From NCBI GenBank assembly GCA_035236585.1, contig CP141128.1, positions 51,077,257 to 51,141,256 on the forward strand: a stretch of DNA of 64,000 nucleotides. Reading direction: 5' to 3'. This document shows, one piece after another, positions 1 to 64,000 of the stretch. Every line of letters starts with the position of its first letter. Position 1 is the stretch's first letter. Position numbers and translations under genes: made by a program. The notes below the pieces were generated by a model, which had not been told where the DNA came from, did no database searches, and saw only the letters and a list, made by a program, of their open reading frames with translations. Source of the DNA: Warburgia ugandensis. Taxonomy: Eukaryota > Streptophyta > Magnoliopsida > Canellales > Canellaceae.

Positions 1-3000
1 TCCCGTGCACATCGGTGGACGTCTGGTGTGGGCGCTTCCACATCTAGTCGCGACGGACACGCCTGACGAGCGGGAGCATTCCGCTTGACTTGATTTTGCC
101 CGAAAGATCTGGCCGTCCATTCTGTTGGGCCCAGATCAAATCTAGGCCCTAGGAAGGACTGTGAACTTCCAGATCTGATTTCGGAGCCATCTGAACTCCA
201 AATTGAGATCGGAAAGAAGCTATGGAAATCTTGAATCCTCTATTTTTTGATGAAATGATGAAATGTAGAAATTATGTAATAAAACTTTCTGTATTAAAGA
301 AACAAGTTTCCAATTACGTAGATCTTTAAGATATGAGATGATCAGATCTTAGAAATATGTTTTAATAATGATATAAAATTGAAATGAAGTTATCTAAATG
401 ATTTATTTGGACATATCTAAGAGATATTAAGGGATCTACCCACTATGATCAGATCCTTGAAATGGATGGGATGGATGTTGATATGATGAAATCCAAGGAG
501 ATCATGGATGGATTATGACAAAAACAAAACAATATGACCTTTGGACTTTAATAAAGAAAACCCCCTAAATATAATTAAAACCCTTAATAAAAAGGAAAAG
601 ATCTAAGATCTAATGGTTGGATCATAAGTGAAGGTTTCTAAAGAAGTTAATGTAATTAGTTTCATTTTATATTAATTGATAATAGCATCTTAAATATGAT
701 TTATGTTATAAAGCATGATAGTGTAACTTTTAGCCTTTAGCATGACATGTGATTAAATTGTTATCATAAGTTGCTAGATTTAATTATCCTAGGGGCATGA
801 TAGTGTGATTATATGCAAGTGTAACTTAGGACCAAGTTAGTATGATTTCATGCCATTGTAATTTAAGATCATGCTAGTTTAAGTATAGTTTTATTCCATT
901 AGGTTATGTTACATTCATAAGGAGCATGTTAGTATCAATGTTTGTTAAATTTATATTGGAACCATGCTTTAAAGTTTATGATTTAATTGTTGTCAAATTT
1001 TATTAGTAGATTCAAATGTTAAGTAGTTGTTGAGATATAATGAGTATAAATCACCAAACTGTACTCTAATGAGAAAGTAGAGTTTCATGACACAAATAAG
1101 AATGAAGTACTTTGGACTTAATTAGTAGGGGCTATAGTTAGTAGGATAATATAAGGATTATCAAATTCGTGGCCCAAACTAAGAGAATAATAAACCCCAT
1201 GAATGACATTATTCATGGACTTAATTAAAATCTATTAGAAAGAGTATTTACGGTCAACATGCTTATAAGAACCTTATGAAAGGTTGAGCTATGGTCATTC
1301 TAGTGAATGTTGAACATAGTGGTTAAGGTGGTTATCTAATAGAGCCTTGCTCTTCCCCTACCTTTCGTTGACATTTGTGAGGTCTAAATGCCTCCTTACA
1401 TGAGGATTGAAGTAACCACTTTGTGTTCACCCATTCAGCTAGTAAGCCTTAGCCAATTGGAAATAAGAGGAGCAGTCTAGACTTAGGCTTAAATAAGTTA
1501 CCTTCAACCAGCAAAACATTAACTGGTTGAATAATAATAGTAAGAGCATAAAAGGTTAGTAAATTACCTAACCCTAATAAAAACTGTAAGTAAGATAAGG
1601 ATGATCAAACAAGATCCATTAGATCTTGGATGATCAAGAACAATAAGAATAAGAATAAGAATATTATATTATACTTAGTATGCATGTTTATTAGTATGCT
1701 TGTTCTAGTTCATTAGATTAGATAATCCAAACCCTTGATCAAAGATGATTCAAGGAAGAAAACCAAGATCATCCTCCTTAGGGATGATCCAATAACTGAA
1801 CTTAGATCAAAGAAGAACTAGATGATAGAAGATCTAACACCTTGATCTTTATCAACATGTGTAGATTGTCAATCAATGGATCTATGAAGGATCAAGATCA
1901 AGGAGATGGACACAATAAGACTTAGAGATAGAAAAATACTTAGATATGAATGATCTAAAGATCATTCTAAACATCAGATCTAGTGATCAATAGGATTGTT
2001 CAAAATTTATATATTGACAATATGTATGGATGTACATATTACATACATCAATCAAGATCATGGAAGATTTGGGAAAAGAGATCACTCCTTAAAGGTAGGA
2101 GGGTTTGATGAATGCATTTACATGGGATATACATGATTGAACTCATGATCTTATGTTGACAAGAGTAATGTTAATACTTGTCTTAAATCTCTTGAAAACC
2201 TTATAATCCAACCAAACACATATAAGATGGTTAAGGACTAGACTATAAGTGAATAGGGTACTAGAAAATATTTTAACCCTAAGTAAACAGACAGATGGTC
2301 TGATATATATGAAATCTATTTTACATATAAGCTTAGAGGATTGTGAGTTTGTTTTAATAGGCATAAGCCTGAGGGGATGCTATTGCTAGAGGAGTTATAA
2401 GGGTTTGGTCACCCGCTCCTTGAAATTTGATAATTTGATGATACCTTGCCCTATGAGAGGCTAAAAGTCAGGTGGGGCATATATGGGAAGACCTCCACTG
2501 TGAAAGTCCTATCCCCCCATATGGGCAGTGACATAATATTTTCCACCCTGGTACCAGTGGTGAACAGGGCAGTTATCTGAGCGCGCTAGTATGGATCAGA
2601 CTGGAACATGGCAACCTTTTTGATTATTTTGTACTATGATGCATATGAGAATAGGCATAGTGAAATGCCTTATATTTTAGCATAATGAAATGCTAGGTAA
2701 TTGTATATTACCAATATTTCCCAAGAAGAGAAATTCCGAGTGTAAGATTAGCTGAAATAGTAAATTCTCATAATGGAGAGAATTGATCAGCTTAGTTGGG
2801 AATGATATTTGACTACTTTCATAAATTTAACTAATTTACCCATGTATAGTATGTACGTATATGGATGTACATAACTTACAAAGTAAAGAGTAGAGACATG
2901 AATATGTTTAGGGATAATGGGATTATGAAGTATTGGAATGACATTGTCAATTATTATGCTTCTTGAATCTCCTACCAAGCATTGCTTGCTGAGATATTGT

Positions 3001-3424
3001 AAATGTTGCAATATCTCAAATACAGGGAAGGAGAGTTAGGAGCTGAAGACGATAGAAGACTTGAAGAGAATAATCTTCAAGGTATACCCTTGAAGACATG
3101 TATTTTTCTTTGTTGAGAGTTTTATTGTATGGTGAGCTTGAGTTTTGGATTATGTAATTTGGACAAGTATTATAATAGATTTGGCTGTACTGTGAACCAC
3201 TAGATGGATTCTGGAATTTAATAAAAGTATATTCCTCCAATGGAATTTTATTTTGTACACAAATTGTACTTATGTTATGTATGAAGTGGTGACTTGGGTT
3301 TTACAAAACAAGTTCAAAAGAAAAGAATTTCCTCTGCTTTGTTTTGCGAAATTTTTTTACACTGTTAAGGGCCTTGCCTTTCGAAGAACATTACAAAATG
3401 TGTTACAAAAACCCGGGTCATCTC
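1..3424 (+). mobile_element. Family A LTR, left end cut by window edge
   Basis: This stretch matches, in reverse complement, the LTRs at 37878-42443 and 57501-62306. It reads in the order GC-rich leader segment, long AT-rich middle, conserved hairpin at 2990-3018, an AATAAAAG-type poly(A) motif near 3220, and a terminal CCCGGGTCATCTCA. The start (TGTAATAACC in the other copies) lies left of the window. No primer site follows the end, so this is either the 3' LTR of a plus-strand element lying to the left or a solo LTR; the window cannot decide. It encodes no protein. Short frames such as 2143-2364 (-) and 3253-3444 (+) recur in sister LTRs only because the LTRs are homologous. Confidence 0.85.
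2990..3018 (+). other. Conserved hairpin of family A LTR
   Basis: The arms TGAGATATTGTAA and TTGCAATATCTCA pair with one mismatch around a 3-nt loop. The same hairpin occurs in every other family A LTR in the window, near 28998-29026, 38284-38312, 56019-56056, 57907-57935 and 62966-63003. Confidence 0.8.
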
Positions 3425-5407
3425 ATTCTCACATCTTAAAATAAACAAATCCAAAAGATAACTTGCCTGATCTGGCAGTTAATCTTAGATTAATGGCTCA
3501 AATCATCTGATTAACGCTTCATTAGGGCAATCCTGAGCTAGGCATTGGTCTTTCTAACATCTAAATCATCATCTGCCATCTTTGATTATTAATCCATGTC
3601 ATGATTCATCAAACCAATGTCCCTTAATCGATAAAGCGTCAGTCTCTTCCATGTTATGAAGTTCGGAGGCGATTCAAGTGTTCGATTGATCTTTATCACT
3701 TATAATTAATATTTGATCATCAATTCTAATCATCTTCATTATGATTTAGCTAATCTTTATATCTGAATAGTGATTTACAAGTATCTCCATGATTACACAT
3801 CGATTGACAATTAGATTGCTCTCTGATCAGCCAATCCTAAGGCACCTAATCAGATCATTGGTCAAAATCACTTTTCTTGACAATCACTAGAGATCTACTC
3901 TTCTAATCCCCTAGATCATCTCATATTTGATGTATATAATCAGTTTTTAAGGCCTGATCATCCTTCGATGAGCCTGATCTAAGTTATTGAATAGAATTTT
4001 GTGAATTGACTATATTCAAATCAAGGTTTCCATCTCAAATCTAGGTTTGCATCATCAAGACAATTGCAACGGATGTCTTGGATTATGATTTGGACCTTTG
4101 TAGCTCCCACAATTGAGCTTTTAATGAATGGACGGCTTAGAAATAACATAAGTTAAATAAAATCAGATGGCATCATGGGGACACGCACCACGTGATGGGT
4201 GTACGAGACATGCTCGCGTGCTTTCTGCCACATGTCAGTGATGCAGCATGTGCAACCCGCACGAGTGCACGTGTCGTCCCGGGGCATCTTTGATGGCGTC
4301 CTAAGTGTAACCCAACTGGGTCGCAGTTGCCGGGATGATGACCAAACTGGTCCACCATTGCCAGAGACGATGATCGAATTCTGGTCGCCTCCGGCAACAC
4401 CCACAATCCTAAATTTTGTGATTTTTCCACCATTTTGATTAGTTTTTCGCATACATTCACTTTATGATCTTCCCATTCACAGATTTTGCATGTTTTTGAG
4501 GTTTTTACTCGATTTTACCACGTTTATAAAATCTTCTCATTTATAATTATTTATGATTTTTGGCATCCCTAGCTGTTGGATCTCCATGAGATTTGATGGG
4601 TTTGTTTCTTGTTTCATGATACACAAGATGAATGGTTTAGATCATCCATCTGATACCGTCTCATTGATTTATTTCTCAAAGAACAATAAAGTATAGCACT
4701 CATTGAAAAATGGCAATCCATGCCATTTTTCAATGTTAAAAATGGTGAAACTCAACGAAATTAACTAGAAATGTGGAAATGGAAAAGCATAGGGCCTACC
4801 TTAGGTCAGGCAGGCTAGGGGTAGGAATATACCGTCACCGTGCGTGCACTAGAGGGGGAAAATATCATTGTTGTCATCGTTGTCGGCATTGGGAGTCATC
4901 GCCGATGGCACGAGGAAATGGGAAGGAGGAGTTAATGTTGAGGCAGGAACCGAGATAGACCATAAATTGGGGAGGCGTATTTAAAGGCCCCCCATTATTA
5001 TGATTTCAAAAAATTTTCATTTTATATTAAAAATTTGGTTTTTATTTATTGCTGTAATGATTACTAGCTATAAATCCTGGTAATCCTTGCCGTACTCATT
5101 TAATGCCCATCATGTTGTGAATTTCAAAACTGAACTAGTGGGTCCCACCTATGAAATTATAGTTTTACCCCTTCTGTTTATTTAATTAAATTCAAAAATT
5201 AAAATAATTTGTCATTTTTCCTCAGGTCTTTGATTTTAGCGTTCTTGGAGGTGTTGAATTCCATTTCCCAAGTACATTCAAATATTGAGGTTTTAGTTTG
5301 TGATTTCATCTTTAAAAACTTTCAAATCCCAAATATTCTAAGTTTTAGAAAATTTCAAATTTCCATGTAATTAGGCATTTTTAGAATTTAAAAATAGCAG
5401 GTGTTAC
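3425..5407 (-). mobile_element. Probable diverged LTR fragment, minus orientation
   Basis: No protein-coding frame is convincing here. The architecture resembles a minus-oriented family A or B LTR. Read on the plus strand it has a moderately GC-rich block (about 4160-4400, again 4770-4940), a TATA-like GTATTTAAAGG near 4980, a run through TTTTACCCC near 5165, and a terminal GGTGTTACA at 5399-5407. Read on the minus strand that end is TGTAACACC, the type of start used by Del/Tekay-like LTRs. The left boundary coincides with the end of the family A LTR, which may have inserted into it. No target duplication could be confirmed. It could instead be unrelated intergenic sequence. Confidence 0.4.
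4701..4735. repeat. Perfect 15-bp inverted repeat
   Basis: CATTGAAAAATGGCA (4701-4715) and its exact reverse complement (4721-4735) flank the 5-nt loop ATCCA. It lies in non-coding sequence inside the putative LTR fragment. No role is evident. Confidence 0.9.
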
Positions 5408-5559
5408 ATAAGGTGTAGGAGAAAAAAAGAAATAGAAGGAATTAGGGTACAATTGTAAACAAGGACCTATTGGGGGTTTACTGGAGAAGCTAGGTGATTA
5501 GAGGTTAAGTTGTCAGCCTAAGATGTGCAATCATGAGTAGCGTGAGCTGTGTACATGCA

Positions 5560-5924
5560 TGGCGGACAATATTATTGTAGGCGGGAGCCACTGGGCTATT
5601 ATAAGTGGTATAAGAGCCAACCCCTGACCTGGTGCGGGCTAGCCAGTATGTGGTTCTCAGGTTATGTGTGGCCACTAACACATAGGGATGCATGTTCCCT
5701 AAGGTGGGTAGGGCACCATTAAGTGGGCGGTTGCTAGCGCTGAGAATTAGTCCCACATCGCTAAGGGGAAAGTCACGGGTTATTGATAAGAGTTAGGAGG
5801 ACTTCTCATACAATAAGGCCTTTTCCCATGAGGGAAGAACAAAGGTGTGAGGGGGCTTGGTGATATGGGCCCTAGTCTCTAAAGAGGACAATATTGTTGT
5901 GTGTGGGGCCCTCGGGCTATTACA
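5560..5924 (+). mobile_element. TRIM-like miniature LTR element
   Basis: A 184-bp 3' LTR can be placed at 5741-5924, beginning TGAGAATTAGTCCCACATCG and ending GGGCTATTACA. The last 40 or so bases of a matching 5' LTR lie at about 5562-5603 (GGACAATATT...GGGCTATTATA). Just after it, at 5606-5621, is a primer-site-like TGGTATAAGAGCCAAC, close to the initiator-Met-tRNA type. The interior is only about 140 bp and non-coding. Tiny LTRs, tiny interior and this AGTCCCACATCG opening fit the terminal-repeat-in-miniature class of plants, as I recall it. The element is incomplete on its left side. Confidence 0.6.
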
Positions 5925-6690
5925 AACACTGATGATATCAGAAACCTTATATAACAGGAAAATTTCTAATGAATCAGGTTGTGTTTTGACCTTGATTTCT
6001 CATAGAACATAGAAGTGTTGCTAGACTAGGAGGGGTACACCTATAAATATTTGGTCTTAGATGAACTACATGGGACATTTTCCTACTTAGAATAGTAGGT
6101 ATAAGTAATATACTATCTATCCTAGTTAGGAACATTAGGATTTTACCACTAAAACTCTTAATGGAAGGGTTTGAAATGAACTTGATAAGAAGTAATGCAA
6201 ACACTGCTTGCTGTACCAGCAGGGACTTATCTTTGAAAGCCAATCTTTAAATGCGACCAAACTGTATCCAATTTGAGTGCTTATGTTCCATACCCATTAT
6301 ATACTATTAAACATAAGAGACTTAAATATTTGGACTTGATATAAGCAAGTTGTGGTAGTGTTTAGACTGCTCTTAATTTCTACAGACTAAGAGTACCCTG
6401 CTCGACCAGCAGTACCCTTAAGATGTACTGCCTTTGTGTGAACTTAGGCTAGTGTTTTCTGAAATAAAACCATCTGAGATTGTATTTTACTGATTCTACA
6501 ACTAGTAACATATGTTATTACTCATATAAACTGCCTAGTTAGGCCTTCAGACCAAGTTGTATGCTAAGATGTAGAATGTGTTTCTTAGTTGGATGGTATG
6601 AGTGTGTTTGCTGGAATGATGACTTGAAATTGTGATTTGAGTATATTTCATTAAGTGTCTTTGTCATTACCTAGTTACCTTGATTTTTTA
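5925..6690. other. Unassigned AT-rich stretch
   Basis: No gene, LTR end or repeat shared with the rest of the window was seen between the TRIM-like element and the element D 5' LTR. The frame on the minus strand at 5974-6243 shows no recognisable domain. Confidence 0.5.
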
Positions 6691-8814
6691 TGTGATGACT
6701 CAATTTTTTCTTCTATATAAATATATTTTTGCACAATCTATCACACAAAGGGAAGTTGCCATAGTGGTGTTAAGGACTTGAGGTTAAGAGTTCTTCATTT
6801 GCACCTTAAGTAGTTATTTTGTTTAAAAAAATTTCTAACAGCCATTCACCTTACACTTGGACATCCTAGATTGAATGATACCTCAAGGGACATCTACAAG
6901 ATGGAAAAAGATGTGTTTTCCATAGGGTGAAAATCAAAGAGGTGTAATATTAAGGAGATCATGTGAGAAGCATGTGAACCAGTTACTCTCCCACTCAAAG
7001 CCATCTATAAGAGGACATGGGATAGGGAGTGTGAAAGATCATTTTGTTCTTTCAAGTGAGAAAATAAATACAAAGAGAAGAAAGAAAGTAAAAAAAAGGA
7101 AGGAGAGAAGGAGAATGAAGAAGGAAGAAAAGCATAGAGAAGTTATGCAAAATTGGAATTTCTCTTCAAATCTACTACAAGCAGAAGAGGATTGCTAAGT
7201 TGGAAACTCATTTTGAGGTAGGGGATTCAAAACTAGTTCGTGGTTTTCCCTTTTGAAAATAAAAACCCTAATTGTTTAACGATGATTTTTGGAATGATTG
7301 ATATCTACAAGTCAATTGATTGTTATTGCTTGTGCTTTGGATTCTATAATTGAAAAAGAAGTACATGCCTATGTTATAGATTATGCATGTAAATTTCATG
7401 GATTGCTTGTTGGTATAACAGATTATGGAAGCATGATTTCTTCTTGCTTAAATCTTGGTCATGTCATCTTTTAATCCATGCAACTTATATAGAGAAGTAT
7501 GAAGCAACTCCAAGCTGAAATTTTGGTTCTATGACTCTCTAATCTAAATTTCTTATACTTGTAGATGCATGCTATAGATTTGATTTGAAATTTCTTTTAA
7601 GTAGATTTGATTATATGTTCCTCACATATAATCCTTCCCGAAAGTTTTGTACATACAACTCCACAAGTAAGGAGTTTTACACTCATAGAACATGAATCAT
7701 AATATTGTTGGAATTTTTTACTAGTCCCAAATTCCATATATTTTGTATATGATAGCAAAATGAATCATTGGTTGACATTAGGTCATTCAAACTCCCAATC
7801 TCTATCTCTTCTATGAGTGTGAAAATTTTTACAACAATTTATAAAATTTTAGTCAACTAGGTATTGTAGTTCAATTGATTGACATTGAACACATAGTCAT
7901 ACATGCCCAAAATTTTTATGCAGTCCTATATTCATGTTTCTTGCTATAAATGCATGACTAAGTTGTTAAGAAAAGGGGGTTATCTATGATCCTATACTTT
8001 ATATGTTTAGTATATAGAAGAATGGTACATTCCTTGGAGGAAATTTGAGTAATTAGACCTTTCTTTTACTTGATTGGAATCATAGTGCTATTGTTGGAAA
8101 TTATGTAAGAAAGTTTATACTTTTTATGTATTAAGAATAGAAACTTGATTGAATCTATTGTAACATCACTCTTGTAAACATACATGTCATCTTTAATAAT
8201 ATTTCTATCTTAAGAAATTTGAATATTTGTAAACATACATGTCGGTTGTTCTCAAGAATTTGACCTATACCTTGTGATAGGATATTAAATGTAACTTAGT
8301 GTTTGACCATTTGAATCTGAAAAATGATGATTGGCTAATGAGTTAATCAATAGATGGCTCTGATATGGATTCTTTATAAATAATTGATCTAACATAGACA
8401 ATTGAATCAATTCAAGTAATTGATTTATTTGAATTATTTTAAAGTTAGACAAATAATTGATAAATGTGAATATGCTTAACTACTTATGTGCTATTGATCA
8501 TTGATAGATATATGAAATAGATTTTGCTATTTTGCATAGTTTTGTTTCCTCTAGAATAATTCAAAATTCTTATCTAACCACCATACAAGTCAAGTGTAGG
8601 AAGAGTAGCTTTGGACTTGGAGTGCTGCAAACATAAAAGATTTGAATTATCAGAGTATAAAGACTTAGGATTAATTTATTTTAAATTAGTTTTAGTATCA
8701 AAGGAACTATAGCTAATTTAGAATCAATTAATATTTTTAACTATTTAAAATTTTTTTTAACTCCGCCAATGCCGGTCCCAAGCCCAGATAAAAAAGGAGG
8801 GTCTTGCGTTAGGT

Positions 8815-9180
8815 GCCAGCCGGCAAGGGGGAAGTTGAAGATGATTCTATTATTTCTTTCTTACAAATGAATATGCATTTGTATATTAGTTTGTAATGAA
8901 GAAATGAAAATCATCTCCAGCTTCTTAAAAGATGGCAACCCTTGTGTCAAGTAGCCAGCCAGCAAGGGGGAAGTTGAAGATGATTCTATTATTTCTTTCT
9001 TACAAATAAATATGCATTTGTATATTAGTTTGTGATGAAGAAATGAAAATCATCTTCAGCTTCTTAAAAGATGACCACCCTTGCGTCAGGTAGCCAGCCG
9101 GCAATGGTGCAGCTGAAGATGATTTTATTGATTTTAATGAAAATCATCTTTAACTTTTTAAAAACTATGGCAACCTAACA
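8815..9180 (+). repeat. LINE 5' tandem units of about 139 bp
   Basis: The unit begins GCCAGCCGGCAAGGGG and recurs at 8815, 8954 and 9093, a constant spacing of 139 bp. The third unit is shortened and diverged. Each unit contains GAAGATGATT...AATCATCTTC arms that can pair. Repeated 5' monomers are a known promoter arrangement in some LINE families; that role here is inference. Confidence 0.8.
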
Positions 9181-9215
9181 TGACATGAATCGAAAACTGA
9201 AATTCGCTCAAGCTA

Positions 9216-9418
9216 GGGCATTCCCCATAAGCGACGCGCTGCATCGGATCCCGGATGTGGTGAAAAATAGGCAAGGGTTGCTAGGGCGTTCTCCCAGAAG
9301 CGACACGCTACATCGTATCCTGGGTGTAGTGAAAAATGGGCAAGGGCTGCTAGAGCGTCCCCTCGGAAGCGATGCGCTGCATCAGAACCCAGGTGCAGTG
9401 AAAAGTGGACATGGGTTC
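9216..9418 (+). repeat. Three 69-bp (23-residue) tandem repeats in the LINE
   Basis: Three units carry a motif of the form SDALHRIPDVVKNRQGLL. They translate in one frame from 9185, the same frame as the downstream endonuclease, and are separated from it by a stop at 9425-9427. The DNA core is AGCGACGCGCTGCATC. I recognise similar units in plant RTE 5' regions from memory. Whether they are translated is unknown. Confidence 0.75.
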
Positions 9419-9427
9419 ATACCATGA

Positions 9428-10050
9428 AGGTCGAGAAAGGCGATAGTAAATAGGGTATCTCCAAAACATAAGATTTGCATAGCTACATGGAATATAGGGA
9501 CACTGACAGGTAAGAGTTTGGAGTTAGTAGACACGATGAAACATAGGAGAGTTAACATCGCTTGTATCCAATAAACCAAGTGGAAAGGGGCTAAAGCTAG
9601 AGAAATAGATGGGTATAAATTATGGTACGTAGGAAAGGAAAATAATAGAAATGGCGTAGGAATAATAGTGGATAAGGAATTAAAGGATAAAGTTGTGGAC
9701 CTTAAAAGAATCAATGATATAATTATAATAATAAAAATGATTCTAGGAGAGCAAATTATAAATATCATAAGTTCACATGCACCACAAGTAGGGTTACAAG
9801 ATATAATTAAGAGACAGTTTTGGGAAGATATGGAGGGAGTCATGCAAGAAATTCCCAATACTGAGGGGATATTTATAGGAGCAGACTTAAATGGCCATGT
9901 AGGAAAAGATAAGGAAGGATATGATAGAATACACGGAGGGTATGGTATAGGTGAACGAAACGAGATGAGGGAGAATATCCTCGATTTTGCTTTGTCATAT
10001 AACGTATCCATTGCAAATACACTCTTTAAGATTCATGTGGCTGACCCCTA
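9428..10050 (+). pseudogene. Truncated RTE endonuclease (APE-like) domain
   Basis: The frame reads CIATWNIGTLTGKS near 9475 (the conserved Asn of the first APE motif), NIISSHAPQVG near 9765 and GADLNGHVG near 9890, then SIANT near 10005. These are the standard order of motifs in the apurinic/apyrimidinic-type endonuclease that nicks target DNA for LINE insertion. A TAA at 9572-9574 falls where the family has the catalytic Glu (consensus CIQETKW as I recall it), so the full domain cannot be made. A long open frame remains at 9668-10051. After about 10030 the coding sequence breaks off into the 3' tail, with no reverse transcriptase. The copy is dead on arrival or soon after. Confidence 0.8.
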
Positions 10051-10062
10051 ATTGGGATAAGG

Positions 10063-10085
10063 TCTTGATGATGATGATGATGATG
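10063..10085 (+). repeat. (GAT)n tail of the LINE
   Basis: About seven GAT/TGA units close the LINE just before the 3' copy of the target duplication. Such simple-repeat tails are usual for RTE elements. Confidence 0.85.
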
Positions 10086-10171
10086 AACTATTTAAAAAAA
10101 TTTAAGGGTTGATCTTGACCAATTTCTAAAGGATTTGATGAAAATCTATTTCAAAAACTAGGGTTGTCACA

Positions 10172-13100
10172 ATCAATATTTGAGCCTAGGTTACATATTG
10201 CTCACAACTGAACAACTAAAGAATTAGAGTGTTAAAAGTAGAACACATAGTTATGTCTAAACATTAACTTAGAAGCTCAAACAAACTTTTCACTGAACTT
10301 TTAGATGCCACCAATGAGAAGTAGGACCATCAACATAAATACCTCTTACTAAGGCCCAAAGGAATGCTGAAGTTCAAGAGAATTTTGAACATAGAATGAT
10401 TCAGTTGATGATGTTGTGGAACTACTATTCCAAAAGCTTAGGCATCTACTATTGAATACCATTGAATTTGGAGATCACTTGGGTGGCACTAAGGATGAAG
10501 ACTTTAGTGGAAGGACTGATTCACTTTAGAAGAGATTCAGAAGGAGTGCTCCTAAATTTGATAGACAAAAGGAAGCACAAGCTCCAGAGACATGGCTCAC
10601 AGATGGAAAAGACTTTCAAGGTGATGTGGATTCCAAAAGATAGGAAGGTTAATGTTGCCATATTTGTACTAATTGGGGGAAGCTTCTATGTGGTGGACAT
10701 AAGTAGAAAGAACTTATTTTGCTAATGTAGAGATAATTCTGTGGATATATTTTAAGCGAGTCTTTGAGGACAAATACTTTCCTCCCCATAGTCATGAGGA
10801 GCAGGAATTTTTAGATTTGGATGAAGGTTCTATGATAGTAGAAGAGTATGTATGAAAACAAATTCTCTAAACTCTGAAGGTTTGCGCCTGAAGTATGGCC
10901 CCCCATTGAATTTCGTGTGGCTTAGATATTTAGTCGAGGATCAAACTGCAATTTGAAGAGTAAGATTTCATTTCTCAGCTCACTACCCTGCATAAGGCAG
11001 TAGAGGTAGCCTCTATTCTTGAGTGAGAATTCAAGGAGTCATCTAAAGATAGTGATAAGGCCAATGATTGAAGTTTAACTGGAAGGGAAAGAGATTGAGG
11101 GTGCCATCAAACTTTCCAAAGTTTTAAAAGTCATCTTTTTTTGGATTTAAGAAGAAAAAGGAGGAGAATCACCCTTTGTGCTCGTACTACATGAAACCAC
11201 ATCCAGGAAAAGTTTGCTATGTTCAACATAATTGATGTTTCCAATGCAGAGAGAAAGGATACTACCTTGACGTCTATCCTAAGAAGGAGGATAACCAATC
11301 TCTGCAAGAATCTGCATAAAAAGTCCATGATAGAGTATTTGCAATGACTACAAAACATGCTCGAACTTCTAATGCCATGGTGGAAGGTACTCTTTTAATC
11401 TTTGGTAGACGAGCTAGAGTTCTGATTGTCCCTCTTGTGAATTTGTGTTGTGTTTGGATTGTCCTATACACCAATTGAGATTTTGCTTGGAAGTTGGTAC
11501 TCTTATTGAGGAACAAATTATTGTACAAGAATACATTTCGAGCATACTCATTAGTTTAATAGATTAGGAGATGGGTGCTGACTTGATCCTATTAAGGATT
11601 ACAGAGTTCAACATCATCTTAGGTATGAATTAGTTAACTAAACATGGAGCTGTCATTGACTATAAGAAGAAGAGAGTTTTATTTGATTTTCTTGGGAAAG
11701 ATCCCTTATACTGCAAGAGAGAATTAATAATGTAGAAGCTAGTGTTATTTTAGCTATGGAGGCAGCTCGACTCATGTCTAAGGGTTGTAGATCTTTTCTA
11801 ACAAGTCTAGTATCTCAGGAAGATGCTATGCTCAAGATAGATGAGATAGACGTCGTTCATGGGTTTCATGATGTATTCTCAAAAGAATTACTTAGACTCC
11901 CACTCAAGAAGGAGATGAACTTCACTATCGAGCTGATTCTAGGAATAGCTCCTATCTCTAAGGCTATGTATTGTATGGCACTAGCTGAGCTGAAGGAACT
12001 AAAGATCTAACTACAAGAACTCTTGGATCAGGGTTTCATTTCACCCAAGTATTTGACCTTGGGGAGCTCTAGTTTTATTCATCAAAAACAAAGATGGATC
12101 CATGAGGTTATGTATTGTCTATAGACTTTTTAATGGGATTGTTATTAAAAACAAGTACCCTTTACCTTGTATTGATGATCTATTTGATCAATTGTAGTTG
12201 GAAAAGGTATTATCCAAGATCCATTTGAGATTTGGGTATCATTAATTGCGAATTAGAGATGAAGATATCCCTAAGACTGCATTCATAACTTGCTATGGAT
12301 ATTATGAGTTCTTTGTGATGCTTTTTGGACTAAGAATGCACCAGTAGCATTGATGGACCTTATGAGTAGGGTATTTAAGGATTATCTCAACAAGTTTGTT
12401 ATAGTCTTCGTTGATGATATCTTTGTTCACTCTACTAGCATGGATGAGCATATGGAACATTTAAGCATTGTGTTGAACACACTTTAGGTACACAAGCTTA
12501 TGCAAAATTATCTAAGTGTGAATTCTGGTTGATGAAAGTTCAATTTCTTGGCCATGTGATTTTGGTTGATGGAGTTTTCATGGATCAAAGGAGATTCAAG
12601 CCATCATAATCTAAGAAAGACCTAAAATAGTAACTTAAATTCCCGGCTTTCTTAGGTTGGCTACTTATTACTAGAGATTAATAGAAGGCTTTTCTCACAT
12701 TGTATTACCACTAACCAAGTCTAACCAAGAATGAGTAGAAGTTCATATCGATAGAGGATTGTGAACAAATCTTTCAAGAGTTGAAGAAAAGACTCACCAT
12801 CATTCCTATATTGCCTTTGCCCATAGGTAGCGGCAGATTTGTAATTTATAGTGATGTTGGACTTGGGTATGTTCTGATGCATAATGATAGGGTTATCACT
12901 TATGCATCAAGATAATTGAAAACACATGAGTTAAACTACTCAACACATGACTTAGAGCTTATCGCGGTTGTCTTTGCACTGAAAATTTGGAGACACTTGT
13001 TTTATAGGAAAAAGTTCAAAGTATTTATGGATCACAAAAGTTTGAAGTTTATTTTTACTCAAAGTGATATGAATATGAGCCAAAATCATTGGATGGAGTA

Positions 13101-14679
13101 CCTAAAAGATTATGACTTTACCATATAATACCATCCGGGAAAGGAAAATGTCATTGCAGATGCACTAAGCAAAAAGACTAAAGGGTTGATTTTGAATTTT
13201 TCTTTGTAATCAGCTTTTGTTGATTAAGTCTTACAAACTTAGATTGATTATGAGGACACACAAAAATTACTTGCAAAGATGGGTTTCGCTCATAGTGACA
13301 ATGGAGGAATTCATTTTCAGGGAACATTTGTTGTACCATCAGATGCTGGATTATGAGAGGACTTATTACATGAGGCACATAGCTCAAAGTAGTCCATTCA
13401 TCCAGGAGGTATGAAAATGTAACAAGATGTGAAGAGGTATTTCTAGTTGCCTAGCATGAAGAGAGATATAGGAGAGTATGTGGCTCACTGCTTGACTTGT
13501 TAGAAACTTAAAGCTGAACATCATTTAGACCCTTAGGATTATTACAAACATTGGAATTTCCTAAATGGAAATGGGATCACATCACTATGAACATTGCAGT
13601 TGGTTTGCCTAGGACTTCTAGAGGTCATGATATGATTTTGGTTTTAGTAGATCATTTGACCATGTGTGCAAACTTTCTCCCTATTTGACAAAAGGAGTCC
13701 ATTGAAAGTCTGGCTAAGTTATACACCAAGGAGATTGTGAGTTTGCACAGAGTTTCACTGACTATTATTCTTGAGCAAGATAGCTGATTCACCTCATATT
13801 TTTGGCAAAGTGTACAGGAAGGATTAGGGTTTCTCCATGGTTTAGGACGACTTTCCATCCTCAAGTAACAATCAAAGACGACTATCTAGACTTTAGAAGA
13901 TATGTTGAGAGCTTATGCACTGGAGTGGAAGGTTAGTTTGGATGAACACTTACCACTCATTAAGTTTGCTTACAATGACAGCTGTCATTCTAGCATAGGG
14001 ATGGCACTATATGAAGATATGTATGGATGTCCTTATCGTACACTGACCTATTGGAGTGATGTGGGAGAGAGACAGTTTGTTAAGTCTAAGTTAATCAAAC
14101 AATGTGTTGAGAAATTTAGAATCATATAACGATGACTTCTTGTAGCACATAGTTGACATAAGAGTTATGCAGATCAACGATGAATAGACTTCGAATATGA
14201 AGTTGGAGATCATGTCTTTTTGAAGGTCTCACTAATAAAAGGAGTGATGCAATTTGGCTTGAAAGCAAAATTGAGTCTAAGATTTGTTAGGCCATTTGAG
14301 ATCTTGGAAAGGGTTGGGCAAGTAGGATATTGATTGGCATTGTCACCTCAATTGTCTGAAATTGATAATGTCTTTAACATTTCAATGTTAAGAAAGTGTG
14401 TACCAAACCCCACTCACATACTTGATCAAGTAGTGATGAATTTTTAGCCTGATCTCACATTTAATGAAGGACTAGTCAAGATTTTGGATAGGAAGGAAAG
14501 AATCCTAAGAACAAAACAATTACATTAGATGAAGTTCTGTGTAGAATCATTCTATTGAAGAAGCAACATGGAAGCTAAAGATAGATGAAGCAAATTTTCC
14601 AAATTTATTTTCTCGAATTCTAATAGAACTTTTGAGGATAAAATTTCTTAAGCTAGGGGGAGGGGGGCACTGGGGGGAA
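10172..14679 (+). pseudogene. Element D gag-pol remnant
   Basis: Fossil polyprotein region, read in pieces in several frames. Gag traces lie at about 10460-11300 and end in a zinc-knuckle-like CFQC segment near 11235. Protease lies at about 11350-11700. Reverse transcriptase starts near 11760 with FHDVFSKELLRLP and runs to about 12560. RNase H lies at about 12780-13160 ([28 protein letters not shown]). Integrase runs from about 13200 to 14350 (SLDEHLPLIKFAYNDSCHSS). The chromodomain-like tail is near 14540-14610. A decayed primer site (10172-10190, ending TTTGAGCCTAGG) and a purine-rich tract (14652-14679) mark the two ends of the interior. Dozens of breaks; no part could be functional. Confidence 0.8.
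14652..14679 (+). promoter_or_regulatory. Polypurine tract of element D
   Basis: A G-rich purine run with repeated GGGGGG blocks directly precedes the 3' LTR, the expected place for the plus-strand DNA primer of an LTR retrotransposon. Confidence 0.65.
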
Positions 14680-16530
14680 TGTTATGATTGATGTTTTTCT
14701 TCGATAAAAATAAATTTTTTCACATCTTATCACACGAAAGGAAGTTGCCTTAGTGGTCTTAAGGACAACATACTATCCTTGAGAATTAGAGTTCAAATCT
14801 TCATTTGCACCTTAAGTAGTTCTTTTCTTTTAAAAATTTTCTAACAACCATTCACCTTACATTTAGATGTCTCAAATTGTATGACAAGTTAAGGGGTATA
14901 TATAAGGAGGAAAAAAATGTGCTTTCGACATGGTGAAAATCAAAGAGGTGCAATATTAAGTAGGCCATGTGGGAAGCACGTGAACCAATTACTCTTCTAC
15001 TCAAAGCCATCTCTATAAGGTGGCATGTAAGAGGAAGAGTGAAAGATCATTTTGCTCTCCCATGTGGGAAGAGAAAGAAGCAGAAAGGAAGGAGAGAAGG
15101 AGAAGGAGAAGGAAGAAAAGGGTAGAGAAGTTCTACAAATATGGGATTTCTCTTCAAATCTACTGATTGCCAAGGTGGAAACTTGTTTTGAGGTAAGGGA
15201 TGCAAAACTATTTTGTGGTTTTCCTTTTTGATAATAAAAGCTTTGAATGTTTAATTGATGATATTTGGAATGATTGATGTCTATGAATCAATTGATTGTT
15301 ATTGGTTGTGCTTTAGATTCTATGCTTGAAAAATAAGTACACACCTATATTCTAGATTATACATGTACATTCCATTGATTTCTTGTTAGTATAAGAGATT
15401 ATGGAAGCATGATTTCTTCTTGCTTAAATCATGGTCATGTGATCTTTTAATCCATGCAACTTGTGTAGAGAAATATGAAATAATTCCAATTTAAAGAAAT
15501 TTGGCCAACTAGATATGGTAATTCAATTGGTTGACATTGGACACATCATCGTACATGCATGAAATCTTTTAGACGATTGGAATCATAGTGCTATTGCTGG
15601 AAATTTTGTAAGAAAGTCTATACTCCATATGTATTAAGAATAGAAGCTTGATTGAATCTATGTTATGCAATTTCAAAGTTAAACTTATAAGCACACCAAT
15701 TAGTTGTAGTATTCTCATGCGAGGAGGTTGATCCTATGAGGAATCTAATGAATGTGATGATAGTGGTCCCTACTTTAATCTATCTAACTTAGACAAAATT
15801 CAAGAGATTTTTCTTCTAAACTAAGTACGGAAATTAACACATGAAAATGAAAATTATTCAAAAAATAAAAAAGATGCTAAAATTAGACACTTTCCTAAAA
15901 CACACTTTTCAAAAATAAAACTTTCCTAAATGAAACTTTCTAAACCTATGACTTTCCTAAACTAAGAACTTTCCTAAAGTGAAACTTTTCTAAAATGCAA
16001 TTTTAACAAATTTCCTAAATTAACTTTCCTAATCATGAAATTAAGCAACTAACTTATGGAAACATGCACTAATCAACTACTTTTCTAATCATGCTACTTC
16101 TAAAGAATACAATGGAAATCAAGGGAATGAACTTTAACAACAAATAACAAATCAACTACATGCTAACAAACTAAACAAGATCAACCTAACTAACTTTTTT
16201 TCTTATCATGAATGAATGCACCAACTTGGATCTCACTTAATCAACAACTCATTCAAAACCATGCTTGATTGAATGAACAATGAAACTAATCAACTATGAA
16301 GGAATAATCAAGTTGAGAATATCATTCAAGCTCCAACCTTTAAGGCTTTCAAAATTATATGTTCCACTTTTGATATGCATTCTTTATAAATGATTGATCT
16401 AAAATAGACAATTGAATCAATATGAGTAATTGGTTTATGTAAATTATTTTAAAGTTAGACAAGTAATTGATATATGTGAATAAGATGGAACTACTTATGC
16501 ACTATTGATCATTGATAGATATGTTTGAAT
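14680..16530 (+). repeat. Element D 3' LTR, right end lost
   Basis: It aligns with 6691-8160 and 8340-8510 of the 5' LTR. Between the two aligned parts, about 15661-16370 is replaced by a family C LTR fragment. Homology stops near 16525, so the last part of the LTR and its flanking target site are missing. Confidence 0.65.
15661..16370 (-). mobile_element. Family C LTR fragment (C1)
   Basis: It matches the first 700 bp or so, in plus-strand order, of the family C LTRs at 17909 and 23625. It shows the GCACAC...GAGGTTGATCC block, the CCCTACTTTAA block and an array of AAACTTTCCTAAA-like motifs near 15890-16040. It stops abruptly and element D LTR sequence resumes. The matching D segment (about 8163-8356) is absent here, so the arrival involved loss of sequence. 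Confidence 0.6.
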
Positions 16531-17908
16531 GGATATAAGACATGGCTTGAGCAGATCTAAGTGGGAGGTTTTTGTAGATGGTTGGAGCTTTTATGGCTTA
16601 TAATGATCATAAGAAATTTCCATCCTATTATTAGTAATAAATGGTTTCATCATCTCTTACCATTCCTCCATCTCTATTTTCATTTCCTCATTCTCCTTTT
16701 TGATGTCAGCCATGATTTGTTCTATTCTCTCACAAAATTGTTGCATATTCTCTTTTAATGGTGGTTCTTCATGCTATAGAGGAAACAAATAATAGGGTTG
16801 GTATTACCGTGGCATTGGGTACTAAAAAAGGAATCAATTGGTTGAACCCATGATGTTTGACCTTGATGTTCATGATAATCATGGTAGTGTTGACTAGGGT
16901 GGGACCATTATGGTTCTTCTTGATATTGGTAATCCTGACACCATGGTTGTTCATGATGCCTAGCCCATCCATTATAGTCTTGGTAATTTGTCTCAAGATA
17001 AAAACTACTAGGTTGTGTGAATGTATTGGGTGCATCCACTGGCTGCTGATAGTATTCATTGTATATGGAGGTTGATGGCCATGAAGGAGTGGGATAGGGA
17101 TGCTCAGAATAGGTATAGTCATTATAGTACTGAGGTTGTGGAACAGCTTGCCTAGATGTTATTGTCGTAAGTAATTAATTTTGCATAATATCTATCCTAT
17201 CCATCGAAGTATTGAATATATCCCTTCTTAGTAGGCCTTTGTTCTCAACTTTGTATATAATGAAAAATATAGTTGTATATAACAAATGAATTTATTTATT
17301 TTTAATGAAAAAACCCTAACTATATGATGAAACCTAAATGCAAGTCCTAAGGTAAATGATGCACAAGCAATCCTAGTTTGTTGCTAATTGAGTAATGTCT
17401 TAATTATCTTTTCTTATTGCATAAGTGGTAGCTTGTTAGACCTAAATCTGGATAGCTCCTCCTTTTATCCAGATATTAGTATTGCTTACTAGTTAGGTTT
17501 TTCTCTAAAGTGGTAAATACAATCCTTATGTCAGGAGAATTTTAGACCTCAACTGATATCAATGGAAGGAGTGGAAAAATCATTTGGATTTTAAGACACC
17601 CACTATAACCACAATGCTCAGAAGCCACTAAGATGATAATAGATTGCGTCCTTCTAAAAATGGTCCTATGAGCTTGATACCCTAAGTCTTTTCTTTCTTT
17701 ATTTTAAAATAACATTCAAGGGTTGGGTTTGTGGCATACAAGGATGTTGATTGGTTCCTAGGTGGACCAAAGAGCCGGTGATGAAATCGACTCCTTATGT
17801 TATGAGGGTTCCTATGTGGTCCTTACTAGCATTAATTCCATTCCACCATAAAGCTATAAACATGAAATGTAGAACAAAAACCAAACTAACGCCCATCTAT
17901 ATTGTTGT
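16531..17908 (-). pseudogene. Family C interior with a gag-like Gln/Tyr/Pro-rich frame
   Basis: On the minus strand, from about 17205 down to about 16770, a frame begins MDRIDIMQN and continues rich in Gln, Tyr, Pro, Trp and His (for example PQPQYYNDYTYSEHPYP and SIYNEYYQQP). Such composition occurs in gag-region proteins of some Tat-lineage plant elements, but I cannot name a domain with confidence. It lies directly leftward of family C LTR C2, which is where the interior of a minus-strand element would be. It is a broken fossil. The rest of the stretch (17205-17908) is AT-rich leader-like sequence with no gene seen. Confidence 0.4.
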
Positions 17909-19533
17909 TGTTTTAAATAAAACTCACAAGCGCACGAATCATTTGCAATATAGCACGCTAGTGAGGTCAATCCCACAAGGAGTTGAACTATTGTGATGCT
18001 AGTGGTCCCTACTTTAAACTATCTAAGAAAGCCAAAATTCAAGAGGTTTGTACCCTAAACTAAGAAGGGAAATAACATATGAAAATGGAAACTAAGTAAA
18101 AATTAGAAACATGCTAAAATTGAAAATTTTCATAAAACATGCACTTTCTAAAATTAAAACTTTCCTAAATGAAACTTTCTAAAATTATCACTTCCCTAAA
18201 CTAAAACTTTCCTAAAATAAAACTCTCCTAAAATGAACTTTCCTAAAATGTAATTTTAACAACTTTCCTATGCAAGAAATTAACAACTAACCTAAGGAAA
18301 CATGCATTAAACAACTAATTTTGTAATCATGCAACTTCTAAATAAAGCAATTAAACTTATGGGAAAGGAAACTTTAACAACTACAATCCAAACAACATCA
18401 TGCAAACAACTAATTAGGAACAACAATAAAAAAACAACTTTTTTTGAAGTGATTTAGTGGAATAACTTAGATTTGAGAATTGTATTCCATGTGTGATTAA
18501 ATAAGCAATGGATTAATGAACAATCAATTATCATGAATCATTGAATGCTTTAACCTTTTATTTTTTCAAAACCATGCATTTCATTTTTGGATTGAACGCA
18601 TGGTTTCTTAAGACTTTTAATTAATTTGTTTGATGATTCCAACACAAATTAGTACTAATTCAAGATATCTTCAACAAGTAACAAGTAAGAAATAAACATG
18701 TTCCATTCATCAACAAATTAAGATTCCATTAATCATTAATAAGTTGCATACAATGGAATACATTAAGGGTGTGTTTCACTTTTAATGGAAACACACCACC
18801 TTTTCTCCAACTTAAACTAAGCCTAACTATAAAAGATGATTCCTCCTCCACAAAGCTTGATATTCAAAGATAAATCTTATGGAATACTAAGGCAAAACTC
18901 AAAGGCACTCGAGGAAACAAAGCTGGAATTCAATGGAAACTATAAGAGAACTAAAAAGCAATGAAAGGTAAAGGGAAAACTAGATTCAAGATGACTTCCT
19001 TTGGCTATCATTTCAAGGGAAAAACAGCCTTGAATCTCAGTCTTTAGGGCAAGAAAAGAACAAAGAAAAGCAACTAGAAACTAGCATGAAAGTCTAAGAT
19101 CAAAACAAGAGAGAAGGTAAGCTGAACCAACCTTGAAAGTAGAATAAAAAACCTAAGAACCTAGAGTGCAATACCTTGTACAAATGCAACCAACCTAGGA
19201 AGAAGTAGCAGTCACCCATTTCTATGAAGATCAAAGAAAAAGAGAGAAAAGTATGGCTTAGGGAGAGGACATCTCCTTCCAATGGAGGAGACATCTTTTT
19301 CCTAAATGTAGAAAGGTCCCCCTTACTTAGGTTTTTGTTTAGTTTTATAATTATTTTCCTATATTTTCTCAGGTACTCTAATAACAAGGTGTGGTGAGGA
19401 TGAAATTTGCTCATTTGGATGGCTAGGATAGGGGAAAGACTAAGGTTTTCAATTAGAAACAAGGGGTGAGAGGTGGCTGCCATGTTGGGGTAGAGTAGGT
19501 GGGAGACGCCACCATTTTATGAAGGGGTGTCTC

Positions 19534-22114
19534 TGTAATGACTCCAATTTTGTAATATTGAAATTCCAAGTTTAGCAATGAAAAGTTCAGTTTTTAAAGA
19601 AAAGGGCATTTTAGTCATTTCACTATTCACCTTGATTGAACCCAAAATTTGGTCCTAAAAATGGTTCCATTAGATGTGCCTCGGAAAAAGGAATCCAACA
19701 AGACCAAAATCACCCAAAACAGAGTTAAAATGAGCAAGATATGGCCCTTTGAAGTTCAGGGGCCCGTTTTGATACGGGCACCCCTTCATCTTCAACCTCT
19801 AGAGGGTTCTAGAACGACGGTGATTGGAGGAGAAATCACCGCCATTCTAGAGGTTTCTCCACCGCCATTCAAAGGCAGTGAGAGCCCCCTCCAGAACCCT
19901 CTCTCAGCTCTATAAATAGAGCTCTTGGGCGCCTCTAATGGCAGCCCAAAACATTGAAGAAAAACCATTGAGGAGCAGTGACCAAGAGGAGAAAACGTGG
20001 AGAGAAAACCAGCCACGAAGCAGGTACGCCCAAAAACTCCCCAAACCCATTTCACCCATATTCCTAGGCTCAATTTCCCTAGGTTTTTGCATGAAAATCC
20101 ATGGGGAATAGGCCTCTAGGGAGTCACCAAGGACCCTGGGACGTCCCCAGGGCTGCACTGGTTCCTCAGGGACGAACCAGGGCATCCCAAGGACGCCCCG
20201 GTCCCCCAATGACTGAAATGTCCCAAACGGATGAGACGCGTCGAACACGTCTGAGAGGAAACCAACGGGCGCGTCCGTAGACACGCCCGCTAAAGAGGAA
20301 GACGGGCGGAGAGTACCGTGCGTCTGCAGACGAGCAGTGTGCTAGTGCTGTGGGTTCTTTTCGTTCCTTAAGGAAGCCAAGGTGCACGACGCAGTCGCGC
20401 AGTGCCCTAGCATTCCGTTTTTTCGTTCTTAAGACTCTATGTACATACGACACTAAAATGCTTATAACTTGAGATCTAGAGCTCCGATTGAGGCGTCGTA
20501 AAAGGCGTTGTTTCCGTGTCAATGACGCGGACACATCCAAACTATAAAATCCCTAATCAAAGCCCAATAAAATGGGGACATGACCCTTAGAATAGAATGG
20601 TGGCGTGGCCACTAGAACTTTGGAAAACTAAGGATACCAAGGCCCAATTAGGACCTTAGGACACCCATAGGCATAAGGATGGACCCCTAATGCCTAAGTA
20701 AAAAGACCAATTACTCTAAAACCTATAAAAGATAGGCCAAACTAACCTTGATTCCCCAAACCATGATCAGGAGTGTCCGAGGACAAAAGGGTTAGGGCGA
20801 CCTAGCCAGGTAGGTGCTCTATCACTATTAGATTCTTTTAAAAGAACTATTATTGTTTTGAGAACATATGTTTTAAATATATGACTTGATTTGCATGACT
20901 TAATTCAGCATGCATGATAAATGCTTTGTACATAGCCATGTTTTGTAAATGATTGCATATACATTATGCATATATGTGTTTTGCAAACAAGTGCATACAT
21001 TGCATGATTTAAGTACTTGCAAAGATTGCATGTCCTTGAGGGTTGCCAAAAGACGCTGGAGTGCCGAGGGCCAGGCAGTTGTGAGGGACCCAAAGAGGAC
21101 AGGTTTTAAAAAGAGGTTTTGGCTTATTAAATCTTATGTAATTTGGGCAAGTAAGCCCGTGGGTGCTATGCTGAGGGGTCTGGGTTGGCCACCCGCCCTC
21201 TACCACTATTAGGTGGATGGGTACCACGCCCAAAAAGAGGCGAGTCCCTACGTCGACTGCATGTGGTACAGGGGGCTACCACTGGTGTCACGGCACTGGG
21301 TCGACGTGTCATAGGCCCCGTGGAGGCTATGACCGAGTGTCCTCAGGTACCCGGGGACCACACGGCGAGGAGGTTGTGGGCATAGTGGACCCTATGGTTT
21401 GATGATTTATGTGCATTTCATATAGCATGATATGAGGTTGGTCGACCATACCATACTAGAGATCCATGAGTTGGATTCCATGAAGCATTTTATGCATGTC
21501 ATGATGTTATGATATATATGTATATGATACTTTCGATTTTGGATTATATGATCCTTTAAGTCGTTAGTATTTCAGTTTGACAATGGATTTTGATGTCGAT
21601 ATTGAACTTGAGAATTCAGACATGCACATGGTTTGGAAAGAGCATATGATTTTAAAACATTGCATGCATTATAAAACTAGTAGTGATAGACTCCTACTCA
21701 GTATAGTATATACTCACCCTATCTTTAACATTTTTCAGGATAGTTCCACTCATAAATAGAAGACTTCTCAAGAGATATTAGTGCTACGAGCAAGTGAATC
21801 AAAAGGAAGAAAGTTATACATGTAAGTAAACTGTCAACCCTTTGGACATGAAGTTGTATTTAATTACAGTTGGGCTGTGTGCTGTGACTGGAAAGACCTG
21901 GGGAAAATATTTATGATTTTTGAAGTTTTTCAAAAACCACTTTGGTTGTTGTGAAGGTAAATGACACTCGGGGTTTTCAAAAATGAATTTAAAACTAAAG
22001 CTTTTCCATTGCATTGCATGGTTTTTATAAAATGGTTTTCAAATAGGGATGCATCCCGCCTTAGGAAATTAGGTATTGTATTTAAAAATGCATGAGAAAA
22101 CCCGGGTCGTTACA
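19534..22114 (+). mobile_element. Solo LTR B1 of family B
   Basis: It begins TGTAATGACTCC, ends CCCGGGTCGTTACA, and is flanked by the 5-bp target duplication GTCTC (19529-19533 and 22115-22119). It is 2,581 bp and aligns along its length with 46121-48795. No primer site or interior is present, so it is a solo LTR left by recombination between two LTRs. It sits inside family C LTR C2. Confidence 0.93.
19908..19925 (+). promoter_or_regulatory. TATA box of solo LTR B1
   Basis: TATAAATA at 19911-19918 lies within an inverted repeat of the form AGCTCTAT-AA-ATAGAGCT. It is placed about 375 bp from the LTR start, as in the other family B LTRs. Confidence 0.7.
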
Positions 22115-22560
22115 GTCTCCCCCACCAATCCAAGAGTGATGTGAGATGGAAAATTTTGATTGATTAAGTGATTTCCTAGGGACTTAGGATTGGTTGGATG
22201 GTTAGGATAGGAGTTTAGGAAGGTGAAAGAGTTATGGAATGGTAGGATTCTTGAATGGAAAGTCAAATTCGTGGTGGTATTTAGCGGTGAGGTGGAAAGT
22301 GATAAAAAGGTGAGAAAAAGTGGAAGAAACATCAAAATTGGAAGCCTCTCATACTATTGGTGCATATGCCAACTTATCTTAATAAGATTTTCCTTTATTA
22401 TCTTCAAAATATCCCTTAAAATCTCATGGATAATTCTCTTGAGTTTTCTCCATTCTTATTCTTCCATTTATCTTAGCTTCATGGCTTAGATGGCTAACTT
22501 TGAAGGCTCCATTGGCTCGGCTTCATGGATGGATTTGGAAGCTTTCTTGGTTTGACTCCT

Positions 22561-23624
22561 TAGCTTATCACCTTGTCCATGGCTTGAATTTGGCTAAGAT
22601 GGCTTAAGAGGCTTCCATGCAAAGGTGATGGAAATCCATGTCTTACTTCATGGGCCTACTTTGGCCATCTTTAGCTCCTTTAATTGCCTCTATTACTGGC
22701 CCAAAAGATGATATTGACCTTTGGCTTGATCATTTAATCTTGATCTTCAATTTCATCCCAATAGATCTCGGCCATTGGAATACCATCTCACTTCCTAAAA
22801 AAAGTAATAAACTCTAATTAAAGACTAAAAATATGATTAATCACATGCTTACCTTGGATAGCTTCTAGACGTACAAAGTATCAAACTTTTTCTTCATTGG
22901 GTAAAAAAGTATGCGTTACAAATTTTAGTTTAAAAACCCTAATTTATCCCTATAAGTCGCAACACATGGTTAACTAATTGGGTGATTATTATGAAAAATT
23001 AAACACTTAGCATGTATGCTACTTAACAAAGAGCGAGACACCTTAATAGATGGGTCACTATAACCATGCAACCTATGCTTTGATTATAGCCAAGCTTAGG
23101 CTAACCTTTGTTAAATAGGTGCTTGAACTAATGCAACAATTCTAAATATTATACAATAATTATTAATGCATGACCCTAATCTATATGATTTATACTACGA
23201 TCTGAATGCAATTCTTCATTAAATGCAACTAAACTAGAAAAATAAAAAGAAAGTGAGGGTAACTTATAGTGGGTGTTCTTGATCATCAAGTGTCTACCAC
23301 GCTACCCCATACTTGCCCTATATTATTACAACCCACTTGAAATTAAATAATAAAGAAATTACAAATTACAATGGGCCTCACTGCAATGAAAGCCTAATCT
23401 ATGTTGAAGAAGTCATGGCCCACAGGATCGCCACCACTCCTTTGCCAATTTTTCTCTCACAAAATCCAAAGAAATTTGTAAATATGAGAAAAATTTTAAT
23501 TAAATGTAAAAATAATGCAAAACCTTAAACTAATGCACTCTAAACCTAGACTAGAGTAAAACAATATAAAGTATGATCTACTACACAAAACATTGTGACT
23601 ACCCAACAACGACATAAAAAACTA
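22561..23624 (-). mobile_element. Family C interior, non-coding
   Basis: AT-rich sequence between LTRs C2 and C3, with no recognisable domain on either strand. The frame at 23313-23528 has no family features. Next to C3 it holds a decayed primer site, so at least the right part is the leader of a minus-strand family C element. Confidence 0.45.
23597..23615 (-). promoter_or_regulatory. Decayed tRNA-Asp-type primer site of family C
   Basis: Read on the minus strand, ATGTCGTTGTTGGGTAGTC resembles TGGCGCCGTTGCCGGGG, the complement of the plant tRNA-Asp 3' end used by Tat/Athila-type elements. Most differences are C-to-T, the expected decay of methylated C. It lies about 10 bases beyond the LTR edge, which fixes C3 as a 5' LTR in minus orientation. 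Confidence 0.55.
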
Positions 23625-25833
23625 GTTGTGTAATTTTAAAGTTAAACTTACAAGCACACGAATTAATTGTAGTATCTAATGTAAGGAGGTTAATCCCTCG
23701 AGGATCAGTCGAATGTGATGCTAGTAGTCCCTACTTTAAACTAGCTAACCTAGCCAAAATTCAAGAGATTTTGCTTCTAATCTAAGTATGAAAATCAACA
23801 CATGCAAATGGAAATTATTCAAAAACTAGAACATGCTAAAATTAAAAACATTCCTAAAACACACTTTCCAAAAATAAAACTTTACTAAATGAAACTTTCT
23901 TAATTTACGACTTCCTTAAACCAAGAACTTTTCTAAAGTGAAACTTTCTTAAAGTGCAATTTTAACAACTTTCCTAAATAAACTTTCCTAAGCATGAAAT
24001 TAAGCAATTAACCTAGAGAAACATGCACTAATCAACTACTTTCCTAATCATGTTACTTCTAAAGAATAGAATGAAAATCAGGGGAATGAACTTTAACAAC
24101 TAATCAACAAAGTGCCAACAAACTAAACAAGATCAACTTAACTAACTATTTTTCCTAACATGAATGAATGCAACAAGTTGGATCTCACTTAATTAACAAC
24201 TTATTCAAAAATGTGCTTGATTGAATGAACAATGAAACTAATGAACTATGAAGGAATAATCAAGTTTACAATATCATCAAGCTTCAACCTTTAAGGCTTT
24301 CAAAACCATGCATTCCACTTCTGTACGGGACACATGGTTTCATAAGTATTTTGATTGGCTTGATTTGAAAGTTGCAACAACATTCTTATGTTAACCATCA
24401 AACCATGGAAGTAACATGCAAACAAAACAACCTACCAAGCATTCATCAATTAAAAGTACCCCATTAATCATAATGAATGTTGCATACAATTGATTACATG
24501 AAGGATGTGTTCTACTTTTGATGAGAACGCACCACTCTTTCTCCCAACTTAAATTCAAAATCAAATCCTAACAATGATTCTTCCTCTAACAAGCTTGAGA
24601 TTCAAGGGAAAATCTTATGGAATACAATGGCAACACTCAAGGAAAACAATGTTAGAATTAAAGGGAGGGAACAAAAAGAGAACTAGAAGGCAAAGAAAAG
24701 CTAAGGGAAAGACTAGATTCAAGACGACCTCTTGGCTATCACTTCAAGAAAAAAATCAGCCTTGTATCTAAATCTTCAAGCAAGGAAAAACAAAAGGATA
24801 GCAAAGCAAAAAATAGCACAATGGAAACTAAGATTAAAGAAAGTGAGCAAGGAAAGATTAACCAACCTTTGAAGAATAAATCAAACACTAAGGACTAGGC
24901 ATGGAACACTTGAGGAGATGCCTACACACCTTGGGAAAGAGTATCATATACCCAAAAGGAGAGAAAATCCAAGAAAAACAATAGAAGAAGAAAGGTTAGG
25001 AAGAAGATTCCCTACTTCAAGTGTAGGAAGCATCTTTTTCCTAAGAGGAAAAGAGCCCTTTAACTTATGTTTTTGCTGGACTTTTATAGTTTTTATCCTA
25101 TTTTTTCTAGGGTGTCCTAATAATCAGGTATGGTGGGGATGAAAATAAGTCATTTGGATGGCTAGGATGGGTGGACAAGTTAGGATTTTTAAAGAGCAAA
25201 CATGGTTGCATGGTGGTTGCCCTTTGGAAGTGGAGTAGGTGGGAGACACCACTTTTTTAGGGAGGGGCATCTCCCCCTTCAAAAATCATGGAACACCATA
25301 AAAATATGGAAAGTGGTTGTATGGTTGAGGTAGGAAAGAAATAAGAAGAAGAAAATAAGGTGAGAGGAAAGTGGGAAGAAAGAGATGGGTAGAAAAAATA
25401 AGAAAGTGAGGTAAGTTGGAGAAATTTGATTGGCTAAGGGATTTCCTTAGAAGTGGGAATTGGTTGGATGGTTAGGATTGGAGTTTAGGAAGGTGGATAA
25501 GTATTGACATGGTAGGACTCTTGAATGGAAAGTCAAATTCATGGTGCCATTTAGTTATGAGGTGCAAAGTGATAAAAAGGCAGGAAAAACATGAAAAGTA
25601 GAAGGGTCTCATTCGATTGGTCTACATGCAAACTTATGCTAATGAATTTTACTTTAATTATCTTCAAAATATCCCTTGGAATCTCATGGATAAATCCTCT
25701 TGAGTTTCCTCTAATACTAGCCTTCCATTGAGCTTAGCTTAATGGCTTTGATGACTAACTTTGAGGGCTCCATTGGCTAGGCTTCATGGCTAGCTTAGAT
25801 GGCTCTCTTAACTTGGTTTCATGACTAACTTCA
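23625..25833 (-). mobile_element. Family C LTR (C3), 5' LTR of a minus-strand element
   Basis: About 2.2 kb, homologous to C2 and C1. It carries the CAAGCACACGAATTAATTG block near 23651, a CTTTCCTAAA motif array at about 23840-24000, and long matches to C2 near 24900-25100 and 25620-25760. The right edge (ACTTCA at 25833) abuts the reverse transcriptase of element 0, so this element inserted into element 0; the base run AGGGA after it may be one side of the target duplication. Its 3' LTR and the continuing part of element 0 could not be identified with certainty. Confidence 0.55.
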
Positions 25834-26677
25834 AGGGATACTTATTTTTCACTGTGACATTGTTCAACATTCTATAATCAATACACAACCTCATAGACCC
25901 ATCCTTCTTCTTCACAAATATTACTGGTGCTCCCCATGGTGAACTACTTGGTCTAACAAACCCTTTGTCTAACAATTCCCGTAACTGACCTTTCAACTCT
26001 GTTGGGGCCATCCTATAAGGTGCTTTAGAAATTGGACTTGTACCAGAAATTACTTCAATGGTAAACTCAATTTCTCTATGTGGGGGTAATCTTGGAAGTT
26101 CATCTGGAAAAACATCTTGGAATTCCTTGATTACATCAATTTCTGTTATCCTGCGATGTTCAACATCCAAAGCAACTATTGTTACTAGAAATGCCTGACA
26201 CCTCTTGGATATATGTTTGACATCCTTCATAGCTAAGATAATGGATTTGTCTAAGTCATTGTGTTTCCCATACAGTACTAATACTTCCTCACCAGGTATG
26301 CTAAATGTGATTTTCTTCTTGTGACAGTCCATAACTACCCAGTATTTTTCTAACGAGTCCATACTTAGTATGATGTTAAAGCCCACCATGTTCAATAAAA
26401 TGAGGTTGAGGTCCATTCTTTTAACCAATACTTCTACAGGTACATTCTGTAAGTATTCTTGTAATCTAACTATTTTTCCAACTGGAGTTGTTATGTCTAG
26501 CTTAAATCTCAAGTTTTTCACTGATAGTTGTATACTAGATGCAAATATGCAAGATATAAAGGAATGCATAGATCTAGAATTAAATAGTACTTAGGCATAG
26601 TTGTCAGCTACAAGTAATGTACCTTCAATCACCACATTAGATGGTCCAGCCTAGTTGTTAGTGATGGTAAATACCCT
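25834..26677 (-). pseudogene. Element 0 protease to reverse transcriptase segment
   Basis: Read leftward, the segment holds the aspartic protease region ([27 protein letters not shown]) and then the reverse transcriptase start ([40 protein letters not shown]). It matches element 1 at 33120-33980 almost residue for residue. It is bounded on the right by the solo LTR at 26683 and on the left by family C LTR C3. Fossil fragment of a polyprotein. Confidence 0.85.
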
Positions 26678-28591
26678 CCCTTTGTAATAACCCAAAATCA
26701 ATGAAAGTTTGAAATTTCAGAAGACTTGGCCTGGAATATTAGGTTAAAAGCAAATATCTTTTTATAAAGATTAAATCATGAGTGAAAACATAGAAATTAA
26801 GAATGTACATGAAAAATCGAATCAAATGACACTAATTTCGTTAAATTTTGAGTTAGAATGAAAAATCTCAATTTTCTACATAAAAGGGTAAAACGGTCAT
26901 TTTCACCCATAACCAAGATTTAAAATTTAAATATTTGGAATGTACTAAAAAAACTAGAAGGTACTTGAAAAATTGATTCTGGCGCCATTGCGTACACTAA
27001 ATAATATCCATTTTTTCCATTTTTATGAATAAAAGGGCAAAATGGTCTTTTCACATGAAAGTAGGGCCCACAAAGTAGGCCAATGTTTTGGAAGCAACAA
27101 TAATTGAGCAATGCACTACTAGATTTTAGTGGAGGAAAAGGTGGAGGTGGAAACTCCACCCATAAATAAAATAATAAAAAGAAAGAAGGAGATTTTTATG
27201 AACAATTAATTTAAAATTCAAAAACTTGCTTATAAATAATTCTAAAAATTTCACAAAAATTTTCACAACGTCACCATGAAATCCCCTAAACTCCCCTAGA
27301 AAATTAGACAAAACTCTTCCCCCATCTCCCCCAATCTCCCTCTTTTTCTCCCTTTCTCTCTCCTCTCTCTAGAATAGTACCAAGAGCCCTAAGTTCAATT
27401 AGCCACTTTGTTCCAAATCAAATTTCACAAATCCACCATCCATATTGTTCTAAATTCCCTGATCTACAAAAATCCCGAAGTAGTTTCCAGATCTGACAAT
27501 TCAATCAACATAAAAATACAAATCAAGATTTATTTGGTGTGTTATGGCATACAGTGAGGATTTATTTATTTTGGCATCAATTCATCAATTTTCAGCAAAT
27601 TAGGTAGGAGGATATTGTCCAATATTTAGTTTATGTCATTTTATATTTTTTTAATTTCATTGGATTTGATTTTCTGTTAATGTTTTAGAAAATCAAGTTC
27701 TGGTGAAAAACCCTCTTGATCTGCATCATGGAGGGCTCAGATGAAAATTTGAGGCATCCAATATATTCAAGGGGTTTCAAAATCATTAGGTATAAAATAA
27801 TAGCCAATTTAGTGGAGATATGATGGCTCAATTTGATGGAAAAAAGGGGGCTGGTGATTTGACGGTTCGATCTAGATTGTCTCACCATTTATAGGTCACC
27901 ACCTCGTTTCCACTAGTGGTCACTGGTAAAACAGGGTGGGATGATCGGTTCCACCGGTTCTGCCTATTTTGTCCTATTCTAACTACTAGATCAAATCTGG
28001 ACTGTTATAATGTTTGTGAACTTCAAACTTAAATTTCGGAGTCATCTGAGCTCCAAATCATGAGAGAAAAGAAGCTATGGATAGCCTATGATGTCTACTT
28101 TCACATGAAATAATAAAATTTAGGAAATATGGCATAAAACTTTCTGTTTAAAGAAAATAAGATTCTTACTTCCATGATCTTGAAGATCTGAGATGATTAG
28201 ACCTTAAGGATCTAATCTATTAATGTTATAATGATAAGGATATATGAAATTAAGGGTTTAATATGACAGATCTATGCTAATTTAAGAAATCTACTCTTTA
28301 TGGTAGAAGTAACTTAAAATTTGTAAAGGAACTTTCTTGATCAGTAAGATCAAGCATGATCAAACCCAATGGATCGGTTGGATAGAGTTAATAAGGATGA
28401 GATCTAGTAAGATCAATGATTAGTTATGACAAAAACATGTAAAGATGATCTTGGAACCTAAAATGAAGTAAAAACCTTAGATCTAAGGAAAGGACTTAAG
28501 ACTTAATGGTTAGATCATATTAAAAGCCTCTAATGATGTAAATTGACTAGTCTGATTTTATTTAATTATTAGATTCATTTTAACTTTAATT

Positions 28592-30865
28592 TGTGATGAC
28601 CCGGGTTTTTGACACATGATTTGTAAAGTATTTTGAAAGGTAGGGCCCTTAAGAGTGTAAAATTTTTTCGCAAAACAAAGCACCAGAAATTCTTTTCTTT
28701 AGAACTTGTTTTGAAAACCCAAGTCACCACTTCATACATAACATAAGTACAATTTGTGTACAAAATAAATTTCCATTGAAGGAATATACTTTTATTAAAT
28801 TCCAGGATCCATCTAGTGGTTCACAGTACAGCCAAATCTAATACAATACTTGTCCAAATTACATAATCCAAAACTCAAGCTCACCATACAATAGAACTCT
28901 CAACAAAGAAAAATACATGTCTTCAAGGGTATACCTTAAAGATTATTTTCTTCAAGTCTTCTATAGTCTTCAACTCCTAACTCTCCTTCCCTGGATCTGA
29001 GATATTGCAACAAGTACAATATCTTAGCAAGCAATGCTTGGTAGGGGATTCAAGAAACATACCATTGACAATGTAATTCCAATACTTCATAATCTCATTA
29101 TCCCTAAACATACTCTTTACATTGTAAGTTATGTATATTTATATACATACATACTCGTCATGGGTAAACCAGTTAAATTTGTGAAAGTAGTCAAATCTCA
29201 TTCCCAACTAAGCTGATCAATTCTCTTCATTTTGAGAATTGAGTATTACAGCTAATCTTATACTGGAATTTCCCTTCTTGGAAAATATTGGTAATATACA
29301 ATTACCTAGCATTTCATTATGCTATAACATAAGGCATTTCACTATGCCTATTCTCATATGCATCATAGTGCAAAATAATCAGAAAGGTTGCTATGCTACA
29401 GTCTGATCCGTACTAGCGCGCTTGGATAACTTCCTAGGGCCTGGATTTGATCTGGTCCCAAAGAACGGATGGCCCAGATCGTTCAGGAGGAAAAGCAAGC
29501 AAGCCTGGAAAAACGAGTCGGGCACGTCCATTGCTCTGAAATGTCGAAGCACCTGCACGGGGCGTCCATGGATGCGCACGGGACATCGTCCGTCCGATCG
29601 GGAGATCGGACCATCCATTTGGATCGTCCAATTAATCCCTTCTCAATTGAGGGACCAAACCTTCTCAGATCTTTGTGAAAATTCTACCCTAGGGGATTTG
29701 GACCCTTCTGGATCGATTTGTGGAGTTAGATTTTTCATCTGAGTACTCCATCATCCTGAATTAAGGGTTCTGGTGTTTACTTTATTTTTACCTTTTTATT
29801 ACCAAAATAAATTACAGTAAAATAAAAATTATATAAAGCAGTAGTAAACATCTATATAAAGTATTCCCACATACCTGATTTGAAAAAAATGGTGTTTATG
29901 TGTCCAATTTAAAAGAAATACCCTTTTATGAAGATATGGCCTAAGATCTACCTTTCTTGCAAATTTCCGTTGTTTGAACCGTTGGATCTTGAAATTTCTT
30001 TGGGGGTTTTGTAGAATAGATATGTTGGGAAGTTTTGGATGGTGTAATTGATCAAATTAGATCTAGAACAGGGTGCCTAATTGATTTTAGGTCTCTTGTT
30101 CCAATCTAAAAAGAAAAACAAATTGAAAAGAGAGATGTCTCTTGGAAATTTTGGGTTTTTGGGGAGGGATCTAGGTCTAATTTTTCCGGGAGAGTGAAGA
30201 AAATTTTTTGGGGATTTTATGAGGATTTTTTGGAGGATTTTTTGGGTTGTATTTATAGGCATTTCGGGTCTTTTTTCATGATTATAATATTTTAGTTTTT
30301 ATTATTAAATGGCATGAAAGTCTCCCATGTTCCATTTTTTCTTCCCCATGCCCCATTTTTCTTCCCCAAGACCAGTTGATGTTTGTTGACCCATGAATTC
30401 ACGTGGGCTGCTGATAAGATTGGTTTTTGGGTCCCTTGTGGGCTCCACATGGTGTAAAAAGACCGTTTTGCCATTTATGCATAAAATTTTGGGTTTTATT
30501 CCCGTGATCTCGGATTTGAGTGTACTTAGTGGCATTGGATTCGTATTTCTCAGTACATTTTAAATTTTGATGTTTCATATTTTGATTTTTGGGAGATTTT
30601 GATTTTTGGGTAAAATTACTATTTTACCCCTTTTTTTCCAAGAAATGAAGAAACTTAAGGATTTCTTAACCGAAATCGAAATTTGTCGTGCTTACAAACA
30701 TTTTGAAGGGTTTGCTAAGTTTAATTTCAATTTTACATGTCTTATGATTTGATTATACTTTTATAAAAAGTATATTCTAAATAACCCTAATATTTCAGCC
30801 CGAAATATCTAAAACTCAAACTTTATTGATTTTCTCAATCAATTACAAAAATTGGGGTTATTACA
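28592..30865 (-). repeat. 3' LTR of element 1 (short form)
   Basis: On the plus strand it reads TGTGATGACCCGGG to GGGGTTATTACA. It holds the conserved hairpin, the GC-rich leader segment and the TATA box, but is only half the normal family length. Confidence 0.9.
30250..30257 (-). promoter_or_regulatory. TATA box of element 1 3' LTR
   Basis: On the minus strand it reads CCTATAAATACAACCC, about 610 bp inside the LTR from its start. The same site is at 41844-41851 in the 5' LTR. Confidence 0.6.
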
Positions 30866-30885
30866 ATCTTCCCCCCTTACAATAA
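30866..30885 (-). promoter_or_regulatory. Polypurine tract of element 1
   Basis: On the minus strand AAGGGGGGAAGAT sits directly before the 3' LTR start TGTAATAACC, the normal position for the plus-strand DNA primer. Confidence 0.85.
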
Positions 30886-33800
30886 TTTCGTCCTCGAAAT
30901 TTGTAATACACTACTTACTCAAACAAACTAGGGCATATCTTCCTCATTTCTACTTCCATTTCCCACGTGGCTTCCTCAATAGAGTGATGTTGCCACAGGA
31001 CTTTGACTAACGGAATGCTTTTGGTTCTTAACTTCTGTTCCTTGCGGTCCAGAATTCGTATTGCCTTCTCTTTGAAGGTTAGGTCAGGCTTTAGCTCTTC
31101 TAGCACCCTTTGAAGTACATGAGTGTCATCTTGGAGATATTTCCTTAGCATAGACACATGAAAGACAATATGTATTTCTGAGAGTTGGGGTAGTAAGGCT
31201 AATTTGTAGGCCACTGGACCAACTCTTTCTAAGATTTTAAACGGACCAATGAATCTAGGACTAAGTTTTCCTTTGCTTCCAAACCTCATTACTCCTTTGA
31301 CAGGTGATACTTTTAGAAATACGTGCTCCCCCACATCAAAATCTAGGTTTCTACATCTTTTATCTGCGTAACTCTTTGGTCGACTGTGTGCTGTTAACAA
31401 CCTCTTTTGTATCAATCTGACCTTGTCTACACATTGTTCCACTAGTTCTGACTTTATCAGCTTTCTTTCTCCAACTTCACTCCAACAGGTTGGTGATCGA
31501 CATGGCCGTCCATACAATGCTTCATATGGTGCCATACCAATACTTGCCTGAAAACTATTGTTATATGCAAATTATACTAAAGGAAGATGTTCATCCCAAC
31601 TCCCTTTCCAATCTAATGCACATCCATGACCACCCAAATCATGTCATGGCCTGCCTAGGTCCTTGGCAATCCCACTACAAAATCCATAGTGCTATTGTCC
31701 CATTTCCATTCTGGAAGTTCCACTGTTTGTAACATTCTAGCTGGTCTTTGGTGTTCAGCCTTTACTTGTTGACAATTTAGACATTTAGCCACAAATTCTC
31801 CTATTTCTCTCTTCATGCCTTCCCACCAAAAGTTTCTTTTTAAATCTTGATACATCTTTGTACCTCCAGGGTGTATAGAAAACTTTGACTGATGGGCTTC
31901 TTGTATCAATTCCTTTCTCAGACATTTATTTGAAGGAACCACCAATCTCCCCTGAAAACGTATGCCCCATCTGTACCCTTAACAAATCCTTTCTTTCCAC
32001 GCAATTCCTGAGTTACTGTATCTTCTTCTTGGGCTTTAAGGACTCTTTCTACAAAAGCTGATTTAATTGTGATATTTGTGAGTAGAGCTCTTGGTTGTCT
32101 ACTTAATGCATCAGCTACTACATTTGCCTTTCCAGGATGGTATTGGATGGCAAAATCATAGTCTTTGATATACTCTATCCATCTTCTTTGTCTCATATTC
32201 AAATCTGCCTGAGTGAAGATGTATTTGAGACTCTTATGATCTATAAATACATTGAATTTTTCTCCATACAAATAATGTCTTCAAATTTTCAATGCAAAAA
32301 CTACAGCTACCAATTCTAAGTCATGTACTGGGTAATTTATTTCATGTTTCTTCAATTGTCTAGATGCATAAGCAATGACCTTCCCATTTTGCATTAACAC
32401 ACCTCCTAACCCTTTGCTTGAAGCATCACAGTATATTTCATATCCCCCACTCCCAGCTGGCAAAGTCAATACTGGTGCTGTATTTAACCTCTTCTTTAGC
32501 TCTTGAAAACTATTTTCACATTCTTCTGACCAAGTGAATTGTACCCCCTTTCTTATTAAGGAAGTCATAGGAAGAGCCAGACGAGAGAACCCTTGAATGA
32601 ATCTATGGTAGTATCCTACTAGTCCATGAAAACTACGTATTTCTGTTACTGTTTTAGGTTTCTCTCAATTCATTACTACTTCAATCTTGGTGGGGTCCAT
32701 TTCTACTCCATTCTTGGAAATTACATGACCTAAAAAAATTGACCTTCTCTAACCAGAATTCACACTTACTAAATTTACCAAACAGTTTATATGTTCTGAG
32801 GGTATTTAGTACAATTTGTAAGTGTTCTTGATGTTCTTGGATACTGGTAGAGTAAATCAGTATATCGTTGATAAATACAATCACAAATTTATCCAAAAAT
32901 TCTTTGAAGATTCTATTCATCAAATCCATAAACACTGCTGGTGCATTGGTCAGCCCAAAAGACATGACTAGAAACTCATAATGCCCATATCAAGTTCTGA
33001 ATGCTGACTTGGGTATATCTTCATCCTTAATACGCAATTGATGATATCCTGATCTAAGGTCAATTTTAGAAAAGACCTTAGCAAATTGGAGTTGATCAAA
33101 GAGATCATCAATGCGAGTTAAGGGATACCTATTTTTCACTGTGACACTGTTCAACATTCTGTAATCAATGCATAATCTCATTGACCCATCCTTCTTCTTC
33201 ACAAATATTACTAGTGGTCCCCATGGTGAACTACTTGGTCTAACAAACCCTTTTTCTAACAATTCTTGCAATTGTCCTTTTAACTCTTTCAACTCTACTG
33301 GGGCCATCCTATGAGGTGCTTTAGAAATTGGAGTTGTACCAGGAATTACTTCAATGGTAAACTCAATTTCTCGGTGTGGGGGTAACCCTGGTAGTTCTTC
33401 AGGAAAAACATCTTGGAAATCCCTGACCACTTCAATTTCTGTTATCCTGGGCTGTTCAACATCTAAGGAAACCATTGTTGCTAAAAATGCCTGACACCCC
33501 TTGGACATATGTTTGACTGCCTTCATAGCTGAGATGTTGGATTTGTCTAAGTCATTGTGTTTCTCATACAGTATTAATACTTTCTCCCTTGGTATACTAA
33601 ATGTGAGTTTCTTCTTATGACAGTCCATAACTACCCAGTATTTTGCTAACCAGTCCATACCTAGTATGGTGTCAAAATCCTCCATGTTCAATAAAATGAG
33701 GTCTATGTCCATTCTTTTGCCCAATACTTCTAGAGGTACATTATGCAAGTATTCTTGTAGTTTAACTGATTTTCCAACTAGAGTTGTTACATCTAGATCA

Positions 33801-34710
33801 AATCCCATGTTTTTCACTAATAGTTGTGTACTAGATGCAAATTCACAAGATATAAAGGAATGTGTAGATCCAGAATCAAACAGTACTTTGGCATAGTTGT
33901 TTGCTACAAGTAGTGTACCTTCAATAACCGCATTGAATGGTCCAGCTTGGCCGTTAGTGATGGCGAAGACCCTTCCTTGGTGTTGAGGAGCAATTTCTAG
34001 TTTTGCTTCCCTGACTGCCAATGGTTTGGTATAGTGGGCGGCGATATGTCCATACTCTCCACAATTGTGGCACTTGATTGGAAATTGTTGTGGTTGTTGT
34101 TGTATAGGTCGTGGACAGATATTGCCTTCATGAAATTTTCTACATCTTGGACAGGGCTGTCTATTTGGCCTTGGTGCATTGTTCCTTTCATTTCTTTGAG
34201 GCTTAAAATTGTTCCAAGGTCTTTTATTCTTCTAGAAAGGCCTTGGGTTATTGTTTCCTCCTGCACTGAACTTGGTAATTTGACCCTTTTTGTACTCATC
34301 TTCAAACTTGGAGGCCATTTCCACACAATCTGCCAAGGTAGTGGGTTTAGTACCCAGCACCTTTATTTTCAGGCCTGGGTGTAGCCCTTCAATAAATCGA
34401 TCCATGGTGTGTGTTTCTGTGTCACACACATGAGTCGCGAATCTCCTTAGTTGTGTGAACTTGTTATCATAGTCCACCACTGACATATCCCCTTACTTTA
34501 GGTTCAAAAACTCTATTAACATCCTTTGTTGTATATGAGAAGAAAAATATTTATGGTTGAATACTTCCTTAAATTCTTCGCATGTAGTATCTTCAGAATT
34601 CGAGAAGAAGGTGTTGTTAGCTGATCTCCACCAAAATGCAGCTTCTTGTTTGAATAAATATGGGGCAAATTTCACCTTCAACTCTGAAGGAGTACGTAGT
34701 GCACTAAAAG

Positions 34711-37338
34711 TGTAATGACCCCAATTTTTGTAATATTAAAATCCCATGAAAAGTTCAGTTTTAAAGATAAGGGCATTTTGGTCATTTCACTAGTTTCCTT
34801 GACTAAACCCAGGAATTTGGTCCTAAAAGTGGTTCCATTAGATTCTTCTTGGAAAAAGGAATCCAACGAGACCAAAATCACCCAAAACGGAGTTAAAATG
34901 AGCAAGATATGGCCCTTTGAAGTTCAGGGGCAAAACTGTAAAATTCACAAAAAACGACTTAACCTGAAAAACAGAGGTGCCCGTTTTGATACGGGCACCC
35001 CGTCGTCTTCAAGCTCCTAGAGGCTTCTGGAATGGCGGTGTTTCAAGGAGAAACCACCGCCATTCTGGAGGTTTCCCCACCACCATTCAAAGGCGGTTAG
35101 AACCCCTCCAGAACCCTCTTTAAAAGCCCTATAAATAGAGCTCTTGGGTGCCTCTAATGGCAGCCCAAAACCTTGGAGAAAACCCATCGCGGAGCAGTGA
35201 CCAAGAGGGGAAAACGTGGAGAGAAAACCAGCCACGAAGCAAGTATGCTCCAAAACTCTCCAAACCCATCTCACCCATAGTCCTAGGCTCAATTCCCCTA
35301 AGTTTTTGCATGAAAAATCATGCAAAACCGAGCCTAGGAGAGCCACCAAGGACCCTAGGATGTCCCCAGGGCCGCACTGGTTCGACAGGGTCGAACCAGG
35401 GTGACCTGAGGATGACCCAGGTCTCTAACGGGCGGGACGATCCAATAAGAACATCCCACATCGACGCAGGTCGACGTCCATTTGAAAAACCAAACAGGCG
35501 CGTCCAGGGACGTGCCCGCTAAAGGGATAGACGGGCGGAGGTATAGCGCGCGTCTGCAGACGTGCCCACTGAGGCGCACGCCGCAGACGGGCAGCGCGCT
35601 AGCGCACGGCGAATTTTTGTTACTTAAGGAAGCAGGGAGCATGACGCTGACGCGCAGCGCCCTAGCATTCCGACTTTTTGTCTTTAAAGACTCTATGTAC
35701 ATACAACACTAAAACGCTTATAACTTGAGATCTAGAGCTCCGATTGAGGCGTTGTGTCCGTATCGACGACGCGGACACATCCAAAGCATAAAATCCTTGA
35801 TCAAGGCCCAATCAAAGTAGGGCATGACCCTTAGAATAGGATGGTGGCGCGTGGCCATTAGAACTTTGGAAAAGTGAGGATACCAAGGCCCAATTAGGAC
35901 CTTAGGACACCCATAGGCATAAGGATGGACCCCTAATGCCTAAGTAATGAGACCCAACTGCTTTAAACCCATAAAAGATAGGTTAAACTAACCTTGAGTC
36001 CCCAAACCATGTTCAGGAGCATACGAGGACAAGAGGGTTAACGCGACCTAGTCAGGTAGGTGCTCTATCACTATTAGATTCTTTTAAAAGATCTATTATT
36101 GTTTTGAGAACATATGTTATAAGTATATGACTTGTTTAGCATGACTTGATTTAGCATGCATATGATAGACGTTTTGTACATAGACATGTTTCGTAAAAGA
36201 TTGCATATACATTATGCACATATATGTTTTGTAAACAAGTGCATACATTGCATGATTTAAGTACTTGCAAAGATTGCATGTCCTTGAGGGTTGCCAAAAG
36301 ACGCTGGAGTGCCGAGGGCCAGGCAGTTGTGAGGGACCCAAAGAGGACTGGTTTTGAATAGAGGTTTTTGGCTTATTTGATTGTACATGATTTGGGCTTG
36401 TAAGCTCGTGGGTGCTATGCCGAGGGATGTGGGTTGGCCACCCAGCCTCTACCACTATTAGGTGGATGGGTACCACGCCCAAAAAGGGCATGTCCCTGCT
36501 TTGACTGCATGTGGTACAGGGGGCTACCACTGGTGTCACGGCACTGGGTCGAAGTGTCATATGCCCCGTGGAGGTATATGATCCTATGTCCCTAGGTACC
36601 CGAGGACCACACGGCGGTGAGGTCGTGGGCATAGTGGGACCTTATGGTTTCGTGGATTTATGTGCATTGCATGTGGCATGATATAAGGTTGGTCGACCAT
36701 ACCATGATAGATATCCATGAGTTGGATTCAGTTGAGCATCTGATGCATATTTTTATGATTATGATATATGATTACTTTCGACTTGGATTATGATATTTCT
36801 TTAAGTCGTTAGTATTCCGGTTTGACAGAAGCTTTTAATATCGATATTGAATGTGATTATTCGAACAACATGCATATGTTTTTATGAGCACATGATTTTA
36901 AAGATCGCATGCATTATAAAACTAGTAGTGATAGACTCCTACTGAGTATAGTATATACTCACCCTATCCTTAACATTTTTCAGGATGATTCCATCCATAA
37001 GTAGAGGGCATCTATGTTAGTGCTACAAGCAAGTGAATCAAAAAGGAAACACTTATACATGTAAGTAAATTCTCAACCCTTTGGACATGTATTTGTATTT
37101 AATTATAGTTGGGCGGTGTACTGTGACTGGATAGACCTGGGGAAAAGCATTTGTGATTTCTAAAGCTGTTCAAGAACTACCTTAGTTGTTGTGAAAGCAA
37201 ATGACACTCGGGGTTTTCAAATTGGATTTTCAAATAAAAGATTTTTCCACTGCATTGCATTGTTTTTCAAATAGGGATCCTGCCTTAGGAATTTAGATTT
37301 TTCATTTAAAAATGCATGGGAAAACCCGAGTCGTCACA
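34711..37338 (+). mobile_element. Solo LTR B2 of family B, inside element 1 gag
   Basis: It begins TGTAATGACCCC and ends CCCGAGTCGTCACA, 2,628 bp, with the target duplication AAAAG at 34706-34710 and 37339-37343. The uninterrupted site is preserved in element 0 gag near 57185-57205 (GCACTAAAAGTCCTTTC), which confirms the insertion. Its TATA box is at 35130-35137. There is no interior, so it is a solo LTR. Confidence 0.95.
35130..35137 (+). promoter_or_regulatory. TATA box of solo LTR B2
   Basis: TATAAATA followed by GAGCTCTTGG. The left arm of the inverted repeat seen in other family B LTRs is degraded here. Confidence 0.6.
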
Positions 37339-37863
37339 AAAAGTCTTTTCAATTTCATATATCCATTCTTCAGCCTTTTCAGCTTCACCCTTACCATCAT
37401 ACATTGTAGTCCTCTTTTGAAACCTTTCCAGCATTTTGTCAACCTTTTCTGCTGCTAATGGGGATTTTCCCACTTCTTCACTTGGTACAAGGGAAGATTG
37501 CCGTTATCCTAGTGTGGGAGTAGCTGGTGTTGGTGTTGGTGTAGTATGTCTCACCTCAGGCTGAGCCTGAGCCTGCGTCCTTGGTATTTTCTATAGGAGG
37601 TGATGAACCTTGGGGTTGTTGTAGGTGAGGAAGGAGGTTCCTTAACATCCTTGTCATAATCTCTTCCATATTACTCATGGTTACTCTCTCCATATTGTCT
37701 TCTGGAGTATTTTGAGTTGTCTGCCTTGTGACTCTCTTTGGTGGCATCTGCTCATAAACCAAAATTCTATCAGTCCTCTATACAACTACTTCTATCTTAA
37801 TCTAGACTTGGATTATAATCTCTCCTTTGGATATATTTGTACTGCACTATGACTGGATGAATC

Positions 37864-37875
37864 GCTCTGATACCA
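37864..37875 (-). promoter_or_regulatory. Primer binding site of element 1 (tRNA-iMet type)
   Basis: On the minus strand TGGTATCAGAGC follows the 5' LTR end after a two-base spacer. It complements the 3' end of plant initiator methionine tRNA. Confidence 0.92.
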
Positions 37876-37877
37876 AC

Positions 37878-40800
37878 TGTGATAACTAGGGTTTTTGAAA
37901 CATGATTTGTAAAGTATTTTGAAACGCAGGTCCCTTAAGAGGGTAAAATTTTTTCGCAAAACAAAGCAGCGGAAATTCTTTTCTTTAGAACTTGTTTTGA
38001 AAACCCAAGTCACCACTTCATACATAACATAAGTACAATTTGTATACAAAATAAAATTTCATTGAAGGAATATACTTTTATTAAATTCCAGGATCCATCC
38101 AGTGGTTCACAATACAGCCAAATCTAGTACAATACTTGTCCAAATTACATAATCCAAAACTCAAGCTCACCATACAATAAAACTCTCAACAAAGAAAAAT
38201 ACATGTCTTCAAGGGTATACCTTGAAAATCATTTTCTTCAAGTCTTCTATAGTCTTCAGCTCCTAACTCTCCTTCCCTGGATCTGAGATATTGCAACAAG
38301 TACAATATCTCAACAAGCAATGCTTGGTAGGGGATTCAAGAAACATAACATTGACAATGTAATTCTAATACTTCACAATCTCATTATCCTTAAACATACT
38401 CTTTACTTTGTAAGTTATGTATATCTATATACATACATACCCGTCATGGGTAAACCAGTTAAATTTGTGAAAGTAGTCAAATATCATTCCCAACTAAGCT
38501 GATCAATTCTCTTCATTTTGAGAATTGAGTATTATAGCTAATCTTATACTGGGAATTTCCCTTCTTGGGAAATATTGGTAATAAACAATTACCTAGCATT
38601 TCATTATACTATAACATAAGGCATTTCACTATGCCTATTCTCATATGCATCATAGTGCAAAATAATCAGAAATGTTGCTATGCTGTAGTCTGATCCGTAC
38701 TAGCGCACTCGGATAACTGCCCTGTTCACCACTGATACCATGGTGAAAAATATTATGTCACTGCCCATATGGGGGGGCAAGACTTTCACAGTGGTGGCCT
38801 TCCCATAATTGCCACCACCTGACTTTTAGCCTCTCTTAGGGCAAGGTATCATCACATCATCAAATTTCAAGGAGCGGGTGGCCAAACCCTCATAACTACT
38901 CTAGCAATAGCATTCCCCTAGGCTTATGCCTATTAAGACAAACTCACAAGCCTCCAAGCTTGTATGTAAAATAGATTTCATATGTATCAGACCATATGTC
39001 TGTTTACTTAGGGCTGAAATATTTTCTAGTTCCCTATTCACTTATAGTTTCATCCTTAACCATCTTATATGTGTTTGGTTGGATCATAAGGTTTTCAAGA
39101 GATTTAATACAAGTATTATCATTACACTTGTCAACATAAGATCATGAGTACAATCATGTATATCTCATGTAAATGCATTCATCAAATCCTCCTACCTTTA
39201 AGGATTGATCTCTTTTCCCCAATCTTCCATGATCCTGACTAATGTATGTAATCTATACATCCATACATATTGTCAATATATAAATTTTGAACAATCCTAT
39301 TGATCACTAGATCTGATGCTTAGAATGATCTTTAGATCATTCATATCTAAGTATTTTTCTATCTTTAAGTCTTTGTATATCCATCTCCTTGATCTTGATC
39401 TTTCATAGATCCATTGATTGACAATCTACACATGTTGATAAAGATCAAGGTTCTAGATCTTCTATCATCTAGTTCTTCTTTGATCTAAGTTCAGTTATTG
39501 GATCATCCCTTTGGAGGATGATCTTGGTTTTCTTCCTTGAATCATCTTTGATCAAGGGTTTGGATTATCTAATCTAATGAACTATAACAAGTATACTAAT
39601 AAACATGCATACTAAGTACAATATAGTGTCTTATTCTTATTGTTCTTGATCATCCAAAATCTAATGGATCTTGTTTGATCATTCTTATCTTACTTACTAT
39701 TTTTATTAGGGTTAGGTAATTTACTAACCTTTTATGCTCTTATTATTATTATTCAACCAGTTAATGTGCTGGTTGAAGGTAGCTTATTCAAGCCTAAATC
39801 TAGACTGCTCATCTTATTTCCAATTGGCTAAGGCTTACTAGCTAAATGGGTGAACACAAAGTGGTTACTTCAATTCTCATGTAAGGAGGCGTTTAGACCT
39901 CACAAACATCAATAGAAGGTAGGGGAAGAGTGAGGCTCTATTAGATAACCCCTTTAACCACTATGTTCATCATTCACTAGAATGACCATAGCTCAACCTT
40001 TCATAAGGTTCTTATAAGCATGTTTACCCTAAGTACTCTTTCTAATGGATTTTAATTAAGTCCATGAATATTTATAATGTCATTCATGGGGTTTATTATT
40101 CTTTTCTTAATTTGGGCCAAGGACTTGATAATCCTTATATTGTCCTACTAACTATAGCCCTTACTAATTAAGTCCAAAGTACTCCATTCTTATTTGTTTA
40201 ATGAAACTCTACTTTCTCATTAGAATACATTTTTTATGTTTTATGCTCTTTATCTCATAACAAGTAAATCTACTAATAACATTTAACCATAAATGAATTA
40301 TAAATTCAAAGCATAAAACTACCTAATTTAACATTTAATGATAATGAGGCAAGGTACTTAAAATAATTAAATATAGTACCTTATTATAACAATGAAATCA
40401 CATATCATGCTAAAGTCTAAATGTTATACTAGCATGCTTTATAACATAATCATATTTAAAATGCTATTATATAAAATGAAACTAATTACATTAACATTTT
40501 TAGAAACCTTTACTTATGATCCAATCATTTGATCTTAGATCTTTTCCTTTGATTAAGGATTTTAGTTATATTTAGGGAATTTTCTTTATTAAGGTCAAAA
40601 GATCATATTGATCTATTTTTGTCATAATCCATCCATGATTTCCTTGGATTTCATCATATCAACATTTATTCTTTCCATCCCAAGGATCTGATCACGCTTG
40701 ATCTCATTGATCAAGTGGGTCCCTTTGTATTTTTAGGGTTTTTCTACCATAATAGGTAGATCCCTTAATATATCTCATATATATCCAATTAAACCATATA

Positions 40801-42443
40801 TCTCACTTTATTTTAATATTATATCATTATTAAAACATATTTTTAAGATCTGATCATCTCAAATCTTGAAGATCTAGGTAATTGGAAACTTATTTCTTTA
40901 ATACAGAAAGTTTTTACTAAATAGCATGTCCATTTTATCATTTCATCAGAAAATAGAGGTTTCAAGCTTTCCATATCTTCTTTCCGATCTCAATTTAGAG
41001 TTCAGATGACTTCGAAATTGGATCTGGAAGTTCATAGTCCTTCCTAGGGCCTGGATTTGATCTGGGCCCAATGAATGGATGGTCCACATCGTTCGGGCAG
41101 AAAAGCAAGCCGAGCGGAAAGAGTCGGGCCCGTACGGTATGCTAAAATGTCGAAGCTCCCGCACGGGGTGTCCATGGACGCGCACGGGATGTCGTCCGTC
41201 CGATCGGGAGATCAGACAGTCTGTTTGGATCGTCCAATCAATCCCTTATCAATTGAGGGACCAAACCTTCTCAGATCTTTGTGAAAATTCTACCCTAGGG
41301 GTTTTGGACCCTTCTGGATCGATTGGTAGAGTTAGATTTTTCATCTGAGCACTCCATCATCCTAAATTAAGTTTTCTGGTGTTTACTTTATTTTTACCTT
41401 TTTATTACCAAAATAAATTACAGTACAATAAAAGTTACATAAAGCAGTAGTAAACATCTATATAAAGTATTCCCACATACCTGATTTGATAAAAATGGTG
41501 TTTATGTGTCCAATTTAAAAGAAATACCCTTTGATGAAGATATGGCCCAAGATCCACCTTTCTTGCAAATTTCCATTGTTTGAACCGTTGGATCTTGAAA
41601 TTTCTTTGGGGGTTTTGTAGAATAGATATGTTGGGAAGTTTTGGACGGTGAAATTGATCAAATTAGATCTAGAACATAGTGCCTAATTGACTTTAGGTCT
41701 CTTGTTTCAATCTAAAAAGAAAAACAAATTGAAAAGAGAGATGTCTCTTAGAAATTTTGGGCTTTTGGGGAGGGATCTAGGTCTAATTTTTCCAGGAGAG
41801 TGAAGAAAATTTTCTGGGGATTTTATGAGGATTTTTAGGGTTGTATTTATAGGCATTTTGGGTCTTTTTTCATGATTATAATATTTTATTTTTTATTATT
41901 AAATGGCATGAAAGTCTCCCATGTTCCATTTTTTCTTTCCCATGCCCCATTTTTCTTACCCAAGACCAGCTGATGTTTTTTGACCCATGAATTCATGTGG
42001 GTTGCTGATAAGATTGGTTTTTGGGTCCCTTGTGGGCCCCACATGGTGTAAAAAGACCGTTTTGCCATTTATGCATAAAATTTTGGGTTTTATTCCCATG
42101 ATCTCGGATTTGAGTGTACTTAGTGGCGTTGGATTTGTATTTCTCAGTACGTTCTATATTTTGATGTCTCATATTTTGATTTTTGGGTAAAATTACTATT
42201 TTACCCCTTTTTTTTCCAAGAAATAAAGAAACTTAAGGATTTCTTATCCGAATTCGGAATTTGTCATGGTTACAGTCATTTTGAAGGGTTTGCTAAGTTT
42301 AATTTCAATTTTACATGTCTTATGATTTGATTATACTTTTACAAAAAGCATATTCTAAATAACCCTTATATTTCAGCCCGAAATATCTGAAACTCAAACT
42401 TTATTGATTTTCTCAATAAATTATAAAAATTGGGGTTATTACA
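37878..42443 (-). repeat. 5' LTR of element 1 (full length)
   Basis: 4,566 bp. On the plus strand it runs from TGTGATAACTAGGG to GGGGTTATTACA. In transcription order it has a short upstream part, a TATA box at 41844-41851, a leader with a splice-donor-like AATCAGGTATGT near 41478-41486, a GC-rich segment near 41050-41230, a long AT-rich stretch, the hairpin at 38284-38312, then the end. Confidence 0.92.
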
Positions 42444-45400
42444 TAATTTATGGCATGATTATAGGATCCATGCTAAGTTATTTCTTCATTTTGACGTAAA
42501 TGATCTGCATGTTATTAGATGGTTAGATTTAATCATCTTAAGGCCATGTTAGTACGCATGATTTTCTTCAAATATCCTTAGGATAAGCAATATATGAATT
42601 AGGACCATGCTAGTTTAATTTGAGTATGGACTAGTGTATGTTTTCCATTTAAGATGGTAATGAAATTGTGATTTAAGATCATGTTAGTTTAATTTGATTT
42701 GATTAATTAGGGATCATAATAGTAGTTATATAGTATTACTATCCTTAGATTATTGAATTTATATTAGTTTTATGCTTTGAGGTTTATGATTCATTATTTT
42801 CATATTTCTTAGTAGATTTAATTGTTAATTAGTTATGATAAAGAGCATAAAATACCAAAAATGTGACATAATGAGAAATTAGAGTTTCATGACATAAATA
42901 AGAAGGAATGACTTGACTTGGATAGACATAAGGAGAATAATACACATTCATGAATGACATTTTATATGATCATGGACATTAATAAAAATCAAGTAGAGAT
43001 AAATTAGGGTTTATGAGCTCATAGGAACCATATGGAAGATTGAGCTAAGGTCACTCTAGTGGACGCCAAACATTGTGGTTAAGGGGGTTATCTAATAGAG
43101 CCTCACTCTTCCCTCACCTTATGGTGACATTTGTTGAGGTCTAAATGCCTCCTTACATGAGGATTGAAGTAACCACTTTTTGAGTAGCTTGCAGTTGGTA
43201 AGCCTTAGTCAATTGAAAATAAGAGTTGTCTAGAATTAGAAGTGAATAAATTATCCTCAAACCAGTAACCCTAACTGGTTAAGAAATAATAATAAGAACA
43301 TAAAAGGTTAGCAAATTAATTAATCCTAATAAAAATTGTAAATAAAATAAGGATGATCAAACAAGAATCCAAGAGGAGATCTTCAATGATCAAAAACAAC
43401 AAAAGAAAAGGAATGCAAATGTAGAGTAGATTATTATTATGTGAATATACTTGTAATATAGATTTATTAGGTTAGAAGATTTGAACCCTTGATCATATGC
43501 GATTCAAGGAAGAAAGATTCAGATCTTCTTACTTAAGGATGATCAAAAGACCCTGTAGTATGTACCTTTGGATAGAAAGATGACATTATACATATGATTT
43601 GACAGATATACGTTGATCAAGGCTATGGCTGTGACGACCCGGGTTTCATATGATGCAAATTTCATAAAAAGGCAAGATCTCTTGCTTTAGAAATATGAAA
43701 TGCATGAAAATCTTTTGTTTTGTAAAGCAATCTTTCATATAAAACCCCGAGTGTCAAAACACATTTTCAAATCATATAGCCATGGCATAGTTTTCAATCA
43801 ACTCTATTCCCAAGAAAGTGTTAGTCACAGCCCCAGCTATAGAGAGTAACTACAATCAAGTAACATTCACTAAAAGATAAGGTAGGGGTTTACTTACTTG
43901 TACTTAATTTGGATGTTCTTCGTCACAAGTGTATCCTGTTCTTAAGTGTTTACTTATATCTGAAAAATGTTAAGGATTGGGTGAGTATACACTATACTTA
44001 ATAGGAGTCTATCACTACTAGTTTTACAATGCATGCTATGTTTTAAACCATGTGCATGTTTGGACACTCATGTTCAATATCGATATTAAAAGCCATTGTC
44101 AAAATAGAATATTGACGACTTAAAGAATTGCATAATCTAAGTCAAAAGTAACATAGATATCATAAACATATACTATGATATGCATAAGATGCTCAACTGA
44201 ATCCAACTCATAGATCTATGGTCGACCATACTCATGTCATGCCATATGCATGCAAGTAAATCCTCAAAAACATAGGGCACACTATGCCCACGACCTCAGT
44301 GTTGTGAGGTCCCCAGGTACCTAGGGACTCTCAGTCATAGCCTCCACGGGGCATATGACACTTCGACAGGTGCCGTGACACCTCCAGTGGTAGTCCTCGT
44401 TTACCACAGTAATTGAAGTGAGGACAAGCCTTTTGGCGTGGTTCCCTTTCCACCTATAGTGGTAGAGGCTGGAAGGCCACCCCAAACCTCTCGGCATAGC
44501 ACCCATGAGCTTACTAGCCCAAATCATATACTATCAAGCAAGCAAGAACCTTTTTTTCCAAACATGTCTATGCATGTATCTTGCAGACAAGAATCCTTTT
44601 TCAAAACATGTGTATGCATGTAACACATGTCTTAGCAATATATGCACAATGTATTTTTCATATGCATGCTAAGTTCATTTATGAAATCAATTCAAGCTAA
44701 ATAGGTCATGTGCATAAGGATGTAACATAAGTTTATATGATATATGCATAAAGACAGGACATATAACTTAAAAGCTTAAAACATGCATTAGAAAAGCAAC
44801 CATGACTCAAAACATGCATTCTCAAAGCATCATGGGTTCTTTCCAAAAGTCTAGTAGTGATAGGACACCTACCTGGTTTGATTGTGCTAGTCCCATTGTC
44901 CTCGTACGTTCTTGGACATGGTTTAGGGGAAAAAGGTTAGCTTATCCTATTTCTATAGGTTCTAGAATAGTTTACCTCAGTACTTAGGCATTAAGAGTTC
45001 ATTCCCATGCCTAAGGGCCTCCTAAGGTCCCTAATTGGGCCTTGGTATAGTTAGGTTTGCAAAGGTTTAGTGGCCCCGCGCCACTATCATGGTTAAAGGG
45101 TCATGACAACCTTATATAGGGGCTTGATAAGGTATTTTATGGTTTGGGTGTGTCCATGCCGTCGATACGGACACAACGCCTCTCGCGGTGCCTCAATCGG
45201 AGTCCTAGAACTCATGTTATGGGTATTTTAGTGTTAAGAATACATAGAAGGCCCAGAATGGGCCCTACGTCATCGCTCCCGGGACACAGGTGCGTCCTGG
45301 TCAAGTGGTGACCGACCCGCACATGTGGTCACACGCTCCCGGGCATCACAGGGAGCGTCCACCGATGCACCAGGCCTCCACCCCTTTTCTCGTTTGCGGA

Positions 45401-45734
45401 CGCGTCCATCGGTTTCCCTTTAACTCACTGGGTGAGTTTTGGTTCTGTGGTGACCGGGCGTCCTCGGGATGCCCTGGTTTGACCCTGTCAAATCAGAACA
45501 CTCCATGCACTTGCCTTGGGTCTGTTGTGGCTCCCTAGAGCCCCGTTTTGCATGGTTTCTCAAGCAAAAACTTAGGGACATTCAACCTAAGACTGAGGGG
45601 GAGATGGGTTTGGAGTTGTTTAAGGCGTACCTGGTTCATGGCTGGGTATTTTTCACAGTTTCTCCTCTGGCCTGCAACTCCAAGACTGGTTTTTCCCAAG
45701 GTTTTGGGCTTCCATTGGAGGCGCCCAAGAGCTC

Positions 45735-45742
45735 TATTTATA
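45735..45742 (-). promoter_or_regulatory. TATA box of solo LTR B3
   Basis: On the plus strand GAGCTCTATTTATAGAGCTT, the reverse of the family B TATA inverted repeat, with arms intact. Confidence 0.65.
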
Positions 45743-46120
45743 GAGCTTAAGGAGGGTTCTAGAGCGTGGTTTCCACCGCCATGAAATGGCGGAGGAGAAA
45801 CCTCCAGAATGGCGGTGGTTTCCCCCATGCACACCGACATTCTAGAATGTCAGTGATGCAGTATGTTTGGGAAGAAGGGGGTGCCCGTATCAAAATGGGT
45901 TCTTTTTTTCTCAGGCCAATTCGTTTTAAATTTAATTACAATTTTGCCCTTAAACTTCAAAGGGCCATAACTTGCTCATTTTAACTCCGTTTTGGGTGAT
46001 TCTAATCTTGTTGGGTTCCTTTTTCCGAGATGCACCTAAAGGTACCCATTATAAGGACCAAATTTCTGGGTCTAGTCAGGGTGAACAGTGAAATGACCAA
46101 AATACCCTTATCTCAAAAAG

Positions 46121-48795
46121 TGTAATGACTCCAATTTTGTAACATTAAAATCCCAAGTTAGCAATGAAAAGATCACTTTTTGGAAAAAGGGTATTTTAGT
46201 CATTTTACTTTTCACCTTGACTGAACCCAGAAATTTAGTCCTGAAAATGGTACTATTAGGTGCGTCTCAAAAAAAGGAATCCAACAAGACCAAAATCGCC
46301 TAAAACGGAGTTAAAATGAGCAAGTTATGGCCCTTTGAAGTGCAGGGGCAAAAATATAATTTTTACAAAAAACGGATTTAGCCTGCAAAACACAGGGGCC
46401 CATTTTGATACGGGCACCCTTCATCTTCAACCTCCTAGAGGTTTCTAGAACGGCGGTCATTGGAGGAGAAATCACCGCCATTCTAGAGGTTTCTCCATCG
46501 CCATTCAAAGGCGGTGAGAGCCCCCTCCAAAACCCTCTTATAGCTCTATAAATAGAGCTCTTGGGCGCCTCTAATGGCAGGCCAAAAGCTTAAAGAAAAC
46601 CCGTTGTGGAGGAGTAACCTAGAGGGGAAACGAGGAGAAAAACCCAGCAACGAGCTAGGTATGCCCAAGATCCCTCAAAACCCATCTTCACAGTAGTTCT
46701 AAGATCAATTTCCCTAGGTTTATGCATGAAAAACCATGCAAAATGGAGCCCTGGAGAGCCACCAAGGACCTAGGGACGTTCCCTGGGCCGCACTGGTTCA
46801 ACAGGGTCGAACTAAGGTGTCTTGAGGATGCCCCGGTCCCCCAGACGACGAAAACGTTCCAGCCAGAACGTGATGCGTTGATCATGTCTGAGAAAAACCA
46901 ACGGGCGCGTCTGGGGAGGCGCCCGCAAAAAGGAAAAAGGGGCGGAAAACCCAGCGCGTCTGCAGACGTGTCTGCTGAGGCACACGCCGCAGACGCACAG
47001 CACGCTAGCGATACAGGGTTTTTCGCTCCTTAAGAAATGGCGGGCGCATGCCGGTCACGTGCAGCCCCCTAGCATTCCGCCTTTTCACTCTTAAGACCCT
47101 TATGTACGTGTGACACTAAAACGCTTATAATTTGAGATCTAGAGCTCCGATTGAGGCCCTGCAAAAGGCGTTGTGTCCATATCGACAACACGGACACACC
47201 CAAACTATAAAATCCTTGATCAAGGCCCAATCAAAGGTGGTCATGACCCTTAGAATAGGATGGTGGTGCGTGGCCACTAGACCTTTGGAAAACTAATGAT
47301 ACCAAGGCCCAATTATGACCTTAGGACACCCATAGGCATAAGGATGGACCCTTAATGCCTAAGTAATAAGACCAACCACTCTAAAACCTATAAAAGATAG
47401 GCCAAACTAACATTGATTCCCCAAACCATGTTCAGGTGCATACAAAGACAAAGGGGTTAGCGAGACGTAGCCAGGTAGGTGCTCTATCACTACTAGATTC
47501 TTTTAAAAGAACTATTATTGTTTGAGAATACATTTTTTAAGTATATGACTGGTTTAGCATGACTTAATTCAGCATGCATGTGATAAATGCTTTATGCATA
47601 GACATGTTTTGTAAATAATTGCATATACATTATGCATAGATATGTTTTGCAAACTATTGCATTCATTACATGATTTGTGAGCATTAAGTTCTTGCAAAAA
47701 TTGCATGTCCTTGAGGGTTACCAAAAGACGCTGGAGTGTCGAGGGCCAGGCAGTTGTGAGGGACCCAAAGAGGACAGGTTTTGAAAAAGAGATTTTTTGC
47801 TTGTTTGATCTTGTGTGATTTAGGCTAGTAAGCTCATGGGTGCTATGCCGAGCGGTCTAGGTTGGCCACCCAGCCTCTACCACTATTAGGTGGATGGGTA
47901 CCATGCCCAAAAAGAGGCAACGTCCCTACGTCGATTGCATGTGGTACAGGGGGCTACCACTGGTGTCACGACACTGGGTCGACGTGTCATAGGCCCGGTG
48001 GAGGCTATGACAGAGTGTCCTCAGGTACTCGGGGACCACACGGCGAGGAGGTCATGGGCATAGTTGGACCCTATGGTTTTGTGGACTTATTTGCATTGCA
48101 TATGGCATGATGTGAGGTTGGTCGACCATACCATACTAGATATCCATGAGTTGGATTCAATGAAGCATCTTATGCATATCATAATGTTATGATATATATG
48201 TATATGATACTTTCGATTTTGGATTATGTAATCCTTTATGTCGTTAGTATTTCAGTTTGACAACGGATTTTTATATCGATATTGAACTTGAGTATTCAGA
48301 CATGCACGTGCTTTGGAAAGAGCATATGATTTTAAAACATTACATGCATTATAAAACTAGTAGTGATAGACTCCTACTAAGTATAGTATATACTCACCCT
48401 ATCCTTAACATTTTTCAGGATAGTTCCGCTTACAAATAGGAGACGCCTCAGAAGATATTAGTTCTACGAGCAAGTGAATAAACAAAGGAGACAACTATAC
48501 ATGTGAGTAAACTCTCTACCCTTTGGACATGTATTTGTATTAATTTACAGTTGGGCTGTGTGCTGTGATTGGAAAGACCTAGGGAAAAACACTTATGATT
48601 TCTAAAGCTTTTCGAAAACTACTTTGGTTGTTGTGAAAGCAAATGACGCTCAGGGTTTTCAAAATGAGTTTAAAAATAAATGGTTTTCCACTGCATTGCA
48701 TGGTTTTTATAAAATGGTTTTCAAATAGGGATGCATCCCGCCTTAGGAATTAGATATTGCATTTAAAATTGCATGGGAAAAGCCGGGTCGTCACA
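46121..48795 (+). repeat. 5' LTR of the complete family B element
   Basis: 2,675 bp, from TGTAATGACTCC to CCGGGTCGTCACA. The TATA box is at 46547-46554 inside AGCTCTATAAATAGAGCT. A GAGCTAG/GTATGCC donor-like site lies near 46658, and CCTTAACATTTTTCAG near 48404-48418 is acceptor-like. A GC-rich conserved block spans about 47700-48060. Confidence 0.95.
46547..46554 (+). promoter_or_regulatory. TATA box of family B 5' LTR
   Basis: TATAAATA centred in the perfect inverted repeat AGCTCTAT-AA-ATAGAGCT. It would drive the element's genomic RNA. Confidence 0.7.
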
Positions 48796-48797
48796 GT

Positions 48798-48810
48798 TGG
48801 TATCAGAGCC
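48798..48810 (+). promoter_or_regulatory. Primer binding site of family B element
   Basis: TGGTATCAGAGCC begins two bases after the 5' LTR and complements initiator methionine tRNA, the same primer as family A. Confidence 0.93.
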
Positions 48811-51000
48811 CAGGTTTTATCCTTTCACAGCCAGTCCAGCATGTCCAAGGGTCATAGACAATAGAGAAAATCAAGAAGAAGTAGTATAAATAGGAGTAGT
48901 AGAGATGACTACTTCTATTTGAGGACTAGCATATTAATGCTCGAGTCATTTCACCATAAATAAATAGGTGAAACACTGCTTGGTTTAACAAATAATTAAG
49001 CAAAACCTTATCCAAAATCCAGTCTAAGACACCTTAAGGATTAAGGATTGTTGTGTGGTGCAAATATAAACACTCATATATGGATCATATTATGAGAATG
49101 ATGAATGAGGATGTTAGTGAACTTGTTAGTAGATGGTTCTAACTTGTAATAGATCAATCTCACCAAAGATGAGAACATCTAAGAACTTAGATGACTATCT
49201 TACCATCATAAAGAATATTAGAACATGTGTACACTATCACAAGGGATATGATATGAGTATGATAGGAGATGTAAAAGACAGACTTTGAGAAGAATTTTGA
49301 TGATAATCTAAGAGGGATGAGAACGCAAGATAATACTAGGAAATAATTGTGACTCGTACTAGATCACAAAGGTATGGATCCCGAAGGACTTAGCTCAATT
49401 TTGAATACCTTAATTAGAGTCTTATAAAGAGTAAAGTGCTATTGAATAATAATTACCTGAGTATTATGGAGCAAATCAGAAGATGTGTGCAATTGACATG
49501 TTATGTGATTAAGAGAAACATAACACGAATATGATAGGGAAATGAATTCGACCGAGTTATCAAAATATTTTGATGATAATACTAAGGATGATAATAGATT
49601 GATCCTAACATGAACTTGTAAGAGAAGTAGCATGACCAAAACATCAATGCCATTAGTAAGACATTGTATGAATTTTATTGAGGCTATCGGCAATTGAGGA
49701 TTTCAATGATCTTAAGACAGTTTAGAATCTCTGAGAAGCATTCAGTTTATGATGAAATATCAATTATATGCAACAAAGCACATGAAGACATTGATCTAGG
49801 TAGACAAAAATGAGGATTTTGAAGAAAAGAGAGAAAGAGATAGAGATGTAACTATAAGTATTCAATGAAATATTGAATATTCAAAAGAAGAAGATCATGA
49901 CTCTATGGAGATGCATACAATTCTATCATCTTAAATCCTATAGGAAGGTAGATCAAACAAATACGAAGGAATGATGATAGATGAGTTGGTGATCTTATTG
50001 TAAAAGAGTATAAAGAGAGAAAGCATATGGACTTTGAGTAGAATATCAAATTTCAGGAGATTACGCGACAAGAAATTTTCGAAGAATGGTGACCAACTAG
50101 AAATTAAAATTCTACAAATAGTTTGATAACAATTATTACAATTAGATTCTTATCGGATCCATTAGCTTATAAGGAACACCAATGGATATAATAAAAAGGA
50201 AAATTTGGTGATATCTCAGCTTGCCACTACATGAGTAAATAAAATATATTGAAAAAGGGATTAACCCGGACAGTGACTTGTCCATTTAGTAAGTAGGGTA
50301 CCATCAAGGATCAAATTGAGGTCTTGCTATCATAGATTGGAAGAGCAAAAATCTCAAGACTATTATTTAGCCATTACCTTTAGAGCAATATTGACTAAAG
50401 GTATCCCACCCTATTTTATCAAATATGTTAGTAGTCGAAGTTATATACTCAGAGGGATGTTGTAAGTCTTTAGACTTGAGTTTTCCTTGAAAAGAAAAGT
50501 ACTTGTTAAAATAAGTTGCAACTGAGATAGGAGAAAAAATAAGAAGTGATCTAAACCAATGGGAAACATTTTTCAAAAAGGCTACCATGATAAGGTAAAG
50601 AAATTACTTTGAGTCTGAAAAATATTGCTGACTTGGATTGAAAAGGAAGGCAAATAGGTATTGATCACTTTAGAGACCCTTGAGCTTATGACAGAGATAT
50701 ATCTGAAAAGAGATCAATAGGTAATCAAATAAAGTCTTTCTATATGTCTACGAAAATGTTCAATGCTTACCTAAGTGTTTTTCAAATTTGTTGATTTAAC
50801 AGCTTCAGCATAACTTGATGTAGTAGTTATTGAACAAGAACTGCTATTATAAGCTAATTATGAGGAGGCACTTGAAGGATAAAATTTGAGGAATTAAGGA
50901 AATCATTACTCATGAGGATGCCTCCTGACAATACAGACTGCATGGTTAACGATAAAGCCTTGATAAAATATTAAACAATATATTGACACAAGGGATGGAA

Positions 51001-51336
51001 GGAGAAAAGGTGAGATGGCTAGCACACTATAAGGTGAAGATTTAATGTTACGTTGCCTTTAGACAAATAGTTAGTTGTTATGAGCATATACCAAGTACGA
51101 AAAATCAATTAAAGGAATTTCCTAAGGACTAACCCTATTGGATTGAGTATAGAACTTTTGAACTAGAAGGAGAAAAGGTGAGATGGCTAGCACACTATAA
51201 GGTGAAGATTTAATGTTACGTTGCCTTTAGACAAATAGTTAGTTGTTATGAGCATATACCAAGTACGAAAAATCAATTAAAGGAATTTCCTAAGGACTAA
51301 CCCTATTGGATTGAGTATAGAACTTTTGAACTAGAA
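51001..51336 (+). repeat. Perfect 168-bp tandem duplication
   Basis: Units 51001-51168 and 51169-51336 appear identical base for base, beginning GGAGAAAAGGTGAGATGGC. No other interior sequence is duplicated. Confidence 0.92.
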
Positions 51337-52294
51337 GGTAACAAAGAAAACCATCAAGCAAAGAAAGGATAAAAAGGATGATGACAAAGGATTCAACCAT
51401 GACCTAGCAAGGGTATTTGGATATGAATAAGAGGCTTTTTGCTTTGCATAAATGGGAACATTATTGAAAATCCTAATGACAAATTGATGAGAATAGTAAG
51501 ATAGGCCTCTAGACAAGAACATTTGACCCATGATGATGAATTGACTTGAGTTTGGATAAAATCTTCAAGAGAGGAAAGCGTTTAATGAATTCAATAATTA
51601 TGAAACTGGATATGGAGTTAGGACATTTTACTTACAATATATGATAAGGTCCTCGATGGAAGATGCTACTAATTGGCATTCATTTTCGAATATAACCATG
51701 GTCAAGGAAATCAAGTCACATATGGAAAACGACAGACAGTTGAAATTCAAAGTTAAGCAAGAGTTTGGCTATAGAGTACATGATACCATATCAGTTATTG
51801 AAGTATCTTGGAGACAAATATAAGAAGCAAAGTTAGACACAATAGAAAGAAGGTAACTTTTTGGACTTGTGGATAATGAAGAGATCACTAGATGAAAGGG
51901 ATTATCCTATGATATTCAAAATAAAATAGGAGAAATAAGATCATAAGATCTCAAAGAAGTATGGAGTAATTTATATATGAATATAGAAGCATGATCCTAC
52001 GAGGAGACTATCCTATACACGATGAGAAAAGTATGGGCATCTAAGGATTTCGAGATAGATGAAGTAGTGCTAGAAATTGGTATTGTTAAACTAGCACATA
52101 TGAGAGTATGCATCAGAATACGCAGCAAAAGCGGCCCTTATAGGTGAGGCCTTATAGGAGGAACAATAGGAATGATAAATTGAGGATGAGGCTAGATTTG
52201 TTTCCCAAGGGGGAGAATGCGTTCACTAAGAAGTTATCTAAGAAACAAATACCAGGAAGATGATAATTTATGGAATTTTCAGGACAAAATTCTC

Positions 52295-52309
52295 TTAAGG
52301 GGGTAATAA
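52295..52309 (+). promoter_or_regulatory. Polypurine tract of family B element
   Basis: TTAAGGGGGTAATAA directly before the 3' LTR start TGTAATGACTCC. Confidence 0.75.
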
Positions 52310-54987
52310 TGTAATGACTCCAATTTTGTAACATTAAAATCCCAAGTTAGCAATGAAAAGATCACTTTTTGGAAATAAGGGTATTTTGGTCATTTCACTA
52401 TTCACCTTGACTGAACCTAGAAATTTAGTCCTGAAAATGGTACCATTAGGAGTGTCTCAGAAAAAAGAATCCAACAAGACCAAAATCACCTAAAACGGAG
52501 TTAAAATGAGCAAGTTATGGCCCTTTGAAATGCAGGGGCAAAAATGTAATTTTTACAAAAAACGGATTTAGCCTGCAAAACATAGGGGCCCATTTTGATA
52601 CGGGCACCCTTCATCTTCAACCTCCTAGAGGGTTCTAGAACGACGATGATTGGAGGAGAAATCACCACCATTCTGGAGGTTTCTCCACTGCCATTCAAAG
52701 GCGGTGAGAGCCCCCTCCAGAACCCTCTTATAGCTCTATAAATAGAGCTCTTGGGCACCTCTAATGGCAGCCCAAAAGCATAAAGAAAACCCGTTGTGGA
52801 GGAGTAACCTAGAGGGAAAATGAGGAGGAAAACTTAGCAAGGAGCCAGGTATGCCCAAGATCCCTCAAAACCCATCTTCATAGTAGTTCTAAGATCAATT
52901 TCCCTAGGTTTATGCATGAAAAACCAAGCAAAATGGAGCCCTAGAGAGCCACCAAGGACCTAGGGACGTTCCCTGGGCCACACTGGTTTGACAAGGTTGA
53001 ACCAAGGTGTCCTGAGGACGCCCCGGTCCCCCAGACGATGAAAACGTTCTAGCCGAAACGTGATGCGTCGATCGCATCTGAGAAAAACCAACGGGCGCGT
53101 CTGGGGATGCGCCTGTAAAAAGGAAAAACGGGCGGAAAACCTGGCGCATCTACAGACGCGCCTGCTGAGGCACACGCCGTAGATGCACAGCACGCTAGCA
53201 ATACAGGGTTTTTCGCTCCTTAAGAAAAGGCGGGTGCATGCCACTGATGCGCAGCGCCCTAGCATTCCACCTTTTCACTCTTAAGACCCTTATGTACGTG
53301 TGACACTAAAACGCTTATAATTTGAGATCTAGAGCTCCGATTGAGGCCCCGCAAAAGGCGTTGTGTCCATATCGACAACACGGACACACCCAAACTATAA
53401 AATCCTTGATCAAGGCCCAATCAAAGGTGGTCATGACCCTTAGAATAGGATGGTGGTGCGTGGCCACTAGACCTTTGGAAAACTAATGATACCAAGGCCC
53501 AATTACGACCTTAGGACACCCATAGGCATAAGGATGGACCCTTAATGCCTAAGTAATAAGACCAACCACTCTAAAACCTATAAAAGATAGGCCAAACTAA
53601 CATTGATTCCCCAAACCATGTTCAGGTGCATACAAAGACAAAGGGGTTAGCGCGACGTAGCCAGGTAGGTGCTCTATCACTACTAGATTCTTTTAAAAGA
53701 ACTATTATTGTTTGAGAATACATTTTTTAAGTATATGACTGGTTTAGCATGACTTAATTCAGCATGCATGTGATAAATGCTTTATGCATAGACATGTTTT
53801 GTAAATAATTGCATATACATTATGCATAGATATGTTTTGCAAACTATTGCATACATTGCATGATTTGCGAGCATTAAGTTCTTGCAAAAATTGCATGTCC
53901 TTGAGGGTTACCAAAAGACGCTGGAGTGCCGAGGGCCAGGCAGTTGTGAGGGACCCAAAGAGGACAGGTTTTGAAAAATAGATTTTTCGCTTGTTTGATC
54001 TTGTGTGATTTGGGCTAGTAAGCTCGTGGGTGCTATGCCGAGGGGTCTGGGTTGGCCACCCAGCCTCTACCACTATTAGGTGGATGGGTACCACGCCCAA
54101 AAAGAGGCAACGTCCCTACGTCGACTGCATGTGGTACAGGGGGCTACCACTGGTGTCATGGCACTGGGTCGACGTGTCATAGGCCCCGTGGAGGCTATGA
54201 CCGAGTGTCCTCAGGTACTCGGGGACCACACGGCGAGGAGGTCATGGGCATAGTTGGACCCTATGGTTTTGTGGACTTATTTGCATTGCATATGGCATGA
54301 TGTGAGGTTGGTCGACCATACCATACTAGATATCCATGAGTTGGATTCAATGAAGCATCTTATGCATATCATAATGTTATGATATATATATGTATATGAT
54401 ACTTTCGATTTTGGATTATGTAATCCTTTAAGTCGTTAGTATTTCAGTTTGACAATAGATTTTTATATCGATATTGAACTTGAGTATTCAGACATGCACG
54501 TGCTTTGGAAAGAGCATATGATTTTAAAACATTGCATGCATTATAAAACTAGTAGTGATAGACTTGTACTGAGTATAGTATATACTCACCCTATCCTTAA
54601 CATTTTTCAGGATAGTTCTGCTTACAAATAGGAGACGCCTCAGAAGATATTAGTGCTACGAGCAAGTGAATAAACAAAGGAGACAACTATACATGTGAGT
54701 AAACTCTCTACCCTTTGGACATGTATTTGTATTAATTTACAGTTGGGCTATGTGCTGTGACTGGAAAGACCTGGGGAAAAACACTTATGATTTCTAAAGC
54801 TTTTCAAAAACTACTTTGGTTGTTGTGAAAGCAAATGACGCTCGGGGTTTTCAAAATGAGTTTAAAAATAAAAGTTTTTCCGCTGCATTGCATGGTTTTT
54901 ATAAAATGGTTTTCAAATAGGGATGCATCCCGCCTTAGGAATTAGATATTGCATTTAAAAATGCATGGGAAAACCCGGGTCGTCACA
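52310..54987 (+). repeat. 3' LTR of the complete family B element
   Basis: 2,678 bp, aligning end to end with 46121-48795. TATA box at 52737-52744, acceptor-like CCTTAACATTTTTCAG ending near 54610, terminal CCCGGGTCGTCACA. Confidence 0.95.
52737..52744 (+). promoter_or_regulatory. TATA box of family B 3' LTR
   Basis: TATAAATA inside the intact AGCTCTAT-AA-ATAGAGCT inverted repeat. It could start read-out transcription into the flanking family A LTR. Confidence 0.65.
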
Positions 54988-56464
54988 AAAAGTGAACTTT
55001 TCATTAACAACATGGGATTTCAAGGTTACAAAAGTAGAGTCATTACAATGGCAGACCTCAAGGAGTAAGAATACCCTTCTGAGGTAGGAGGATTTTATGA
55101 ATGCATCTACATGAAGGATACATGTTGAATACATGATCTTATGTATAGAAATGTTGACATGTATAATGCAAATACCTTGTGTTAAAATCCTTATGATCCA
55201 ACTAAATAATGAGAAAATAGATATGAAATGGTTAAGTGTAGAGTTCAAGAAAACCCTAAGTGAATGGGGAAGTAGAAGATATTCCAGCCCTATATAAACA
55301 GACATATTGTTTGATACATGTAAGAAATATTTTACATACGTGCATGGAGGCTTGTGGTTTGGTTTTAAATAGGCGTAGGCCTGGGGATGCTATGCTAGGG
55401 GAGTTATGAGGGTTTGGCCACCTGCTCTACAAAATTTGTTGATGATGAATTCCATGCCTAAGAAAGGCAGAAAGTCGGGTGAGGCAATTATGGGAAGGCC
55501 GCCAATGTGATAGCCATGGTCGCCCCATACGGACATGGATTTTATATTTCCACTGAATATGGTATGTGTGGACAATTGAGTAGTTATCCAGGCGCGTTGT
55601 ATGGATTAGACTGCAAGCATGGTAGTCCTTTGATTTATTTTGAACCATGATGCATATGAGATAGGCATAGTAAGATGCCTTATATATGGCATAATGAAAT
55701 GCCAGGTAATTGTATATTACCAATGTTCTCAGGAAAAAGGGAATTCCAAATATAGTAACTAGTTGATATACTAATCTCTTACAATTTAAAGAGTTGATTA
55801 GCTTAGTTGGGAATGAGAAATGAATTTTTCACTATTTTGATGAATTTGTTCATATACATTATGTAGAAGGATATACATAAATGATAAAATAAAGGTCATA
55901 GAAATGAGATTGATCCATGATCATGTTTATGACAGAAATGAATAATGGGATTAATGAGTATTAGGATTATATTGTCAAATTATGCTACTTCTTTAATCCC
56001 CTACCAAGCAAAGCTTACTAGGATATTGTACATGTTTGAATGTTTACAATATCTCAAATACAGAGAAGGAGAGTTCGGAGCTCAAGACTTGAAAGAAAAA
56101 TTAATCAGGGTATATCCATTGAAGACATGTATTTTATTTGAGAGTATTATATGTATTGAGAGTTTTTATTGTATGTGAGCTTTGAAATTTGGATTATGTA
56201 ATTTGGACAAGTATTGTAATGATACTGGGCTATATTGTAAACCAATGGATGGATCCTAAAGTTTAATAAAAGTTTATTCCTTTAATGGAATTTTATCTTG
56301 TACAAAACTCTACTTATGTTATGAAGTGATGACTTGGGTTTTATAAAACAAGTTCTAAAGAAAAGAATTTCTACTACTTTGTTTTACAAAAAAAATTTAT
56401 TACTAAGGGCCCTGTCTTTGCAAAATGTATTATAAAATGTGTTATAAAAACTCAGGTTGTCACA

Positions 56465-57500
56465 CCCTTGGTGTCGAGGGAATTTCTAGTTTTGCCTCCT
56501 TAACCACTAATGGTTTGGTACAGTAGGTGTTGATGTGTCCATACTCCCCACAATTATTGCACTTGATCGAAAACCTTTGTGGTTGTTGTTGTCCCAGTCT
56601 AGGGCACATATTGCCTTGGTGGAACTTTCTGCATCTTAGACATGGTTGTCTATTTTGCCCTGATGCATTGTTCCTCTAATTTCTTGGGGCTTAAGATTGT
56701 TCTAAGGTCTTTTATTCTTCTAGAAGGGCTTTGGATTATAGTTTCCTCCTCAACCAAACTTGGCGGTGTGAGTCTTCTTGTATTCTTCTTCAAACTTGGA
56801 AGCCATTTCCACACATTCAGATAAGGTCATGGGTTTAATGCAAAGTACCTTTACTTTCAACCTTGGGTGCAGCCCTTCTATGAATCGATTCATTGTGTGT
56901 GTTTCTGTGTTACACACATGAGTCGTAAATCTCCTTAACTGTTTAAATTTATTATCGTACTCTACACTACCATGTTTCCTTGTCTAAGCTCCAAAAACTC
57001 TATAAGCTTTCTTGCTTGTACATGAGAAGGAAATATTTGTTGGTGAAGACTTCCTTAAATTCCTCCCATGTAGTATATTTAGAATTTGAGAAGAAGGTAT
57101 TGTTAGCTATTCTCCACCAAAATGCAGCTTCTTGTTTTAATAGATAGGTGACAAATTTAACCTTCAACTCTGAAGGAGTACGTAGTGCACTAAAAGTCCT
57201 TTCTAGTTCATATATCCATTCCTCAGCCTTCTCAGCTTTGCCCTTGCCATTATACCCCGTAGCCATCTTTTGAAGTCTCTCCATCATTTTGTCAACCTTT
57301 TTTGGTGCTAATGGAGACTTTCTAACTACTTCACTTAGTACAAGGGAAGATTGACCTTGTACCAGTGTGGGAGTATCTGGTGTTGGTGTATTGTGTCTCA
57401 CTTCAGGCTGAGTCTGAGCTTGAGTACTAGGTATCTCCACTGGAGGTGATGAACTTTGGGGTTGTTGAATGTAAGGAAGAAGGTTCCTCAATACCCTTGT
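56465..57500 (-). pseudogene. Element 0 gag segment
   Basis: Read leftward from 57491: a Pro/Ser/Thr-rich start (MRNLLPYIQQPQSSSPPVE), then the capsid-type region (GKAEKAEEWIYELERTFSAL, LKQEAAFWWRIANNTFFSN, WEEFKEVFTNKYF), then a zinc knuckle region near 56560. It matches element 1 gag and preserves the uninterrupted site for solo LTR B2. It is bounded by solo LTRs A3 on the right and A2 on the left. Fossil, with a few breaks. Confidence 0.85.
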
Positions 57501-60500
57501 TGTGACAACCCGGGTTTTTGTAACACGTTTTGTAATGTATTTTGAAAGGCAGGGCCCTTAAGAGTGTACAATATTTTCTCAAAACAAAGTAGCGGAAATT
57601 ATTTTCTTTAGAAATTGTTTTGAAAACCCAAGTCACCACTTCATACATAACATAAATACAATTTGTGTAAAAAATAAAATTCTATTAAAGGAATATACTT
57701 TTATTAAATTCTAGGATCCATCTAGTGGTTCACAGTACAGCCAAATCTATTACAGTACTTGTCCAAATTACATAATCCAAAACTCAAGCTCCCCATACAA
57801 TAAAACTCTTAACAAAGAAAAATACATGTCTTCAAGGGTATACCTTGAAGGTTATTCTCTTCAAGTCTTCTATCGTCTTTAGCTCCTAACTCTCCTTTCC
57901 TGTATCTGAGATATTGTAACATTTACAATATCTCAGCAAGCAATGTTTGGTGGGGGATTCAAGAAACATAATAATTGACAATGTAATTCCAATACTTCAT
58001 AATCCATTATCCCTCAACATATTCATGTCTCTACTCTTTACTTTGTAATTTATGTATATCTATATACAAACATACTCTTCATGAGTAAACCAGTTAAATT
58101 TATGAAAGTAGTCAAATATCATTCCCAACTAAGCTGATCAATTCTCTCCATTATGAGAATTTAGTATTACAGCTAACCGTATACTGGGAATTTCCCGTCT
58201 TGGGAAATATTGGTAATATACAATTACCTAGCATTTCGTTATGCTACAACATAAGGCATTTCACTATTCCTATTCCCATATGCATCATAGTGCAAAATAA
58301 TAAAAAAGGTTGCTATACTGCAGTTTGATCCGTACTAGCGCACTTAGATAATTACCCTGTTCACCACTGATACCACGATGAAAAATATTATGTCACTGCC
58401 CGTATGGGGGGGCAAGACATTCACAGTGGTGGCGTTCCCATAATTGCCACCACCCGACTTTTAGCCTCTCTTAGGGCAAGGTATCATCATATCATCAAAT
58501 TTCAAGGAGCGGGTGGCCAAACCCTCATAACTACTCTAGTAATAGCATCCCCCTAGGCTTATGCCTATTAAAATAAACTCACAAGCCTCCAAGCTTGTAT
58601 GTAAAATAGATTTCATATGTATCAGACCATATGTTTGTTTACTTAGGGCAGAAATATTTTCTAGTTCCCTATTCACTAATAGTTTAGTCCTTAACCATCT
58701 TATATGTGTTTGGTTGGATCATAAGGTTTTCAAGAGATTTAATACAAGTATTAACATTACTCTTGTCAACATAAGATCATGAGTACAATCATGTATATCT
58801 CATGTAAATGCATTCATCAAATCCTCCTACCTTTAAGGATTGATCTCTTTTCCCCAATCTTCCATGATCCTGACTAATGTATGTAATCTGTACATCCATA
58901 CATATTGTCAATATATAAATTTTGAACAATCCTATTGATCACTAGATCTAATGTTTAGAATGATCATTAGATCATTCATATCTAAGTATTTTTCTATCTC
59001 TAAGTCTTTGTGTGTCCATCTCCTTGATCTTGATCTTTCATAGATCCATTGATTTACAATCTATACATGTTGATAATGATTAAGGTCCTAGATCTTCTAT
59101 CATCTAGTTCTTCTTTGATCTAAGTTCAGTTATTGGATCATCCCTAAGGAGAATGATCTTGGTTTTCTTCCTTGAATCTTCTTTGATCAAGGGTTTGGAT
59201 TATCTAATCTAATGAACTATAACAAGCATACTAATAAACATGCATACTAAGTATAATATAATATTCTATTTCTTATTGTTCTTGATCATCCAAGATCTAA
59301 TGGAACTTGTTTGAACATCCTTATCTTACTTACTGTTTTTGTTAGCGTTAGGTAAGTTATTAACCTTTTATGCTCTTATTATTATTATTCAACCAGTTAA
59401 TGTGTTGGTTGAAGCTAACTTATTCAAGCCTAAATCTAGACTGCTCCTCTTATTTCCAATTGGCTAAGGCTTACTAGCTGAATGGGTGAACACAAAGTGG
59501 TTACTTCAATCCTCATGTAAGGAGGCGTTTAGACCTCACAAACGTCAACGGAAGGTAGGGGAAGAGCGAGGCTCTATTAGATAACCCACTTAACCACTAT
59601 GTTCATCATTCACTAGAATGATCATCGCTCAATCTTTTATAAGGTTCCTATAAGCATGTTTACCTTAAGTACTCTTTCTAATGGATTTTAATTAAGTCCA
59701 TGAATATTTATAATGTCATTCATGGGGTTTATTATTATTTTCCTAGTTTGGGCCAAGGATTTGATAATCCTTATATTGTCCTACTAACTATAGCCCTTAC
59801 TAATTAAGTCCAAAGTACTCCATTCTTATTTGTGTCATGAAACTCTACTTTCTCATTAGATTACATTTTTGATGTTTTATGCTCTCTATCTCATAACAAG
59901 TAGATCTACTAATAACATTTAACCATAAATGAATTCTAAACCCAAAGCATAAAACTACATAATTTAACACTTAATGATAATAAGACAAGGTACTTAAAAT
60001 TATTCTAACATGATTTCCAACTAATATACCTTAATAACTCAATTTAAATTAACATGGACTTAAGGTATAATCTCGTACTATAGTATAAACTTATATTAAA
60101 TTCTAGCATGGTCCTAAGTTAGAATGGCATGAAATCATAATAAAGTGCCCCTAAGATAATTAAATCTAGCACCTTATGATAATAATGAAATCACATATCA
60201 TGCTAAAGTCTAAATGTTATACTAACATGCTTTACAACATATATTTAAAATGCTATTATATAAAATGAAACTAATTACATTAACATATTTAGAAACCTTT
60301 ACTTATCATCCAACCATTTGATCTTAGATCTTTTCCTCTGATTAAGGGTATTAATTATATTTAGGGGATTTTCTTTATTAAGGTCCAAAGATCATATTGA
60401 TCCATTTTTGTCATAATCCATCCATGATTTCTTGGATTTCATTATATCAACATTCATTTTATCCATCCCAAGGATCTGAACACACTTGATCTCATTGATC

Positions 60501-62306
60501 AAGTGGGTCCCTTTGCATTTTTAGGGTTTTTCTACCATAATGGGTAGATCCCTTAATATATCTCAGATATGTCCAAATAAACCATAGATATCACTTTATT
60601 TCAATAGTATATCATTATTAAAACATATTTTCAAGATATGATCATCTCAGATCTTGAAGATCTAGGTACTTGGAAACTTGTTTCTTTAATACAGAAAGTT
60701 TTATTGAATATTATGTCTATTTTATCATGTCATCAGAAAATATATGTTTCAAGCTTTCCATATCTTTCTTTTTGATCTTAATTTGGAGTTTAGATGACTC
60801 TAGAATGTGCTCTGGAAGTTCACAGTCCTTCCTAGGGCCTGGATTTGATCTGGGCCCAAGGAACGTATGTTCCAGATTAGTCGGGTGGAACGATCCAGGC
60901 GGAACGTGCCTTGTTCGTCGAGCACGTCCGCTGCGATGAAATGTCGAAGCGCCAGCATGGGGCATCCATGGACGTGCGCGGGATGTCGTCGCACGTGCTT
61001 ACACGGGGGCACGGGTGGCATTTTACATGTCGTCCGTCCGATTAGGAGATCGGACAGTCCATTTGGATTGTCCAATCAATCCCTTCTCAATTGAGGGACC
61101 AAACCTATATGAAATTTGGTGAAAATTGTACCCTAGGGGTTTTGGACCCTTCTAGATCGATTGGTAAGGTCCAATTTTCCATCGGAACCCTCTATAGGCC
61201 TGAATTGAAGGTGCTGTTATTACTTTATTTTTACTCTTCTTTTTCATCAAAATAAATTACAGTAAAATAAAAACTTCATGAAACATAAGTAAACATGTAT
61301 AGAAAGTATTCCCACCTACCTGATTGGAGAAAAAACCCTGGTTATATGCCCAATTTAAAAAGAATACCTTGTTGATGAAGATATGGCCTAAGATCCACCT
61401 TTCTTGCAAATTTTCGTTGTTTGAACCGTTGGATCTTGAAATTTCTTTGGGGGTTTTGAAGATAAGATATGGTGGAAAGTTTTGGACGGTGGAATTGATG
61501 AAATTAGATCTGGAACAGAGTGCCTAATTGATTTTAGGTCTCTTATTCCAATCTAAAAAGAAAAAGAAATTGAAAAGAGAGATATCTCTTGGAAATTTTA
61601 GGTTTTTGGGGAGGGATCTAGGTCTAATTTTTCAGGGAGAGTGAAGAAAATTTTGTGGGGATTTTATGAGCGTTTTTGGAGGGTTTTTGGGATTGTAGTT
61701 ATAGGCATTTTGGTCTCTTTTTTTTCATTATTATAATATTTAATTTTTTATTATTAAATGACATGAAAGTCTCCCATGCTCCATTTTTTCTTCCCCATGC
61801 TCCATTTTTATTCCCCTTGACTTGTTGGTATTTTTTGACCCATGAATTCATGTGGGCTGCTCATAAGATTCGGTTTTGGGTCCCTTGTGGGCCCCATGTG
61901 GGTCCCACATGGTGTAAAAAGACCGTTTTGCCATTTATGTGTAAAATTTTGGGTTTTATTCCCATGATCTCGGATTTGAGTGTATTTAGTGGCATTGGAT
62001 TCATATTTCTTAGTACATTCTAAATTTTTATGTCTCATATTTTGATTTTTGGATAAAATTACTATTTTACCCTTTTGTCCAAGAAATGAAGAAACTTAAG
62101 GATTTCTCATCCGAATTCAGAATTTGTCGTGCTTACAATCATTTTGAAGGGTTTGCTAAGTTCAATGTGAATTTTACATGTCTTATTATTTGATTACACT
62201 TTTATAAAAAAGTATCTTCTAAATAACCCTAATATTCAACTCGAAATATCTGAAACTCAAATTTTATTGATTTTCTTAATCAATTACAAAAATTGGGGTT
62301 ATTACA
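57501..62306 (-). mobile_element. Solo family A LTR (A3) in element 0 gag
   Basis: 4,806 bp, on the plus strand from TGTGACAACCCGGG to GGGGTTATTACA, with the target duplication CTTGT (57496-57500 and 62307-62311). It is the longest complete family A LTR in the window, with the hairpin at 57907-57935 (perfect 13-bp arms), a GC-rich leader segment at about 60840-61060 and a TATA-like TATAACTA at 61696-61703 (minus strand). No interior or primer site is attached. Confidence 0.93.
57907..57935 (-). other. Conserved hairpin, perfect form, in LTR A3
   Basis: TGAGATATTGTAA and TTACAATATCTCA pair perfectly around the loop CAT. Confidence 0.85.
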
Positions 62307-62311
62307 CTTGT

Positions 62312-62534
62312 TATCATCTCTTCCACATTATTTATTGTTAGTATCTCTGTATTATCTTCTAGAGTATTTGAGCTGTCTGCCTTGTGACTCTCTTTGGTGG
62401 CATCTGCTCATAAACCAAAATTTCTATCGGTATTTTATACAACAATTTCTATCTTCATCTAAAATTGGATTATCATCTCTCCTTTGGACATATTTGTACT
62501 ATACGGTGACTAGATGAATGGCTCTGATACCAAA
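62312..62534 (-). pseudogene. Element 0 leader and start of gag
   Basis: It matches 37640-37877 of element 1: gag start region (the SPTRQTAQ-type segment near 62380), leader, and the primer site TGGTATCAGAGC on the minus strand at 62521-62532, two bases from the LTR. Confidence 0.8.
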
Positions 62535-64000
62535 TGTGACAACTCGGGTTTTTGTAACACATTTTGTAATACAATTTTCAAAGGCAGGGCCCTTAGTAGT
62601 AAAAAAAATTCCTCTAAACAAAGCAGTGGAAATTCTTCTCTTTATAACTTGTTTGGGAAAACCCAAGTCATCACTTCATACATAACATAAGTAAAACATT
62701 TTGTACAAGATAAAATTCCATTGAAGTAATATACTTTTATGAAATTCCAGGATCCATCCAATGGTTCATAGTACAGATAAAAATCCATTACAATACTTCT
62801 CCAAATTACATAATCCAAAACTCAAAGCTCACCATACAATGAAACTCTCACTACAATACAATATTCTCAAACAAAACAAAATACATGTCTTCAAGGGGTA
62901 TACCCTGATGATTATTCTCCCAAGTCTTCTTCAGTCTTGAGCTCGTAACTCTCCTTCTTTGTATCTAAGATATTGTAAACATTCAAACATTTACAATATC
63001 TCAGCAAGCTATGCTTGGTAGGGGATTCAAGAAGCATAATAATTTGACAATATAATTCTAATACTTCATAATCCTGTTATTCATAAACATACTCATGTAT
63101 CGATCTCTTTACTTTGTCATATATGTACATCCTTATACATACATACTGTATATGGGCAAATCCATCAAATTTATGAAAGTAGTCAAATAACATTCCCAAC
63201 TAAGTTGATCAATTCTTTGCACTATGAGAAATCAGTATTTCAGTTAGTTGTATATTGGGAATTTCCCATCTTGGGAAATACTAGTAATATACAATTACCT
63301 GGCATTTCACTCTGCCTATCTCATATGCATCATAGTGCAAAATAATCAAAGGACTACCATACTGCAGTATGATCCATACTAGCATGCTCGGATAACTGCC
63401 TTATTCACCACTGATACAGGGTGGAAAATATTGTGTCACTACCCAATGGGGAGACAGGACTTTCACAGTGGTGGCCTTCCCATAATTGCCCCACACGACT
63501 TTTAGCCTCTCATAGGGCAAGGTATCATCATATCATCAAATTTTGGAAAGCGGGTGGCCAAACCCTCATAACTCCCCTAGCATAGCATCCCTAGGCTTAT
63601 GCCTATTTAAAACAAAACCACAAGCCTCCATACTTCTATGTAAAATAGGTTTCATATGTATCAGACAATCTGTATATTTACTTAGGGCTGGAATATCTTG
63701 TGGTTCCATATTCACTTAGAGTCTTTTTCTCAATTCTAACTTAACTACTTCATATGTGTTTAGTTGGATCATAAAGGTTTCAAGGGATTTAATACAAGTA
63801 TTAACATTACACTTGTCAACATTTCTAGACATAAGATCATGTATTCAACATGTACATCACAAGTAGATGCATTCATAAAATCCACCTACTTTTAAGTAGT
63901 GATCTATCTCTTTAGATGTTCCCTGATGTTGACTGACGTATGTAATCTATAAATTCATACATACTGTTAATATATTTATACAGTCTGAATAATCCTATAA
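62535..64000 (-). repeat. Element 0 5' LTR, cut by window edge
   Basis: On the plus strand it begins TGTGACAACTCGGG and follows the family A LTR order, with the hairpin at 62966-63003 (longer loop) and the GATCCATACTAGC block near 63371. The promoter half lies beyond the right edge. Confidence 0.85.

Follow-up and report, generated by a model that had tools for sequence, protein, structure and literature searches.

Described systems and the present locus

The original barley LARDs have an interior of ∼3.5 kb. In the relevant part of a review (PMC9033089), LARDs are described as elements with a long non-coding interior between LTRs, present in many copies, and an interior of >4 kb is given as their limit. 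Family B of Warburgia ugandensis, the subject of this study, likewise has a long non-coding interior and many copies, but this interior (3.5 kb; 3514 bp including a 173-bp duplication) falls under that limit. Judged from its sequence, B probably works like a LARD, though it would not be filed as one. The description of rice Dasheng/RIRE2 in the same review (PMC9033089) is similar in that the likeness of the LTRs ties a non-autonomous element to a helper of the Gypsy type; in B, as set beside that description, the LTR is a mosaic and the leader is unlike that of the putative helper. A soybean autonomous/non-autonomous pair, for which the title of Du et al. 2010 (Plant Cell; cited in PMC3701649) names 'LTR swapping', also involves a non-autonomous element and a coding partner with exchange of LTR sequence. 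In B, the part shared with the likely partner takes up most of the LTR from its start to 2.3 kb, and the last 377 bp are not shared.

Plant Del elements, as described with their att sites in PMC4029996, resemble the present elements in that each end of the LTR carries a short conserved tip. Among 2432 Del elements from ten angiosperms, a 10-bp U3 att and an 11-bp U5 att were conserved, the U3 att being also termed conserved within, and not between, genomes. The GGG of the type A U5 att lies at -8 to -10, as compared to -9 to -11 in the present elements. The same text already proposes that att sites could help to find which autonomous lineages serve LARDs and other non-autonomous elements (PMC4029996). 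Families A, B and Ba, described below, appear to be Del-like.

Structure of the elements in the window

The window is a stretch of 64,000 nucleotides (contig CP141128.1, forward strand), and all coordinates refer to it. The complete B element (46121-54987, + strand) consists of a 5' LTR of 2675 bp (46121..48795), an internal region of 3514 bp without detectable coding (48796..52309) and a 3' LTR of 2678 bp (52310..54987). It has the features of a complete LTR retrotransposon, namely an LTR pair with TG...CA ends, a primer-binding site (TGGTATCAGAGC, 48798..48809, + strand, read directly), a polypurine tract (PPT; AAGGGGG, 52297..52303, + strand, read by eye) and the 5-bp target site duplication (TSD) AAAAG (46116..46120 and 54988..54992). 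The LTRs are 95.7% identical (BLAST), with a K2P distance of 0.043 over 2675 aligned columns. CTATAAATAG at 46546-46555 in the 5' LTR, read by eye and taken by us to be TATA-like, suggests an early transcription start in the LTR. The internal region contains a 173-bp tandem duplication (50998..51338, + strand; copies 50998-51170 and 51166-51338, 100% identical), which is the breakpoint of long genomic matches. Scans of the whole window with Rfam (gathering threshold) and for tRNAs gave no matches.

Two B solo LTRs are also present on the + strand, one at 19534..22114 (TSD GTCTC) and one at 34711..37338 (TSD AAAAG), the latter nested inside the internal region of an A element. The A element (28592..42443, - strand, TSD AATTA) comprises a 5' LTR (42443-37878), an internal region with protease, RT, RNase H, integrase zinc finger and SH3 matches (37877-30866) and a 3' LTR (30865-28592). 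Family Ba is represented in the window by one solo LTR only (43630..55047, - strand; TSD GCCAT, seen on the + strand as ATGGC at 43625-43629 and 55048-55052). Insertion of the B element took place ∼55-60 bp from the start of this solo LTR.

A non-coding interior in many copies

Each forward frame of the B interior contains 101-107 stops, and the longest open stretch is 87 aa. No Pfam match was obtained in the three forward frames at E≤1. In tblastn searches of A and Ba protein pieces against six frames of 30 B sequences (the window interior and 29 locus stretches), the best E value was 0.037, compared to 0.026 in 30 shuffled controls. Hidden coding is thus rejected as far as tested, and the statement of the sequence-only reading that the complete B element encodes nothing recognisable holds.

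Across the genome, the B leader gives 2322 matches, and the interior gives 105 matches from the 40 candidates scored among 4361 first-look candidates. Genomic copies have the same non-coding interior at 76-97% identity, with mean identities of 81-95% per 125-bp bin (15-29 of the 29 locus stretches, two of which derive from one copy). Because copies share this interior, B was amplified in the non-coding state, which largely refutes the suggestion that B is a decayed autonomous family whose genes were lost after insertion and which was never mobilised as a non-coding element. On its PPT side, B still resembles the terminal part of the internal region in chromoviruses, which speaks for such decay, but no pol remnant was detected in the interior by Pfam or tblastn, and we regard this origin as highly improbable. 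B is a non-autonomous LTR retrotransposon copied in large numbers without coding, and must therefore borrow proteins.

LTR tips and primer site

The sequence-only reading had named family A as the lender, reasoning that the shared LTR tips imply shared machinery. The likeness of the tips is real. The A LTR begins TGTAATAACCCCAATTTT and the window B copy TGTAATGACTCCAATTTT, with two differences across 18 bases (one base of this start is a T where a C had been read), while the B solo LTR at 34711 begins TGTAATGACCCC, with a single difference. The ends are also closely alike, the B 3' LTR terminating in ACCCGGGTCGTCACA and the A LTRs in ACCCTAGTTATCACA (5' LTR) and ACCCGGGTCATCACA (3' LTR), and in both families the LTR is followed immediately by GT and then TGGTATCAGAGC, the same primer site, as had been claimed, which presumably pairs with the initiator tRNA-Met.

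These sequences are widespread. The U5 tip plus primer site, GGTCGTCACAGTTGGTATCAGAGC, occurs 4164 times in the genome with ≤1 mismatch (2140+2024) and its reversed control 0 times, so its occurrence is not due to chance. Sampling of 80 sites gave six best-hit families, of which D, E and F are represented by 2, 1 and 1 loci, respectively, and the references for these three were drawn from those loci as well. Since the tip is common to six families, and PMC4029996 reports conservation of att sites among Del elements, the tip is a mark of lineage and not of one pair of families.

Mobilisation of B by A through the shared tips is therefore quite unlikely, even though A is numerous as well (887 leader matches) and its leader resembles that of B (see below). 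No alignment was found between the B LTR and the two A LTRs by blastn (word 7, E≤1e-3), as compared to ∼1.8 kb aligned between B and Ba, and in the window A copy, the stretch that would correspond to residues 140-228 in the integrase frame of a Ba copy (L061) is missing. The LTR bodies of A and B had been called unrelated; this agrees with the blastn result, but is slightly too strong because weak similarity persists over the terminal 228 bp (median z of 6.5 against dinucleotide shuffles). A further candidate, B as a deletion derivative of A, is rejected by the absence of a blastn LTR alignment and of any A-protein match in the interior. The description of B as a non-autonomous parasite of A thus stands for the amplified, non-autonomous state of B, and A as its lender is not supported.

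Relation of B to family Ba

Two Ba loci, L061 and L062, were read in detail, and the frames are interrupted in both. L061 has the TSD CTTAC on both sides and two LTRs that share 92.6% identity across 1511 bp (K2P 0.060, compared to 0.043 for the B pair, with one pair per family), and gives Pfam matches to gag (just below the cut-off), CCHC, protease, RT, RNase H, integrase zinc finger and, weakly, integrase core. L062 gives matches to SH3 and a weak chromodomain (Chromo, E of 0.001, with a score of 19.4 bits where the cut-off is 25.1); its LTR ends are unlike each other, and this copy may therefore have undergone rearrangement. Across the genome there are 1349 Ba leader matches, and 36 of 115 scored Ba integrase matches (drawn from 24725 candidates, with L061 among them) are without internal stop, as counted by eye. 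Diversity is similar in the two families, with median nearest-neighbour values of 0.944 for 16 Ba and 0.915-0.943 for B subsampled to 16.

Ba shares with B sequence well beyond the common tips. The first 26 LTR bases are identical among B, L061 and L062. Within LTR positions 1-2298 (46121..48418, + strand), B is 91% identical to the L061 3' LTR over 1-255, 84% over 620-723 and 85.5% over 822-2298, a total of ∼1.8 kb at 84-91%. Identity to L062 is 83-89% over most of LTR positions 1-723 and 1353-2560, the value for 1-723 being 89%. The 37 bp immediately before the B 3' LTR, in the PPT region, are 83.8% identical to L061. Shared LTR, primer-site and PPT sequence is thus found for B and Ba, except in the final 377 bp of the LTR (48419..48795, + strand). 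There, blastn aligns 0/377 positions for L052 and L060, two 5' LTRs of Ba which align at 1133/1133 body positions, and 377/377 in the divergent B copies L038, L039 and L043, which align at 291, 154 and 417 of the 1133 body positions, respectively. Part of this mosaic could be mimicked if the LTR body had decayed more rapidly in old copies of B. B as a simple deletion derivative of Ba is rejected, because its LTR end, leader and interior differ from those of Ba.

Autonomous members of family B with a phylogenetically distinct integrase of their own had been named as the finding that would refute dependence on A, and Ba largely answers to it: it is coding, its integrase is 65-76% identical to that of A in the aligned parts, and it has most of the B LTR, with the exception of the last 377 bp in L052 and L060.

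Leaders, LTR ends and junctions

Packaging signals are usually located in the leader. By median z, the B leader is most similar to that of family D (4.5), followed by A (3.4) and Ba (1.5); 56% of 120 B-A pairs lie above z 3, compared to 16% of 120 B-Ba pairs, and a packaging region shared by B and Ba was not found by this measure. For the last 228 bp of the LTR, median z values are 13.9 for F, 6.5 for A, 5.9 for Ba and 5.7 for D. The B LTR end is therefore closest to F and no closer to Ba than to A, which counts against Ba as the partner. A B-like LTR end, judged on ∼28 bp, is joined to a Ba leader at 15 exact genomic sites, as compared to 451 sites with a Ba-like 7-mer, and an exact gag start is also present at 2/15 and 165/451 of these, respectively. 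Among 80 classified junctions, no B end joined to a Ba leader was found.

These patterns bear on two further accounts of B. In one, B depends on two families, with an LTR body and PPT suited to the RT and integrase of Ba and an A/D-like leader to which Gag from a different family would bind; we consider this rather improbable. If true, B would spread via mixed particles, and its new LTR body would be the record of a switch to another helper. In the other, several Del-like families, including B and D, draw on one protein pool supplied by A, Ba and further coding families, with no fixed partner. The common U5 tip and primer site of the sampled families are consistent with such a pool, as are the mosaic leaders and LTRs and the interior blocks that D shares with B (71-83%) beneath a mostly different LTR. 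A free pool would not require B to track Ba across ∼1.8 kb of LTR and the PPT, however, and we judge it unlikely.

Proposed mode of mobilisation

We favor, with a probability of roughly 0.74, the reading that B is packaged, reverse-transcribed and integrated by an autonomous relative, most likely Ba, from which its LTR body would have been gained by template switch. B would be a large non-autonomous, Del/Tekay-like Ty3/gypsy element, and the proteins acting on its RNA would come from that relative, with Ba as the most probable donor. The parts common to B and Ba (the 5' tip, ∼1.8 kb of LTR body and the PPT region) would belong to the RNA 3' end and the integrase substrate. The 377-bp LTR end, the leader and the non-coding interior match what may be an older non-coding lineage with a different LTR body (L038, L039 and L043), and the simplest account would be that reverse transcription in a mixed particle switched templates and so placed the Ba LTR body on such an older element. 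Trans-mobilisation, the template switch and the direction of the LTR swap are all deduced from sequence comparison, the direction from three divergent B copies only.

Implications

B seems to be a good example, though one with precedents, of a mobile element that lives at the expense of another. As B (2322 leader matches) and Ba (1349) are both abundant, many copies are available for testing the dependence, the proposed LTR swap and what became of the leader. The comparison also corrects a conclusion that is easily drawn when one window is read alone, the likely partner being present there as a solo LTR only: within one genome, LTR tips mark a group of families rather than one helper, and the LTR body and PPT are the better guides to the helper.

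The nested setting of the B element

The window (C3:51077257-51141256; the genome searched comprised 1.12 Gb in 14 contigs) is made up of nested Ty3/gypsy elements. The non-coding B element (46121-54987, +, TSD AAAAG) has LTRs at 46121-48795 and 52310-54987 (+, mutual identity 95.7%), a primer site at 48798-48809 (+) and a polypurine tract (PPT) at 52297-52303 (+). It is inserted ∼55-60 bp from the start of a solo LTR (43630-55047, -, TSD GCCAT) of the Ba type, a coding family from other genomic loci that shares the LTR body of B. B solo LTRs are present at 19534-22114 (TSD GTCTC) and 34711-37338 (TSD AAAAG).

The element of the neighboring coding family A (42443 to 28592, -, TSD AATTA) gives matches to protease, RT, RNase H, integrase zinc finger and SH3, and lacks the part that corresponds, in the integrase frame of the Ba locus L061, to residues 140-228. 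Its LTRs are unequal (28592-30865, 2274 bp, versus 37878-42443, 4566 bp), with a large internal deletion and the TSD intact. An A-type solo LTR (57501-62306, -, 4806 bp, TSD ACAAG), flanked by a primer-site junction near 62534 and by gag sequence at 57500-56466, is apparently nested in another A element. Additional Ty3/gypsy pol sequence at 11951-14273 (+) has 49-55% identity to the L061 integrase frame.

Multiplication of B as a non-coding element

The sequence-only reading held that B encodes nothing recognizable, and this is borne out by the 101-107 stops in the forward frames of its interior, by a Pfam search of the three forward frames without a match at E<=1 (two frames being searched without one duplication copy), and by tblastn of A and Ba protein pieces against 30 sequences, where the best E of 0.037 was at the level of 30 shuffled controls (0.026). 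The interior gave 105 matches from 40 scored of 4361 candidates, and the leader, searched as a 38-base pattern with <=3 mismatches, gave 2322 genomic matches (1193 + 1129; reversed control, 0). Compared with the window copy in bins of 125 bp, the interior has a mean identity of 81-95%, each bin covering 15 to 29 of 29 locus stretches (L002 and L028 are one copy). Because this interior is common to many copies without detectable coding, B has multiplied as a non-coding element. The divergent B copy L043 has a much shortened interior, in which 116 bp of leader (91%) and 82 bp on the PPT side (83%) are retained.

LTR tips and the choice of partner

The LTR tips common to A and B had been taken to suggest that B uses the machinery of A. 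This argument is not supported, since tip and primer site occur together in six best-hit families (n=80). The pattern GGTCGTCACA plus GTTGGTATCAGAGC (<=1 mismatch) has 4164 genomic occurrences (reversed control, 0). Best-hit classification of 80 of the 100 exact places that head the list, which all lie on contig C1, gave the LTR end/leader classes 50 B/B, 16 Ba/Ba, 7 A/A, 2 D/D, 1 E/E and 1 F/F, where families D, E and F rest on 2, 1 and 1 loci, with references taken from sample loci or their own elements; in the three other junctions, an A end and a Ba end were each followed by an unassigned leader, and the B end of L038, a divergent B, by a D leader. Shared tips do not name the partner of B. 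An analysis covering 2432 Del elements of ten angiosperms (PMC4029996) describes conserved short sites at the two ends of the LTR, the U3 site being conserved within, not between, genomes, and proposes such sites for linking LARDs to lineages.

Five tip-plus-primer-site junctions at C1:59364049-59386603 lie on one strand at a near-equal spacing of 5623-5646 bp, with a sixth two spacings ahead at C1:59352793; judged from positions, this series probably represents LTR elements arrayed in tandem.

Ba, a coding family with the LTR body of B

Among the first 30 junction loci, two (L052 and L060, Ba 5' LTR junctions) combine the LTR body of B with a different interior. These interiors (L061 and L062) both encode gag and pol, in frames that are interrupted. 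Pfam matches in L061 are Retrotrans_gag (23.8 bits, cut-off 24.1), zf-CCHC, RVP_2, RVT_1, RNase H, Integrase_H2C2 and a sub-threshold rve, and those in L062 are Tf2-1 SH3 and a sub-threshold Chromo. The insertion at L061 is complete, with TSD CTTAC at both sides and a 3' LTR of 2178 bp. The Ba integrase has no internal stop in 36 of 115 scored matches, that of L061 among them, and genome-wide leader-pattern matches number 1349 for Ba versus 887 for A. Integrase parts of L061 are 89% identical to L062 and 65-76% identical to A, and Ba is thus largely the coding family with its own distinct integrase that the sequence-only reading had named as the case against parasitism of A. Three Ba leader matches at C2:28494140-28502392, on one strand with ∼4.1-kb spacing, resemble a putative tandem array, again by position.

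The B LTR aligns with the L061 LTR at positions 1-255 (91%), 620-723 (84%) and 822-2298 (85.5%), a common length of ∼1.8 kb at 84-91% identity, and with L062 at positions 1-723 (89%), one short piece and 1353-2560 (83%); with two A LTRs there was no alignment at E<=1e-3. The 37 bp ahead of the B 3' LTR have 83.8% identity with L061. On these sequence comparisons, Ba is a better partner candidate for B than A.

Mosaic structure of the B LTR and leader

In blastn against the Ba 5' LTRs L052 and L060, 1133/1133 positions of the B LTR body were aligned, and 0/377 positions of the last 377 bp. The divergent B copies L038, L039 and L043 align over the LTR end (377/377, 75-77%) and over 291, 154 and 417 of the 1133 body positions respectively, and faster decay of the LTR body could yield part of this mosaic pattern. 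With a more sensitive score over the last 228 bp of the LTR, the median z for B is weak with Ba (5.9), A (6.5) and D (5.7) and stronger with F (13.9); the B leader scores 4.5 with D and 3.4 with A, and is unlike that of Ba (1.5). D (L063, C1:3294500-3302200) shares with B the first 316 bp of the LTR (76%) and interior blocks (71-83%, best near the PPT); a search of it with A proteins was negative at E<=0.01. F (L064, C1:31907600-31915300) has an LTR end related to that of B (75% over the last 154 bp) and an interior in which A proteins have only faint, RT-like matches (E 8e-5 to 1e-3).

Exact genomic sites with the Ba leader include 15 behind a B-like LTR end, judged on ∼28 bp, versus 451 behind the Ba-like 7-mer; an exact gag start is also present at 2/15 of the mixed sites, a smaller share than the 165/451 of the Ba-like sites. 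The 3' LTR of L062 aligns with B to position 2560, yet its 5' LTR (L060) has the Ba end, and since these ends are unlike each other the L062 copy is probably itself rearranged. Taken together, the sequences suggest that Ba and a non-coding lineage have exchanged parts of their LTRs; the three divergent copies lead us to infer that a Ba body may have been placed onto an older B.

Proposed mechanism and related systems

If B works as known pairs do, its RNA would enter particles built by another family, would be copied from the primer site and PPT that the two have in common, and would be integrated by an integrase reading the shared tips. Ba fits the PPT and LTR body of B; judged by the leader, the Gag that packages B RNA may come from Ba or from another family.

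Non-coding LTR elements with helpers, including Dasheng with RIRE2 and LARDs, are already known, as described in PMC9033089. B is likened to these elements. A soybean paper of 2010 names LTR swapping between such partners in its title, and the putative exchange between B and Ba is likened to it. B is a further case of this known kind, with a candidate helper and proposed LTR swapping, and it is of value for its high copy number, for the clarity of its mosaic structure and because it corrects the argument from the tips.
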